A stretch of 64,000 nt of DNA from Saccharothrix deserti (GTDB lineage Bacteria > Actinomycetota > Actinomycetes > Mycobacteriales > Pseudonocardiaceae), in NCBI RefSeq assembly GCF_009769385.1, contig NZ_VKAB01000022.1, positions 124,001 through 188,000 on the forward strand, written 5' to 3'. Below are positions 1 through 64,000 of this stretch, one piece after another. Below the pieces are notes generated by a model. The model saw only the letters and a program-made list of their open reading frames with translations, was not told the origin of the DNA and ran no database searches. Positions within the stretch are counted from its first letter, which is position 1. Each line of letters begins with the position of its first letter. The position numbers and the translations under genes were made by a program.

Positions 1-1057
1 CCGCGGCTGGACCAAGGAGGGCAGGTTGTGGCTGTCACGCGCGCTCGACCAGCCGAGCCCGCCGACCGCCGTCCGCGCCAGGGCCCTGCTCACCGACGGT
101 GCGCTGGCGCTGGGCGCCGGGGACATCGAGGGCGGCCTCCGGCGTCTGGAGGAGGCCGAGGGCATCGCCGCCGGTCTGGACGACCCCACCATCGACGCCC
201 ATGCCTGCTGGGTGTCCGGGTGCGCCGTGATGTACAGCGGTGACCTCCCCGGCTCGATCGAGATCATCGAACGAGGGCTGGCCGTGCTGCCGCCGGGGGT
301 CGACCTGCCGATGCGCCTCAACATGCTGCTGGGCTGTGCGATCTCCTCGGGACTGCTCGGCGACTCGGACCGCGCCAACGCCTACCACGAGGAGTCGCTG
401 CGGATCACCGGTTCGGCCGGCGAGTGCTTCCACCGGTCCTGGGCCCTCTGGGCGCTCGGCCTGTTCGCGATGCAACAGGGCGACCACAGCCGGTCCGCCG
501 AGCTGTACCGGGAGAGCATCCGGCTGCGCCGGGACATCCGCGACCTCACCGGGTTCGGCTGGTCGGTCGAGTCGCTGGCCTGGACGGAGGCGGCGTTCGC
601 GCCTCCCGAGCGGGTGGCGACGCTGCTCGGCATCGCGGACCGGCTCTGGGAGATCATGGGTCGGCCGCTGGAGACCTACCAGCACCAGTACCCCTACCAC
701 GTGGACTGCGAGCGGGTCGCGCGGGAACGCCTCGGCCGCAAGCGGTTCGAGGCGGCGTTCGAGCGCGGGCGGGTGATGAGCACGGACGAGGCCGTGGCGT
801 TCGCCCTGGGCGAGGTCCCCCCGCCGACGGCGACCGTGCCGACACAGGCGCCGCGACTGCTGACCCGCCGCGAGTGGGAGATCGCCGAACTGATCGCCGA
901 AGGCCTGACCAGCAAAAAAGTCGCCACCCGACTCGTCATCTCCGTGCGCACCGCGGAAACCCACACCGAGCACATCCTCACCAAACTCGGGTTCACCTCC
1001 CGCGCGCAGATCGCGACCTGGGTCGTCGAACAACGTGCCAAGCACGTGTCCGGGTAG
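1..1057 (+). CDS. LuxR-family transcriptional regulator, C-terminal part (5' truncated by window edge)
   Basis: This is the C-terminal part of a large regulator. The frame is open to the first base of the window, and the first codons (RGWTKEGRLWLSRAL) match the helical-repeat region of AfsR/LALE-type ATPase regulators, so the start and the expected ATPase domain lie outside. The middle is alpha-helical TPR-like sequence with repeated A-x-G and L-A patterns. The last ~65 residues form a LuxR-type helix-turn-helix: LTRREWEIAELIAEGL, then SKKVATRLVISVRTAETH, then ILTKLG. It would bind DNA in the cytoplasm; the ligand and target are unknown. It converges on the expansin gene, with a shared hairpin between them. 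Confidence 0.85.
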   Translation, partial: RGWTKEGRLWLSRALDQPSPPTAVRARALLTDGALALGAGDIEGGLRRLEEAEGIAAGLDDPTIDAHACWVSGCAVMYSGDLPGSIEIIERGLAVLPPGVDLPMRLNMLLGCAISSGLLGDSDRANAYHEESLRITGSAGECFHRSWALWALGLFAMQQGDHSRSAELYRESIRLRRDIRDLTGFGWSVESLAWTEAAFAPPERVATLLGIADRLWEIMGRPLETYQHQYPYHVDCERVARERLGRKRFEAAFERGRVMSTDEAVAFALGEVPPPTATVPTQAPRLLTRREWEIAELIAEGLTSKKVATRLVISVRTAETHTEHILTKLGFTSRAQIATWVVEQRAKHVSG

Positions 1058-1306
1058 GGCGGACCGCTCGTCACCGCTGCCCGACGGCGTGGTCCGGCCG
1101 CCCGTTCACCACCGGATTCGTGCTGCTCACCGTGGCGGACCCCTGAGTACTCCACGCCGCCGACGTGGCCGTATACACGCTGCCGCTCTACGTGATCGGT
1201 CCGCGGGCATCCCGGGCGCCGGCCACCGCCCTCGCCGGGTGCCCAGGTGGTCACCCAACCCGATAGAACCGCGCCGTCTCGTAATTGACAGACCAACTCC
1301 CCCTGC

Positions 1307-1353
1307 TGACCCGGGGTGGGGCGGCCGACCGACCGGCCGCCCACCCCGGGTCA
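1307..1353. terminator. Bidirectional terminator between convergent genes
   Basis: A near-perfect inverted repeat: the left arm 1307-1326 (TGACCCGGGGTGGGGCGGCC) pairs with 1335-1353, with a single bulged G. The right arm includes the stop codon of the expansin gene on the minus strand. The position between convergent genes fits factor-independent termination on both sides, although no U-tract is visible, as is common in actinobacteria. Confidence 0.7.
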
Positions 1354-2265
1354 GTGTGCGGCGAATTGCAGGCTCGTGGCCTGGACGACGTCGGGCTTGA
1401 TCGGCAAGGGGTCCACGACCAGGCGTTGGCCGTAGATGTCGGTGACCGCGATGGCCCCGCCGCATCCGGAACCGTTCTCGGAGAGGAAGTAGTTGTAGTC
1501 GGTCCGTTGCAGCTGCTTCCACTGCCCGCCTGCCTGGACTTCCAGTCGTGCCACCGGATTGCGGTGGTCGATGGCCTGGATTGCGCACCAGTGCCTACTG
1601 GACCCGGTCTTGTAGCGGATGGAGATCCCCTTCGACACCGCGGGGCTCACCAGCGTCCACGTGATCGGGATCTCTCCCAGGTTGGGCGCCGCCAGCCGGG
1701 CGAACGCCTCCGCGCTCAGGTCCAACTGCCCGACCCGGCACGGCTGCGGACACAGGTTGGTGATCCGCACCGTCAGGCTCGCGCCGTTGGACGCCCGAAC
1801 CAGGACGTAGGCGCCGCACGCTTTGGCGTCCTCGTAGTCCGCCCAGTTCATCGCGGCGGTCAACGGATCGGGGCCGGGGTCGTACAGGCACGCGCCGCCG
1901 CCATCGGAGTCGTAGAACGTCGCCACCCCTTGGTTGGTGACCCCTGGCTTGATCCTCCCGGCCAGCGGCGCGTCACCCGCGACCGCGGCGGGCACCGACG
2001 TCGAGGTCACCGACGGCGGGGTCACCGACGTCGACGGGACGGTGGCGGCCGTGCCGATCGCCGCGCTCGGCGACACGGTCACCGACTCGCTCACGGTCGG
2101 TGTGGCCGAGGCCGCACCGACCGGGGACCGACTGTCCACGCCGGCAGCGGCAACCGGATCACCCGCTTCGCCCGTCCGATCCCGCTGCACGACCACACCC
2201 ACCACAGCCGCGGTCGCCAACAACAGGGTCGCCGCCACCGAGGCCACCAACCACCGTCTGGGCAC
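1351..2265 (-). CDS. Secreted bacterial expansin (EXLX1-like)
   Basis: A non-enzymatic plant-cell-wall-loosening protein of the bacterial expansin family: a double-psi beta-barrel (D1) followed by a CBM63-like D2. After an N-terminal signal anchor and a ~60-residue Ser/Thr/Val-rich linker come the D1 hallmarks GVATFYDSDGGGAC, AMNWADYEDAKACGAYV, VRITNLCPQPC and LDLSAEAF, which keeps the conserved Asp. The D2 hallmarks are ISIRYKTGSSRHWCAIQ and PVARLEV. The GTG start at 2265 is chosen because GGAGG lies just upstream; the open frame extends further but lacks family similarity. About 304 residues. It sits downstream of the oligopeptide ABC operon, ~70 bp from its last gene, and faces the cellulase island, consistent with biomass loosening. 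Confidence 0.85.
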   Translation of the reverse strand: MPRRWLVASVAATLLLATAAVVGVVVQRDRTGEAGDPVAAAGVDSRSPVGAASATPTVSESVTVSPSAAIGTAATVPSTSVTPPSVTSTSVPAAVAGDAPLAGRIKPGVTNQGVATFYDSDGGGACLYDPGPDPLTAAMNWADYEDAKACGAYVLVRASNGASLTVRITNLCPQPCRVGQLDLSAEAFARLAAPNLGEIPITWTLVSPAVSKGISIRYKTGSSRHWCAIQAIDHRNPVARLEVQAGGQWKQLQRTDYNYFLSENGSGCGGAIAVTDIYGQRLVVDPLPIKPDVVQATSLQFAAH

Positions 2266-2336
2266 CACACCTCCTACGCGATAACCGAAGGCCGGCGCCG
2301 AGCACGGCGGCCGTGATAGTGCCAAACGGCGATCCG

Positions 2337-3176
2337 TCAGGCAAGCTCGCAACGCGACGACGCATGCCGCCATCCGTGCCCGTCCTTCACGGTCAGGCGG
2401 TCCGGATCGGGTACGGAGGACAGCAGCTCGCGGGTGTAGTCGTGGGTGGGTGCGTCGCACACCTGGCGAGCGGGGCCCGACTCGACGATGCGGCCGCGGT
2501 GCAGCACCGCGACGCGGTGTGCGACGTGCCGGACCAGCGTGAGGTCGTGGCAGATGAACAGCTGCGCGAGCCCGAGCTCGTCCTGCAACTCGGTGAACAG
2601 GTTGACCACTCCGGCGCGCATCGACGGGTCGAGCGCGGAAACCGGTTCGTCGAGCACCAGCAGCCTCGGCTCGCTCGCCAACGCCCGGGCGATGCCGACG
2701 CGTTGGCACTGCCCGCCGGACAGCTCGTGCGGCAGCCTCCGGGCGACGGACCGGTCGAGGTGCACGAGGTCGAGCAGCTCGGCCACCCGCGCGGGACCGG
2801 TCGCGGGATCCCAGCGGCCCTGGACGCGCAGCGGCTCGGCGACGGCGTCGAACACCGTCGTGCGCGGGCTGAGCGCACCGTACGGGTCCTGGAACACCGG
2901 CTGGAAACCACGCCTGAGCGTTCGTAGTCCAGGCTCCTCCACAGTGGTCAGCTCACGACCTCCGAAACGGACGGAGCCGCCTTCGGGCTTGCGCAGCATG
3001 AGCACCGCCGCGGCGGTGCTGGACTTGCCGGATCCGGACTCGCCGACCAGGGCGAGCGTCTCCCCCGCGTCCACGGTGAAGGAGATCCGGTCCACCGCCA
3101 GGACGGGCGGCGTCCGGCGCCCACGTGCCGGGTAGCGGACGACGAGGTCCCGAACTTCGAGCAGTGGCGCTGTCAT
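2337..3176 (-). CDS. Peptide/nickel ABC importer, ATP-binding protein (DppF/OppF type)
   Basis: Cytoplasmic ATPase of an Opp/Dpp/Nik-type importer. The Walker A is GESGSGKSS (residues ~43-51), the Q-loop lies in FQPVFQDPYGALSPR, the signature is LSGGQCQRVGIARAL, the Walker B is LLVLDEPVSALD, and the H-loop is FICHDL. The C-terminal part is short (~280 aa total) and lacks most of the Cys-containing oligopeptide/nickel tail present in the upstream ATPase. The ATG at 3176 overlaps the upstream stop by 4 nt (ATGA), showing translational coupling. Last gene of the four-gene importer operon 7481-2337. Confidence 0.93.
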   Translation of the reverse strand: MTAPLLEVRDLVVRYPARGRRTPPVLAVDRISFTVDAGETLALVGESGSGKSSTAAAVLMLRKPEGGSVRFGGRELTTVEEPGLRTLRRGFQPVFQDPYGALSPRTTVFDAVAEPLRVQGRWDPATGPARVAELLDLVHLDRSVARRLPHELSGGQCQRVGIARALASEPRLLVLDEPVSALDPSMRAGVVNLFTELQDELGLAQLFICHDLTLVRHVAHRVAVLHRGRIVESGPARQVCDAPTHDYTRELLSSVPDPDRLTVKDGHGWRHASSRCELA

Positions 3177-4180
3177 GCCGTGCTCCCCGCGAACAGGTCC
3201 GTGGTGCGCCGCGGCAGCTCTGCGAGCCGGTGGCAGGACGCCCAGTGCCCGTCCTGCCACTCGGCGGGCTCGGGCTCGTGCCGCGTGCAGTGGTCCGTGG
3301 CCGCAGGACAGCGCAGAGCGAAGGCGCACCCCGCCGGCGGGGAACCGGTCGTCACGGGCGCTCCGGGCATGGCGGGCAGGTACCTGCTCTCCGCGTGCCG
3401 CGGAGGCAACGACGCGAGCAGGCCTGCGGTGTAGGGGGCACGTGGGTTCCGCAGGACTCGGTGGACCGGACCGGACTCCACGTGCCGGCCCGCGTACATC
3501 ACCAGCACCCGGTCGGCGTGGACGGCGGCGACGGCGAGGTCGTGCGTGACCAGGACGACCGCCATCCCGGCTCGCTCGCGGAGCGTGTCCAGCAGGTCCA
3601 GGATCCGAGCCTGGACAGTCGGGTCGAGCGCGGTGGTCGGCTCATCGGCCACCACGAGGTCCGGGTCGTTGACCGTCGCCATGGCGATCACCGCGCGCTG
3701 GCGCATGCCACCGGAGAACTCGTGCGGGTAGGCGCGGGCGCGGCGGGCGGCGTCCGGGATGCCGACGCGGTCGAGCGCGGCCACAGCCCGCTCCAGCGCC
3801 GCCTTGCGCCCCACTCCCCGCACCGACCGGACGGCGAGGGCGAGTTGGTCTCCGACGGTGTGCACGGGACTGAGCACGGACAGCGCGTCCTGGGGCACGA
3901 AGGCCATCCGGTGTCCCCACAGCTTCCGGTACACCGCATCCGAGGCGCCGACCAGTTCCTCGCCGTCGAACCGAACACTGCCGGACACGCGCATCCCGGC
4001 GGGCAGCAACCCGAGCACGGCTCGCGCGGTGATGGACTTCCCCGCCCCGGACTCCCCCACCACGGCGAGCATCTCGCCTGCCGCGACCTCGAAGGACACG
4101 TCGCGCACCAGATCGACCTCGTGCGGCCGGGTGGCGGTGATCCGCAGGCCGCGAACTTCCAGGAGTGCTTCAGTGCTCAT
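3173..4180 (-). CDS. Peptide/nickel ABC importer, ATP-binding protein (DppD/OppD type)
   Basis: Second ATPase of the importer. Motifs: Walker A GESGAGKSIT, Q-loop region AFVPQDALSVLSPV, signature FSGGMRQRAVIAMA, Walker B LVVADEPTTALDP, and H-loop VTHDLAVAA. It ends with the oligopeptide_HPY-type tail containing Cys residues (GCAFALRCPAATDHC), which in this family can hold an Fe-S cluster. About 335 aa. The ATG at 4180 shares one base with the stop of the fused permease (TGATG), and its stop overlaps the next ATPase by 4 nt. The longer upstream open frame is out of context and antisense-like, so it was not used. Confidence 0.93.
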   Translation of the reverse strand: MSTEALLEVRGLRITATRPHEVDLVRDVSFEVAAGEMLAVVGESGAGKSITARAVLGLLPAGMRVSGSVRFDGEELVGASDAVYRKLWGHRMAFVPQDALSVLSPVHTVGDQLALAVRSVRGVGRKAALERAVAALDRVGIPDAARRARAYPHEFSGGMRQRAVIAMATVNDPDLVVADEPTTALDPTVQARILDLLDTLRERAGMAVVLVTHDLAVAAVHADRVLVMYAGRHVESGPVHRVLRNPRAPYTAGLLASLPPRHAESRYLPAMPGAPVTTGSPPAGCAFALRCPAATDHCTRHEPEPAEWQDGHWASCHRLAELPRRTTDLFAGSTA

Positions 4181-5988
4181 CACGCACCAACCCCTTCGGT
4201 GATCGGCGCCCGGCGACTCCGAATCACGCCGAACAGGCCGGAATTCGTCCTGCCCCATCCGCGCAACGTGGACAACGACACCGCCAGCGCGGCGAGCACC
4301 AGCAGCATGGCCCCCGGTGTGAGCGCCGCCAGCGGAGCACGCTCCACATAGGGCAACGACTCGGCCAGCATCAGGCCCCACTCCGGTGCGGGTGGCTGCG
4401 CACCGAGCCCGAGAAAGCCCAGGGACGCCATGGCGAGTGCCATGCCGGGCATGCGCAGGACGGCGTGCCGCGCGACCGGACCGGCCACCGCCGGCAGCAC
4501 GTGGCGCAGCAGGATCCAGGACGGTGGCGACCCGATGGCGCGCAACGCCGTCACGTGCGCGGCGGCGCGGGTTTCCTGGACCAACGCCGCCGCGTGGGCC
4601 GCGAGCGGCGGCCAGGACACGAGCGCGACCGCGATGGACGCGCCGACGGCTCCGGGGCCGAGCACAGCGGCGACCAGGATGCCCGCGATCACCGGGGGCA
4701 CGGCGTTGGCCGTCTCCGCCACGCCCGACGCCGGACCCGGCAGGAATCCCAGCACCACCGCGATCACGTAGGAGCACAGGCACACGCCCGCCGCCACACC
4801 GAGCGTCGCGGCCGCGCCGTGCCCGACCCTGGCGAGGACGTCCCGGCCGAGCGAGTCGGTGCCCAGCGGGTGCGCCCACGACGGGCTCGCGAACCGGGCG
4901 GCCGCATCCAGCCGCAGTGGCTCCAGCAGCAGCCCCCAACCGACGACCACGGCCATGACGATCGCGCACACGACCGGAACCGCTTGCCGCAGAGGGCCTG
5001 TCGCTCCTGCGACCGGCGCGGGCAGCGACAGCGCGGCGTCACGCAACCCGGGTCCGAGCAGCCGGTGCCGGGCCACCGCCGCCAGCGATCCCGCGACCGC
5101 ACCCAGGAGCACCAGCGCGAGCACCGAAGCCTGCAACAGCGGCAAGTCCTGGGACTCCGCGGCGTTCAGGGCGGTACGGCCGATGCCGGGCACCGCGAAC
5201 ACCGTCTCGACGGCCACCGCGCCACCGGTCAGGCCGACAGCCACGAGACCGATCTGCGGCAGCAGGAGAGGCAGGACGCGGCGCAGCGCCGCCGACGCGA
5301 TGACGCCGGCCGTGCACCCCGAGGACCGCCACAGCCCGACCCACCGCTCCTCGAACACGGCAGGCAGCGCGTCGTCCACCAATCGTCCCAGCACGCCACC
5401 CGCCGGGACGCCCAACGCGAGCGCGGGCAGCACCAGGTGCCGCGGTCCCTGCCAGCCGTACGGCGGGAACCACCCGAGCCACACCGACAGGACGATCAAC
5501 AAGATCGTGGCGACGAGGAACTCCGGCAACGCCGCCAACGCCGCGGCACCGCCGCCACCACCCGAACCACCTCGCAGCGTCCCCCGCGCCCCGCGCACGA
5601 CCGTCCGCGCACACAACGCGCACGCCAACAGCAAGGTCACGACCAACGCCGCGCCCATCAGGGTCAACGAGACACCCAGACCGGACAGCACCGAGGGCAG
5701 CACTTCGGCGCCGCTGACCCAGGACCGCCCGAGGTCACCGCGCAGCACCCCGCCCAGCCAGTCGCCGAGCAGCCCCGCCGGGCTCGCGTCCAGCCCCAGT
5801 TCCCGACGCACGGACTCCAACGCCTCGGGCGTCGGCTCCTGTTCGGCGGAACGGGCGCGCAGCACGGACAGCGCCGGATCTCGGCCTGACAGCCACGGCA
5901 GCACCCCCACGACCGCGACGATCAGCGCGAGCGCGCCGGCGCGCGCCAGGAGCACACCGGCGCGCTCGCGCACCGACACGCCGCTCAC
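4180..5988 (-). CDS. Peptide/nickel ABC importer, fused permease (OppB-OppC in one polypeptide)
   Basis: 602-residue inner-membrane permease. It looks like two BPD_transp_1 domains joined: an OppB-like half (~residues 1-310, with FPPYGWQGPRHLVLPALAL and VETVFAVPGIGRTAL), then an OppC-like half (~320-602, with HPLGTDSLGRDVLARVGHG and MASLGFLGLGAQPPAPEWGLML). In the usual arrangement these are two genes. Many hydrophobic segments are visible in both halves. The ATG overlaps the stop of the binding-protein gene (5985-5988), and its own stop overlaps the DppD start, so the four genes are tightly coupled. The substrate (peptide, nickel-chelate or oligosaccharide) cannot be read from sequence. Confidence 0.9.
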   Translation of the reverse strand: MSGVSVRERAGVLLARAGALALIVAVVGVLPWLSGRDPALSVLRARSAEQEPTPEALESVRRELGLDASPAGLLGDWLGGVLRGDLGRSWVSGAEVLPSVLSGLGVSLTLMGAALVVTLLLACALCARTVVRGARGTLRGGSGGGGGAAALAALPEFLVATILLIVLSVWLGWFPPYGWQGPRHLVLPALALGVPAGGVLGRLVDDALPAVFEERWVGLWRSSGCTAGVIASAALRRVLPLLLPQIGLVAVGLTGGAVAVETVFAVPGIGRTALNAAESQDLPLLQASVLALVLLGAVAGSLAAVARHRLLGPGLRDAALSLPAPVAGATGPLRQAVPVVCAIVMAVVVGWGLLLEPLRLDAAARFASPSWAHPLGTDSLGRDVLARVGHGAAATLGVAAGVCLCSYVIAVVLGFLPGPASGVAETANAVPPVIAGILVAAVLGPGAVGASIAVALVSWPPLAAHAAALVQETRAAAHVTALRAIGSPPSWILLRHVLPAVAGPVARHAVLRMPGMALAMASLGFLGLGAQPPAPEWGLMLAESLPYVERAPLAALTPGAMLLVLAALAVSLSTLRGWGRTNSGLFGVIRSRRAPITEGVGA

Positions 5989-7481
5989 TTCAGCCGGGTG
6001 GTCGCGGTGACCAGGAGCCGCTCACGCGGGTCCTTGGCCGAGTCCGCCACCGACGTCGCGTCACCCTGGATGACGCGCTCGTGCAGCATCGGGATCGCCG
6101 CGTCGGTCCGCAGCACCGCCGCCTCGGCCTCCAGGATCGCGGCACGCCGCTGATCACCGGATTCCACACCGACGGCCTTCACCACGGCCGCGTCCACCGC
6201 CGGGTCGCACAGCTTCGCGATGTTGAACGACCCGTCGCAGGCGAAGTCCGACCTCAGGTAGGCGACGGGATCGCCGGAGTCCAGCACCGTCGCCCTGGAC
6301 AGGATGAACGCGTCGAACTTGCCGGCCAGCATGTCCTGTTCGATGTGCGCGTACTCGCGCACGACCTGGTTCACCGTGAACCCCTTGTCCTGCAGTTGCT
6401 GCTGCAACACCGACGCGACCTCGGGCAGTTCGGCGCGGTCGGTGAACGTCGCGAGGGTGATCGTCACGCCCTTCGGATCCGCTGCCTTCGTCCGGTCGCC
6501 CAAGGCTTTGCGACCCTCGGCCGCCCACGGCAGCGCAGGCCCCAGCAGGCCCTTCGCCACGTCGGCCCGTCCCTCGTAGACGCCCTTGACGATCGCCTCG
6601 GCGTCGATCGCCTCACGGGCCGCAGCACGCAGGGCGGGATCGATGAACGGGCCGGACTTGGTGTTCAGGTAGAGGGTGTTGGTGCGCGGCATCGGCACCT
6701 CGGTGATCGTCTGCTGGTCCAGCAGCGCGGCTTGGGACACCGGAACCGCTTCCGCGATGTGGGCCTCGCCGCTGCGGATGCCGGCGGCACGCGCGGCGCC
6801 GTCCGGCACGAAGGAGACGTCGATGCCCGCGGCCTTCGCCTTCTCACCCCAGTAACCGTCGAAGCGGTCGAGCGTGGCGCTCGTCGTGCCGTCGACCTTC
6901 ACCAGCTTGAACGGGCCGCTCCCGGCGCCGACCGGGTTGACCTTGCCGTCCCCGGCGTACGCGCTTTCGGCCAGGACGGACAGCTGCGGCGAGGAGAGTC
7001 GTTGCGGCACCAGCGGATCCGGCACGCCGGTGGTGAGCACGACCTTGCCCGCCTCGGCACGGACCTCCAACTGGACACCGTCGAGGATGCGCGGCTTGGG
7101 CGAGGCCTTCATCGCGCGGGTCAGCGTGTTCGCGGCCACGGCCGCGGTCAGCGCGCTGCCGTCGTGGAACGTCACACCGTCCCGGATGACGAACTCCCAC
7201 GTCGTGTCCGACGTGCGGCTCCACCGAGTGGCCAGCGCGGGCCGCGCGTCGCCCTTCTCGTCCAGGTTCACCAGCGTCTCCGCCGTCGACCAGCGCGACA
7301 GCTTGAAGGCGTCGTCGCTGAACGGCGACAACCCCGACCGCGGCGGCAGCATCATCGCCACCTTGATCCGGCCTCCGCCGGAAGGGTCGTCGGTTCCCGT
7401 CGCCCCGGTCGCGAAACACCCAGAGAGGAGAACGGAGACCGCCATGAGGCCGGCGGCAGCCAAGGGCGTGCGGTGGTGCAT
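5985..7481 (-). CDS. Extracellular solute-binding lipoprotein (family 5) of the peptide/nickel ABC importer
   Basis: 498-residue lipoprotein. The signal peptide ends in the lipobox LLSGC (Cys ~22), so it is anchored outside the membrane. SBP_bac_5 features include W-S-x-A-E-T-L-V near the N-terminus, TTWEFVIRDGVTFHDGSALTA (the classic family signature), and GSGPFKLVKVDG. It delivers substrate to the fused permease encoded immediately downstream. First gene of the operon; the upstream 300 bp carry the cellulase terminators, so its promoter must lie close to 7500-7560. Family members bind peptides, nickel chelates, opines or oligosaccharides; given the biomass-degrading neighbourhood, cello- or xylo-oligosaccharides are possible but unproven. 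Confidence 0.92.
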   Translation of the reverse strand: MHHRTPLAAAGLMAVSVLLSGCFATGATGTDDPSGGGRIKVAMMLPPRSGLSPFSDDAFKLSRWSTAETLVNLDEKGDARPALATRWSRTSDTTWEFVIRDGVTFHDGSALTAAVAANTLTRAMKASPKPRILDGVQLEVRAEAGKVVLTTGVPDPLVPQRLSSPQLSVLAESAYAGDGKVNPVGAGSGPFKLVKVDGTTSATLDRFDGYWGEKAKAAGIDVSFVPDGAARAAGIRSGEAHIAEAVPVSQAALLDQQTITEVPMPRTNTLYLNTKSGPFIDPALRAAAREAIDAEAIVKGVYEGRADVAKGLLGPALPWAAEGRKALGDRTKAADPKGVTITLATFTDRAELPEVASVLQQQLQDKGFTVNQVVREYAHIEQDMLAGKFDAFILSRATVLDSGDPVAYLRSDFACDGSFNIAKLCDPAVDAAVVKAVGVESGDQRRAAILEAEAAVLRTDAAIPMLHERVIQGDATSVADSAKDPRERLLVTATTRLK

Positions 7482-7680
7482 CAGCCTGTCCCGAGGTCGT
7501 TGAAAAGTGAACGACCGGACCGTAGCTCATGACAATCGTTTCCATCCAACATCGTCCCACGATGTGGCACAGTATGCCGATCTCTGGCACAGCAGGGCTC
7601 AGGCGACCACTACACCTTCGGCACGAAACCCGGCAGCGTCTGTGCTTCCCCGACGCCCGGGTACTGGTTCGCGGCGGGCA

Positions 7681-7713
7681 CTTCCCGGGCTGCGGGTGCA
7701 GCAGCCCGGGAAG
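7681..7713 (-). terminator. Strong terminator hairpin downstream of GH6 gene
   Basis: Perfect 13-bp inverted repeat CTTCCCGGGCTGC (7681-7693) / 7701-7713 with a 7-nt loop, in the 299-bp gap 7482-7780 between the ABC operon start and the GH6 stop. It lies downstream of the minus-strand GH6 gene. Confidence 0.75.
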
Positions 7714-7719
7714 CACAGC

Positions 7720-7760
7720 GGTTCCCCGTCGGGCGGAGGCGATGGCCGCGACGGGGAACC
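7720..7760 (-). terminator. Second hairpin downstream of GH6 gene
   Basis: Perfect 12-bp inverted repeat GGTTCCCCGTCG (7720-7731) / 7749-7760 with a 17-nt loop, only 20 bp from the GH6 stop codon. It forms a tandem terminator with the hairpin at 7681-7713. Nothing else is evident in this gap apart from a probable promoter for the minus-strand ABC operon near 7500-7560. Confidence 0.65.
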
Positions 7761-7780
7761 GCTTCAGGCCGGCTACGGTG

Positions 7781-10935
<3,155 letters not shown>

Positions 10936-10988
10936 TCAGGGTCCTCGCAGCGTCGTTGCTGTGTCGTGGATACGGGTACAGCCATCTC

Positions 10989-11002
10989 TGGGAGCGCTCC
11001 CA
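10989..11002. promoter_or_regulatory. CebR/CelR-type operator
   Basis: Perfect 14-bp palindrome TGGGAGCGCTCCCA, the published operator of the cellobiose-responsive LacI-family repressors CebR (Streptomyces) and CelR (Thermobifida). It lies 54 bp upstream of the GH6 cellobiohydrolase ATG on the minus strand. Confidence 0.9.
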
Positions 11003-11053
11003 GACGCAACTCGAATGTAACCACGCAAACCAGCGCAGTCAATTCTCAGAAAT

Positions 11054-11081
11054 GCTAAAATTGTTAGCGCTAACTTTAGCG
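11054..11081. promoter_or_regulatory. Composite LacI-family operator GCTAAA-TTAGCGCTAA-TTTAGC
   Basis: A 12-bp palindrome GTTAGCGCTAAC (11063-11074) flanked symmetrically by GCTAAAA on the left and CTTTAGCG on the right. The same arrangement recurs at 15988-16013 and partly at 54518-54538, and the core at 16286-16299. Its position upstream of the cellulase pair suggests a second regulator besides CebR. Confidence 0.65.
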
Positions 11082-11111
11082 AAATCCTTTCGCCAAGCCC
11101 CAGGAAGTGCG

Positions 11112-12494
11112 CTACGCGCCGAACTGCCACCAGTTCACGTTGAACAGGTAACCGCTGCCGCCGCTGAACCGGAGGTAGAGGTCCTGGGTACCCGTCGCGC
11201 CGGAGATCGGACAGGAGACGCTCGTCCAGTTCTGCCAGCCGCCGGTGCCGGAAACGCCGCAACGCCCCACCACCGTGCCGGTGGGGCCGCCCAGCCGGAC
11301 CTCGATGGTGCCGCCGGCGGCGCCGGAGGCGACCCGGGCGCTGAACGTCCTCGCGCCCGTGCCGAACGCGACACCCTTGAGCTTGATGTAGTCACCGTTC
11401 TCGATCCAGCCGACGTTCATCCCGCCCTCGGCCGACGGTTCGGTCTCCACGCCCGAGCCCCAGGCGATCGTCTCCGCCTCCTGGCGCACATAGGGGTTGA
11501 GCGTGTCCGCCCGGGGTGCGCCGGACGTGGTCATGTTGATGGTCGGGATCGTGCCGTCGGCGTTGTAGGTGAACTTCTCCACCGCCACGGAGCGGGTGAA
11601 ACCGCCTCCGCCGGGCAGTGCGCCGTTGTGGTAGAAGAAGTAGGAGCTGCCCTTGAAGTCGACGATCCCGGCGTGGTTGGTGAAGCTGGAGCCCTGGGTG
11701 GGCATGATCGTGCCGCGGTAGGTCCAGGGTCCGGTGGGACCGGGTGCGGTGGAGTAGGCGATGAACTCCGAGCAGCACTTGGCGGCGAAGACGTTGTAGT
11801 ACAGGCCGTTGCGCTTGTAGACCCACGACCCTTCCTCGTACAGCGTCGGCCGGTTCGGGTCGCCGGTCCGAGCGCCGAACCCGGCGGTGGTGAGCGGGAT
11901 CTGGGTGGGGCTGCCCGAGAACGAGATCATGTCTGCGTTGAGCCGCACGTGCCACAGGTTCGGGTTGCCCCAGTACAGGTGCGCTTGGCCGCTGTCATCG
12001 ATGAAGACGGTCGGGTCGATCTCGCCGTTCTCCACCAGCGGGCGGCCGATCGCGTCGCGGAACGGGCCGGTCGGGCTGTCGGCGACGCCGACGCCGATGG
12101 CCATCCGGCCGGTGGCGCGGTTGACCACGGGCACGTACCAGTAGAACTTGCCGTTGCGGTGGATCGCCTGCCCGGCCCACGCGTCCTTGCTCGCCCAGGA
12201 GAACGTGGCCAGGCTCATCGGCGAACCGTGGTCGGTCCAGTTGACCATGTCGGCCGACGACCAGACCCGCCACTCCTTCATCGTGAACCAGGTCGAGCCG
12301 TCCTCGTCGTGCCCCGTGTAGAGGTACACCCGACCGTTGTGCACCAGCGGCGCCGGGTCGGCGGTGTACATGTGCTGCACGATCGGGTTATCGGCCCTGG
12401 CCACCGCGGGGAGGAGCGCCAAGGCGCACAGGACGGCGACGAGCAGAGCACCGGCTCGTCGCGGTGCCGCTGCGGACAACGACGTGGATTTCAT
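11112..12494 (-). CDS. Secreted GH43 glycosidase with CBM6 (arabinofuranosidase/xylosidase)
   Basis: 460 residues with a signal peptide (~1-34), a GH43 five-bladed propeller (~35-325) and a C-terminal CBM6 (~330-460; RQEAETIAWGSGVE, GWIENGDYIKLKGV). The GH43 triad is visible: base Asp in YTADPAPLV, pKa-modulating Asp in GEIDPTVFIDD, and acid Glu in LYEEGSWVYKRNG. The resemblance is to XynD-type arabinoxylan arabinofuranohydrolases and related beta-xylosidases; sequence alone does not fix the substrate. The start at 12494 is supported by GGAGGT seven bases upstream; a longer start beginning MSYLEV is less likely. It lies downstream of another GH43 gene on the same strand (44-bp gap), suggesting one transcript. 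Confidence 0.9.
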   Translation of the reverse strand: MKSTSLSAAAPRRAGALLVAVLCALALLPAVARADNPIVQHMYTADPAPLVHNGRVYLYTGHDEDGSTWFTMKEWRVWSSADMVNWTDHGSPMSLATFSWASKDAWAGQAIHRNGKFYWYVPVVNRATGRMAIGVGVADSPTGPFRDAIGRPLVENGEIDPTVFIDDSGQAHLYWGNPNLWHVRLNADMISFSGSPTQIPLTTAGFGARTGDPNRPTLYEEGSWVYKRNGLYYNVFAAKCCSEFIAYSTAPGPTGPWTYRGTIMPTQGSSFTNHAGIVDFKGSSYFFYHNGALPGGGGFTRSVAVEKFTYNADGTIPTINMTTSGAPRADTLNPYVRQEAETIAWGSGVETEPSAEGGMNVGWIENGDYIKLKGVAFGTGARTFSARVASGAAGGTIEVRLGGPTGTVVGRCGVSGTGGWQNWTSVSCPISGATGTQDLYLRFSGGSGYLFNVNWWQFGA

Positions 12495-12538
12495 CAAGAG
12501 CACCTCCAGGTAGGACATCAGTCGGTAGGCACGAGAAG

Positions 12539-14002
12539 TCAGCCGAGGCCGCGGTAGTCGAACCAGTCGAACGCCGCGACACCGCGCGTGACGTACATGC
12601 CGACGACCCGCCCGGCGGCACCGCCGGTGACCTCGGGCGACAGGTACCGACCGTCCAGTTCGGCCAGCGGGCCCGGATCGCCGTCGACGTGGAACGCGAT
12701 GGTGTCGGGTCCGGCGGGCTCGACGCCGGCGGGTTCGTCGGTCGGGCGCACGAACGACGGCGGCACGAGGTCGGTGGTGCGGGTGACGACCGTGAGCGTG
12801 ACCGGCCCGGGACGCGTGGTGCGGCTGGCCACGACCTGGCGCACCGGCCCGATCCTGGCGACCACGTCCACCCGGCCGGGCACGACCTCGAAGTCGTAGT
12901 GGTGCGCCTCGTCGCGCCGGATGCTCAGACCCGCTCGGGCCGTGCCGGGGTCCATGCGGACCGACACCCGTGAGTCGAGGTGCCCCAGTCGGCGCCCGAC
13001 GAACGTGCAGCCGGGGCGGTCGAGGGTGTCGCCGGTGGCGCGCAGCGTCAACCAGCCGGGACGTTCGGTCAACGACCAGGACCCGTCCGGGCGACCACGC
13101 GGGGAGATCCAGGACGGGGCGAGGACGAACTCGTCGAAGTCGTCGCGCGCCGGCAGCGGTGGGTGCGACTCCCCCGGTGTGGGCCTTTCGGTCCCCTCGT
13201 CCACGACGGGCCACTCGTTCTCCCAGCGCACGGGCGTCAGGAACACTTCCTGGCCGAGCACGTGGAAACCCGACGGGTGTTCGCGTGCTCCGGGCCGCAC
13301 CAGCCACCAGGCCCCGTCCGGTGTGGTGACGAGGTCCGGGCGGCCGATGCTCCGGATCGGCCGTGAGGTGTCGCCGAGGTTGCCCGGCGCGGGTTCGAAC
13401 GGTCCGCGGGGCGTGCGCGCGCGGGCGACCGTGAGCGCGTGGCCGTGCTTGGACAGCAGGTACCACCAGTCGCCGACGTGGCACAGGCGGGGCGCTTCCG
13501 GGTACTGGCGATCACTGCCGCGCCACGTCCGCCATGGACCTTCCAGCACGGTTCCCGTGTCAGGGTGGATGCGCGCCATGTGTCCATCGGACGTGGTGCA
13601 CCAGCAGTTGCCGTTCTCGTCCCACGCCAGGTCTGGGGCGACACCGGGCAGGTCGATCCACACCGGGTCCGACCACCGCCCCCACGGGCGGTCGGCCGTC
13701 ACGACGAAGTTGCCGCCCGCCGACATGTTCGTCGCGATCACCCTGAACCGCCCGCGGTGGTAGCGGATGGTGGGCCCGTGGATCCCGCGCGACGCGGGCG
13801 TGTCGACGGACAGCCGCAGCTGTTCCGGCCGGCCGAGGGCGTTGCCGACCTGCCGCCAGTGCACCAGGTCGCGGCTGTGGAAGATCGGCACGCCGGGGAA
13901 GTACTCGAAGCTGGAGCACACCAGGTAGTAGTCGTCACCGACTCGGCACACGCTCGGGTGCGGGTGGGATCCACCGATCACAGGGTCGCGGCAGGTGCGC
14001 AC
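12539..14002 (-). CDS. GH43-family beta-xylosidase-like protein with altered catalytic base (His for Asp)
   Basis: 487 residues, no obvious signal peptide, so probably cytoplasmic: GH43 propeller (~1-290) plus a C-terminal beta-sandwich (~300-487), the two-domain plan of SXA/XynB-type beta-xylosidases. The catalytic acid region (YPEAPRLCHVGDWW) and the modulating Asp (VAPDLAWDENGNCW) are present. The usual HPDPS, whose Asp is the general base, reads HPHPS here (codon CAC for GAC). The paralogue at 21831 keeps HPDPS. The protein may therefore be inactive, have changed activity, or act as a sensor/binding protein. The GTG at 14002 follows GGAAGGAG; the upstream GTG at 14023 is poorer. Confidence 0.85.
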   Translation of the reverse strand: MRTCRDPVIGGSHPHPSVCRVGDDYYLVCSSFEYFPGVPIFHSRDLVHWRQVGNALGRPEQLRLSVDTPASRGIHGPTIRYHRGRFRVIATNMSAGGNFVVTADRPWGRWSDPVWIDLPGVAPDLAWDENGNCWCTTSDGHMARIHPDTGTVLEGPWRTWRGSDRQYPEAPRLCHVGDWWYLLSKHGHALTVARARTPRGPFEPAPGNLGDTSRPIRSIGRPDLVTTPDGAWWLVRPGAREHPSGFHVLGQEVFLTPVRWENEWPVVDEGTERPTPGESHPPLPARDDFDEFVLAPSWISPRGRPDGSWSLTERPGWLTLRATGDTLDRPGCTFVGRRLGHLDSRVSVRMDPGTARAGLSIRRDEAHHYDFEVVPGRVDVVARIGPVRQVVASRTTRPGPVTLTVVTRTTDLVPPSFVRPTDEPAGVEPAGPDTIAFHVDGDPGPLAELDGRYLSPEVTGGAAGRVVGMYVTRGVAAFDWFDYRGLG

Positions 14003-14059
14003 GGTGCTCCTTCCCGGGATCACGGGTGGACGTCGGGCCGATCGGCGCGGGCCGGCCCC

Positions 14060-14095
14060 CGGTCCCCTCGCGAGGCTTTGCGTGCGAGGGGACCG
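14060..14095 (-). terminator. Terminator downstream of GH27 gene
   Basis: Perfect 12-bp inverted repeat CGGTCCCCTCGC (14060-14071) / 14084-14095 with a 12-nt loop, ~65 bp past the stop of the minus-strand alpha-galactosidase gene and before the next gene. Confidence 0.7.
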
Positions 14096-14161
14096 GAGTC
14101 CGGGACCGGGTGCTGCGGAGTGCGCAGCACCGGACGGTGAGCGCGCCGCTCAGGGCGACCG

Positions 14162-15808
14162 TCAGGCACGGCTCCACTTCTGGTTGTTCTGGCCGTTGCA
14201 GGTCCACAGGATCAGCCGGGTCCCGTTGGCGGTGCCGGCCTGCTCGGCGTCAAGGCACAGGCCGGCACGGGTGTTGCGGATGGACCCGTCGGAGCCGAGG
14301 GTCCACTTCTGGTTGTCCTGGCCGTTGCACGACCAGGTGATCACGCGGGTGCCGTTGGTGGTGCCCTGGTTGTAGGCGTCGAGGCACTTGTCGCCGAACA
14401 CCCGGATCTCGCCGCCCGCCCAGCTGGTCCACTGCTGGGCCGCGGCGGTGTGGCAGTCCTGGAGCAGCACGGTCGCACCGGCTGCGGTGGAGGCGTTCTC
14501 GATGTCGACGCACCGGTTGGAGCCGACGCCGCGCAGCCGGGAGGTGGTGGCGGAGATCGGGCTGCCGCCGGAGGCTCGGAACGCGGCCACGCCGTGCGCG
14601 GGCACGCTCGCCGAGATCGCGCCGGAGGTGGTGGACGTGCCACCGGTCCACAGGTCGGTGAGGGAGAACGACCCACCGGACAGGCCGATCTGGGCGGCGG
14701 TGGTGGACACCGTGGCGGTACCGCTGCCCCGGTTGAACAGGCCCACCGCGACCGAGCCGTCGGACAGGGGCTTGGCGAAGACCTCGGTGTTGCCGTCGTC
14801 GCGCACCCGCCTGCCACCCGCGCCGAGCTGGTCCTGGTTAACGGCCAGCAGTCGCGGGTTGCGCAGGATCGCGCTGACGTCGGCGGACATGGTGCGGATG
14901 TCGTTGCCCGCCATCAGCGGCGCGGCCATCAGCGCCCACAGCGCGAAGTGCGCCCGGGACTCGGTCAGGCTCAGCCCGGGGCGGCCGACGACGAGCATGT
15001 CGGGGTCGTTCCAGTGCCCGGGTCCGGACTGGACGGCGAGCGGGGCGGTGATGTCCAGGACGTTGCCCACGCCCATCGGGTAGCTGTTGGTGTTGCCGTT
15101 CTGCCAGATGTCCAGCAGGTCCTCGGTGGTTCGCCACAGGTCGGCGATCTCGCCCCAGTTGTACTTGTCACCGGTGGGCGCGTGGAAGCTGTTGGAGTTG
15201 ATGCTGTACACGATCGGGCGGCCGGTGGCGCGCAGGGCGTCGCGCATGATCGTGAACCGGGCGACCTGCTCGTCGCGGGTGCCGCTGCCCGAGCACCAGT
15301 CGTACTTGAGGTAGTCCACTCCCCACGACGCGAACGACCGGGCGTCCTGGACCTCGTGGCCCTTGCTGCCGGTGGAGCCGGGGTGGGTGCCGACGCCCTG
15401 GGCGCAGGTCTTCTCGTTGGGCGCCTGGTAGATGCCGAACTTCAGGCCGCGGGCGTGGATGTAGTCGCCGAGCGCCTTCATGCCGCTGGGGAACTTGGTC
15501 GGGTGGGCGCGCAGGTTGCCCTGGGCGTCGCGCTGCGGGTCGAACCAGCAGTCGTCCACGACGACGTACTGGTAGCCCGTGTCGCGCATCCCCGAGTTCA
15601 CCATCGCGTCGGTGGCCTGGCGGACCTGCGCCTCGGTGATGCCGCAGCCGAAGCTGTTCCAGCTGTTCCAGCCCAGCGGCGGGGTGAGCGCGGGACTACC
15701 CGGCGCGGCCTGGGCCGCGGGCGCGGTGGGCGCCGCGGTGAACAGGCCCAGTGCCGCGACGGCCGCGACGGCGAGGTGCAGGAGTCGTCTGCGTGTTCCA
15801 GTGGACAT
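14162..15808 (-). CDS. Secreted GH27 alpha-galactosidase with ricin-type lectin domain
   Basis: 548 residues: signal peptide (~1-35), GH27 (beta/alpha)8 barrel (~40-315), a C-terminal beta-domain (~320-415) and a ricin B-type trefoil (~420-548) with three QxW repeats (AAQQWTS, DNQKWTL, NNQKWSR). GH27 retaining residues are visible: nucleophile Asp in DYLKYDWCS and acid/base Asp in GHWNDPDMLVVG; the entry motif is PPLGWNSWNSFGC. It should remove alpha-galactosyl side chains from galactomannan or related glycans; a beta-L-arabinopyranosidase activity also occurs in this family. The ATG at 15808 is preceded by AAGGGA. It is divergent from the GH10 xylanase, sharing a 519-bp regulatory region with two TTAGCGCTAA-type boxes. 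Confidence 0.93.
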   Translation of the reverse strand: MSTGTRRRLLHLAVAAVAALGLFTAAPTAPAAQAAPGSPALTPPLGWNSWNSFGCGITEAQVRQATDAMVNSGMRDTGYQYVVVDDCWFDPQRDAQGNLRAHPTKFPSGMKALGDYIHARGLKFGIYQAPNEKTCAQGVGTHPGSTGSKGHEVQDARSFASWGVDYLKYDWCSGSGTRDEQVARFTIMRDALRATGRPIVYSINSNSFHAPTGDKYNWGEIADLWRTTEDLLDIWQNGNTNSYPMGVGNVLDITAPLAVQSGPGHWNDPDMLVVGRPGLSLTESRAHFALWALMAAPLMAGNDIRTMSADVSAILRNPRLLAVNQDQLGAGGRRVRDDGNTEVFAKPLSDGSVAVGLFNRGSGTATVSTTAAQIGLSGGSFSLTDLWTGGTSTTSGAISASVPAHGVAAFRASGGSPISATTSRLRGVGSNRCVDIENASTAAGATVLLQDCHTAAAQQWTSWAGGEIRVFGDKCLDAYNQGTTNGTRVITWSCNGQDNQKWTLGSDGSIRNTRAGLCLDAEQAGTANGTRLILWTCNGQNNQKWSRA

Positions 15809-15987
15809 CGTCGTCCCTTCAACTTCGACCGGGACGCCCTCGGCGTCGGTCACGGAGTCGGCAGAGTGGGGCGGTCGGGACAGGTGCGCGACCGGGGCAG
15901 GCGGCGCTCGTCGGGTGGGGGTCACACCCGAAACGGCGCGGCCTTGAGTCAGGCCAATAGAACTATGGGCCCCAGCACACGGTCAAA

Positions 15988-16013
15988 GCTAAATGTGAGC
16001 GCTAACTTTTAGC
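15988..16013. promoter_or_regulatory. Composite operator (GCTAAA / AGCGCTAAC / TTTTAGC) in divergent GH27-GH10 region
   Basis: The same architecture as 11054-11081: GCTAAA, then TGTGAGCGCTAACT, then TTTAGC. It lies 180 bp upstream of the GH27 start and 315 bp upstream of GH10. In the rest of the 519-bp gap 15809-16327 only the second box at 16286 stands out. Confidence 0.6.
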
Positions 16014-16285
16014 AGGTTTCCGGGCAGAGTTTGATCAGGTCTTATCAGCGCGCACGCAGGAACAGCAGTCGCGAAGTTGCTCCGTTCAGGGCATCGAACA
16101 GCACTTGTCGACCGCTAAAGAACCTCTGCCCATTTTTAGCTGAACCCAACAGTACGAAACAGTTGCGTTACGTCTTGACCGACGGTGTGCCATCGTTCAC
16201 AGTCAGATGAGCACGACCGCCGCGCGTGACCGTGATTGCCGCGCCCAAATGCGCTTCCTTCACGAGGAGGCTTTCCAAGGTTGAA

Positions 16286-17827
<1,542 letters not shown>

Positions 17828-17846
17828 TCCCGCATCGCCGCCGCAC

Positions 17847-17873
17847 GGCGGGGGACCTCACCAGTCCCCCGCC
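17847..17873 (+). terminator. Terminator after GH10 gene
   Basis: Perfect 10-bp inverted repeat GGCGGGGGAC (17847-17856) / GTCCCCCGCC (17864-17873), followed by TTT, 20 bp past the xylanase stop and 35 bp before the GH62 start. Confidence 0.75.
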
Positions 17874-17907
17874 TTTCGCCATCCCCTCAAAGAAGAGGAG
17901 CACACCC

Positions 17908-19440
17908 ATGGCCAAGTCAGGCCAACACCCACCCATCACAGTTCCACGAGTCCGCAGACACCGCGGCCGCCTGGCCGGTGTCGCCGCCGCGGTCGTCACG
18001 GTGCTGCTCGGCGGTCTCGTGGTAGCGCTCGGCGCGGCACCCGCGTCGGCAGCGACCGTCGACACGACCGCCTGGTACGTGTTGGTGAACCGCAACAGCG
18101 GCAAGGCGTTGGACGTCTACAACCTCGCCACGAACGACGGCGCGCGGATCACCCAGTGGGCCCGCAACGACGGCAACCAGCAGCAGTGGCAGTTCGTCGA
18201 CTCCGGCGGCGGCTACTACCGGGTGAAGTCACGGCTGTCGGGCAAGGTGCTCGACGTCTCCAACTTCTCCACCGCCGACGGCGCCGCCATCGTCCAGTGG
18301 GCCGACGGCAACGGCACCAACCAGCAGTTCCGGCTCGCCGACTCCGACGGCGGCCACGTGCGCCTGATCAACCGCAACAGCAACAAGGCGGTCGAGGTCC
18401 AGGGCGCCTCCACCGCCGACGGCGGCAACGTCGTGCAGTACAGCGACTGGGGCGGCGCCAACCAGCAGTGGCAGCTCGTCCGCGTCGGTGGCGGGACGAA
18501 CCCCACCACCACGACGACCACGAACCCCGGGCAGTGCTCGCTTCCGTCGACCTACCGCTGGACGTCGACCGGCGTGCTGGCGAACCCGAGGTCGGGCTGG
18601 GTCTCGCTCAAGGACTTCACCTACGTGCCCTACAACGGCAAGCACCTGGTCTACGCCACGACCCACGACACGGGAACGTCCTGGGGGTCGATGAACTTCG
18701 GGCTCTTCACCAACTGGTCCGACATGGCCTCGGCACCCCAGCAGGCCATGAATATCGGCACCGTCGCGCCCACGCTGCTCTACTTCGCCCCGAAGAACAT
18801 CTGGGTGCTCGCCTACCAGTGGGGTGGGACCGCGTTCAGCTACCGGACGTCGACCGACCCCACCAACCCGAACGGGTGGTCGGCGCAGCAGGTGCTCTCC
18901 ACGGCCAGCATCACCGGCTCCGGCACGGGACCCATCGACCAGACGCTCATCGGCGACGGCACGAACATGTACCTGTTCTTCGCCGGTGACAACGGCAAGA
19001 TCTACCGCCAGGTCATGCCGATCGGGAACTTCCCGGGCAGCTTCGGCTCGTCCTACACGACGATCATGAGCGACACCCAGGCCAACCTCTTCGAAGCGGT
19101 CGAGGTCTACAAGGTCCAGGGCCAGAACCAGTACCTCATGATCGTCGAGGCGATGGGCGCGAACGGACGCTACTTCCGCTCGTTCACCTCCAGCAGCCTG
19201 AACGGTTCGTGGACACCGCAGGCCGCCACCGAGAGCAACCCCTTCGCCGGCAAGGCCAACAGCGGCGCCACCTGGACCAACGACATCAGCCACGGCGACA
19301 TCATCCGCAGCAACCCCGACCAGACCAAGACCATCGACCCCTGCAACCTGCAGATGCTCTACCAAGGACGTAGCCCCAACTCCGGCGGCGACTACGGTCT
19401 CCTGCCCTACCGACCGGGCCTGCTGACCCTGCGACGCTGA
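17908..19440 (+). CDS. Secreted ricin-lectin GH62 alpha-L-arabinofuranosidase
   Basis: 510 residues: long signal peptide (~1-48, ...APASA|ATV), ricin-type trefoil (~53-192), Thr-rich linker (~195-207) and GH62 (~208-510). GH62 features: [17 protein letters not shown], the base Asp in [22 protein letters not shown], Asp in [21 protein letters not shown], and acid Glu in [14 protein letters not shown]62 enzymes remove arabinose from arabinoxylan, complementing the xylanase encoded just upstream. The ATG at 17908 follows GAGGAG. A perfect 15-bp hairpin follows the stop. Confidence 0.95.
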
Positions 19441-19445
19441 CCGCC

Positions 19446-19480
19446 CCAGGCGCCCCGCACACCCCGTGCGGGGCGCCTGG
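19446..19480 (+). terminator. Terminator after GH62 gene
   Basis: Perfect 15-bp inverted repeat CCAGGCGCCCCGCAC (19446-19460) / 19466-19480 with a 5-nt loop, starting 5 bp after the GH62 stop codon. Confidence 0.85.
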
Positions 19481-19516
19481 CCGCACGCCGCCCGAAGCGG
19501 CGGGTAAGGAGCTGTC

Positions 19517-21625
19517 ATGTCTGTCCCCGATCAACTCCCACGGCACCTCACGCGCAGACGTGGCCGGTTGTCGCGGATGGCCGCGGTGATGGCCGCGGTC
19601 GTGCTCGGAGGCGTGATGGTCGTCTTCGGCTCGGCGACCAGCTCGGCGGCGACCGTCGACACGAACGCGTGGTACGTGTTGGTCAACCGCAACAGCGGCA
19701 AGGCGCTGGACGTCTACAACCTCGCCACGAACGACGGCGCCCGCATCACCCAGTGGACCCGCGGTGACGGAGCCAACCAGCAGTGGCAGTTCGTGGACTC
19801 CGGCGGCGGCTACTACCGGCTCAAGTCCAAGCACTCCGGCAAGGTGCTCGACGTCTCCAACCGCTCCACCGCCGACGGCGCCGCCATCGTCCAGTGGACC
19901 GACGGCAACGGCACCAACCAGCAGTTCCGGCTCGCCGACTCCGACGGCGGCCACGTGCGCCTGATCAACCGCAACAGCAACAAGGCCGTCGAGGTCCAGA
20001 ACGCCGCCACCAACGACGGCGCGAACATCGTCCAGTACAGCGACTGGGGCGGCGCCAACCAGCAGTGGCAACTCGTCCGCGTCGACGGCGGCGGACCCAC
20101 CACCACGACGACGACCCCGCAGCAGCCGGGCGGTCAGTTCACCAACCCCGTGGTGTGGCAGGACTTCGCCGACGTCGAGGTCATCCGGGTCGGTGACGCG
20201 TACTACATGACCGCGTCGACCATGCACTACTCGCCCGGCGCGCCGATCCTGCGCTCGTACGACCTGGTCAACTGGGAATTCGCCGGCCACTCCGTGCCGT
20301 CCCTGGACTTCGGCACGAAGTACGACCTGACCAACGGGCAGCGGGCCTACGTCAACGGCATCTGGGCGTCGACGTTGCAGTACCGCGCCAGCAACCGGAC
20401 CTACTACTGGGCCGGGTGCATCGACTTCAACGACACCTACATCTACACCGCGACCGGCGTCGAGGGGCCGTGGAACCGGCACGCCCAGATCGACAACTGC
20501 TACTACGACGCGGGCATGCTCATCGACGACAACGACACCATGTACGTCGCCTACGGCAACGGCACCATCAGCGTCGCCCAACTGTCCGCCGACGGGCGCA
20601 GCCAGGTCCGCGCGCAGCAGGTGTTCCAGACGCCCTCGAACATCGGGACGCTGGAGGGAGCCCGCTTCTACAAGCGCAACGGCAGCTACTACATCTGGCT
20701 GACCCGGCCCGCCAACGGCCAGTACGTGCTCAAGTCGGACAACGGGCCCTTCGGCCCGTACACCGTGCGGCAGGTCCTGCTCGACCTGCCGGGCCCGATC
20801 CCCGGCGGCGGCGTGCCCCACCAAGGCGGCCTGGTCCAGACCCCGAACGGCTCCTGGTACTACATGTCGTTCGTGGACGCCTACCCCGGCGGCCGCGTAC
20901 CGGCTCTCGCCCCGATCACCTGGACCGCCGACGGCTGGCCGACCTTGCAGACCGTCAACGGCAGGTGGGGCGTGAACTACCCCTCGCCGCTGCCGACCCG
21001 GCCGGTGAAACCCCTCACCGGGTCCGACACCTTCGCGGGCACGACCCTCGGCCCGCAGTGGGAGTGGAACCACGACCCGGACACCTCCAAGTACTCGGTG
21101 AACAACGGGCTGAGGTTGCAGACGGCCACGGTCACCAACGACCTCTACGCCGCCCGCAACACCTTGACCCACCGCATCCAAGGCCCCACCTCCACCGCCA
21201 CGATCGAGCTCGACTACAGCACCATGCGGGACGGTGACCGGTCGGGCCTGGCCATGCTCCGCCAATCGTCGGCGTGGATCGGCGTCAAACGCGAGAACGG
21301 CCAGACCCGCGTCGTGATGACGAACGGCCTGGCCATGGACAGCAGTTGGCGCACCACGAGCACCGGTACCGAGGCCGCGAGCGCGGGCATCAGCGGCGGC
21401 CGGATCTGGCTGCGGATCAACGCCGACATCCAACCCGGCTCGAACCGGCAGGCCCGGTTCTCCTACAGCGCCGACGGGGTGAACTTCACCGGGCTCGGTC
21501 CGGCGTTCACGCTCAACAACGCCTGGCAGTTCTTCATGGGCTACCGCTTCGGCATCTTCAACCACGCCACCCAGGCCCTGGGCGGCTCCGTCACCGTGAG
21601 CAAGTTCGACCTCACCACACCCTGA
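19517..21625 (+). CDS. Secreted ricin-lectin GH43 xylosidase/arabinofuranosidase with C-terminal beta-sandwich
   Basis: 702 residues: signal peptide (~1-45), ricin-type trefoil (~48-193), short Thr/Pro linker, GH43 propeller (~205-500) and a C-terminal concanavalin-like beta-sandwich (~510-702, GSDTFAGTTLGPQWEWNHD). Catalytic positions are conserved: base Asp in DFADVEVIRVGDAYYM, modulating Asp in CYYDAGMLIDDND, and acid Glu in LEGARFYKRNG. Its substrate is probably xylan-derived, given the xylanase and GH62 genes upstream. The ATG at 19517 follows AAGGAG. The lectin is nearly the same as that on GH62, with long identical stretches. It is followed by an extreme homopolymeric C/G region. Confidence 0.93.
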   Translation: MSVPDQLPRHLTRRRGRLSRMAAVMAAVVLGGVMVVFGSATSSAATVDTNAWYVLVNRNSGKALDVYNLATNDGARITQWTRGDGANQQWQFVDSGGGYYRLKSKHSGKVLDVSNRSTADGAAIVQWTDGNGTNQQFRLADSDGGHVRLINRNSNKAVEVQNAATNDGANIVQYSDWGGANQQWQLVRVDGGGPTTTTTTPQQPGGQFTNPVVWQDFADVEVIRVGDAYYMTASTMHYSPGAPILRSYDLVNWEFAGHSVPSLDFGTKYDLTNGQRAYVNGIWASTLQYRASNRTYYWAGCIDFNDTYIYTATGVEGPWNRHAQIDNCYYDAGMLIDDNDTMYVAYGNGTISVAQLSADGRSQVRAQQVFQTPSNIGTLEGARFYKRNGSYYIWLTRPANGQYVLKSDNGPFGPYTVRQVLLDLPGPIPGGGVPHQGGLVQTPNGSWYYMSFVDAYPGGRVPALAPITWTADGWPTLQTVNGRWGVNYPSPLPTRPVKPLTGSDTFAGTTLGPQWEWNHDPDTSKYSVNNGLRLQTATVTNDLYAARNTLTHRIQGPTSTATIELDYSTMRDGDRSGLAMLRQSSAWIGVKRENGQTRVVMTNGLAMDSSWRTTSTGTEAASAGISGGRIWLRINADIQPGSNRQARFSYSADGVNFTGLGPAFTLNNAWQFFMGYRFGIFNHATQALGGSVTVSKFDLTTP

Positions 21626-21663
21626 CACCGACGAACACCGGGTCGAACGGCGGGCAGTCGCGG

Positions 21664-21774
21664 CCCCCCCCCCCGGGGGCGCGCGCCACCCCGGGCCCGG
21701 CGGTCACCCCTGGGGGCCCCCCCACGCCCCCCGGGGGGGGCGGGCGGCCCGGCCGCCCGCCCGCGTTGGGGGCC
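21664..21774. other. Extreme C/G homopolymer region with hairpin
   Basis: The 205-bp spacer between two GH43 genes contains runs of 11 C followed by 5 G (21664-21679), then G5-C7, and C6-G8. It also has a palindromic hairpin CGGGCGGCC (21741-21749) / 21751-21759 that may terminate the upstream gene. The composition is far outside that of the rest of the window. Either a highly structured terminator or an assembly/consensus problem. Confidence 0.6.
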
Positions 21775-21830
21775 CCCGCGACTGCCCGTCCCGGCCGTTC
21801 ACCCTTCGATCCACTCACAGGAGGCGGGTT

Positions 21831-23348
21831 TTGCCGCGGTTCTACGACAACCCGGTCATCGGGGGTTTCCACCCCGACCCGAGCGTGTGCCGAGTCGGCG
21901 AGGACTACTACCTCGTCTGCTCCAGCTTCGAGTACTTCCCCGGCGTGCCGATCTTCCACAGCCGCGACCTGGTGCACTGGCGGCAGATCGGCAACGTCCT
22001 GGACCGGCCGGAGCAACTGCCGCTGCCACCGGACACACCCGCCTCACGGGGCATCTACGCACCGACCATCCGCCACCACGACGGCCGCTTCTGGCTGATC
22101 ACCACGAACGTCTCCACCGGCGGCAACTTCATCGTCACCGCCGAGCGGCCGGAAGGCCCCTGGTCCGACCCGGTGTGGATCGACCTGCCGGGTATCGACC
22201 CCGACCTCGCCTGGGACGACGAGGGCAACTGCTGGGCCGCCTTCCAGGGGGTCGGTGTGGCTCGCATCGACCCCGAGGCGGGCAAGGTCCTCGACGGACC
22301 GTGGCCGATCTGGTCCGGCACCGGCCTGCAGTGGCCGGAGGCCCCGCACCTGTACCGCATCGGCGACTGGTGGTACCTCATGATCGCCGAGGGCGGTACC
22401 GAGCGCGGCCACACGGTGGCGATGGCACGGGCCCGCTCGCCACGCGGCCCGTTCGAACCCTCGCCGGTCAACCCGATCCTGACCCACCGCGGCACCGACC
22501 ACCCCGTCCAGAGCACCGGGCACGCCGACCTGGTGACCACCCCGGACGGAGACTGGTGGATGGTGCTGCTGGCGACCCGACCCCGCGGCTTCACCCCCGG
22601 CTTCCACGTCCTGGGCAGGGAGACGTTCCTGGTCCCGGTCGAGTGGGTCGACGGCTGGCCGCGCGTCGGCACCGTGGAACTCCGCGCACGCGCGCCACGG
22701 GCATGGCACCCCTGGGAGCCCCCACCCGCGCGTGACGACTTCGACGCGCCGGTGCTCGGCCACGAGTGGATCTCGCCGCGCAGCCGGCCGGACACCTCCT
22801 GGTCGCTGGCGGAGCGCCCGGGGTGGCTCACCCTGCACGCGACCGGATCGACGCTGGACGCCTCCGGGTGCACCTTCGTCGGGCGACGGCAACAGCACCC
22901 CGAGTGCCGCGTGGAAGTGCGGCTCGACCCCGGCTGGGCGCGCGCCGGGGTCTCCGTGCGCCTCGACGAGGCTCACCACTACGACCTGGAAGTGTGCGAT
23001 GGACGGGTGGAGGTCATCGCGCGCATCGGCCCACTGCGGAACGTCGTGGCACGACGGGCGGTGCCACCCGGCGCGGTCGTGCTCGCGGTGACGACCCGGA
23101 CCGACGACCTGCTGCCACCTTCGGCGACAGGTGCGCATGACATCGCGCTCGGCACGGCCGCCACGGGGCCCGACACCATCGCCTTCCACCTCGGTGCCGA
23201 CCTGCTGGCCGAGTTGGACGGGCGCTACCTGTCCACCGAGGTCGCCGTCGGCTTCACCGGCCGGGTGATCGGCATGTACGCCACCGAGGGCAGCGCGTCC
23301 TTCGACTGGTTCGAGTACCGGGAGCGGGGCGCCGACGTCCCGGCGTGA
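21831..23348 (+). CDS. GH43 beta-xylosidase (two-domain), intracellular
   Basis: 505 residues, no signal peptide: GH43 propeller (~1-300) and a C-terminal beta-sandwich (~305-500). The catalytic triad is complete: base Asp in GGFHPDPSVCRVGEDYYL, modulating Asp in GIDPDLAWDDEGNCW, and acid Glu in WPEAPHLYRIGDWWYL. It probably hydrolyses xylo-oligosaccharides or arabino-xylo-oligosaccharides after uptake. It is a close paralogue of the minus-strand GH43 protein at 12539-14002, which has lost the base Asp. The TTG start at 21831 is supported by GGAGG ~7 bases upstream, with no ATG nearby. It converges on the GH12 gene with a shared hairpin at 23369-23400. Confidence 0.92.
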   Translation: MPRFYDNPVIGGFHPDPSVCRVGEDYYLVCSSFEYFPGVPIFHSRDLVHWRQIGNVLDRPEQLPLPPDTPASRGIYAPTIRHHDGRFWLITTNVSTGGNFIVTAERPEGPWSDPVWIDLPGIDPDLAWDDEGNCWAAFQGVGVARIDPEAGKVLDGPWPIWSGTGLQWPEAPHLYRIGDWWYLMIAEGGTERGHTVAMARARSPRGPFEPSPVNPILTHRGTDHPVQSTGHADLVTTPDGDWWMVLLATRPRGFTPGFHVLGRETFLVPVEWVDGWPRVGTVELRARAPRAWHPWEPPPARDDFDAPVLGHEWISPRSRPDTSWSLAERPGWLTLHATGSTLDASGCTFVGRRQQHPECRVEVRLDPGWARAGVSVRLDEAHHYDLEVCDGRVEVIARIGPLRNVVARRAVPPGAVVLAVTTRTDDLLPPSATGAHDIALGTAATGPDTIAFHLGADLLAELDGRYLSTEVAVGFTGRVIGMYATEGSASFDWFEYRERGADVPA

Positions 23349-23368
23349 CGACCGCGGTGGAGCCGTCC

Positions 23369-23400
23369 GCGGCGCGGCGGCACAGGAACCGCCGCGCCGC
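23369..23400. terminator. Bidirectional terminator between GH43 and GH12
   Basis: Perfect 12-bp inverted repeat GCGGCGCGGCGG (23369-23380) / 23389-23400 with an 8-nt loop, between convergent stop codons at 23348 and 23410. Confidence 0.8.
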
Positions 23401-23409
23401 GTCGGGTGG

Positions 23410-24165
23410 TCAGCCCACGTTGGCGTAGTACGAGTGCACGTCCAACTGCCCGTTCCCGCTGAAGACCTCCGTGCCGTGCTGCACGCTGGTCAGGTACTTC
23501 TGGTTGCTCAGCCAACCCCGGTTGACCAGGTGCGACGTGAAGTCGCGCAGGTTGAACGTCGCCGAGTCGGTGTTGCTCGTCCGGACGAACGAGTAGACCT
23601 CCCAGCCGATGTTGCCCCGGTATAGGTCCCAGTTGGCGCCGGCGATCGACACGGTGGCCTGCCGCGTGCCGACCGGTCCGGCGCCGCCGGCGCGGTAGGT
23701 CCAGATCATGATCTCGTCGGACGGGTTGGTGGTGCCGGGGTTGGACATCGGGTGCAGCCACAGGTCATAGGCGACGTTCATGACGTTCGCCGTGTTCTGC
23801 CGGACCGTGTAGCTCGCGCCCGTGTTCACCGACCGGTTGTCCGACAACCGAACCGGCAGGCCGGTGCCCGACAGCTTGTTGCCCCAGTGCCAGCCGAGCA
23901 CCGAACTGGCGTAGGACTTCACCTGACTCGGCCCGCCGCTCCAGTCCCAACTCGTGCCCCACGAGATCGAGCCGCCGGACGACACGTCCCACACGCACTG
24001 CCACCCCTGGCCCGAGTCCTGGCCCCACACGTTGTTGTTGACCCAGTACTTGCCCATGGTGATCGAGTAGAAATCTTCGCAGCTGCCGGCCGCCTGCGCG
24101 GTGCCGGTCGTCGGCAGGGCCAGTGCGGCGGCGGCCAGCACGGCTACCATGAACCTCTTGAGCAC
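23410..24165 (-). CDS. Secreted GH12 endoglucanase/xyloglucanase
   Basis: 251 residues: signal peptide (~1-24) and a single GH12 jelly-roll domain, without a lectin or CBM. Family features: YWVNNNVWGQDSGQGWQCVW, WDWSGGPSQVKSYASSV, nucleophile Glu in SDEIMIWTYRAGG, and acid/base Glu in VQHGTEVFSGNGQLDVHSYY. GH12 acts on beta-1,4-glucan or xyloglucan with retention. The GTG at 24165 (FVLKRFM) is preferred because GAAAGGTGG lies 6 bases upstream; an ATG five codons downstream is the alternative. It stands alone, with its own promoter region behind the complex terminator 24308-24378. Confidence 0.92.
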   Translation of the reverse strand: MLKRFMVAVLAAAALALPTTGTAQAAGSCEDFYSITMGKYWVNNNVWGQDSGQGWQCVWDVSSGGSISWGTSWDWSGGPSQVKSYASSVLGWHWGNKLSGTGLPVRLSDNRSVNTGASYTVRQNTANVMNVAYDLWLHPMSNPGTTNPSDEIMIWTYRAGGAGPVGTRQATVSIAGANWDLYRGNIGWEVYSFVRTSNTDSATFNLRDFTSHLVNRGWLSNQKYLTSVQHGTEVFSGNGQLDVHSYYANVG

Positions 24166-24307
24166 GAAGGTCCACCTTTCTCTTCGAAATTCGGCGGTTA
24201 ACGCGAACGAAACGCTACGCACCGCTTTTCATTACTGTCAATATCGAATGACAGTCGAATTCCGAATCGAATTGCGAACCCCTTTGGTCGATTCCTGTCG
24301 AATACCT

Positions 24308-24378
24308 CCGGGCAAGCGCCCACCGGGATCCGCGATTCTTCGAATCGCCGTCGAAATACCCGGTGGACGCTTGCCCGG
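24308..24378 (-). terminator. Branched hairpin terminator downstream of SGNH gene
   Basis: Outer arms 24308-24327 and 24359-24378 are 19/20 complementary. Inside them sits a second perfect hairpin, GCGATTC (24332-24338) / GAATCGC (24342-24348), with a 3-nt loop. The element starts 8 bp after the stop of the minus-strand SGNH gene. It can fold as a cruciform/Y-shaped structure. Confidence 0.7.
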
Positions 24379-24386
24379 TCTCGCGG

Positions 24387-27266
<2,880 letters not shown>

Positions 27267-27273
27267 TTCCGAC

Positions 27274-27300
27274 GCGGAGGCCGGGCGGGCCGGCCTCCGC
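27274..27300 (-). terminator. Terminator downstream of beta-helix gene
   Basis: Perfect 11-bp inverted repeat GCGGAGGCCGG (27274-27284) / 27290-27300 with a 5-nt loop, 9 bp after the stop of the minus-strand beta-helix protein. Confidence 0.8.
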
Positions 27301-27309
27301 GCGGTGGGC

Positions 27310-29703
27310 TCAGTTGCGCGTGCTCCACTGCTGGTTCGTGCCGCCGTGGCACGACCAGAGCTGGATCAAGGTGCCGTTCGCGGTCCCGTTGCCGCTGGCG
27401 TCCAGGCACAGCCCGGACTGCACCCCGGTGATGGTGCCGTTGGCGTTCACGTTCCACTGCTGGTTCGTGCCGCCGTGGCAGTCCCAGATGATCGCCGCGG
27501 TGCCGTTCGCGGTCCCGGCGCCGCTGGCGTCCAGGCACTTGTTGCCGTTCACCATCAGCTGCTTGCCGGAGGTGTAGGTCCACCGCTGGTTGGTGGCGCC
27601 GTTGCAGTCCCAGAGCCGGGCCTGGGCGCCGTTGGCGCTCCCGCTCGCGACCTCGGCGCAGCGGCCCGACTGGGTTCCCACGAGCATGGCGTTCTGCGGG
27701 CCGGTGGTGCCACCGCCCCCGGGCCCGGCGTTGGCCATCACGGCCTGCGCGCCGGACGGCCAGTTGCCGTTGGTGACGACCGTGTTGCCGGACACCACGT
27801 TGCCACGATCACCATTGGTCACGTTGGTGCTGCTGTTGGTCGACCAGTTGTTGGTGAGCGTCCAGTTGCCCATGTTCTCGCCACCCCAGTAGTTGGCCGT
27901 GGCCCACGTGCCGGTGTTGGAGAAGACGTTGCCCGTGACGGAGTAGTACTTCGAGCCCTCGTCGAAGTAGACCCCGAAGTAGCCGTTGGTCCGCAGGCAG
28001 TGGTTGCCGCTGATCGAGGCGTTCGGGTTCCACGACAGCGTGTAGATGCACCCGCCGTCGTTCATCTGCTGCATGACGTCGTGGATGTAGTTGTTGATGA
28101 GCCGGTTGTTGGACGCGGTGGTGGCCGTCGTGTAGCGCGGCTGGTAGTTGTACAGGCCGCGGTTGGCGTAGTTGTTGTTGCCGCCGGCGTCGTTGGCGCC
28201 CCAGCCGTACCCGATCGACATGCCGGAGTACGGCATGTTGTAGACCTCGTTGTGGGACACGGTGGCGGTGCTGACGTAGGTGTTCAGCACCGAGACGTTG
28301 CCCCGGTACTCGATGCCGAGGTCGTGGATGCGGTTGTAGCTGACGGTGATGTCCCGGTTGACCATCCGCTGGTCGCTCGGGTGGTGCGCGTCGGCGCGCA
28401 CGCCACCGACCACGATGCCGCCGGCCGAACTGCGGGCGATCTCGGACCGCGTGACCGTGATGTTGCTGGCGCCGAGGCCGACACCACTGGCGTGGGCGTT
28501 CGCGTCGTTGCCGATGCCGATGGCCGTCTGGCCCAGGTTGACGAACTGGGACTCGCTGAAGGTGATGTTGTTGGCGGCGGAGACCTGCACGGCGGCGGGC
28601 ATCTGGTTCCAGTGCGGTCGCGCCGCCTCGAACTGGGTGCAGCCGTTCTGGCACGAGGTCAGCCGGTCGGCCGGCCAGTTCCAGTTGCCCGCCATGTAGG
28701 CGCCGGTCTGCTGGTCGGCGTACCCCTGGTTGCTGCTGGGGCCGAGCCAACTGGTGCCGGTGAACGTGATCCCGCTGAACGAGATGTGGTGCGCCGGCGC
28801 GTCATAGGTGCCACCGACGTCCACCAGCGACTGCAGCACCGGCAACTCCACGCTGACGGTGCTCATGTTCTGCCCGGCCAACGGGATGTAGGACAACGCG
28901 CCCGTCCCCGGGTTGAGGTACCACTCCCCCGGCGCGTCCAGGAACTCGTACGCGTTGGCCAGGTAGAAGGGGCCCGCCCGGTGCGGCTGGCTGAGCGTGT
29001 CGTACCCGTAGGTGTTGTTGTTCCACGCGGGCTGCTGCATGGTGAGGAAGTTCCCGCTGATGCTCTGCACCGGCGAGTACCGGTCGGTGAACGAGTTGAC
29101 GCTCTCCACCTCGACCCGGTTCTGGTTGCCCAGGTTGTTCAGGTAGTTGAGCGCGGCGTTGGAAAATCTCATGCCCGTGCTGGCGAAGGTGAAGTCGGCC
29201 CGGTTCACCTGCGTGCGCGCCCGGGTCGCGATCGCACCGTTGACGTACAGCTGGCGCGAGTCGATCCCGGTGGGGACGTTGGCCCGCCAGATGTTCTTGC
29301 CGGCGTCGACCACCGACCAGCCGGTGACGGCGCGGGCACCGCTGATCACGGGACGCGCGGACGGGGCCGCCTGCCACAGCACGCGGTAACCGTTGTTGCC
29401 GGAGTCCGCCGCGGTCAGCCGCAGCGGCTCGGAGAGCCGGTACACCCCGTCGGCCAACTGCACGACGATGTCACCGGACATGCTGCTGTTCTGCGACCGC
29501 ACCGCGGCCTGGGCGGCGGGCAACGAGCACGGCTGGGCGGAGGAACAGCTGGTGCCGGTGCCGGAAGGCGACGCGTAGAGGGTCGTGGTGGCAGCGGATG
29601 CGGGAGGAGCGAGGGCCACCGCCGCGACGGCGGCGGTCAACACCACAGCGGCAACGCCGGCCGACACCGGCCTTCGCACCGCAGAGGACGAGGACGCGAA
29701 CAA
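27310..29703 (-). CDS. Secreted right-handed parallel beta-helix protein with ricin-type lectin (GH141-like?)
   Basis: 797 residues: signal peptide (~1-40), an N-terminal segment with TLYASPSGTGTSCSSAQPC, a long parallel beta-helix (~50-655) rich in N-x-I-x-x-N turns (for example NRIHDLGIEYRGN, SNNRLINNYIHDV) and a ricin-type trefoil (~670-797). The architecture resembles GH141 proteins (reported xylanase and alpha-L-fucosidase activities) and related pectate-lyase-fold proteins; the catalytic residues cannot be assigned by eye. The TTG start at 29703 follows AGGAGG at five bases' spacing. Extracellular action on pectin or hemicellulose side chains is likely but not specified. Confidence 0.78.
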   Translation of the reverse strand: MFASSSSAVRRPVSAGVAAVVLTAAVAAVALAPPASAATTTLYASPSGTGTSCSSAQPCSLPAAQAAVRSQNSSMSGDIVVQLADGVYRLSEPLRLTAADSGNNGYRVLWQAAPSARPVISGARAVTGWSVVDAGKNIWRANVPTGIDSRQLYVNGAIATRARTQVNRADFTFASTGMRFSNAALNYLNNLGNQNRVEVESVNSFTDRYSPVQSISGNFLTMQQPAWNNNTYGYDTLSQPHRAGPFYLANAYEFLDAPGEWYLNPGTGALSYIPLAGQNMSTVSVELPVLQSLVDVGGTYDAPAHHISFSGITFTGTSWLGPSSNQGYADQQTGAYMAGNWNWPADRLTSCQNGCTQFEAARPHWNQMPAAVQVSAANNITFSESQFVNLGQTAIGIGNDANAHASGVGLGASNITVTRSEIARSSAGGIVVGGVRADAHHPSDQRMVNRDITVSYNRIHDLGIEYRGNVSVLNTYVSTATVSHNEVYNMPYSGMSIGYGWGANDAGGNNNYANRGLYNYQPRYTTATTASNNRLINNYIHDVMQQMNDGGCIYTLSWNPNASISGNHCLRTNGYFGVYFDEGSKYYSVTGNVFSNTGTWATANYWGGENMGNWTLTNNWSTNSSTNVTNGDRGNVVSGNTVVTNGNWPSGAQAVMANAGPGGGGTTGPQNAMLVGTQSGRCAEVASGSANGAQARLWDCNGATNQRWTYTSGKQLMVNGNKCLDASGAGTANGTAAIIWDCHGGTNQQWNVNANGTITGVQSGLCLDASGNGTANGTLIQLWSCHGGTNQQWSTRN

Positions 29704-29865
29704 GGAGACCTCCTGGCATTGGAATGTGTTGTGCGGCGGCCGGTCGAGGTGGCGGATGGGCACTTCGTTGTGGCGCAGGCGGTTCAGCCGGGTACTTGGC
29801 CACTGCCACGGCGCATGGGGCGCACCTGGACACGCGACCTTGACGTGGTCGTCACGACGTGTCGA

Positions 29866-31053
29866 TCACGACGGCAAGGGATCCAGGCGATCGGGAGTGA
29901 CGGTGTCCCGCACCACCGCCAGCAGGCGCTGTCCGGCGCGTTCCGGCCGGACGTGGGGACCTTCGGACACCGGGACGGTGAGTCGGCGACGGGACGCGGC
30001 AATCGCCTCTTCGTCGACGCGGACGCCCAGCCCCGGGCTGTCGCCCAGGATGAACGCCCCGTTCTCGACGTGGAGGTCGACCGAGATGCCCGACGGCGGC
30101 TGCAAGTCCTGCAGCTCGCTGACCAGGTGGTTCGGCACGGACGTCGCGGCGTGCAGCAACCCGACCGGCGTGTTGCCGATGGGGCTGACGGGCAGGTCGT
30201 GGGCGTGTGCCAGGGCCGCGACCCGCAGGAAGTGGGTGATGCCCCAGACCGCGGCCGTCTGGACGACGTCGACCGCTCCGGCCGCGATGAGCGGGCGGAA
30301 CTGTTCGAGCCCGGTGAGGTTCTCCCCGGTGGCGACCGAGGCGCGGATTCCGCGGCTGACGGTCGCGTGGCCTTCGGCGTCCCACCGCCGGACGGGCTCC
30401 TCGATCCAGGTCAGGTCGAGTGTCCGCTCGAGTTCGCCGACGTGGCGGACGGCCTGCTTGCGGGTCCAGGTCTCGTTGACGTCGAGCATCAAACCCGGCC
30501 GTGTGCCGCGACCGGCGTCGGTGAGCACATCGCGCACCAGGATGAGGCGGTCCCGGTCCCGATCGACGTCCAGACCTCCCTTGATCTTCGCCACCCGCAG
30601 TCCGCGGTCGGCGTAGGTCTCGTACAGCGCCACGAGTTCGTCGTCGCCCAGCCCGATGTCCACACCGGAGGCGTAGGCGGGCACGCGGCGGGCACGTCCG
30701 CCGAGCAGTCGCCACAGCGGTTCGCCGGCGGCCTGCGCTTTGATGTCCCACAGCGCGGTGTCCAGGGCGCCGATGGTGCCGAACACGGCGCCCGCGTGGC
30801 CTGCTTTGAACGTCTGGCGCAGCATCCGGTCGTAGAGGGCCGTGACGCCGCGCGGGTCCTCGCCCTCCAAGGCGGCGAAGATCAAGTCGATCTCCACGTG
30901 TGGTCCGAGTCCGACGCCGGTGATGCCCACGTCGGTCTCGACGACGACGATCGGAACCCGGACGAGGCCGTCGGCGAAGACGCCGTTGGCGTCGCCGACC
31001 GGCCGACCCCAGTCCTGGACGGTGGTGAGGGTCCGGTAACCAGTGATGCGCAT
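29866..31053 (-). CDS. Mandelate racemase / muconate-lactonizing enzyme family protein (sugar-acid dehydratase-like)
   Basis: 395 residues, cytoplasmic, enolase superfamily. Visible residues: the K-x-K motif in RVAKIKGGLD, Mg ligands Asp in LMLDVNETW, Glu in LTWIEEPVRRWD and Glu in VATGENLTGLEQF. Members abstract an alpha-proton from a carboxylate, commonly dehydrating sugar acids. The regulator of FadR type and the sugar ABC operon next to it suggest a sugar-acid substrate, but the specificity is not readable. The start is 4 bp from the end of the permease remnant, so it was probably the last gene of the SBP-permease-permease-enolase operon. Confidence 0.88.
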   Translation of the reverse strand: MRITGYRTLTTVQDWGRPVGDANGVFADGLVRVPIVVVETDVGITGVGLGPHVEIDLIFAALEGEDPRGVTALYDRMLRQTFKAGHAGAVFGTIGALDTALWDIKAQAAGEPLWRLLGGRARRVPAYASGVDIGLGDDELVALYETYADRGLRVAKIKGGLDVDRDRDRLILVRDVLTDAGRGTRPGLMLDVNETWTRKQAVRHVGELERTLDLTWIEEPVRRWDAEGHATVSRGIRASVATGENLTGLEQFRPLIAAGAVDVVQTAAVWGITHFLRVAALAHAHDLPVSPIGNTPVGLLHAATSVPNHLVSELQDLQPPSGISVDLHVENGAFILGDSPGLGVRVDEEAIAASRRRLTVPVSEGPHVRPERAGQRLLAVVRDTVTPDRLDPLPS

Positions 31054-31056
31054 TTG

Positions 31057-31170
31057 TCAGCCCTTCGTGACCCCCGCGGTGACGCCGTCGACGATCTGGC
31101 GCTGCAGGAACAGGTAGACGACGAGGACGGGTACCGCGACGACCCACTTCGTCAACCGGCGACCGGCCAT
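31057..31170 (-). pseudogene. Remnant of sugar ABC permease 2 (MalG type), internally deleted
   Basis: Only 37 codons. The start MAGRRLTKW resembles the normal N-terminus of a MalG-type permease and is followed directly by its C-terminal end VYLFLQRQIVDGVTAG. The intervening ~230 residues with five or six membrane helices and the EAA loop are missing. The start and stop contexts are intact: TGATG overlap with the upstream permease and 3 bp to the enolase gene. This indicates an in-frame internal deletion or an assembly collapse. Confidence 0.8.
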
Positions 31171-31601
31171 CAGCCCTCCCTGCCCGCACGGCGCAGGACG
31201 GCGATCTCGGCCAGCCCCACCACGAGCATGATCAGGAACAGCGCGGTCGACGCCGCGGAGGCGAGCGCGGGTTGGTTCATCTGTCCCTGCTGGACCCAGA
31301 TGTAGTACTCCGGGAGGTAGGTGGACGCCTCCGGACCGCCGCTGGTCATCACGAACAGCAGACCGAACATCGACGTCAACATGCCGATCATCGTGGTCAC
31401 GAAGACGAACTGGATCGTGCGGGACAGGACGGCCGGCGCCACCAGGACGAACGGCGCCAGGCGCTCGACCCTTGACCCGCGACGGGTTCGCCGCGAGAAC
31501 GGCCTGCCCGGTCGCCGCCCCGCCGCTCCGGCGACCACTTCCCCGTCGGTCCGCCCGGCCACTTCCGGGCGGACCGAGGACGGGGAACCTCCGGACGGCA
31601 C
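31170..31601 (-). pseudogene. Remnant of sugar ABC permease 1 (MalF type), internally deleted
   Basis: 143 codons instead of ~300. The N-terminal end RVERLAPFVLVAPAVL (first membrane helix) runs directly into the C-terminal part TIQFVFVTTMIGMLTSMFGL...VMTSGGP...YYIWVQQGQ and the last helix. The central helices and much of the EAA region are absent. The GTG at 31601 starts 3 bp after the binding-protein stop, as in an intact operon. Together with permease 2 this operon cannot encode a working importer unless the deletion is an artefact. Confidence 0.8.
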
Positions 31602-31604
31602 GGA

Positions 31605-32873
31605 TCAACTCGCCTTGTCGGAGTCGGCCAGCTGCGCCACGGCCTCGTCCGCGGTGATCGAGCCGCTGAGCAGTTGCTGGGAGAGGCGACCCATCAGGTC
31701 GACCGTCTTGCTGGACAAGGCGACGTGCAGGGCGGGCTTGCCGGTCTTGATCCCCGCGGTGATCGTGGTGACGGCCGGGCCGCCGGCGGAGACGTCGATG
31801 GTGGTGTCGGACGCGATCGCGCCCGCGTCCGCGTAGAAGGCCTTCAGCGCCTCGGACGACGTCAACGACCGCACCAGGTCCGCGGCCAACTTCGGGTCCT
31901 TGGTCCACTTCGCGACCGCGTAGCCGATTCCACCGTCGTACGGCAGGCTCGGCGTCGCCGCGGGGTTGACCACCGGCGCCGCCATGACGCCGACGTCGCC
32001 CGGGTCGAGGAACTCGGCGAAGTCCTTCCAGTGCCCGATGTCGGACATCAGGCCGATGACGTGCGCGGCCTTGCCCGACTGGAAGACCGCGAACGCGTCG
32101 TTGAACATCGCGGTGGAGTTGACCCCGTCGTTGTTCAGGCCGGCGTCGTTGACCTGCTTCCAGAGTTCGAAGATCCGCTTCACGTCCGGCGAGGCCCAGT
32201 TCCGCTTTCCGGCGATCCAGTCGTCGTACTCCTTCGGCGTGAGCACCGCCGAACCGACGCTGGACAGGAAGAACTGGATGCCGATGCCTTCCTTGTTGCC
32301 CACGCCGAAGCACTTGGCGCCGGTCTTCTCGGTGATGGCGCCGCAGTTCTCGACGAAGTCGTCCCACGTCTTGGCTGGCGCCTCGGGGTCCAGTCCCGCC
32401 TGTTCGTACAGCGCCTTGTTGTAGTAGAGCGGGTGACCTTGCAGCGTCACCGGCGAGGCATAGGTCTTCCCGTCCCGGGTGAACGCCTCCCAGCCGGCCA
32501 GCCGCTGCTTGTCCTGGGCGACGTAGGAGTCCAGCGGCACCAGCGCGTCGACCCGGTCACGGAGCTGACCGCCCCCGTTGAAGAGCATGACGTCAGGCCC
32601 CTTGCCGGACTGGATCGCCGCCCCGAGCAGCGTGTAGTACTGGTCGAACGGCTGCGCCACGAATTCGACCTCGGTGTCCGGGTGGCTCTTCGCGAAATCG
32701 GCCTTCGCCTTGTCGAGATACGCGGCCACATTCGCATCGCCGGACTTCCAGTCCCAGACCACCAGCTTGTCGCCCGAGCTGCCGGAGGATCCCGGCGCCG
32801 TGGCGCTTCCGCAGCCGGACACCAGGGCCAGACCCAGGACCAAGGCAGCCGACCACAGTGCGCGCTGCTTCAT
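31605..32873 (-). CDS. Extracellular sugar-binding lipoprotein (family 1 SBP)
   Basis: 422 residues. Lipoprotein signal with lipobox ALVSGC (Cys ~21), then SBP_bac_1 features: LVVWDWKSGDANVAAYLDKAKADF, GPDVMLFNGGGQLRDRVDALVPLD, LYYNKALYEQAGLDPEAPAKTWDDF. It binds a sugar or oligosaccharide outside the membrane. The gene itself is complete although both downstream permeases are remnants, so it may now be an orphan or be served by another permease. It is divergent from the GntR regulator; paired TACGTAT repeats lie in the shared promoter. Confidence 0.9.
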   Translation of the reverse strand: MKQRALWSAALVLGLALVSGCGSATAPGSSGSSGDKLVVWDWKSGDANVAAYLDKAKADFAKSHPDTEVEFVAQPFDQYYTLLGAAIQSGKGPDVMLFNGGGQLRDRVDALVPLDSYVAQDKQRLAGWEAFTRDGKTYASPVTLQGHPLYYNKALYEQAGLDPEAPAKTWDDFVENCGAITEKTGAKCFGVGNKEGIGIQFFLSSVGSAVLTPKEYDDWIAGKRNWASPDVKRIFELWKQVNDAGLNNDGVNSTAMFNDAFAVFQSGKAAHVIGLMSDIGHWKDFAEFLDPGDVGVMAAPVVNPAATPSLPYDGGIGYAVAKWTKDPKLAADLVRSLTSSEALKAFYADAGAIASDTTIDVSAGGPAVTTITAGIKTGKPALHVALSSKTVDLMGRLSQQLLSGSITADEAVAQLADSDKAS

Positions 32874-32948
32874 TGCTGCTCACTTCCCCAGACGGCGGCC
32901 GGGCGATCTACGCGCTCGGCGCGATTGTGATCACAAACTAATTCGTAT

Positions 32949-32976
32949 TACGTATGACGTCAACGGTGCTACGTAT
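32949..32976. promoter_or_regulatory. Candidate GntR operator: two TACGTAT copies
   Basis: TACGTAT at 32949-32955 and again at 32970-32976, 21 bp (two helical turns) apart, in the divergent promoter between the sugar-binding protein gene and the GntR regulator. The surrounding bases are AT-rich for this genome. Confidence 0.5.
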
Positions 32977-33027
32977 ACTTGCCGCAGCCCTGAAAGCACC
33001 GGGGCGCATGGCGCAACCGGAGGAAAG

Positions 33028-33801
33028 ATGACCGCAGCGGGCCGGCGACCGGCCGAAGACGCACCCGCACCTCCGGAGTGGGCGCGTCGACCGACCAACC
33101 TGGCCAAAGCGGTCACCGCGGAACTCGTGGGGCGCATCGTCCGGGGCGTCCACCCCTCCGGGACGTCCTTGCCGCCCGAGCCCGCACTCGGCGAGGCCTT
33201 CTCGGTCAGCCGGACCGTCATCCGCGAAGCGGTGAAGATCCTCCAGGAGAAGGGCCTGGTCCAGGTGCGCCAAGGCGCCGGCACCATGGTAACCCCGCCC
33301 GCGATGTGGAACATGCTGGACGAACTCGTCCTCGCGGCCACCATCGCCGAAGACGAAACGCTGGCCGTGCTCGACGATCTCGTGGTCACCCGGCGGCTCC
33401 TCGAATCGGACATGGCCCAGGTCGCCGCCCGCACGGCCGACCAGGACACGATCGACCGGCTACGTGCCCTCGTGGACCGGATGGACCAACTCGTCGACGA
33501 CCCCGTCGCCTACCGCGAGCGGGACCTCGCCTTCCACGACACGATCATGCAGGCATCGGGCAACCGCATCGCACGGGGCGTCGTGCGCTCCCTGGAGAGC
33601 CAGGTCAGCAACACCGCTCGCTACACGGGCAGGAGCGAGCGAGCGTTGTGCGTGGCGTCCAACCAGGGACACCGCCGGATCTACGAGCGGATCGCGGCGC
33701 ACGACCCGGCAGGGGCCGCCGACGCCATGTTCACCCACATCACCGAAGCGTGGTTGGTGCGCCGTACCGACAACGGAGACCCGAGCCGCCTGGAGCGCTA
33801 G
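33028..33801 (+). CDS. GntR-family (FadR/FCD) transcriptional regulator
   Basis: 257 residues. N-terminal winged helix (~25-90; SLPPEPALGEAFSVSRTVIREAVKILQEKGLVQVRQGAGTMV) and a C-terminal all-helical FCD ligand domain (~100-235). The likely metal-binding residues are the Asp and His in RERDLAFHDTIMQASGN and the later His residues in GHRRIYE and FTHITEAW. FCD regulators usually sense small carboxylates or sugar acids, matching the enolase-superfamily enzyme in the divergent operon. The ATG at 33028 follows GGAGGA. Confidence 0.92.
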   Translation: MTAAGRRPAEDAPAPPEWARRPTNLAKAVTAELVGRIVRGVHPSGTSLPPEPALGEAFSVSRTVIREAVKILQEKGLVQVRQGAGTMVTPPAMWNMLDELVLAATIAEDETLAVLDDLVVTRRLLESDMAQVAARTADQDTIDRLRALVDRMDQLVDDPVAYRERDLAFHDTIMQASGNRIARGVVRSLESQVSNTARYTGRSERALCVASNQGHRRIYERIAAHDPAGAADAMFTHITEAWLVRRTDNGDPSRLER

Positions 33802-34065
33802 GCGGCCACTCGGCGACATCACCCCCCTCGCACAGCCACTCCGCTGAGTCGTCGCCATGCGCACGGCCGACGGTTGCGGCCAGCATACCGATCCGCCGCC
33901 CAACAGGGAACGATGAGTAGTACTTACTCGATCAACTGGCGAGTAGCTTCCCGACGAGATGGACCGGATGGCCGAGCGAGCGCTGCTGCTCCAGAAAATA
34001 GGCATGCTCGTTCCCTTGACGACACGGCCGCTCACAGGCTGTCATGGTTAGCCAGGACCACGGCG

Positions 34066-34084
34066 CGATGAGTCAGACTCATCG
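34066..34084. promoter_or_regulatory. Perfect 19-bp palindrome, unknown operator
   Basis: CGATGAGTCAGACTCATCG: 9-bp arms around a central A. The half-site GATGAGT occurs again at 33912-33918. No terminator context, so a protein-binding site is more likely than a hairpin. Confidence 0.5.
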
Positions 34085-34247
34085 ACAGGAGATCCAGCTC
34101 GTCGGATTCCGGCCCACGAGCACCACAACGTAGTGGAGCAGCTCATGCCACAACGGCCGAACGGCCGCGCACCCTGCGCGCCCCGAACCGGCGGCCCCGG
34201 CTGACGGGCGGCCGACGAACGGCCGTCACGCGAAGCCTCACCAGCCC

Positions 34248-34261
34248 TGGGAGCGCTCCCG
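34248..34261. promoter_or_regulatory. CebR-like operator upstream of the LacI regulator
   Basis: TGGGAGCGCTCCCG, 13 of 14 bases of the CebR box, 96 bp upstream of the LacI start. This fits autoregulation or control by a CebR homologue elsewhere. Confidence 0.75.
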
Positions 34262-34357
34262 GCCGCCGGCTCGCGATTCCGAACAGCCCCGCCCCTTGTT
34301 GTGCATGCACCGGTCGCCGTGCACCGGCGGCCGGACTCCGAGAACGGGAGGTCCACG

Positions 34358-35413
34358 TTGGGCGCACGACGGGTCACGTTGGCCGATGTGGCCAAGGTGG
34401 TCGGCGTCTCCCAAACCACCGTGTCCCTGGTCTTATCGGGGCGCGGCCGCGACCTGCGGATCTCCGAGGAGATGCAGCGCCGGGTCCGCGAAGCGGCGAC
34501 GGAGTTGGAATACCGCCGCAACCGGGTCTCGATGGGGCAACGCGGGGCGAGGACGCAGACGATCGCCTTCGTGTCCGATTCCGTCGCCAGTTCACGGCTC
34601 GCGGGCCACATGATCAAAGGTGCGCTGGGCGCGGCCCGCAGGCACGGCGTCACGCTGTTGTTCGGTGAGACCGAGGGCGATGCCGGCTTTCAGCGCACGT
34701 TGATCGAGACGATGCACGACTACCACGTCGACGGCATCATCCTCGCCTCGGTGCACACCAGGACGATCAGCATCCCGACCGAACTCGCCACCGGCCCCGC
34801 GGTGCTGCTCAACGTGCTGCCCCGGGAGCCGTCACCGCTCGTCTCCGTCCTGCCCGACGACGTCCAAGCCGGCCGCGCCGCCGCACGCGTGCTCCTCGAC
34901 GCCGGCCACGAGGAGGGCATCCACCTCATCGGCGTCGGCCCGTCCGGGGACGACGTCCCCCCGGGCCGGACCGCGGCGTTCGACCGGCTCTCCGGTATCC
35001 GCCAGGAGCTGGGTGAAGTGGGCGTCGAGGTGGAGAGCGGACACCCGTGCCGCTGGTGGCTGCCGAAGTACGGCTTCGAGGCGACCCGGGACCTGTTGGG
35101 CAAGGCACGTCCCCGCGCGTTGATCTGCCTCGACGACCGGCTCGCGCTCGGCGCGTACCAGGCGCTGCAGGACGCCGGCCTCACCGTGCCCGACGACGTC
35201 TCCGTGGTCTCCTTCGACGACCACCCCATCGCCTCCTGGCTGCGCCCCGGCCTCACCACCGTCGCCCTCCCGCACCACGACCTCGGTGCGAAGGCCGTCG
35301 ACCTCCTCTTCGCCGACGCCGATCACCCCGACCTGGACCGCGTGCACCGGGGCAGCACCCACCGCGTCCCGATGCCCGTCCGCCACCGGGATTCCGTGGC
35401 GCCGCCTCGATGA
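34358..35413 (+). CDS. LacI-family transcriptional repressor
   Basis: 351 residues. DNA-binding helix-turn-helix at the N-terminus (VTLADVAKVVGVSQTTVSLVLSGRG) with hinge helix region, followed by a periplasmic-binding-protein-like sugar sensor (ATRDLLGKARPRALICLDDRLALGAYQAL; VVSFDDHPIASWL). The TTG at 34358 is chosen because GGGAGG lies 6 bases upstream and the family start ARRVTLADVAK follows at once. It is convergent with the 11-gene ebo/ABC operon and stands behind a CebR-like box. Codon 26 is TTA (34433-34435), very rare in such genomes, which may place it under bldA-type developmental control. Target genes are not certain. Confidence 0.92.
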   Translation: MGARRVTLADVAKVVGVSQTTVSLVLSGRGRDLRISEEMQRRVREAATELEYRRNRVSMGQRGARTQTIAFVSDSVASSRLAGHMIKGALGAARRHGVTLLFGETEGDAGFQRTLIETMHDYHVDGIILASVHTRTISIPTELATGPAVLLNVLPREPSPLVSVLPDDVQAGRAAARVLLDAGHEEGIHLIGVGPSGDDVPPGRTAAFDRLSGIRQELGEVGVEVESGHPCRWWLPKYGFEATRDLLGKARPRALICLDDRLALGAYQALQDAGLTVPDDVSVVSFDDHPIASWLRPGLTTVALPHHDLGAKAVDLLFADADHPDLDRVHRGSTHRVPMPVRHRDSVAPPR

Positions 35414-35449
35414 GCCGAGCACCCGCCACGCGGATCGGGTGAGGCGCGA

Positions 35450-36301
35450 TCACCCGTTGAACGGTGCGACGGCGTCGCGCAGGAACGTCAGCCCCCCGGT
35501 GGCGAGGGCGTCGGGCGAACTCGCCAACGGCCGCCAGATCGAAGCGGCCGTCGCGATGGTGGCGTTGTCCGGCGTGAACGACTCGATGCACAGCGAACCG
35601 CGGTAGCCGGCACCGGCCAGCGCCCGTAACAACGCGGGCCAGTCCTGGTGGTCGGCACCCGGCGTGCCGCGGTCGTTGGCGCACACCTGGACGTGCGCGA
35701 TCCGTGCGCCCGCGGCCCGGATGGCCGCGACCGGCGAGGATTCCTCGATGTTCATGTGGTAGGTGTCCAGCGCCAGGCCGCACCCCTCCTCGGGCAGTCC
35801 GTCCAGCGCCTCCAGGGCCTGCCCGACCGTGTTGAGCAGGCTGGTCTCATAGCGGTTCAACGGCTCCACCGCGATGCGGACGCCCTTCGACGCCGCGTGC
35901 TCGACCACCGGGGCGAGGTTCTCGCGCAGCTGGGCGTAGACCTCCGATCGGTTCCCGATCCGCCACGTGCGGCCCACCGCGCTGTACGCCGGACCTGCCG
36001 TCACGCCGCTGCCGACGATCGCCGCGACGTCCACCACGTGCCGCAGGTAGTCCTGGGTCTCGGCGACGGTGTCGGCCTCGACGAGGTTCCGGCCGGGCGC
36101 CATGGCGAGGCACACCGAGGCCTTCAGGTCCAGGGCCGCCAGCAGTTCGGCCGCCCGGTGCGGATCCCAGTCGCCCGGGTGCTCCACCGGCAGCTCGATG
36201 ACGTCGAAACCCCACTCGCGGATGCGCGGCGCGAGCCCCGCCAGCACGTCGTCGGTGAGCGGTGACGCCCAGACCCAGGTGCTGACGCCGATGTCCCACA
36301 T
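35450..36301 (-). CDS. Sugar phosphate isomerase/epimerase family protein (tagatose/psicose 3-epimerase-like)
   Basis: 283 residues, AP-endonuclease-2/xylose-isomerase-like TIM barrel. The metal-site regions match ketose 3-epimerases: Glu in VEPLNRYETSLLNT, Asp-x-x-His in GLALDTYHMNIEE, His in AHVQVCANDRGTPGADHQDW, and Glu in SLCIESFTPDN. It may epimerise a free sugar or act on a 3-keto-sugar, as some family members are glycoside 3-keto lyases. Last gene of the 11-gene operon, 12 bp after the EboF-like gene, and convergent with the LacI repressor. Confidence 0.85.
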   Translation of the reverse strand: MWDIGVSTWVWASPLTDDVLAGLAPRIREWGFDVIELPVEHPGDWDPHRAAELLAALDLKASVCLAMAPGRNLVEADTVAETQDYLRHVVDVAAIVGSGVTAGPAYSAVGRTWRIGNRSEVYAQLRENLAPVVEHAASKGVRIAVEPLNRYETSLLNTVGQALEALDGLPEEGCGLALDTYHMNIEESSPVAAIRAAGARIAHVQVCANDRGTPGADHQDWPALLRALAGAGYRGSLCIESFTPDNATIATAASIWRPLASSPDALATGGLTFLRDAVAPFNG

Positions 36302-36313
36302 GTGCCTGATTCC

Positions 36314-37699
36314 TCACTGTCGCGCGGGCGGACCGCTGATCCCTTGGAGTGCCAGCAGGAAGTCGCGAACGTCGGTGGCCGCCAGTCGCCCGTCGCGCTC
36401 GACCGATCGCGGCACGGCTGCCGGGTCGGAGCACAGCAGCACGGGGCCGTCGGCGGCCACGTCCGGGAGCCTGCCGTGCGTGCCGCGCACGCACGACGGG
36501 TCCAGCGGCACCACGTTCATCGCATACCGCAGGCCGAGCTTCTTGCGTGCCAGGTTCAACCCCGCCTTGACCTTGGCCAGCGGGTCGGCCGGGTCGAAGA
36601 ACAGTTCGGCGGGGTCGTAGCCGGGTTTGCGGTGGATGTCCACGCCGCGGGCGAAGTCGGGCGCACGGCTGTCGTCGGTCCAGTAGTAGTAGGTGAACCA
36701 GGCGTCCGGCTCGGCGACCGCGATCAGCTCGCCGGAACGCTCGTGGTCGAGCCCCACCTTCGCCTGTGCGTCCCGGTCGTGCACCACGTCCACCCCGGGC
36801 AGTTCGTCGAGCACGGCGCGGGTCCTGGCCAGGTCCGCGGGATCGGCGACGTAGACGTGCGCGACCTGGTGGTCGGCCACGGCGAACGCGCAGGACGTCC
36901 ACGGGTCCAGGTACTCCATGCCGGCCTGCGCGTAGACCTCCAGCAGCCCGGCCGCCCGCAACGCCCGGTTGACGTCGACCGGCCTGCGCGCTTCGGTGAT
37001 GCCGTACTCCGACAGCGCGACGATCGTCGCGTCGGAGTCCAGGAGCGGCTTGAGCGCCTTGTCCACGTCGGCCGCGGCTTTGATCGCCTGCGGTGACGAG
37101 GGCCCGAACCGCTGCAGGTCGTAGTCCAGGTGCGGCACGTAGACCAGCACCAGGTCGGGTCGGTGGTCGGCCAGGACCTTCAGGGCCGCGCCGACGATCC
37201 ACTCGCTGGAGGCCAGGGAGGCGGTGGGGCCCCAGTACTGGAACAGCGGGAACTCGCCCAGGGCCCCGGTGAGCCGGTCGTGCAGGTCGGGTGGGCGGAC
37301 GTAGCAGTCGGGCGACTTGCGGCCGTCCGCGTGGTAGATCGGTCTCGGGGTGATGGTGATGTCGGTGGTCGCGCCCATGGCGTACCACCAGCAGACGTTC
37401 GCGGCCGTGTAGCCGGGGTGGACGCGCCGCGCGGTCTCCCACAGCTTCTCACCCCCGACCAGCCGGTTGTGCTGGCGCCACAGGTGGATCTCGCCGAGGT
37501 CGCGGAAGTACCACCCGTTGCCCACGATGCCGTGCCGGGCGGGGGTGAGCCCGGTGAGCAGGGTCGCCTGGGCGCTGCACGTGACGGCGGGCAGCACCGT
37601 GCCCAGCTCGGCCTGCCAGCCCAGGCCCGCGAGGTTGGGCATGTGTTTGAGCAGCGCCGGTGTCATGCCGACCACGTCCACGACCACCAGCGGTTTCAC
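36314..37699 (-). CDS. Alkaline-phosphatase-superfamily protein (type I phosphodiesterase, EboF-like)
   Basis: 461 residues, nucleotide pyrophosphatase/phosphodiesterase family. N-terminal metal Asp in PLVVVDVVGMTPALL, nucleophile Thr region LPAVTCSAQATLLTGLTPARHGIVGNGW, and metal-binding residues around YVPHLDYDLQRFG and VALSEYGI. No signal peptide. In cyanobacterial ebo clusters the EboF product is of this family. It hydrolyses phosphodiesters or phosphomonoesters of an unknown metabolite. The GTG at 37699 overlaps the EboE stop by 4 nt; an alternative start ~12 codons earlier lacks support. Confidence 0.83.
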   Translation of the reverse strand: MKPLVVVDVVGMTPALLKHMPNLAGLGWQAELGTVLPAVTCSAQATLLTGLTPARHGIVGNGWYFRDLGEIHLWRQHNRLVGGEKLWETARRVHPGYTAANVCWWYAMGATTDITITPRPIYHADGRKSPDCYVRPPDLHDRLTGALGEFPLFQYWGPTASLASSEWIVGAALKVLADHRPDLVLVYVPHLDYDLQRFGPSSPQAIKAAADVDKALKPLLDSDATIVALSEYGITEARRPVDVNRALRAAGLLEVYAQAGMEYLDPWTSCAFAVADHQVAHVYVADPADLARTRAVLDELPGVDVVHDRDAQAKVGLDHERSGELIAVAEPDAWFTYYYWTDDSRAPDFARGVDIHRKPGYDPAELFFDPADPLAKVKAGLNLARKKLGLRYAMNVVPLDPSCVRGTHGRLPDVAADGPVLLCSDPAAVPRSVERDGRLAATDVRDFLLALQGISGPPARQ

Positions 37700-38775
37700 G
37701 CCGATACCCCCGTCCAGAGGTGGTCCCGGGCCCATCGCAGTTCCGCGGCGATCCCGTCGGTCAGGTCACCCGCGTCCGCGAGCACGCTCCACGTGTAGGT
37801 CTCCACCTCGACGTGGGTGTCGGGCTCCACCGCGGCCATGGCGGCCACCAGCACGTCCGTGGTCGAGCGCAGCGGTGCGGGCTGGACGTGCAGCGGCATG
37901 TGGAAGTGCACCCGCCACGGGTGCCGCGCGGGCAGGGTCGCGAACGCGTCCGGCAGGTCGTCCGCGGCCAGCACGCCGTCCGGCGTGTTCTCCCGGACCT
38001 GGTGCAGGTAGCGGGGTTCGGCATAGGCGGCGACGGCGCGCCGGCCTTCCTCACTGCCGGGTTCCGCGACCTCCAGGGCGGCGGACGCCTGCACCTTCAC
38101 GATCGACAGCCCGGCCGCGCGGATCGCCGCGACCGTTGCCACGGGGTCGGCGAACGACACCGCGAGGTGACACGTGTCCAGGCAGATCCCGACGTACTCG
38201 GGGTCGGCGCGACCGGCCAGCCACGCCACCGCGTCCGCGACGGTGTCCAGCACGCAGCCGGGTTCGGGTTCGACCGCGAGCCTGATCGGCCGGTCGCCAC
38301 TGTCCCGCAACCTGCGGGTCAGTTCGGTCAGCGCGGCCTCGGCGACCGCGTCGTCGCGGTCGCCCCACGGCTCACGCCACGCCAGCGGCAACGTCGAGAT
38401 GCTGCCGTACGAGGCGGAGTCGGGCATGAGGTCGGCGAGGACGGTGGCGCAGTCGGCGGTGTAGGCCAGGCGCCGCGGGTCGGCCCAGCTCGGCCGGTAC
38501 ACGGCGTGCTTGACCACCTCGCCGTGGAAGTCGCCGTACGGGAAGGCGTTGAGCGTGCTGACGGTCAGCCCCCGGGCGGCGAGTTCGGCCCGCAGCCCGC
38601 GCCGCGCGGACCTGTCCTCGGCCAGTCCGCGCGCGACCGACGCGGGCAGCCACAGCCCGAGCGGGAGGGTGTCGACACCGAGTCGCGACCGCACGCCGAC
38701 CGCGTGGCGGTCGAGTTGGTCGAGGATGCCGGGGAGGTCGTCGGCCGGGTGAACGTTCGTGCAGTACGCGATCAC
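37696..38775 (-). CDS. eboE: EboE-like protein (xylose-isomerase-like TIM barrel)
   Basis: 359 residues. It opens with VIAYCTNVHPADDLPGI and has VSTLNAFPYGDFHGEVVKHAVYRP, LAVEPEPGCVLDTVADAV, ICLDTCHLAVSFA and FHMPLHVQPAPL, which match the conserved blocks of the metabolite-traffic protein EboE of ebo clusters. In Nostoc punctiforme the ebo genes are required to move a scytonemin precursor to the periplasm; the reaction of EboE is unknown. The GTG at 38775 overlaps the EboB stop (GTGA), and its stop overlaps the EboF start. Family assignment by eye is strong; function is not known. Confidence 0.85.
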   Translation of the reverse strand: MIAYCTNVHPADDLPGILDQLDRHAVGVRSRLGVDTLPLGLWLPASVARGLAEDRSARRGLRAELAARGLTVSTLNAFPYGDFHGEVVKHAVYRPSWADPRRLAYTADCATVLADLMPDSASYGSISTLPLAWREPWGDRDDAVAEAALTELTRRLRDSGDRPIRLAVEPEPGCVLDTVADAVAWLAGRADPEYVGICLDTCHLAVSFADPVATVAAIRAAGLSIVKVQASAALEVAEPGSEEGRRAVAAYAEPRYLHQVRENTPDGVLAADDLPDAFATLPARHPWRVHFHMPLHVQPAPLRSTTDVLVAAMAAVEPDTHVEVETYTWSVLADAGDLTDGIAAELRWARDHLWTGVSA

Positions 38776-39629
38776 CGGCGTTCGCCCCTCAGGACCGAGT
38801 TCCCGGTGACGGTGTCGGTCGCGAGCGAGGTGACCGGATCGAGCAGGAGCCGTCCGCTCTGGCCGTAGAACTCCACCGGGTTGCTCCACAACACGGTGTC
38901 GACCTCGGACTCGTCGAACCCGGCTTCGAGCATCGCGAGACCGGTTGACCGGGTCTTCAGCGGGTCCGAACGACCCCAGTCCGCGGCGGAGTTCACCAGC
39001 ACCCGTCCCGTGCCGTACTCGGCGAGCAGCGCCACCATCCGCGCCTCGTCCATCTTGGTGTCCGGGTAGATGGAGAACCCCATCCAGCACCCGGAGTCCG
39101 CGACCGCGCGCACGGTCGTCTCGTTGAGGTGGTCGACCAGCACCCGTTCCGGCGGGATGCCCGACTCGCGCACCACGTCCAGGGTCCGCAGCGTGCCCTG
39201 CTGTTTGTCCCGGTGCGGGGTGTGCACGAGGACCGGGAGGTCGTGCCGGGCGGCCAGCTCCAGCTGGCGGGCGAACGCGTCGTCCTCCTCCGGCGTCATC
39301 GAGTCGTACCCGACCTCCCCGACCGCGACGACCCCGTCCTTGACCAGGTAGTGCGACAGGTGTTCCAGCACACCGGTGCACCGCGGGTCGTTGGCCTCCT
39401 TGGGGTTCAGCGCGATCGCGCAGTGGTGGGCGATGCCGAACTGCGCCGCGCGGAACCGCTCCCACCCGACCAGACCGTCGAAGTAGTCGAGGAACGACCC
39501 CACGTTCGTGCGCGGTTGCCCCAGCCAGAACGCCGGTTCCACCAGCGCTCGCACCCCGGCCGCGTGCATGGCCTCGTAGTCGTCGGTGGTGCGCGACGTC
39601 ATGTGGATGTGCGGGTCGAAGATGCGCAT
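38772..39629 (-). CDS. eboB: TatD-family metal-dependent hydrolase (EboB-like)
   Basis: 285 residues, amidohydrolase-type TIM barrel. Metal motif RIFDPHIHM at the N-terminus, Glu in VVAVGEVGYDSM, His in LPVLVHTPHRDKQQ, His in VLVDHLNETTVRAV, and Asp in LVNSAADWGRSDP. This matches the TatD-like EboB of ebo clusters, where the substrate is unknown. The ATG at 39629 shares one base with the stop of the upstream fusion gene; the C-terminus overlaps EboE by 4 nt. Cytoplasmic. Confidence 0.86.
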   Translation of the reverse strand: MRIFDPHIHMTSRTTDDYEAMHAAGVRALVEPAFWLGQPRTNVGSFLDYFDGLVGWERFRAAQFGIAHHCAIALNPKEANDPRCTGVLEHLSHYLVKDGVVAVGEVGYDSMTPEEDDAFARQLELAARHDLPVLVHTPHRDKQQGTLRTLDVVRESGIPPERVLVDHLNETTVRAVADSGCWMGFSIYPDTKMDEARMVALLAEYGTGRVLVNSAADWGRSDPLKTRSTGLAMLEAGFDESEVDTVLWSNPVEFYGQSGRLLLDPVTSLATDTVTGNSVLRGERR

Positions 39630-40957
39630 CAGGATGCCTTTCCGAGCAGTTCGAGGGCGTCGGCGGGCACCCGTCGGCCGGCTGCGCGGCGTTCGTCGGC
39701 GAACGCGGACACCATGCGCAGCAACTCGTCGTCCGTGCGCCGGTCGAGGTCGCTCACCACGGTCAACGGGATGCTCATGAACAGGCACTTCAGCACGCCG
39801 TGCCGCCACGCGTGCTGGTCGAGGTGATGCGCGGCGAAGGCGCCCATGGCCGCCGCGACCAGCCCGGTCTCGTTGCTGCGCAGGGCGTCCTTGACCAGTT
39901 CGACCCCGGTCTCCGGCACTCGACCGCCGATCTCGGCGAGCCCTCGCAGCACCCCGAGGCGTTCGGCCGACGTGCCGTGCCGGTAGAGCGCGGCGAGCCC
40001 TTCGGCCACGTCCTGGGAGGTGTCGGCGTACGCGACGAGCAGCCGCGTCCGGGCCTCGCGCACACCGAAGCGCACCGCTCGCCCCACGGCGGGGAACACG
40101 GTGTGGATGGAGGCGGGATCGGCTCGCAGCGCCTGTTCGGCCATGGCCAGCCAGCTCGCGGTGCGCAGCGCTTCGAACGCCCGCTTCGCCACCAGGGGTG
40201 CGGCGTGGCTGTGTCGGGGAAGCTCCACGGCCGCGACACCGGTGTAGCCGATGTCGGTCAGTGCCGCGAGGGTGTCGGGAAGGTCCAACTGCCCTTCTCC
40301 GAATTCCAGGTGTTCGTGGACGCCGGGCACCATGTCGTCCAGCTGCACGTTCATCAGCAGCCCGCCCGCCTCGCGGAGGCACGCCGCCGCGTCCTGCCAC
40401 TCCACCGCCACGCAGTGCCCCACGTCCAGGGTGATCCCGAGCAGTTCGGGATTCCCGAGCTCCTCCCGGAGCCGCAGGGCCTGGTCCAGTCGCTCCACCA
40501 CCATGCCGGGCTCCGGCTCCAGCGCGAGCGGCACGGCCGGCCCGCCGGTCAACACCGCGGCGACACCGGACTTCAGGTGCTCCCAGCTGTCCGAGGGCCC
40601 GACGCCCGACCAGAACGACACGCACTCCGCGCCGAGGTCGGCCGCTATCCGCTTGGCGCGCAGCAAGAAGTCGACCCGGACCTCCTGGTCTTCGCTCACC
40701 AGCGTCGGGTGGTGCTTGCGCAGCGGGTCGAGCAGGTAACGCGCCCCGGTCTCCACGACGACGCGCAGTCCCAGCGCCGACAGACGTGCCGCGAGCCGTT
40801 CGGTCCGCGCGCCGATGTCGTCGGCGAACGGGTCGAGGTGGTGGTGGTCGAGCGTGAGCGCGACCGCCGTGTAGCCGAGGTCGGCGATGACCGCGAGCGC
40901 GTCGTCCAAGCGGTGGTTGGCGAATCCGTTGGTGCCGTACCCGAGGTGGAACGTCAT
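39629..40957 (-). CDS. Fusion of sugar phosphate isomerase/epimerase with C-terminal EboA domain
   Basis: 442 residues. The N-terminal ~270 residues form a xylose-isomerase-like barrel (MTFHLGYGTNGFANHRLDDAL; ALEPEPGMVVERLDQAL; ITLDVGHCVAVEW; VNVQLDD-type region; AVELPRHSHAAP). The C-terminal ~165 residues resemble EboA: alpha-helical, with FAAHHLDQHAWRHGVLKCLFMSIPL and ADERRAAGRRVPADALELL. In most ebo clusters EboA is a separate gene. The fusion ties the isomerase to the pathway. The start overlaps the EboC stop by 4 nt (40954-40957). Confidence 0.83.
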   Translation of the reverse strand: MTFHLGYGTNGFANHRLDDALAVIADLGYTAVALTLDHHHLDPFADDIGARTERLAARLSALGLRVVVETGARYLLDPLRKHHPTLVSEDQEVRVDFLLRAKRIAADLGAECVSFWSGVGPSDSWEHLKSGVAAVLTGGPAVPLALEPEPGMVVERLDQALRLREELGNPELLGITLDVGHCVAVEWQDAAACLREAGGLLMNVQLDDMVPGVHEHLEFGEGQLDLPDTLAALTDIGYTGVAAVELPRHSHAAPLVAKRAFEALRTASWLAMAEQALRADPASIHTVFPAVGRAVRFGVREARTRLLVAYADTSQDVAEGLAALYRHGTSAERLGVLRGLAEIGGRVPETGVELVKDALRSNETGLVAAAMGAFAAHHLDQHAWRHGVLKCLFMSIPLTVVSDLDRRTDDELLRMVSAFADERRAAGRRVPADALELLGKAS

Positions 40958-41733
40958 GTCGGGCTCACCTTCCGGCTCAGCGCTCGGGCCAGCGGCAGGA
41001 GCAGCACGATCGCCGAACCGTGTCGGGCGAGCGCGGATTGCAGCAGCACCATGCCGTGGATGCCCGCCTTGGTCGCCGCGCGCACACGTGCGGCGGACGG
41101 GTCCTGCACCACGGCCCATTGCGCACGTCCGACCGAGGCGGCGTAGGCCACGGCCGCCGCGACGGCAGTGGGCCGACCGCCGGCGATCAAGGCGGTCAGG
41201 GCGGTCATCGCCGTCCCGCCGACAACGGCCTTGGCGACGGCAGGTGACGTGCCGTGCACCTCGCCGCGCGACAGCGCCGTCACGCCCAGCGTGTGCAGGG
41301 CCATCAGCGCGGCGGGTAGCGGGGCGCGGCCTCCCAGCAGCACGTCGAGCCCCCGGCACGCGGCCATCGCGAACGGACCGGCGGGGGTGTTCTTCAACAC
41401 CGTGTCGTAGCCCCACACCGCCACGGCGAGCGGCACCGCGTTGCGCCCGGCCGCCGCGGCGAGCCCGATGCCGGCGCCCGTCAAGCCGACGGCGGTGGCC
41501 AGGGCGGCGTTCGGGCTGATCCGCCCGGACGGGATGGGCCGCTCCGGCCGTTCCACGGCGTCCAGGTCGCGGTCCGCCCAGTCGTTCAGCGCCATGCCCG
41601 CCCAGTACAGCGCCACTGATGCCAGCGGCAGCAGCAGGCGCCTGCCCCGCAACGGAGCACCGGCGCCGACGAGGGTGTCGCCGAGCGCCGTCAACGCGGC
41701 CGGCGCCCGCACGAGTTCCAGGTACGCCTTCAT
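40954..41733 (-). CDS. eboC: UbiA-family prenyltransferase-like membrane protein (EboC-like)
   Basis: 259 residues, ~7-8 membrane helices. The first Asp motif is NDWADRDLDAVERPERPIP, the prenyl-diphosphate/Mg site of UbiA enzymes. The second region, YDTVLKNTPAGPFAMAACRGLDVLLG, matches EboC rather than ubiquinone/menaquinone enzymes, which have a second DxxxD. It could prenylate a pathway intermediate at the inner face of the membrane or act in its transfer across it. The ATG at 41733 overlaps the stop of the cyclase gene by 4 nt. Confidence 0.86.
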   Translation of the reverse strand: MKAYLELVRAPAALTALGDTLVGAGAPLRGRRLLLPLASVALYWAGMALNDWADRDLDAVERPERPIPSGRISPNAALATAVGLTGAGIGLAAAAGRNAVPLAVAVWGYDTVLKNTPAGPFAMAACRGLDVLLGGRAPLPAALMALHTLGVTALSRGEVHGTSPAVAKAVVGGTAMTALTALIAGGRPTAVAAAVAYAASVGRAQWAVVQDPSAARVRAATKAGIHGMVLLQSALARHGSAIVLLLPLARALSRKVSPT

Positions 41734-42875
41734 CCCAGTCCTCTCGCCCACTCGTACAGCTCGCGGGTCTGATCGGCGAAGCGGTGTTCTTCGCTGCCCA
41801 GCGGGTCCTTGAAGAAGAACGCCAACGCTCCCAACGCGCCCTTCTCCCCCGCCGCGTGGGCCGCGGCGACGAGCCGGGTGAGGTCGAGCACCAGCGGTGC
41901 CGCCAGTGCCGAGTCCAGGCCGGTCCAGGTGAACTGCAGGCTCATCCGCGCACCGAGGAACCCCTCGAACGACACGTGGTCCCAGGCGGTCTTCGTCTCG
42001 CCGAGGTCCGGCACGTTGTCGATGTGCAGGGGTGCGGTCACCTCACTGCCGAGCAGGGCCGCGAGCCCGTTCGCCTTGGACCTCAGCTTGCTGTCGGCGT
42101 GCGCCGGGTCCTCCAGCGTCGCGCCGTCCCCGCCGCCGAGCAGGTTGGTGCCCGCCCACGACCGGACCCTCAGTGCCCGTGCGGTGAACATCGGCGCGAG
42201 CACCGTGCGCAGCAGGGTCTCACCGGTCTTGCCGTCCCGCCCGGCGTAGGGCAGGCCCTCCCGTCGGGCGAGTTCGTCCAACGCGGGCAGGGCGATCCCG
42301 GTCGAGGGTGTGAACTCGACGAACGGGCAGCCTGCCGTGAGCGCCGCGTAGGCGGCAAGCGAACTGGGTGGCAGCACGTTCCGGTCGGGATCGGCCAACG
42401 CGCGCTCCAACGCGGCCAGCTCGGCGTGCTCGGGCAGCGGCGGCACGGGCGGTTCGGTGGACGACACGTTGACCACGACGACGCGTGCGAGCCGGTGCCG
42501 TTCGCGGAACGCGGTGATGTCGGCGACCAAGCGCCGGGCGACGTCGGCCTGGGCGCCGTCGAAGCTCGCCGTCCGGATCTCGCCGTCCACCTCGCGCAGA
42601 CCGGGCGTGATGCACTCCAGCAGGTGATGCGGCAGCACACCGCCCTGGGCCAGCAGCTCGGCCCGTTTCTCCAGGGGTGCCTGCGCGATGTCGTGCCCGC
42701 CGACGACGAGGTCCGACCACCCGGGCAGCGTGACACCGGCCAGTTCGGGTCGTTCGGTCACACATCCGGTGGCGGGTGTCAGGCCCGCGCGCAGGGCCAG
42801 CAGCCCGCTCACGGCGGTCGTCGCGACGGAGCCACGTGCGCCGATCAGCCAGAGCCCGGTGGACTCATCCGCCAT
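41730..42875 (-). CDS. Inositol-3-phosphate synthase-like NAD-dependent cyclase
   Basis: 381 residues with the myo-inositol-1-phosphate synthase fold. N-terminal Rossmann motif LWLIGARGSVATTAVSGL, VVVNVSSTEP, FTPSTGIALPAL, the active-site helix region GKTGETLLRTVLAPMFTARAL and the conserved WAGTNLLGGGDGATLEDP. It would convert a hexose phosphate to a cyclitol phosphate. The position in an ebo operon lacking the dehydroquinate-synthase-like eboD suggests it supplies the cyclitol step instead. A strong GGAGG lies 4 bp before the ATG. The gap to the binding-protein gene is 47 bp, the largest within the operon. Confidence 0.85.
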   Translation of the reverse strand: MADESTGLWLIGARGSVATTAVSGLLALRAGLTPATGCVTERPELAGVTLPGWSDLVVGGHDIAQAPLEKRAELLAQGGVLPHHLLECITPGLREVDGEIRTASFDGAQADVARRLVADITAFRERHRLARVVVVNVSSTEPPVPPLPEHAELAALERALADPDRNVLPPSSLAAYAALTAGCPFVEFTPSTGIALPALDELARREGLPYAGRDGKTGETLLRTVLAPMFTARALRVRSWAGTNLLGGGDGATLEDPAHADSKLRSKANGLAALLGSEVTAPLHIDNVPDLGETKTAWDHVSFEGFLGARMSLQFTWTGLDSALAAPLVLDLTRLVAAAHAAGEKGALGALAFFFKDPLGSEEHRFADQTRELYEWARGLG

Positions 42876-42922
42876 TCGTCCTCCCTCCGATCTGGGGTGC
42901 CGCGCGGTCAGCCCGGCCACGG

Positions 42923-44116
42923 CTACTTCCAGGGACCGGGGTAGCCCGGCATCGACTCGCAGCCGCACATGGCGTAGTGCAGCGGTGGCATGTCCTGCTT
43001 GATGAAGTCCTGGACGTCGTCCTGGGTGACCTTGGGCTGGGGCAGCACCCATTCCTCGGGCACCTGCTTGCCTTCCAGGATCCTGAGCGCGGCGATGACC
43101 GGCGTCCGCCATTGGAAGGTGGGGTAGGTGGGCGCGACCGCCGTCATCTTCTCCGTGACCCACGTCCTCAGGAAGTCCTGCTGGTCCTCGCCGACGAACG
43201 GCGGGATCGGCACGCCCGCGTCCTGGAACGCCTCGACCGCGGCGACGGAGGTCGCGCCGGCGTCCATCCACACGCCGTCGATCCGGCCTTCGCGCTGGAT
43301 GTAGTCGTTGACGATGGTCTTGGTCTTGGCCGCGTCGCCGTCGGTGAACTCGACACCGACGATGTCCAGCCCGCTGCCGGCGAAGATCTCGTTCGCCGCG
43401 GCCCACCGCTGCTCCAGCACGTCCACGCCGGGCAGGATGCGCAACGCCAGCACCTTGCCGCCCGCCTTCACCTTCTCCTTCAGGAACTCCGCGCCGTCCG
43501 CGCCGAACGCGAACCCGCCGATCGGGTGAATGAAGGTGACCGGGCAGGTGGAGTTGACCCCGCGGTCGAACACGATCACCGGCACACCGGTCTGGCATGC
43601 GGCCTCGACTGCGGGCGTCAGCGTGGCGGTGGTGTTCGGCGACACGATCAGCGCGCTGCACCCTTGCGTGGCGAAGGACTGGATGTCGCTGATCTGCTTG
43701 TCGTCCTTGGCTTCCGCGTCGAGCACGGTGAACTTGGTGATCTCCGGGTGCAGCTTCACCTCCTCCTGCATGGTCTTGAACCCGACCTGCCGCCACGGGT
43801 TGTCGACCGAGGCGTTGGAGAAGCACAGGTGGTGGTTGCCGCCGGGCTTGGCGTACTCGGTGGTGGCGACCATCTTCGGGTCGAGCATCTGCTCCCACGG
43901 CTTGGGCTCCCCGCCCCCGCCCCCGTCCTCGAACCCGACCGGCTTCGCGGTGCGGAACTCCAACTGGCGCTCGTACTCGGCTTGGTCGAAGAACTCGGAC
44001 TTCGCCGCCTGGTCGGACGTAGTCGTGGCGCCTGGGCCCGCAGCGGGCAGGTCGCTCGAACAACCGGCTGTCGCCAGGGCGCCCGCGAGGACGACTGCGA
44101 ACCACTTCCTGCGCAT
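42923..44116 (-). CDS. Ribose/inositol-type ABC importer, substrate-binding lipoprotein
   Basis: 397 residues, lipobox ALATAGC (Cys ~19). A ~80-residue extra N-terminal segment (with a GGGGG turn) precedes a Peripla_BP_4 domain: HLCFSNASVDNPWRQVGFKTMQEEV, SFATQGCSALIVSPNTTATLTPAVEAACQTGVPVIVFDRGV, LRILPGVDVLEQRWAAANEIF and IDGVWMDAGATSVAAVEAF. It binds a monosaccharide or cyclitol outside the membrane for the two permeases upstream in the operon. The C-terminus contains a CGCES Cys pair. AAGGAG lies 9 bases from the ATG. Confidence 0.9.
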   Translation of the reverse strand: MRRKWFAVVLAGALATAGCSSDLPAAGPGATTTSDQAAKSEFFDQAEYERQLEFRTAKPVGFEDGGGGGEPKPWEQMLDPKMVATTEYAKPGGNHHLCFSNASVDNPWRQVGFKTMQEEVKLHPEITKFTVLDAEAKDDKQISDIQSFATQGCSALIVSPNTTATLTPAVEAACQTGVPVIVFDRGVNSTCPVTFIHPIGGFAFGADGAEFLKEKVKAGGKVLALRILPGVDVLEQRWAAANEIFAGSGLDIVGVEFTDGDAAKTKTIVNDYIQREGRIDGVWMDAGATSVAAVEAFQDAGVPIPPFVGEDQQDFLRTWVTEKMTAVAPTYPTFQWRTPVIAALRILEGKQVPEEWVLPQPKVTQDDVQDFIKQDMPPLHYAMCGCESMPGYPGPWK

Positions 44117-44145
44117 GGTGTTGCTCCTTGGTTCTTCGGCGGCGT

Positions 44146-45135
44146 TCAAGAGGTCACCGGTTCGGGTTCGCGAGGCTGAAGCACTCGTCGCAAGCCGGTG
44201 CCGCGCGCGGCGTAGGCGACCGCCGCGATGATGATCAGGCCCTGCACGGCGGATTCGAGCGCACCCGAGACACCAAGCAGGTTCAACAGCGAGAACAGGG
44301 CCTCCAACGACAGTGCTCCCGCTGCGGCGGCGACCACCGAGCCGCGACCACCCCCGAGCAGGACACCGCCGAGCACGACCGCGGTGATGGCCCGGAACTC
44401 CAAGCCGTTGCCGACCTGTGCGGACACCCCGGCGAACCCGGCGAGCAGGATGGCGGCGAGCGCGGCGAGCAGTCCCGAGAGCACGAACGCGATCAGCCGC
44501 AGCCGGTCGACGCGGCCGCCGGCCAGCCGGACGGCCGTGTCGTTGTCGCCCACCGCGAGCAGCGTCCGCCCGGTGCCGCCGCGCATGAACAGCGCCGCGG
44601 CGACCAACACCACCAGCAGGATGAGCACCGACCACGGCACTTGGCCCAGGACTGGCACGTCGATCCCGCCCCGGCCGAACGTCCGGAACGACGGTGACAG
44701 GGCGCCGCGCGGCGCGCCACCGGTCCACAGGAACACCGCGCCGTCGAGCACCAGCAGCACCCCGAGCGTCACGATGAACGACGGCACCAGCAGCTTCGTC
44801 GTGATCAGGCCGTTGACCAGCCCGACGAGGACGCCGAAGCCGAGCAGCAGCGCGATCACCCAGGACGTGTTCGCGTCGTCCCCGTCGACCAGTCGTGCGG
44901 CGATCACGACCTCCGCGGTCACCAGCGACCCCACCGACAGGTCGTAGCCACCCGACACGACCACGAAGTACTGGCCGATCGCCAGGATCATCAACGGCGC
45001 GGCGCGCTTGAGCAGCGCCAGGTACCCGGCCGGCTCGGCGTACGCGGGACCGGCGAAGGCCAGGGCCACCAGCAGGACCACGAGCACGACCAGCACCGGC
45101 GCGGTCCCGTCGGCCAGGCGGGGTCGCCACGTCAC
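44146..45135 (-). CDS. Ribose/inositol-type ABC importer permease (RbsC family), second copy
   Basis: 329 residues, ~8-10 membrane helices, BPD_transp_2 family. Typical motifs: GQYFVVVSGGYDLSVGSLV, LVGLVNGLITTKLLVPSFIVTLGVLLVLDG and the cytoplasmic loop AITAVVLGGVLLGGGRGSVV. The GTG at 45135 follows GGAGG and overlaps the previous permease stop by 4 nt. It presumably forms a heterodimer with the neighbouring permease. Confidence 0.92.
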   Translation of the reverse strand: MTWRPRLADGTAPVLVVLVVLLVALAFAGPAYAEPAGYLALLKRAAPLMILAIGQYFVVVSGGYDLSVGSLVTAEVVIAARLVDGDDANTSWVIALLLGFGVLVGLVNGLITTKLLVPSFIVTLGVLLVLDGAVFLWTGGAPRGALSPSFRTFGRGGIDVPVLGQVPWSVLILLVVLVAAALFMRGGTGRTLLAVGDNDTAVRLAGGRVDRLRLIAFVLSGLLAALAAILLAGFAGVSAQVGNGLEFRAITAVVLGGVLLGGGRGSVVAAAAGALSLEALFSLLNLLGVSGALESAVQGLIIIAAVAYAARGTGLRRVLQPREPEPVTS

Positions 45136-46139
45136 GTCGACCTCCGGGACAACTGGCGGCGGGCGTACAGCGCCACCGCGACGATGAGCACGATGCCCCG
45201 CACCACGTCCTTGAAGAACGGGTCGACCGCGAGGTCGTCGAAGACGGTGTCGAGGGTGGCCAGGATCAGCACGCCACCGACCGTGCCGACCACGCCGCCG
45301 CGGCCACCGGCGAGTGCCGCGCCGCCGAGCACCACGGCCGCGATGGACTCCAGGTCGTACCCCGCGTCGGTGCCGACGTACGGCGCGCCCGACCCGAGCC
45401 TTGCCGCCAGGAACACACCGGCCAGTCCCGCCGCGACCGAGCACAGCACGTGCGCGGTGACGATCGTCCGGCCGGTCCGCACACCGGACAGCCGGGCGAC
45501 GTCGACGTCCCCGCCGACCGCGTACATGTGGTAACCGCCGCGGGTCCGCCGCAGGTACCACCACGCGCCCGCGGCGATGAGCAGCATCAGCAGCGCCGCC
45601 ACCGGGATCGGCCCGATCCGGTCGTACCCGAGGTGCTGGAACGAACGGGGCACGCTGCCCGCCGGCCCGGTGTAGTTGTGTTCGAGGTACCCGCGCAAGA
45701 CCAACGCGACCCCGAGCGTGGCGATGAACGCGTTGGCCCTCAACACCGTGATCACGAGTCCGTTGACCAGGCCGACCACCGCCGCGACCGCCAGCGCCAG
45801 CAGCACCCCCGGCACGATCATCGTCCCGCTGCCCGCCATGGTCTCGGCCGCCACGAGCGAGCTCAGCCCGACCAGGTAGGCCACGGACAGGTCCAGCGAA
45901 CCGGTGATGATCACGATGGTCTGCCCGACCGCGACAAGTCCCAGCACGGTGCTGCGGGTGAGGATGTTGAGGATGCCGCCCTGGTCGAGCAGCACACCGC
46001 CGTCGAGCGCCACCAGGACGCTGCCGACCACGAGCAGCACGGCCAACGCGACGTACACGGTCACGGTGGGGGTGAGCGCGAACTTCCGCGGTCGCGTCGC
46101 GCTCGCGTTCCGCAGGGTCCGTTCCCGCACGACGCTCAC
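45132..46139 (-). CDS. Ribose/inositol-type ABC importer permease (RbsC family), first copy
   Basis: 335 residues, BPD_transp_2 family. Motifs: [54 protein letters not shown] and [24 protein letters not shown]. The GTG start overlaps the ATPase stop by 4 nt and its stop overlaps the second permease, so expression is coupled. Confidence 0.92.
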
Positions 46140-47614
46140 GCGGCGTCACCGATCCCGTGTCCAGTGGCCAGCCTTATCACGGCTTCCTCCGAGGCGCCGG
46201 CGGGCAGTTCGCCCGCCACGGCGCCTTCGTGCATCACGAGGATCCGGTCGCTCATGCCGATCAACTCGGGCAGCTCCGAGGAGATCATCAGGATGGCCAC
46301 TCCCCCACCCGCGAGGTCGCGCAGCAGCCGGTAGACGGCCTGCTTCGCGCCCACGTCGATGCCGCGCGTCGGCTCGTCCACGATCAACACCCGCGGCTCG
46401 ACCGCGAGCCACTTGCCGAGCACGACCTTCTGCTGGTTGCCGCCCGACAGGTAACGCACTTCCTGGTGCGGCCCGCGTGCGGTGACCGTGACCGACTCCA
46501 GCAGCTCGGTGAGGTCGGCCGCGCGCCGTGCCGCCGCTCCCCGTAACGCCGCCCGCCGCACGAGCAGGACGTTGTCCTTCACCGACTGCCGGAGCGCCAG
46601 ACCTTCGTCCTTGCGATCCTCGGTGACGTAGCCGATGCCGGCGCGGACAGCGGTCCGTGGCCGGTCGACGCGGACCGGCACGCCGTCCACCGCCACGGAG
46701 CCCGTGGCGAACGGCTCCACACCCCAGATCGCCCGCGCCGTCGCGGATCTCCCGGAACCCTGCAACCCGGCCAGGCCGACGATCTCACCGGCACGGACCT
46801 CGAAGGTCAGGTCCCGCACTCGGCCGTTCCCCGCCGCGCTCAACGCCAGCCGCACGTCACCCGCGGCGTTGCCGCGCTCCGGGTACAGGGCTTCGAGCGG
46901 ACGGCCGACCATCTGCCGCACGAGCTGGTCGGAGGTGATGTCGCCGGTCGCCGAGGTCGCCACGAACGCGCCGTCCTTCAGCACCGTGATCCGCCGGCTC
47001 AGGTCGAACACCTCGCGCATCCGGTGGGAGACGTAGAGGATCGCCATCCCCCGCTCCCGCAGCCGACCCACCAGCGCGTACAGCAGCTCGACCTCGTGAT
47101 CGGCCAACGCGGCGGTGGGCTCGTCCATGGCGAGCACCCCGGCGTCGGCGGACAGCGCCTTGACGATCTCCACCACCTGCCGCTGCGCGACGGAGAGCCG
47201 CGCGACGGCGGTCGCCGGGTCGATGGTCCCGACACCCAGCCAGTCCAGCAGCCGTCGCGTCTCGGCCTCCATCGACCGGCGGTCGACCTGACCGCGTCGC
47301 ACGGGTTCACGCCCCAGGAACACGTTCTCGGCGACCGACCGGTGTTCGAGGAGGTTGAACTCCTGGTGGATGATCGAGATGCCTGCCGCGTGCGCGTCGC
47401 GCGGGGTGCCGAACGAGACTTCCTTCCCGTCCAGCAGTATCCGGCCGGAGTCCGGTCTGTGCACGCCGGCCAGCACCTTCAGCAGGGTCGACTTGCCGGC
47501 GCCGTTCTCGCCGACCAGTGCGTGCACCTCGCCCGCCCGCAGTTCGAGGTCCACGCCGCGCAGCACGGTGACGCCGAGGAAGCTCTTGGTGATGCCCTCC
47601 AGCCGCACGTTCAC
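46136..47614 (-). CDS. Ribose/inositol-type ABC importer, double ATP-binding protein (RbsA/MglA family)
   Basis: 492 residues with two tandem nucleotide-binding domains. The first has Walker [16 protein letters not shown], signature [15 protein letters not shown] and Walker [12 protein letters not shown]. The second has the degenerate Walker [15 protein letters not shown], signature [16 protein letters not shown] and Walker [15 protein letters not shown]. This asymmetry is normal for the family. It energises import by the two permeases encoded next. First gene of the operon; the GTG at 47614 lies 7 bases from GGAGG. The promoter should lie in the 442-bp region upstream. Confidence 0.93.
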
Positions 47615-48056
47615 ACGCGCACCTCCGTCCACGTTCCCGGCGAGCGTCGTGGCAGCAGCCGTGCACGTGCCCGCCGAACGGCCGCGCTCTCCGGGGATTC
47701 GGTCGGCCGCCCCGTCCGCCGCTGTTCGGCGGACCACGGCCATGACGCGAACCGTAGGAGCGCCGTCGGGTGCATGTCAATCAAAACCGTTGGCATAGCT
47801 GCGATGTGCGGTTCGCTCTCGTCGTGGGTGGCGGTGACCGCAACCCTCCATTGTGGACAAGGCTCGCCCCTGGCCGCGGTGCTCGACCTCATCGACGGCG
47901 AGCGGGCCGACCTGGCGTTCGAACGGCGCGACGAGGCTGGGGCACATGGGCTTCGCCGCTCCGCGACCGGCGCCGAGCTCATCGCTCTGGCCGGGATGAT
48001 CACGAAGCGCGAAGCCCAGGTGCCCCGCCTGCTGTGCCGGGTGGGTCGATGTGCGG
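47615..48056. other. 442-bp spacer upstream of the ebo/ABC operon
   Basis: It contains the presumed promoter of the 11-gene operon. Around 47774-47800 the sequence is unusually AT-rich (CAATCAAAACCGTTGGCATA), a plausible operator/promoter. One frame at 47860-48040 on the plus strand reads VLDLIDGERADLAFERRDEAG..., which looks coding but has no recognised family or clean ends; it may be a gene remnant. Nothing else was seen. Confidence 0.4.
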
Positions 48057-49427
48057 TCAGAACTGGGCGATGAACCTCCAGGCCTCGCCCTTGGTCCAGG
48101 TCCGCGCGCCGTCCTCACAGGCACAGCCGTCGACCGGACCCGGCCCGTGGCCCCCGTCGAACGCGGCCCACTGCACCGGGTACCCCGCCCGGCACGAGTA
48201 CGTGGTCGTGATGTGCGTGCGGCTGCCCGCAGCCGGCTCGCGCGGGCTCTGCGCGGCACAACCGTTGTTCGCCACGAACCGATCGCGCAACGACCGGCCC
48301 GCCGAGATGTTCAGCACGTTGTCCGAGATGCCGTGGATCCCGAAGTACGCGACCGGCTGCGTGCCGCCGGCGCACCCGCTCAACTGCCCACCCGCGTAGA
48401 CCACCACCCCGCGGAACACCGTCGGCCGGGAGCACGCCAGCGAGTAGCTCATGCCGCCGCCGTAGCTGAACCCCATCGCGAACCGCAACTTCGGGTCGAC
48501 GCAGAGGTCGCTCTCGATCCGCCTGATCATGTCGTCGACGAACGTGACGTCCTCACCGCCGGAGTTCGCCCACCCGCTGCCCAGGCCCTGCGGCGCCACC
48601 AGGATCGCGCTGTTGTTCGACTGCTCCTGCATCCCGTAGTACGACCACGCCGCACCGCTCGTCCCACCGCCCGACACGTCGTTCATCGTGCCGCCGTTCC
48701 AGTGGAACCCGAAGATCAACCGGTACGGACGGGTGTTGTCGTAGCCGTCGGGCACCCGCAGGACGAAGCTGCGGTTCTTGCCGCTGCTCTGGATCGTGTG
48801 CGGGCCGCTGCGCAACGTCGGCGCCTTGCCACAGCCGCTGCCGCCGGGATCACCGCCGCCCGACACCTTGGCCAACTGCCACTGCTGGTTGTTCCCGCCC
48901 GTGTCGGCGTACTGGACGACGTTCCCGCCGTCCGCGGTGGAGGAGCCCTGCACCTCCACCGCCTTGTTGCTGTGCCGGGCGATCAACCGCACGTGGCCGC
49001 CGTCGGAGTCGGCCAGTCGGAACTGCTGGTTCGTGCCACCGTGGTCGGTCCACTGCTGGATCGCGGCGCCGTCGGCGGTCGACGAGTTCGGCACGTCGAG
49101 GACCTTGCCGGAGTGGCGGGACTTGAGCCGGTAGTAGCCACCGCCGGAGTCCAGGAACTGCCACTGCTGGTTGGCCCCGTCGTTGCGGGACCACTGGGTG
49201 ATGCGGCCACCGTCGTTGGTGGCCAGGCCGTACACGTCCAACGCCTTGCCGCTGTTGCGGTTCACCAGGACGTACCACGCGCTCGTGTCGACCGTGGCCG
49301 CCGACGCCGGCAACGCGTTCACCGCGGTCATCGTGCCGGCCGCGAGGAGCACCGCCGCCACGGCGGCCGTCACCGGTCGCCTGCGTCGTGCCTGTGGGGA
49401 GGCGGGGGCCTCACCGCTGGTTTTCAT
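48057..49427 (-). CDS. Secreted ricin-lectin esterase (feruloyl esterase / CE1-like)
   Basis: 456 residues: signal peptide (~1-43), ricin-type trefoil (~46-190) and an alpha/beta-hydrolase (~200-456) of the PHB-depolymerase/feruloyl-esterase type (LpqC-like). Nucleophile Ser in FAMGFSYGGGMSYSLAC, Asp in FGIHGISDNVLN, His in AFDGGHGPGP; several Cys pairs suggest disulfides. It likely cleaves ferulate or acetyl esters from arabinoxylan. The lectin domain is the same type as on the GH10, GH62 and GH43 proteins. The ATG at 49427 follows GAAGGAG. It is 16 bp downstream of the ThuA-DUF1080 gene, so probably cotranscribed. Confidence 0.9.
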   Translation of the reverse strand: MKTSGEAPASPQARRRRPVTAAVAAVLLAAGTMTAVNALPASAATVDTSAWYVLVNRNSGKALDVYGLATNDGGRITQWSRNDGANQQWQFLDSGGGYYRLKSRHSGKVLDVPNSSTADGAAIQQWTDHGGTNQQFRLADSDGGHVRLIARHSNKAVEVQGSSTADGGNVVQYADTGGNNQQWQLAKVSGGGDPGGSGCGKAPTLRSGPHTIQSSGKNRSFVLRVPDGYDNTRPYRLIFGFHWNGGTMNDVSGGGTSGAAWSYYGMQEQSNNSAILVAPQGLGSGWANSGGEDVTFVDDMIRRIESDLCVDPKLRFAMGFSYGGGMSYSLACSRPTVFRGVVVYAGGQLSGCAGGTQPVAYFGIHGISDNVLNISAGRSLRDRFVANNGCAAQSPREPAAGSRTHITTTYSCRAGYPVQWAAFDGGHGPGPVDGCACEDGARTWTKGEAWRFIAQF

Positions 49428-49443
49428 CGAACACTCCTTCGGT

Positions 49444-51141
49444 TCAAGGCAGGGTCCACCGCTGGTTGGTGCCGCCGTGGCAGCTCCAGATGATCAACTG
49501 CGTGCCGTCCGCGGAACTACCACCATTGGCGTCCAGGCACTTGCCCGACTGCGGGTTCACCAACGAACCGTTGGCACCGGCAGTCCAGTTCTGACCACCG
49601 CTGCCATTGCACGTCCACAACCGAACCGCGGCGGCGTTGGCCGTACCCGCCACCTCCATGCACTTGTCGAGCGCGCGCAACGTGGACCCGTTGACCGTCC
49701 AACGCTGGTTCGCACCGCTGTTGCACGTCCACAACTGCAGCTTCGCACCGTCGACCGAGCTGCCACCGTTGACGTCCACGCACTTACCGGAGCCGCTGGT
49801 GATCGGCCCGGTGCGCGGAACGGTGCCGCCCAGTTCCTTGATGCGGATGTTGCGGAACGACACGTCGTCGCCGGTGCCGTGGTTCTGGATGCCGATGTGC
49901 CCGGACACCAGCGACCGGGCCGGGTCGGTGTTGGTGAAGTCGTTGACCTGCACGCCGTTGAGGAACACCTGCAGGCGCTCGCCTTCGACCAGCAGCTCGA
50001 AGGTGTTCCACTCGCCGGGCGGGTTGAGCGCGGCGTCACGGGCGGCCTGGTCGGCGCCCTTGAACCCGTAGATCGCGCCGGTGGTCTTGTCCGCGGTGTC
50101 GGTGGCGTCGATCTGCACCTCGTAGCCGTTGTTCATCGCGGAGTTCGGGTCGGTGCTGGGCGGGAAGCCGACGAAGACCCCGGAGTTGTCGTCGCCGGGC
50201 ATCCGCCAGTCCAGCTTCAGCGAGTACGAGCGGTACTCGCGCGCGCTGTTCCAGAACAGGCCCTGGCCGCCGAACGAGGTCAGCGTGCCGTCGCTGTTGG
50301 TGAAGCCGCCCGGTCCGGCCTGTGACCAGCCGGTGGTGGAGCCGTTGTACAGCGCGGTGTAGCCGTTCTCCGGCCGGCAGTCGGCATCGGTCCGGTTGGC
50401 CGCGTAGCGGATGCCCCCGAGGATCATGGAGCGGAACCCGGCCTCGGCGTAGGTCGACTGGGTGTGGCCGCTGCCGGTGTAGAAGGAGCGTCCGCTTTGG
50501 ACGGTCTTGCACCAGGTGTGCGGGTGGTCGGCACCCATCGAGCCGCCGGAGTAGGTCGACTCGTCCAACGTGGCCAGGACCCGTGCCGTGGACCGGACGT
50601 TGCCGCGGAAGTTGTACCACTCGTCGGTCCGGGTCCACGCCGGACTCAGGTGCGCGGTGGCCGCGTGCGCCCGGTTCTCCACTCGGACCGTCGCCTGCTG
50701 GATGGCCGGGTGCGAGGTGAAGTACGTGCCGACCAGCTCGCCGTAGAACGGCCAGTCGTACTCGGTGTCGGACGCCGAGTGGATGCCGACGTACCCGCCC
50801 CCGCCCCGGATGTAGGACTCGAACGCGGTCTGCTGCGTGGTGTTGAGCACGTCCCCGGTGGTGTTGAGGAACACCACGGTCTCGTACCGGGCCAGGTTGG
50901 TGGTGGTGAACTGGTTCGAGTCCTCGGTGGTGGTCACCGTGAAGCTGTTGGCCGCGCCCAGGTCCCGGATCAGCTGGATGCCGGCCGGGATCGAGTCGTG
51001 CCGGAAGCCCGCGGTCTTGGAGAACACCAGCACGTCGTACGGCGCGTCGGCCGCGACGGCCGGTGGGCTGGAGTTGAGCGCGGCGACGGTCAAGGCGGCG
51101 GCAACCACGCCGATCGCGCGTCGGGTGAGGGAGTTTCTCAT
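49444..51141 (-). CDS. Secreted ThuA-DUF1080-ricin lectin protein
   Basis: 565 residues: signal peptide (~1-30), ThuA-like domain (~34-245; DVLVFSKTAGFRHDSIPAGI, GGGGYVGIHSASDTEYDW, GADHPHTWCKTVQSGRSFYTGSGH), DUF1080/3-keto-disaccharide hydrolase-like jelly roll (~258-435; LYNGSTTGW, SLKLDWRMPGDDNSGVFVGFP, NNGYEVQID) and a ricin-type trefoil (~440-565). ThuA and DUF1080 proteins have been linked to metabolism of 3-keto-glycosides. Being secreted and next to a secreted sugar dehydrogenase, it may process oxidised glycosides outside the cell; this is inference. The lectin DNA is nearly identical to that of the next gene. Confidence 0.88.
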   Translation of the reverse strand: MRNSLTRRAIGVVAAALTVAALNSSPPAVAADAPYDVLVFSKTAGFRHDSIPAGIQLIRDLGAANSFTVTTTEDSNQFTTTNLARYETVVFLNTTGDVLNTTQQTAFESYIRGGGGYVGIHSASDTEYDWPFYGELVGTYFTSHPAIQQATVRVENRAHAATAHLSPAWTRTDEWYNFRGNVRSTARVLATLDESTYSGGSMGADHPHTWCKTVQSGRSFYTGSGHTQSTYAEAGFRSMILGGIRYAANRTDADCRPENGYTALYNGSTTGWSQAGPGGFTNSDGTLTSFGGQGLFWNSAREYRSYSLKLDWRMPGDDNSGVFVGFPPSTDPNSAMNNGYEVQIDATDTADKTTGAIYGFKGADQAARDAALNPPGEWNTFELLVEGERLQVFLNGVQVNDFTNTDPARSLVSGHIGIQNHGTGDDVSFRNIRIKELGGTVPRTGPITSGSGKCVDVNGGSSVDGAKLQLWTCNSGANQRWTVNGSTLRALDKCMEVAGTANAAAVRLWTCNGSGGQNWTAGANGSLVNPQSGKCLDANGGSSADGTQLIIWSCHGGTNQRWTLP

Positions 51142-51163
51142 CTCTTAGCCTCCTGGGAGGAGG

Positions 51164-51206
51164 GCGATGTGGCATCGCTCCTGTCGTGGGAGCGATGCCA
51201 CATCGC
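51164..51206 (-). terminator. Long perfect hairpin between ThuA-DUF1080 and dehydrogenase genes
   Basis: Perfect 18-bp inverted repeat GCGATGTGGCATCGCTCC (51164-51181) / 51189-51206 with a 7-nt loop. It is downstream of the dehydrogenase stop (minus strand) and 23 bp upstream of the ThuA-DUF1080 start, so it can terminate the former or act as an attenuator. Confidence 0.8.
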
Positions 51207-51226
51207 GGTCCTTGCCGGTTTCATCC

Positions 51227-51266
51227 GGGCAGGGTTCGTCAGGGCAGGGTTCGTCAGGGCAGGGTC
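51227..51266. repeat. 15-bp tandem repeat spanning a stop codon
   Basis: GGGCAGGGTTCGTCA at 51227-51241 and 51242-51256, with a third partial copy (GGGCAGGGT) to about 51266. The second copy contains the stop codon of the dehydrogenase gene, so the end of the gene, including its stop, has been duplicated downstream. Confidence 0.8.
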
Positions 51267-54073
51267 CATCGCTGGTTGGTGCCGCCGTGGCAGCTCCAGA
51301 TGATCAACTGCGTGCCGTCCGCGGAACTACCGCCATTGGCATCCAGGCACTTGCCCGACTGCGGGTTCACCAACGAACCGTTGGCACCGGCGGTCCAGTT
51401 CTGACCACCACCGCCGTTGCAGGTCCACAACCGCACCACACTGCCGTCAGCGGTACCGGCTACTTCCATGCACTTGTCCAGTGCGCGCAACGTGGACCCG
51501 GTCACCGTCCAACGCTGGTTCGCACCACCGTTGCACGTCCACAACTGCACCTTCGCACCATCGGTCGAACTACCACCGTTCACGTCCACGCACTTGCTCG
51601 CGACCCCAACGATCGGCCCGGTCCGCGTGCCACCCGTCGACGTGCCGAACGTGTAGGCGTCCACGTCGAACAAGGTGCCCGTGCCGCCCGCGAACGTCAG
51701 GTACAGCGCGACGGTTCCGCTCGGCACGTTGGACAGGGTGGTGGACACGTCGGTGAAGGTCTCCCACCCGCCGGTCACCGGCACGGTCACCGTGCCGAGC
51801 ACCGGTCCGGTGGGCGAACCGGTCCGCACCGACAGCGTGCCGCCCGAGCCGGCGGACGACACCCGGGCGGTGAACCTCGTGGTCCCGCCCAGCGCGTACG
51901 GTTCGAACGCGATCCAGTCGCCGTTCTGGATGTCGCCGACGGTCCGCCCGCCCTCGGCGGTCGCCTTGTCGTAGAGAGCGGTGCCGGACTGCGTCGAGAA
52001 GTGCTCGGCTTGGCGGTGCCGCAGCTGCAGCACGTGCTGCGTGTGCGTGGTCACCGGCGGCTGACCGTTCGCGCCGGAGTCGGTGTACTCGGCGTCGAAC
52101 ACGGCGAACAGGTTCGCCGCCGTGTCGTGCTCACCGTCCACCGGGATCTGCAACGTGCCCGAGCAGCCGGTTTGCGTGGTGATCGGGTGTCCGTGGCTGT
52201 CATGGCCGAGCACGTAGCTCAGCTTCACTCGGCTGCAGTCGATCGTGCCGTCCTCCGCGTCCGACGCCGTGATGGTGTACGGCACGGCATCCCCGAAGCT
52301 GAACAGGGTGCCGTTGATCGGCGCGTCCAGCTTGACCGTCGGCGCGGTGTTCCCGACCGAGATCGACACGTTGGCGGAGCCGGAGCGTCCGCCGGTGTCG
52401 GTCACCGTGAGCGTCACCGAGTACTGGCCGTTGGCCGTGTAGGTGTGGCTCGGGTTGGCGGCCGTGGAGGTCGTGCCGTCGCCGAAGTTCCACGAGTAGG
52501 TCAGTGCGCTGCCCTCGGGGTCGGAGGAGCCGGCCGACGAGAAGTTCACCGTCAGCGGTGCGCTGCCGGAGGTTCGGTCGGCGCCGGCCCGCGCGGTCGG
52601 CGCCTTGTTCCCGGCCGGGTTGTACTCGATGCGGTAGAGCGCGGAGCTGGCGTCCCCGCTGCCCCAGCCGGTGCCGTAGTCCAGCACGTACAGGGCGCCG
52701 TCCGGCCCGAAGGTGGCGTCCATGACCTGCGTGCCGCGCCACGGGAACTCGCTGACCTGTCCGGCCGATCCGTCGGCGTTGACGTCGATGGCCTTGATCC
52801 AGCGCCGGCCGAACTCGGTCGCGAACACGTGCCCGTCCAGCGCGGCCGGGAACTTGATCGACGACGGGTTGGCCGCGTCGTACCGGTACACCGGCGCGCT
52901 CATCGGGGACTCCGAGCCGCAGCCGAACGCGGCGAAGGAGCAGTTGTCGTACTTGATCCACGCCGAGCGCGCGGCGGGCAGCGTGCCCAGCCCGGTGTTG
53001 CGCGGCGAGTTGTTGACCGGCGCGGCGCAGTTGAACCGGCTGCCGGACGGCCCCGACGGGAACGTGTAGTCGACGTACGCTTCCGCCGTGGTGTTCGAGC
53101 CGACGCAGTAGGGCCAGCCGTAGTTGCCCGCAGAGGTGATCCGGTTGAACTCCACCAGGCCGGCGGGCCCACGCGTGTTGCTGCTCGTGCCCGCGTCCGG
53201 CCCGTACTCGCCGAGGTAGATCGCGCCGGTCGCCTGGTCCACGTTGAAGCGGAACGGGTTGCGCAGGCCCATCGCGTAGATCTCCGGCCGGGTGTTGGCC
53301 GTGCCGACCGGGAACAGGTTGCCCGGCGGGATCGAGTACGAGCCGTTGGGGTTCACCTTGATCCGCAGCACCTTGCCCCGCAGGTCGTTGGTGTTGCCCG
53401 CGCTGCGCTGCGCGTCGTAGACCGGGTTGCGGTTGGTCCGCTCGTCGATCGGGGTGTAGCCGCTGGAGTCGAACGGGTTGGAGTCGTCACCGGTGGACAG
53501 GTACAGGTTGCCGGCCGCGTCGAAGTCGATGTCGCCGCCGACGTGGCAGCAGTTGCCCCGGTCGGTCCCCACCTCCAGCACGGTGACCTGGCTGGCCATG
53601 TTCAGCGTGAAGTCGGCGTTCAGGGTGAACCGGGCCAGCCGGTTGACCCCCTTCCACGCCGAGAAGTCCGTTCCGGTGGCCGGTGCGTCACCACCCGGGG
53701 TGGACAGCGGCGGCGCGTAGAACAGGTAGATGAACCGGTTGGCGGCGAAGCCGGGGTCCACCCCGATGCCCTGCATGCCTTCTTCGTCGTGCGTGTAGAC
53801 CGGCACCGTGCCGATCACGCTGGTGACGCCCGCGGCCGTGGTGCGGCGCACCGTCCCGTTGCGGGCGGTGTGCAGCACCGAGCGGTCCGGCAACACGGCG
53901 AGCGTCATCGGCTCACCCACTTCGCCGACCCCTCGGGCCAGCTCGACCTGCTGGAAGTCGGCGGGGTTGACCGCGTGCGCGGCGGCCGGTGACGAGGAGC
54001 CGATCACCGTCGCCACCACACCGGCGGCCACGAGGAGAGCGGCGGTCAACGCCGCCCTGACTCGGTATCTCAT
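51254..54073 (-). CDS. Secreted PQQ-type sugar (sorbosone/glucose) dehydrogenase with PKD, CBM6 and ricin domains
   Basis: 939 residues: signal peptide (~1-34), soluble-glucose/sorbosone-dehydrogenase six-bladed propeller (~36-445; GEPMTLAVLPDRSVLHTAR, HDEEGMQGIGVDPGFAANRFIYLFYAP, IDFDAAGNLYLSTGDDSNPFDS, LRGKVLRIKVNPNG, EIYAMGLRNPFRFNVD), PKD domain (~450-535), a linker domain with HDSHGHPITTQTGC, CBM6 (~680-812) and ricin trefoil (~819-939). It would oxidise sugars outside the cell if PQQ is available. A CebR-like box lies 120 bp upstream of the ATG and the two-part element shared with GH54 further up. A 15-bp tandem repeat spans the stop codon. Confidence 0.9.
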   Translation of the reverse strand: MRYRVRAALTAALLVAAGVVATVIGSSSPAAAHAVNPADFQQVELARGVGEVGEPMTLAVLPDRSVLHTARNGTVRRTTAAGVTSVIGTVPVYTHDEEGMQGIGVDPGFAANRFIYLFYAPPLSTPGGDAPATGTDFSAWKGVNRLARFTLNADFTLNMASQVTVLEVGTDRGNCCHVGGDIDFDAAGNLYLSTGDDSNPFDSSGYTPIDERTNRNPVYDAQRSAGNTNDLRGKVLRIKVNPNGSYSIPPGNLFPVGTANTRPEIYAMGLRNPFRFNVDQATGAIYLGEYGPDAGTSSNTRGPAGLVEFNRITSAGNYGWPYCVGSNTTAEAYVDYTFPSGPSGSRFNCAAPVNNSPRNTGLGTLPAARSAWIKYDNCSFAAFGCGSESPMSAPVYRYDAANPSSIKFPAALDGHVFATEFGRRWIKAIDVNADGSAGQVSEFPWRGTQVMDATFGPDGALYVLDYGTGWGSGDASSALYRIEYNPAGNKAPTARAGADRTSGSAPLTVNFSSAGSSDPEGSALTYSWNFGDGTTSTAANPSHTYTANGQYSVTLTVTDTGGRSGSANVSISVGNTAPTVKLDAPINGTLFSFGDAVPYTITASDAEDGTIDCSRVKLSYVLGHDSHGHPITTQTGCSGTLQIPVDGEHDTAANLFAVFDAEYTDSGANGQPPVTTHTQHVLQLRHRQAEHFSTQSGTALYDKATAEGGRTVGDIQNGDWIAFEPYALGGTTRFTARVSSAGSGGTLSVRTGSPTGPVLGTVTVPVTGGWETFTDVSTTLSNVPSGTVALYLTFAGGTGTLFDVDAYTFGTSTGGTRTGPIVGVASKCVDVNGGSSTDGAKVQLWTCNGGANQRWTVTGSTLRALDKCMEVAGTADGSVVRLWTCNGGGGQNWTAGANGSLVNPQSGKCLDANGGSSADGTQLIIWSCHGGTNQRWTLP

Positions 54074-54194
54074 GGCAGGCTCACACCCTTTGATCTCATC
54101 TGACGGGCTTCGACACGGCCGGCGCTGTCCGCGGGGAGCGGATTGCGCAGCGGATTTGCGAAAAAGACGCGCGGCACCGGGGCAGCACCCTCTC

Positions 54195-54208
54195 CGGGAG
54201 CGCTCCCA
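54195..54208. promoter_or_regulatory. CebR-like operator upstream of the dehydrogenase gene
   Basis: CGGGAGCGCTCCCA, 13 of 14 bases of the CebR/CelR consensus, in the 640-bp divergent region 54074-54713 between the dehydrogenase (minus) and GH95 (plus) genes. Confidence 0.75.
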
Positions 54209-54380
54209 GGCGAACTCGCGAAAACTCGGACGACCCTTTGCGGTCAACCCGTCGACCGGCCGGCGCCGACACGAGATGGCCGCGGCGGACCGACTCCGCA
54301 CGCGATCAGGAACGCGGCGGACACGACAGGGACAGTTCGCCATTGAACCATGAGGACTCCGAACGAATCGGGCAACGCAG

Positions 54381-54441
54381 GGTTCGAACCGGTTCGAGCC
54401 AGGGATGAAGGCTAGGTGCTAAAAACCGGCTAAAGCAACGG
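54381..54441. promoter_or_regulatory. Two-part regulatory element (matches 27206-27266)
   Basis: GGTTCGAACCGGTTCGAGCC (54381-54400), nearly a palindromic tandem, followed by a block (54414-54441) with GGTGCTAAAAA, GGCTAAAG and CAACGG. The pair and its spacing match those before the GH54 gene. It lies ~300 bp upstream of the dehydrogenase and ~270 bp upstream of GH95, so it may serve either. Confidence 0.6.
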
Positions 54442-54517
54442 CGTCGTACGTCTAATGCATTCGGCCCATCCAATGTCCTCAATGGAGCGCCGACACCGGA
54501 GGCCGGGGACCGCCATT

Positions 54518-54538
54518 GCTAAATTGTTAGCGCTCGGG
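54518..54538. promoter_or_regulatory. Half-conserved TTAGCGCT operator before GH95
   Basis: GCTAAATTGTTAGCGCTC: the left half of the composite GCTAAA/TTAGCGCTAA operator is intact and the right half is degenerate. It lies ~180 bp upstream of the GH95 fucosidase start. Confidence 0.5.
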
Positions 54539-54713
54539 ATTGCCTCATCCGGCTGCGAGCGGATCGGGCATTGCGTTGACGACCAGGTTCGCCGATGGCT
54601 ACCTTCGAACACGCGCCGTGCTTCTGGTGCTCCACTGAGGACGGTTCCGCCTCGCTCCCGGTTCTGCGACAGGGACAACCCTGCCTCCATCCACCCACTC
54701 CGGAGGACCCGGC

Positions 54714-57578
54714 ATGCCCGATCTGCCACGTAGGCGACTGATGAAGTTCGGTGCGGCGAGCGCCGGAGCCGTGCTGATGCCGGGCGGTTGGACGGCGGTG
54801 GCCCGTGCCGGGTCGACCGCGCCGCCGGAAGTGCGCGCGGTCAACGACCTGGCGCTGTGGTACGACCGGCAGGCAGGCACGGAGTGGCTCCGCGCGCTGC
54901 CGATCGGCAACGGCCGCCTCGGCGCGATGGTCTTCGGCAACGCCGACACGGAGCGGTTGCAGCTCAACGAGGACACGGTGTGGGCCGGCGGTCCCCACGA
55001 CTACACCAACACGCGAGGTGCGGCCGCCCTGGCGGAGATCAGACGCCTGGTGTTCGCGAACCAGTGGTCGCAGGCGCAGACCCTCATCGACCAGGCGATG
55101 CTGGGCAACCCGGCCGGCCAGCTCGCCTACCAGACCGTCGGCGACCTCAGGCTCGCCTTCCCCGGCCCCGGCACGGTCTCCGGCTACCAGCGGTGGCTCG
55201 ACCTGACCACCGCCACGACGGTCGTGACCTACGTGGCGAACAACGTGCGGTACCGGCGCGAGGTGATCGCCAGCGCGCCCGACCAGGTGATCGCGATGCG
55301 CCTGACGGCCGAGACGCCCGGGTCGATCTCGTTCACCGCGTCGTTCAGCACGCCGCAGCGGGCGACGGCGTCGAGCCCGGACGGCACCACGATCGGGCTG
55401 GACGGCCGGTCCGGCGACCAGCGCGGCATCGCGGGCTCGGTCCGGTTCCTCGCGTTGGCCAAGGCCATCGCCGAGGGCGGGAGCACCAGCAGCTCCGGCG
55501 GCACGCTGCGGGTGACCAACGCCAACAGCGTCACCCTGTTGATCTCGATCGGCACCAGCTACGTCGACTACCGGAACGTGGCGGGCGACTACCAGGGCAT
55601 CGCCCGGGGACGCCTCAACGCCGCGCAGGGCACGGCGTACGACGTGCTGCGCAGCCGGCACGTGGCCGACTACCAGCGGCTGTTCGGGCGGGTCGCCATC
55701 GACCTCGGCCGCACCGCGGCGGCGGACCAGCCGACCGACGTCCGGATCGCCCAGCACAACACCACGTCCGACCCGCAGTTCTCCGCACTGCTCTTCCAGT
55801 ACGGCCGGTACCTGCTGATCTCGTCGTCGCGGCCGGGCACCCAGCCGGCGAACCTGCAAGGCATCTGGAACGACCAGCTGACACCTTCGTGGGACTCGAA
55901 GTACACCATCAACGCCAACCTGCCGATGAACTACTGGCCGGCCGACTCGACGAACCTCGCCGAGTGCTACGAGCCGGTGTTCCGCATGATCAACGACCTC
56001 ACCGTGACCGGTGCACGCACCGCGCGTGCGCAGTACAACGCCGGTGGTTGGGTCACGCACCACAACACCGACGGGTGGCGGGGGTCCTCGGTCGTCGACG
56101 GCGCGATGTGGGGCATGTGGCAGACGGGCGGCGCGTGGCTCGCCACCATGATCTGGGACCACTACCTGTTCACCGGCGACGTCGAGTTCCTGCGGTCGTA
56201 CTACCCCGCGATGAAGGGCGCCGCCCAGTTCTTCCTCGACACCCTGGTCGAGGAACCGACGCTGAAGTGGCTGGTCACCAACCCCTCGAACTCGCCGGAA
56301 CTGCCGCACCACGCGAACGCCAGCGTGGCCGCGGGGCCCACGATGGACATGCAGATCCTGCGCGACCTGTTCGAAGGCTGCGCCCGCGCCTCGGAGGTGC
56401 TCGGTGTGGACGCCGACTTCCGCACGCGGGTCCGCGCGACGGGTCAACGGCTCGCCCCGATGCGGGTCGGTTCGCGCGGGAACATCATGGAGTGGCTCTA
56501 CGACTGGGTCGAGCCCGAGACGAACCACCGGCACGTCTCGCACCTGTACGGCCTGCACCCGAGCAACCAGATCACCAAACGCGGCACCCCCCAGCTGTTC
56601 GAGGCCGCCCGCCGGACCCTCCAGCTGCGCGGCGACGACGGAACCGGCTGGTCACTGGCCTGGAAGATCAACTACTGGGCGCGGATGGAGGAGGGCGGCC
56701 GGGCGCACGACCTGATCCGCTACCTCGTGACACCGGCGAGGCTCGCGCCCAACATGTTCGACCTGCACCCGCCGTTCCAGATCGACGGCAACTTCGGCGC
56801 CACGTCCGGCATCGCCGAGATGCTGCTGCACAGCCACAACGGCGAGCTGCACGTGCTGCCCGCGCTGCCGCCGGCGTGGTCGGCCGGCAGCGTGACGGGT
56901 CTGCGCGGGCGCGGCGGGCACACCGTCGGGGCGACCTGGAGCAGCACCGCGATCACCCTCTCCGTCACGCCGGACCGCGACGGCACGGTCCGGGTCCGCA
57001 ACCGGGTGTTCACCGGCACGTTCGAACTGAGCGACACGACGAGCGGTGCGGTCGTGCAGCCGACCAAGCCCGAGGCGGACGTCATCGAGTTCCCCGGCCA
57101 GGCCGGGCACACGTACCGGGCGACCGGGCAGGGCGGCGGCAGCGGGTCGGTCGTCCAGCCGGGGGTGTACTACCGGCTCGTCGCGCGGCACAGCGGCAAG
57201 CTCGCCGACATCAGCGGCGTGTCCACCGCCTCCGGCGCCCTGCTGCAACAGTGGTCGTCGACCGGCGGGCTGAACCAGCAGTTCGACTTCGTCGACTCGG
57301 GCGGCGGCTACTACCGCGTCCGGGCCCGGCACAGCGGGCTGGTGCTCCAGGTCGCGAGCTCGAGCACCGGCGCCGACATCACCCAGCGGCCGGACACCAA
57401 CGCCACGAGCCAGCAGTGGCGCGTGGTCGACCAGGGCGGCGGTGTCGTCAGCCTGGTCAACCGCCTCAGCAACCTGGCCATGGACGTGTGGAGCGCGTCG
57501 ACCACCGACGGCGCGCGCATCTCGCAGTGGACCCCCGGCGGGGGCGACAACCAGCGATTCCAACTCCAGCGCGCCTGA
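54714..57578 (+). CDS. Tat-exported GH95 alpha-L-fucosidase with C-terminal ricin-type lectin
   Basis: 954 residues. N-terminal twin-arginine signal ([10 protein letters not shown], then a hydrophobic stretch, ~1-32), GH95 N-terminal beta-domain (~43-280; [39 protein letters not shown]), (alpha/alpha)6 barrel (~330-690; [71 protein letters not shown]), C-terminal beta-domain and a ricin-type trefoil (~815-954). It inverts and hydrolyses alpha-1,2-fucosyl linkages (or L-galactosyl in xyloglucan). It is followed by a fuconolactonase-like gene, suggesting use of the released fucose. The ATG at 54714 follows GGAGG. Confidence 0.94.
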
Positions 57579-57814
57579 CCTCGCCGTCACCTCCGGCAGC
57601 CCACCGGCACGCGAACATCGGATGGATTCGGGAGGCGCCGACGTAGTCGCGTCGGCATCACACGGCATACCGAGGCGCCACCCGAGGACATATGCGCATG
57701 TGAGAGCGATAGAACAGGCCGAACACCGGGACCGCGCGAACAAACCACCCTTCCGATGAGATGGGATGTATTGCTAGCCTGCCGGCGCACACTTGCGCCG
57801 GAGCAGGGAGTCCG

Positions 57815-58723
57815 ATGCCATCGCCCGACATGATCCGGATCGACGCGCACCACCACGTCTGGCGACTCCTGCCTGGCGCCCCCGGCCGAACGGGGCCGAG
57901 CCCTCGGGCCCACGACTGGCTGAACGGAGCGGACCTCGCCCCGATCCGCCGCGACTTCACCCTGGACGACCTGTCGTCCGTCGCCGCGGCGGCGGAGATC
58001 GACCGGACGGTCCTGGTCCAGGTCGTCCCGGACGTCGAGGAGACCGCCGAGTTCCTGTCCCTGTCCGCCGACGAGGGCAAAGGCCTGGTGGCAGGCGTCG
58101 TCGGGTGGGTCGACCTCACCGACGCCGGCATCGGCGACGCACTCGCCGCCCTGCGCGCGGGTCCCGGCGGCGACCTGCTCGTCGGTGTGCGGCACCTGGT
58201 GCAGGGTGAGCCGGACCCGCGTTGGCTGACCCGGCCGGACGTCCGGCGCGGACTGCGCGCGGTGGCGGAGGCCGGGCTGGCCTACGACCTGCTCACCCTC
58301 GTCCACCAGCTGCCGGCGGCGATCGAGACCGTGCGCGCGCTGCCCGGGGCGACGTTCGTCCTGGACCACCTGTCGAAGCCCCCGATCGCCGCCGGTGACC
58401 GCGAACCGTGGGCGTCCCACATCCGTGAGCTCGCCGCCGAACCGAACGTCACCTGCAAGTTGTCGGGCATGGTCACCGAGGCCGACCGGGTCGGGTGGAC
58501 CGTGGCGGACCTGCGTCCGTACGCCGACGTGGTGCTGGACGCGTTCGGTCCGTCGCGGGTGATGTTCGGCTCCGACTGGCCGGTCTGCCTGCTCGCGGCC
58601 TCCTACGAGGAGGTCGTCGCGGCGGCCGAAGGGCTGACCGCCGGGCTCACCGCCGCCGAGCGCGGCGAGGTGTTCGGCGGCACGGCCGCGCGCGCCTACC
58701 GACTGCCGGGGGAACGACTGTGA
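57815..58723 (+). CDS. Amidohydrolase, L-fucono-/L-rhamnono-lactonase-like
   Basis: 302 residues, COG3618-type amidohydrolase_2. Metal motif IRIDAHHHVWRL, conserved WLNGADLAPIRRDFTLDDL, VGVRHLVQGEPDPRWL, TFVLDHLSKPPI and MFGSDWPVCLL. These enzymes open L-fuconolactone or L-rhamnonolactone in oxidative deoxysugar breakdown, and the GH95 fucosidase upstream supports L-fucose. The ATG at 57815 follows GGGAG; an ATG five codons later is an alternative. Its stop overlaps the start of the larA remnant (GTGA), indicating a former operon. Confidence 0.88.
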   Translation: MPSPDMIRIDAHHHVWRLLPGAPGRTGPSPRAHDWLNGADLAPIRRDFTLDDLSSVAAAAEIDRTVLVQVVPDVEETAEFLSLSADEGKGLVAGVVGWVDLTDAGIGDALAALRAGPGGDLLVGVRHLVQGEPDPRWLTRPDVRRGLRAVAEAGLAYDLLTLVHQLPAAIETVRALPGATFVLDHLSKPPIAAGDREPWASHIRELAAEPNVTCKLSGMVTEADRVGWTVADLRPYADVVLDAFGPSRVMFGSDWPVCLLAASYEEVVAAAEGLTAGLTAAERGEVFGGTAARAYRLPGERL

Positions 58724-58998
58724 AGGTGCGTCTCGCCTACGGGGACTCGGGGCTCGACATCCACCTCGACCCGGCGGCCACCACCGTGGTCCAACCCGTG
58801 CACCACGAAGCCGCCGCCGATCAGGTCGGCGTCCTGCGCGCGGCGCTGCGCTCCCCCGTCGCCGGACCGCCGTTGCGCGACCGCGTGCGCCCCGGCCAGA
58901 CGGTCGCGATCTCGGCCTGCGACGGCACCCGGCGCGCGCGTGTGCGTCCGCCGGAAGGACCCCAGACCATCCCCTACCTCGCGGCTGGTCCGCGGTGA
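58720..58998 (+). pseudogene. 5' remnant of lactate racemase (LarA, DUF2088) gene
   Basis: The first ~70 codons match the LarA/DUF2088 N-terminus (KVRLAYGDSGLDIHL; VRPGQTVAISACDGTR). The frame then departs into unrelated sequence and stops after 92 codons; the family is ~420 residues. The GTG start overlaps the lactonase stop, so the gene was once translationally coupled to it. Only the N-terminal domain remains. Confidence 0.75.
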
Positions 58999-59007
58999 AC
59001 GGCCCTG

Positions 59008-59298
59008 TTGACCGGGGCGGTCGTCACCGGAACGGATGTGCCCGGCGAGACGGTGACGCCGACCGGCGCCGCTCTGCTGCGTGCCGCAGGCACCCGGTAC
59101 GACGTGCCGCCGCTGATGACCGCGATCGTCACGGGCTACGGCGCCGGCAGCCGCCGCCTGGCGGACCGCCCGAACGTGACCGCCGTGACCTTGGGCGAGG
59201 CCGTCGGCGAGGGCGATGTGGAGCTGGTACCCACCGCACGGGCAGCCGAGCGGGTCGAGAACGCGGCATCCGCACACCGCTGTTCGACGCCGGCGTGA
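59008..59298 (+). pseudogene. Remnant of LarC (nickel pincer cofactor biosynthesis) gene
   Basis: About 95 codons with the LarC signatures DVPGETVTPTGAALLRAAGT and IVTGYGAGSRRLADRPNVTAVTLGEA (the GxGAG...PNV motif). Start and remainder are missing. It lies 10 bp after the larA fragment, as if one deletion joined the beginning of larA to an internal part of larC, removing most of larA and the start of larC (and larB if present). Confidence 0.7.
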
Positions 59299-59382
59299 GC
59301 AAGGAACAACCACTGCCGGCTGGATCCACTCAAGGACAGATGAGCATGCTTATCCGGTGCGGGCCGACCACACCGCGACCGC

Positions 59383-59416
59383 GACGCGTCACATCAGGCG
59401 TCTGATGTGCGGCGTC
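59383..59416. promoter_or_regulatory. Nested inverted repeat upstream of GntR gene
   Basis: CACATCAG (59390-59397) / CTGATGTG (59402-59409) with a 4-bp centre, flanked symmetrically by GACGC (59383-59387) and GCGTC (59412-59416). It lies ~110 bp upstream of the regulator start and ~90 bp after the larC remnant. It could be an operator for the GntR protein or a terminator of the lactonase operon. Confidence 0.55.
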
Positions 59417-59523
59417 AGGCACCGCACCGCATGCTCCCGCGGGTCGTCCCCCTTGAGATGTAGGCTGTGTGGCCGGCGGTGAGCCGTCATACTCTTCAGG
59501 TGACCCGTCACTAAGGAGCAGCG

Positions 59524-60297
59524 TTGACGGATGGCGCACTTGTGCCGGAGGACCCGACCGGGCAGCCGGACACCACCCCGGCGACCGGTCCGTACCGGCC
59601 GGGCTACGAGCTCGTCGCGGAGCAGATCCTCCAGCTGATCGCCGAGTTGGAGTTGCAACCGGGCGACCGGATGCCGACCGAGAACGAACTGGCCGCGCGG
59701 ATGGGAACCAGCCGGACGGTCGTGCGGGAAGCCGTCAAGATCCTCTCCGCGATCGGAAGGGTGCGGGCGCACAAGGGACGCGGGCTCTACGTGGCCGACG
59801 ACGAGGGCATGCTCGGCTCCTCCCGGTGGGGAGGCTTCTTCCTGCCGACCAACCTCGACCACGTCTACATGCTCTTCGAGTTCCGCCGCGTGCAGGAGAC
59901 CGCGGCCAGTCGACTGGCCGCGACCCATGCCACCCCCGCCGAACTGCGCGCCATCGGCGCCGCCGCCGAAACCTGCCGACAGGGCCACCTGACCGGCGAG
60001 ACCTCGCTGTTCGATCGCGGCGACGAGGACTTCCACCTCGCCGTCGCCGCGGCGTCCCACAACCAGTTCCTGGTGGCCGCGGTGCGCGAAGCCCGCCGCC
60101 TGCAGCGCCAGTCCAGCACCATCGGGCTGCACGGCAGCGTCGGCGGCCACGCGGCCGAGGCGGTCGAGGAACACCTGGCGATCTACCGGGCGATCCGCGA
60201 CGGCGACCCCGAAGCCGCTGCGGCGGCCGCCGGCCTCCACCTCGACAACACCCTGCAGGACTACCGCCGCGAGATCCAGCGCCGCCTCTTCGGCTGA
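59524..60297 (+). CDS. GntR-family (FadR/FCD) transcriptional regulator
   Basis: 257 residues: winged helix (~30-90; GDRMPTENELAARMGTSRTVVREAVKILSAIGRVRAHKGRGLYV) and FCD domain (~110-245; MLFEFRRVQETAASRLAATH, GDEDFHLAVAAASHNQF, GHAAEAVEEHLAIYRAIRDGD). The conserved metal/ligand residues Asp, His, His and His are present in these segments. It likely senses a sugar acid or lactone and controls the lactonase (fucose) genes or the downstream secreted protein. The TTG at 59524 follows AAGGAG. Confidence 0.92.
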   Translation: MTDGALVPEDPTGQPDTTPATGPYRPGYELVAEQILQLIAELELQPGDRMPTENELAARMGTSRTVVREAVKILSAIGRVRAHKGRGLYVADDEGMLGSSRWGGFFLPTNLDHVYMLFEFRRVQETAASRLAATHATPAELRAIGAAAETCRQGHLTGETSLFDRGDEDFHLAVAAASHNQFLVAAVREARRLQRQSSTIGLHGSVGGHAAEAVEEHLAIYRAIRDGDPEAAAAAAGLHLDNTLQDYRREIQRRLFG

Positions 60298-60762
60298 CAC
60301 CCGCGACCGGGCGCCGATCGGCCACGTTGCGCCCCTTGTCCGCGACGGTCGGAGCACCCGCGCGGCGATCGCGTATCTGGACTCGCCCGGCGGATGTGTG
60401 TTACAAATCGTGGCGGATCTACGAGTACTTGTATGACATCCAGCACCCGGGCAATGACGCACCGAGGGAGCGCTCATGTCTGCTCGTCGATGGGTTCGAT
60501 CATCGCCACCGGTGAGTGCGGAAGAGTCCGCCTCCCCTGGTGAAACGCCCTGAGTCCCACGGCGGTCGACACCTCGGAGTGTTCCAGCCGAATCCGAGCC
60601 GGTGCCGTGCGCCGCGCCGGCCGGACCCTCGTGCACCGGGCTAGCGCAGCACGCGTACAGCAACCACCGGTTCCGTGACACCCGCCGGACGCCGCCGACC
60701 TTCCCGCACGCCGCCGCCGCGTAATCCAGTCAGTCGCCTTCACATGCCCCAGAGGAGTGGCA
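60298..60762. other. 465-bp upstream region of the giant ThuA/dehydrogenase gene
   Basis: No gene recognised. It contains an AT-richer segment (TGTTACAAATC and TACTTGTATGACATC near 60400-60440) resembling a promoter/GntR-type site, and GAGCGCTC at 60468-60475, which is only the core of a CebR-like box. A 25-codon reading frame begins at 60477 but has no similarity or ribosome-binding site of note. Confidence 0.4.
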
Positions 60763-63700
60763 ATGCGACACAGATTCGCGCGCCTGTTATCGATCATAGG
60801 TTGCGCGTTGGTGATGACGGGGCTGGCTTCTCCGCCGGCGCCCGCACACCCTGAAGGGTTCCACGTCCTGCTGTTCAGCAAGACCGCTGCCGGGGCCTAC
60901 CGACACGACTCGATCCCGGCGGGGATCACGATGTTCGAGCAGTTGGCCGCCCAGAACGGGTGGGAGCTGACCAAGAGCGAGGACTCGTCGGTCTTCAACG
61001 ACGCCGCGCTCGCCACGTTCGACGTGGTCGTCATGCTCCAGACCTCCGGCATGGTGTGGGACAACGACGGGCAGCGCGCAGCGGCGCAGAAGTACATGCG
61101 CGCCGGCGGCGGCTTCGTCGCGATCCACAACGCGACGGACATGAACATCGAGCAGCAGTTCCCGTGGTGGGACCAGATGCTCGGCATGACCATGACGCAG
61201 CACTCGGCCACCGTGTCCGGCACCGCCAAGGTCGCCGACCGCAAGCACCCGTCCGGCACGGCGCTGCCGGACCGGTGGACGCGCACCGAGGAGTGGTACA
61301 ACTTCAACCGCTCGGCGCGCGGCAACGCGCACGTGTTGGTGACCGCGGACGAGACGACGTACGACCCCGGCACGAGCAGGATGGGTTACGACCACCCGAT
61401 CTCGTGGTGCCGCAACTTCGAGGGCGGTCGGCTGTGGGCCACCGCCATGGGCCACCAGGCGTCCAGCTACTCCGAACCGCTGTTCCGCGAGCACGTCAAG
61501 GGCGGCGTGGAGTCGGCCGGCGGCAAGGTCCAGGCCGACTGCGGCCCCACCGCGTGGAGCAGCTTCGAGAAGGTGGCGCTGGACGACAACACCGTCGGAC
61601 CGGCGGAGCTCGACGTCGCCAAGGACGGCCGCGTGTTCTACGCGGAGTACGGCGGCCGGGTGAAGATCTTCAAGCCGGACACCCGCACCACGGTCACCGC
61701 GGCCACCATCCCCGTCTACACGGGCGGTGAGGACGGCCTGACCGGGCTCGCGCTCGACCCGAACTTCGCCACCACGAAGTGGATCTACCTGATGTACTCG
61801 CCCGCCGGCGGCGGCGAGGACATCGCGCGCGTCTCCCGGTTCACCGTCAACGGTGACACGCTGGACATGGCCAGCGAACGGGTGCTGATGAAGGTCCCGT
61901 CGTCGCGGCAGGCCCCGGAGCCGGGCCACACCGGCGGCTACCTCGCGTTCGGGCCGAACGGCAACCTCTACATCGGCACCGGTGACGACGTCCAGCCGCA
62001 CCGCTCCGACGGCTACGCGCCGATCGACGAGCGGCCGGGCTGGGCGAGCAACGACGTCCAGGCCACCGCGGCCAACACCAACGACCTGCGGGGCAAGATC
62101 CTGCGCATCCACCCGGAGACCAACGGGACCTACACCATCCCCTCCGGCAACATGTTCGCGCAGGGCACGGCCAGGACGAAGCCCGAGATCTACGCGATGG
62201 GCTTCCGCAACCCGTTCCGGTTCTCGGTGCACCCGACGACGGGCGTGATCTACGCGGCCGACTACGGCCCGGACGCGGCCAACGACAACGCGAACCGCGG
62301 ACCCGCCGGGATCGTGGAGTGGAACGTCATCACGTCGCCCGGCTTCTACGGCTGGCCGTACTGCATCGGCGACAACATCCCGTTCAACGACTACAACTTC
62401 GCCACCGGGCAGTCCGGCGCGAAGTTCAACTGCGACCGGCCGGTGAACAACTCGCCCAACAACACCGGCCTGACCGAGCTGCCCGCCGCGCGCAAGGCCG
62501 ACGTCTGGTACGGCAACGGCGCGAACGGGAACAAGTTCCCGGAGATGGGCAGCCCCAGCGGCGGCGAGGCGCCCGGTGCGTTCCCGATCTACCAGTACGA
62601 CGCGAACAACCCGTCGGCGACCAAGTTCCCGGCCTACTTCGACCAGACCCCGTTCTTCGGCGAGTGGTCGCGCAACCGGATGTGGGAGTTCCGGGTCGGC
62701 CAGGACGGGAAGCTCCTGAAGATCAACGACTTCCTGTCCAACCTGAGCTTCAAGTCGCCGATCGACATGAAGTTCGGCCCGGACGGATCGATGTACCTGC
62801 TGGAGTGGGGATCCGGCTACGGTCGGGACAACCCGGACTCCGGGCTCTACCGCATCGACTACAAGAGCGGCGACCGCAGTCCTGTCGCGACCGCGACCGC
62901 GACACCCACCTCGGGTTCTTCACCGTTGTCGGTGCGGTTCTCCAGCGCGGGTTCCGGTGACCCGGAAGGCGGACCGGTGACCTACCGGTGGGAGTTCGGT
63001 GACGGCGGCACGTCCACCGAGGCCAACCCCACGCACACCTACACCGCCAGGGGGCAGTTCAACGCCAAGCTCACCGTCACCGACGGCGGTGGGAAGACCG
63101 GCGTGACCAACGTGATCGTGACCTCGGGCAACACCGCGCCGACGGTCAACCTGAGCATCCCGGACGGCGGCATGTTCGGCTGGGGCGACTCGATCCCGTA
63201 CACGGTCACGGTCACCGACCCCGAGGACAGCACCATCGACTGCGCCAGGGTGACCACGACCCCTGCCCTGGGACACGACCAGCACGGGCACGACCTCTCA
63301 CCGATCCCCGGCTGCACGGGCACGCTCAAGGCCGAGACCGACAGCGCGCACGCCGAGCTGAACTCGTTCTGGGTGGCGGCCAGCAAGTACACCGACAACG
63401 GCACGACCGGGGTGCCCGCGCTGGAAGGCAGCCGCAAGGTCCTGCTCCAGCCCAAGCGCAAGCAGGCCGAGTTCTTCACCGGCTCCTCCGGCGTGCGCGT
63501 GGTCTCGCAGTCCGGTGCGGAGTCCGGCGGGCGGGTCGGCGACATCGGCAACAACGACTGGATCTCGTTCACCCCGTACAACTTCACCGGCATCAACCAG
63601 GTGTCCCTCCGGCTGTCCTCGCCGAGCGGTGGTGGATCGGTCGAACTGCGCGCCGGTTCGCCGACGGGTGCGTTGATCGCCACGGTCCCGGTCCCGAGCA

Positions 63701-64000
63701 CCGGCGGCTGGGACAACTACGCGAGCACGCCCGCGGTGAACGTCACCAACCCCGGTGGCACCACGGAGCTGTTCATGGTGTTCAAGACGGGCACAGGCAC
63801 CACCTACGACCTCGACTCGATGACGTTCACCGGAAACGGGGTCGGCATACCGGGTCCTGGCGGTGGGACCAACCGCATCGTCGGCATCGGCGGCAAGTGC
63901 GTCGACGTCAACGGCAGCAGCAGCACCGACGGCGCCAAGGTCCAGCTGTGGACCTGCAACGGCGGCACCAACCAGACGTGGACGCGCACCGGGCAGACGC
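60763..64000 (+). CDS. Giant secreted ThuA + sugar dehydrogenase + PKD + CBM6-like + ricin protein (3' end outside window)
   Basis: At least 1079 residues, still open at the edge. Signal peptide (~1-29); ThuA-like domain (~32-245; VLLFSKTAAGAYRHDSIPAGI, GGGFVAIHNATDMN); PQQ-type glucose/sorbosone dehydrogenase propeller (~266-700; PAELDVAKDGRVFYAEYGGRV, LAFGPNGNLYIGTGDD, LRGKILRIHPETNGTY, EIYAMGFRNPFRFSVHP); PKD (~705-790); linker with HDQHGHDLSPIPGC; CBM6-like (~899-1035); start of a ricin trefoil (GGKCVDVNG...LWTCNGGTNQTW). Equivalent domains are split over two genes at 49444-54073. Codon 9 is TTA. The ATG at 60763 follows GAGGAG. Confidence 0.9.
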   Translation, partial: MRHRFARLLSIIGCALVMTGLASPPAPAHPEGFHVLLFSKTAAGAYRHDSIPAGITMFEQLAAQNGWELTKSEDSSVFNDAALATFDVVVMLQTSGMVWDNDGQRAAAQKYMRAGGGFVAIHNATDMNIEQQFPWWDQMLGMTMTQHSATVSGTAKVADRKHPSGTALPDRWTRTEEWYNFNRSARGNAHVLVTADETTYDPGTSRMGYDHPISWCRNFEGGRLWATAMGHQASSYSEPLFREHVKGGVESAGGKVQADCGPTAWSSFEKVALDDNTVGPAELDVAKDGRVFYAEYGGRVKIFKPDTRTTVTAATIPVYTGGEDGLTGLALDPNFATTKWIYLMYSPAGGGEDIARVSRFTVNGDTLDMASERVLMKVPSSRQAPEPGHTGGYLAFGPNGNLYIGTGDDVQPHRSDGYAPIDERPGWASNDVQATAANTNDLRGKILRIHPETNGTYTIPSGNMFAQGTARTKPEIYAMGFRNPFRFSVHPTTGVIYAADYGPDAANDNANRGPAGIVEWNVITSPGFYGWPYCIGDNIPFNDYNFATGQSGAKFNCDRPVNNSPNNTGLTELPAARKADVWYGNGANGNKFPEMGSPSGGEAPGAFPIYQYDANNPSATKFPAYFDQTPFFGEWSRNRMWEFRVGQDGKLLKINDFLSNLSFKSPIDMKFGPDGSMYLLEWGSGYGRDNPDSGLYRIDYKSGDRSPVATATATPTSGSSPLSVRFSSAGSGDPEGGPVTYRWEFGDGGTSTEANPTHTYTARGQFNAKLTVTDGGGKTGVTNVIVTSGNTAPTVNLSIPDGGMFGWGDSIPYTVTVTDPEDSTIDCARVTTTPALGHDQHGHDLSPIPGCTGTLKAETDSAHAELNSFWVAASKYTDNGTTGVPALEGSRKVLLQPKRKQAEFFTGSSGVRVVSQSGAESGGRVGDIGNNDWISFTPYNFTGINQVSLRLSSPSGGGSVELRAGSPTGALIATVPVPSTGGWDNYASTPAVNVTNPGGTTELFMVFKTGTGTTYDLDSMTFTGNGVGIPGPGGGTNRIVGIGGKCVDVNGSSSTDGAKVQLWTCNGGTNQTWTRTGQT

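Follow-up and report, generated by a model that had tools for sequence, protein, structure and literature searches.

An EboD-less ebo-type operon of Saccharothrix deserti that joins a MIPS-like cyclase to a sugar importer and may make a prenylated cyclitol

In a 64-kb stretch of Saccharothrix deserti DNA (the window), eleven consecutive minus-strand genes of the ORF list (35450-47614) place ebo-type genes beside a MIPS-like sugar-phosphate cyclase and a sugar importer. The conserved unit comprises six of these genes, encoding the MIPS-like cyclase, EboC, a TIM barrel fused to EboA, EboB, EboE and EboF. Our preferred reading, tentative and a little short of an even chance, is that the operon is an actinobacterial form of ebo, lacking EboD, whose product is a small membrane compound, a prenylated cyclitol or cyclitol derivative, and which is tied to the scavenging of oxidised sugars. 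The genes and their context are as follows.

46136-47614, minus strand: RbsA-type ATPase of a CUT2 sugar importer (Pfam ABC_tran in two stretches; RbsA tree)
45132-46139, minus strand: importer permease 1 (ORF with 4-nt overlaps; 98% identical orthologue in Saccharothrix locus L143)
44146-45135, minus strand: importer permease 2, BPD_transp_2 (Pfam, 117 bits)
42923-44116, minus strand: lipoprotein solute-binding protein, Peripla_BP_4 (Pfam)
41730-42875, minus strand: MIPS-like sugar-phosphate cyclase (both MIPS Pfam domains; match to 1u1i)
40954-41733, minus strand: EboC-like UbiA-superfamily prenyltransferase, SCO3242 family (NCBIfam)
39629-40957, minus strand: xylose-isomerase-like TIM barrel fused to a C-terminal EboA domain (NCBIfam, Pfam)
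38772-39629, minus strand: EboB-like TatD-clan metallo-hydrolase (Pfam TatD_DNase)
37696-38775, minus strand: EboE TIM-barrel enzyme (NCBIfam equivalog)
36314-37699, minus strand: EboF-like member of the alkaline phosphatase superfamily, metal site altered (Pfam Phosphodiest)
35450-36301, minus strand: ketose 3-epimerase-like protein, accessory (match to 7dz5)
34301-35413, plus strand: LacI-family regulator, transcribed towards the end of the operon (Pfam LacI and Peripla_BP_3)
49444-51141, minus strand, context: ThuA, 3-keto-disaccharide hydrolase and ricin lectin protein (Pfam)
51254-54073, minus strand, context: GSDH, PKD, CBM6 and ricin lectin protein (Pfam)

The first-pass annotation had described eleven minus-strand genes, most overlapping by 1-4 nt, and this is borne out: seven of the ten junctions are overlaps of that size, the remaining three being gaps of 29, 47 and 12 nt. 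The limits that it set, 35450-47614, enclose the eleven genes, but the neighbourhood runs on to the ThuA/3-keto-disaccharide-hydrolase and GSDH genes. Since the eleven-gene order is kept at 94-98% identity in another Saccharothrix genome (L143) and the core gene order repeats across the phylum, the operon is not a product of chance. All six core genes were detected in 25 of the 28 loci of one comparison set (L004-L031), one of these 25 (L016) having only a MIPS fragment. A second set comprised the best 80 of at least 588 confirmed relatives, ranked by EboB similarity, so its counts lean to close relatives; full-flank counts refer to 64 of these loci, 16 with short flanks having been set aside. 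The bit thresholds were our own choice and differ between the two sets. NCBIfam and Pfam HMM scans covered 10 of the 11 operon proteins (permease 45132-46139 was left out), and genes in the compared loci were called with a codon-usage script.

The MIPS-like cyclase is a steadier partner of the ebo core than the importer is. Its earlier description as inositol-3-phosphate-synthase-like is well founded: both Pfam MIPS domains match (177 and 104 bits), and a near full-length match of 231 bits links it to the archaeal-type A. fulgidus myo-inositol-1-phosphate synthase 1u1i. Four residues that we take to be the catalytic lysines of myo-inositol-phosphate synthase, K263, K267, K295 and K356, are kept in 85/85 aligned sequences, and K-to-A changes occur at two of these four positions in PDB entries 3qvw and 3qvx. 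In 396 genomes drawn evenly from the phylum, ebo-type MIPS and the EboC type were found in an identical 25 (Fisher p 4e-40, phylogeny ignored), where EboC type means a score over the family cut-off and the ebo-type MIPS line of at least 339 bits was drawn after the gap to the next match (229) was seen.

EboD itself was not found among the eleven genes by NCBIfam and Pfam, and EboD-query matches of 80 bits or more were found in none of the best 80 of at least 588 relatives; the best match in the S. deserti genome (149 bits, 37%) lies on a different contig. The EboD query had a close match in one of the 396 genomes (G301), whose ebo cluster has no MIPS gene. Because the only EboD-bearing cluster seen lacks MIPS, we read the MIPS-like cyclase as a putative non-orthologous replacement that stands in for EboD, a reading based on this one cluster and on published EboD in other phyla. 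MIPS does not adjoin EboC in nine of the 64 full-flank loci from the best 80 of at least 588 (two Lentzea, seven Streptomyces). The two Lentzea loci had suggested that import replaces cyclisation, an idea dropped because a genome search and a reading of the interval placed their MIPS genes on the strand of RbsA, some 17-18 kb upstream of it. For Streptomyces-type loci without an adjacent MIPS gene, the genomes of nine (including L019 and L073) were searched, and three of these nine (L060, L073 and L087) had no ebo-type MIPS.

The UbiA-type protein passes the SCO3242_trans model (NF045897; 305.3 bits, cut-off 260), a family for which a literature search on SCO3242/SCO3243 listed two transcriptome papers and no chemistry, and fails the EboC equivalog (129.8 bits, cut-off 250). 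This cut-off discriminates poorly, since the UbiA protein of the one EboD-bearing actinobacterial cluster (L031) also misses it, at 97.6 bits. The EboC-type residues N50, D51, D54 and D58 are kept in 93/93 aligned sequences. A prenyl-diphosphate synthase gene scoring at least 90 bits was found in seven of the best 80 of at least 588 loci, or in ten when three weaker matches (76-80 bits) are included, where about 0.8 would be expected from the five such genes in the 10.83 Mb of the S. deserti genome; four loci of the L004-L031 set have one as well. Five of the seven stronger matches are from Arthrobacter, Pseudarthrobacter and Zhihengliuella, and several of the genes lie on the strand opposite to the cluster, which counts against a pathway link.

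Many UbiA enzymes prenylate aromatics. It is conceivable, if distinctly improbable, that the cyclitol is aromatised first, with the TIM barrels acting as inosose dehydratases and EboC prenylating a polyhydroxylated aromatic to give a quinone-like lipid. Pfam AP_endonuc_2 was matched in three operon proteins, PF01261 includes IolE-type dehydratases, and the TIM-EboA protein of the second ebo copy in the S. deserti genome (L003) weakly matches myo_inos_iolE (19.7 bits); no oxidase family, however, was matched among the ten scanned proteins. According to PMC9235831, the EboC homologue Ubi-297 accepts aromatic acceptors, which favors aromatisation, but gave no product on phenols or catechols, which speaks against it: with 14 aromatic acceptors tested, Ubi-297 and its homologues farnesylated quinolines. 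Quinoline farnesylation by these assayed EboC relatives also counts against a prenylated cyclitol.

For the remaining core proteins, the label of an ebo-type operon stands on EboE (equivalog 396.4 bits, cut-off 250) and the EboA domain (residues 300-437 of the fusion; 143.8 bits, cut-off 50), both of which pass NCBIfam, whereas the UbiA protein falls below its Ebo cut-off as described above. The low whole-family EboA score (51.8 bits, cut-off 320) is explained by the protein being a fusion, residues 22-266 of which are covered by AP_endonuc_2. The EboA part is modelled as all-helical (pLDDT 97.6); since a fold search gave 341 PDB matches at E <=10 and none at 0.001 or better, it can be described just as all-helical and repeat-like. 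Putative active-site residues are conserved in EboB (H7, H9, E105, H136, H167 and D217 in 107-108 of 108 aligned sequences) and in EboE (E169, D200, H203, Q229 and E325 in 105/105); the alignments used length and score limits, which kept fragments and some fusions out of all such residue counts. Neither EboB (PF01026, 50.9 bits) nor EboF (PF01663, 201 bits) reached an NCBIfam cut-off. The call of an EboF homologue is sound as to its Pfam Phosphodiest family, and the fold is nearest to phosphonoacetate hydrolase 3szy, but most of the metal ligands of its phosphodiesterase relatives are missing, which makes a dephosphorylation step doubtful. T40 and D192 (105/105) and H408 (103/105) are kept, D8 is found in 85/105, and Q196 replaces His and E231-Y232 replaces Asp-His in 105/105, so that the two-metal ligand set of NPP/PhnA phosphodiesterases is incomplete; these are presumably the positions with metal-ligand roles in those enzymes, and the comparison with them aligns only T40, D192, Q196, E231 and Y232.

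The conserved active sites of EboB, EboE and MIPS argue for chemistry and against a very improbable reading in which the Ebo proteins act as a system for metabolite transport and carry a polyhydroxylated compound through the membrane, the role suggested for them with the scytonemin precursor in Nostoc. The NCBI name of EboE is 'metabolite traffic protein', and ebo deletion in Nostoc gives a scytoneminless phenotype according to PMC6282210; on the other side, scytonemin is confined to cyanobacteria according to PMC5133447. None of the eleven genes encodes an exporter, which also counts against the transport reading and leaves the earlier suggestion that the product is 'possibly exported' without support here.

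The RbsABC-type importer, as first annotated, was recovered as a CUT2 set by Pfam: a tandem ATPase (ABC_tran), a BPD_transp_2 permease and a Peripla_BP_4 protein. The best NCBIfam match of the RbsA-type protein, AraG/RbsA-like, is under its cut-off. The top five relatives of known structure for the binding protein score 63-65 bits and carry annotations as binders of ribose or sugar or as putative ABC binders; none of them gave a decisive ligand match. The linkage of the importer to ebo genes, claimed for the window, recurs in other actinobacterial genomes, so that a pairing peculiar to the window is ruled out and the two are not unlinked elsewhere: an RbsA-type importer lies beside the core in 32 of the 64 full-flank loci from the best 80 of at least 588, in 20 of 34 genera over all 80 of these loci, and in 17 of the 27 loci L004-L030. 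In the other 32 full-flank loci no importer was found within the flanks, which end about 10 kb upstream of EboB (of EboC in the L004-L031 set), so importers farther away are missed. RbsA lies within 10 kb in 20 of the same 64 loci against about 1.2 expected (binomial p 4e-19, shared ancestry ignored), the expected numbers deriving from the gene density of the S. deserti genome only. When the upstream flank was extended for 12 loci of L004-L031, RbsA was found in 12/12, a completion check and not an independent test because these loci were picked for a binding protein (mostly with a partial permease) at the flank.

In an RbsA tree (FastTree, midpoint rooting), importers of at least two clades are attached to ebo in separate lineages; RbsA-type importers thus appear to have been recruited by the ebo core at least twice. 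The importer adjoins the core in the window, but these separate clades and the absence of an importer beside L003 rule it out as a fixed part of the operon, contrary to the idea that it is the operon's own. The accessory epimerase-like gene matches D-tagatose 3-epimerase 7dz5 (124 bits), but it is in the flanks of just four of the best 80 of at least 588 loci and farther upstream in two Lentzea. The LacI regulator is kept in L143 (98% identical), and a palindrome scan of six intergenic stretches for its operator gave no convincing site before RbsA.

Importer-bearing loci often carry genes for secreted GSDH and ThuA/3-keto-disaccharide hydrolase, both present in the window at 49444-54073; GSDH is found in 31 and ThuA in 28 of the 64 full-flank loci from the best 80 of at least 588. 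The window is also rich in polysaccharide-active and ricin-lectin genes. This context agrees with a fairly unlikely alternative, that the ebo core is independent and the importer and sugar-oxidation genes are co-travelling neighbours in carbohydrate-use islands of soil actinobacteria. In its favor, no importer was found in the flanks of half of the full-flank loci or beside L003, a ROK-RbsA-permease-SBP-Gfo/Idh-TIM module occurs twice in the S. deserti genome without ebo genes, and in Saccharothrix sp. S26 (L144) the window-type locus was found to lack the importer as well as most core genes. A linkage that greatly exceeds what gene density predicts, recruitment of separate importer clades and the conservation of the operon in L143 argue the other way; set beside these points, the importer/core junctions are the 29- and 47-nt gaps, not overlaps.

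The same sugar-oxidation genes would also suit a wholly catabolic operon, which we consider rather improbable, that serves the uptake and degradation of some unusual anhydrosugar or cyclitol glycoside in the style of levoglucosan loci, the MIPS-like and EboC proteins acting on that compound. In a single case, the Gfo/Idh neighbour in Streptomyces-type L007 (16711-17928) has levoglucosan dehydrogenase (LgdA) as its best NCBIfam match (363.4 bits, under the cut-off of 650). To our knowledge, however, UbiA-type prenyltransferases and MIPS-like cyclases are biosynthetic in known families, and no Gfo/Idh gene or sugar kinase was found among the eleven window genes by NCBIfam and Pfam. As described in PMC10066097, the ABC importers of levoglucosan loci are accompanied by Gfo/Idh and PF01261 enzymes and by regulators of the ROK or LacI type.

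Returning to the prenylated cyclitol, we infer its route, in every reaction, product and ligand and in the imported sugar that would feed it, from the gene content. The MIPS-like enzyme, in place of the unrelated cyclase EboD, would convert a sugar phosphate to an inositol-type cyclitol phosphate; EboE, the EboA-fused TIM barrel and the TatD-type EboB would modify the ring; and the UbiA-type EboC would attach a prenyl chain to it. Through the RbsA-type importer, the epimerase and the LacI regulator, this pathway may be linked to the uptake of a sugar, which is probably oxidised or set free outside the cell by the GSDH and ThuA/3-keto-disaccharide-hydrolase proteins. A broader proposal, which we regard as quite unlikely, gives the ebo core a dedicated lipid product, a prenylated compound of inositol or inosose type, which would act in the membrane as carrier or redox partner of extracellularly processed compounds (in actinobacteria through secreted sugar oxidation and through uptake, in cyanobacteria with the scytonemin precursor), the unrelated MIPS-like proteins and EboD feeding one conserved prenylation core.

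The ebo genes occur widely, and Nostoc requires them for scytonemin; both the TIM-EboA fusion and the idea of a prenylated cyclitol have appeared in earlier publications. A MIPS-like cyclase in the same core, from a family of well-known chemistry, gives independent support for a cyclitol step and points to glucose-6-phosphate and inositol phosphates as substrates. The importer and sugar-oxidation linkage suggests under which conditions culturable Streptomyces, Amycolatopsis and Saccharothrix might be searched for the product. Among the listed matches of full-text literature searches, which covered few subscription papers, no title or abstract opening described ebo genes together with MIPS or with a sugar importer.

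Among known systems, the prenyltransferase is like Ubi-297 of marine Flavobacteria, an EboC homologue of a type reported beside ebo genes in Saccharomonospora; the terms 'inositol', 'cyclitol' and 'ABC transporter' are absent from the main text of that paper (PMC9235831). Within the UbiA superfamily the window protein belongs with the SCO3242 family, over whose curated cut-off it scores. Relatives of the window locus share Gfo/Idh, PF01261 and ROK neighbours with levoglucosan loci (PMC10066097), whereas the window operon has no Gfo/Idh gene. The ATPase, permease and Peripla_BP_4 protein are common to CUT2 (RbsABC-type) importers. The cyclase shares its near full-length match and four lysines with the archaeal-type synthase 1u1i; it matches the model of the mycothiol-pathway enzyme (TIGR03450) at only 21.6 bits against a cut-off of 638, and its distribution follows that of the EboC type. 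In the EDB cluster of Pseudomonas fluorescens NZ17, as reported in PMC6282210, ABC permease genes lie just upstream of a complete set of ebo genes, but these permeases are described as capsular-polysaccharide systems and the window has a CUT2 importer. The operon also resembles eboABCDEF, known from cyanobacteria, Bacteroidetes and the plastids of eustigmatophytes (PMC5133447 and PMC6282210): an EboA domain and EboB-, EboC-, EboE- and EboF-type genes stand in one operon. Unlike eboABCDEF, the window operon has a MIPS-like cyclase and no EboD, an attached sugar importer, a UbiA protein of the SCO3242 family, and an EboA domain fused to a TIM barrel, a fusion previously noted in Actinobacteria in PMC5133447.

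All eleven minus-strand genes that the first-pass annotation assigned to the operon were found as described. Overlaps of 1-4 nt, claimed for most of them, occur at 7 of 10 junctions, but gaps separate the second permease gene from the solute-binding protein gene (29 nt), the latter from the gene for the inositol-phosphate-synthase-like (MIPS-like) cyclase (47 nt), and eboF from the epimerase-like gene (12 nt). Pfam identified both MIPS domains, UbiA, TatD, Phosphodiest, AP_endonuc_2 in three proteins, and the domains of an RbsABC-type (CUT2) sugar importer. With the NCBIfam Ebo models, EboE (396.4 bits; cut-off 250) and the EboA domain (143.8; cut-off 50) held up, but the UbiA-type protein scored 129.8 bits against the EboC cut-off of 250; it passed the SCO3242 family model (305.3 bits; cut-off 260). 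Because EboD, which was also tested for in the window cluster, was not detected and the EboC cut-off was missed, the cluster is better described as a variant that lacks EboD and carries MIPS than as a canonical ebo operon. A literature search that covered few subscription journals gave no description of such a variant among the matches listed. A Saccharothrix genome (locus L143) has the identical set of eleven genes at 94-98% identity, so that the window probably derives from this genus or from near it, and the named loci (the best 80 of 588 relatives by EboB similarity, with own or very near genomes possibly left out) matched best in Lentzea and Saccharothrix.

Among 396 genomes drawn evenly from the phylum, the SCO3242-type prenyltransferase exceeded its cut-off in 25, own genome counted, and the MIPS-like protein matched at 339 bits or more in the identical 25, the next best match being 229 bits; one of these genomes (G335) has its full MIPS copy on a different contig. 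All of MIPS, EboC, EboA, EboB, EboE and EboF were detected in 25 of the 28 loci read (26 from above-cut-off SCO3242-type matches and two, L030 and L031, from weaker ones), L016 having a MIPS fragment only. MIPS was undetected at L019 and L030 (G244:C21), and L031 has EboD but neither MIPS nor a detectable EboA. The order MIPS-C-A-B-E-F was constant wherever these genes occur in the loci read, with EboA fused to a TIM barrel at some and a separate gene at others. The EboD query had a close match in one of the 396 genomes (G301) and four more, including the own genome, at 141-149 bits; none of the 80 named loci has EboD, whereas MIPS is present in 63 of them and in 55 of the 64 with full flanks. 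The nine full-flank exceptions are two Lentzea loci, with MIPS ~17-18 kb upstream of RbsA, and seven from Streptomyces. A whole-genome search for nine Streptomyces-type MIPS-less loci found an ebo-type MIPS elsewhere for six and none for three; the cyclase thus comes close to being obligatory without being strictly so.

The actinobacterial cluster at L031 (6130-12862) comprises EboD, a 100-aa gene with no Pfam match, B, E, C and F, with an FMN-dehydrogenase-like gene directly after EboF. The EboC match of L030 is divided over two frames, with one TGA within.

The linkage of importer and ebo genes claimed earlier recurs but is not fixed. An RbsA-type ATPase or CUT2 binding protein lies within ~10 kb of EboB in 32 of the 64 full-flank named loci (34 of all 80, in 20 of 34 genera), and RbsA alone in 20 of the 64, versus ~1.2 predicted from the density in the own genome (10 RbsA genes). 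RbsA also occurs in 17 of the 27 unnamed loci (L004-L030), 12 of which were completed by extending flanks where a binding protein was already visible. In the RbsA tree, the window type (Saccharothrix, Lentzea, Nonomuraea, Phytoactinopolyspora) groups with non-ebo paralogues of the own genome (support 0.94), separate from the Streptomyces/Amycolatopsis type; on this tree, the importer was recruited to the core at least twice, perhaps three times. Against a fixed link count two ebo-free ROK-RbsA-permease-SBP-Gfo/Idh-TIM modules in the own genome (L149, L151) and its second ebo copy (L003), whose EboF is 86% identical and where no importer was found. The L003 core is preceded by MarR, P450 and catalase genes. 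The window-type locus of Saccharothrix sp. S26, L144 (G406:C19), has GSDH, ThuA, MIPS and a TIM-EboA-like gene; the importer, C, B, E, F and the epimerase were all undetected there. The second copy and the sugar-oxidation neighbours of the window operon are as follows.

Second ebo copy and sugar-oxidation genes of the own genome (10.8 Mb)
G000:C12:1-20000, core at 3711-10512; L003 ebo core, MIPS-C-A-B-E-F
Window 49444-51141; ThuA/3-keto-disaccharide hydrolase
Window 51254-54073; GSDH
Window 60763-63999; plus; second ThuA + GSDH + PKD + CBM6 protein, extending to the window end

Companions in the 64 full-flank named loci include GSDH (31), ThuA (28), the PF01261 enzyme TIM2 (27) and Gfo/Idh (22). 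The domain PF06439 (DUF1080) has been connected with 3-keto-disaccharide hydrolysis (PMC9007349). The ThuA and GSDH proteins at 49444-54073 carry ricin-lectin modules that share 88% identity over 127 residues, which suggests recent module copying or gene conversion. Elsewhere in the own genome (L149, G000:C11:312030-314243), a further GSDH gene adjoins a CUT2 importer that has Gfo/Idh and PF01261 enzyme genes for company, but no ebo genes. At window 31170-32873, an SBP_bac_1 solute-binding protein is followed by just a 130-aa open frame in the gene calls used, and a GntR gene lies on the other strand; this may be what is left of a sugar ABC operon. Prenyl-diphosphate synthase genes, several on the opposite strand, occur in 7 to 10 of the best 80 loci, depending on threshold (five of the seven stronger matches in Arthrobacter, Pseudarthrobacter and Zhihengliuella), and at L013, L014, L022 and L026. 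In the two Lentzea loci L141 and L142, GSDH, ThuA, ROK, epimerase, ThuA-GSDH fusion and polyprenyl-synthase genes (PF00348 confirmed in L141) fill the MIPS-RbsA interval, so that the cluster exceeds 30 kb.

Nearly the full length of the MIPS-like protein aligns with the archaeal enzyme 1u1i (231 bits), and the four catalytic lysines of that enzyme are conserved in 85/85 aligned sequences; entries 3qvw and 3qvx carry K-to-A changes at two of these positions. Conservation extends to N50-D51-D54-D58 of EboC (93/93), the TatD ligands of EboB (107-108/108) and the TIM ligands of EboE (105/105). The EboF model (window 36314-37699; pLDDT 88.3) has a phosphonoacetate-hydrolase/NPP fold (3szy, E 1.5e-19). 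Since Gln replaces His and Glu-Tyr replaces Asp-His in 105/105 sequences at the metal-ligand positions of these relatives, with Asp8 in 85/105, it is doubtful that EboF is an ordinary two-metal phosphatase; its chemistry is possibly unlike that of phosphodiesterases. The EboA domain model has twelve helices (pLDDT 97.6) and no significant match in the PDB.

We infer from the one EboD-bearing cluster read that the MIPS-like cyclase replaces EboD. If these two unrelated cyclases can both serve one EboB/C/E/F core, that core probably needs a cyclitol. Its product would then be a prenylated cyclitol or cyclitol-derived compound, and in the window lineage the pathway would be tied to extracellular sugar uptake and oxidation, every reaction being a prediction. 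Against a prenylated cyclitol counts the acceptor preference of assayed EboC relatives, which favored quinolines, whereas phenols and catechols yielded no product, all 14 acceptors tested being aromatic (PMC9235831). The need for a cyclitol was already proposed from EboD alone, and the TIM-EboA fusion already noted in Actinobacteria, in a paper in whose main text neither "inositol" nor "ABC transporter" occurs (PMC5133447). A Pseudomonas ebo cluster is reported to have capsular-polysaccharide ABC permease genes upstream (PMC6282210).
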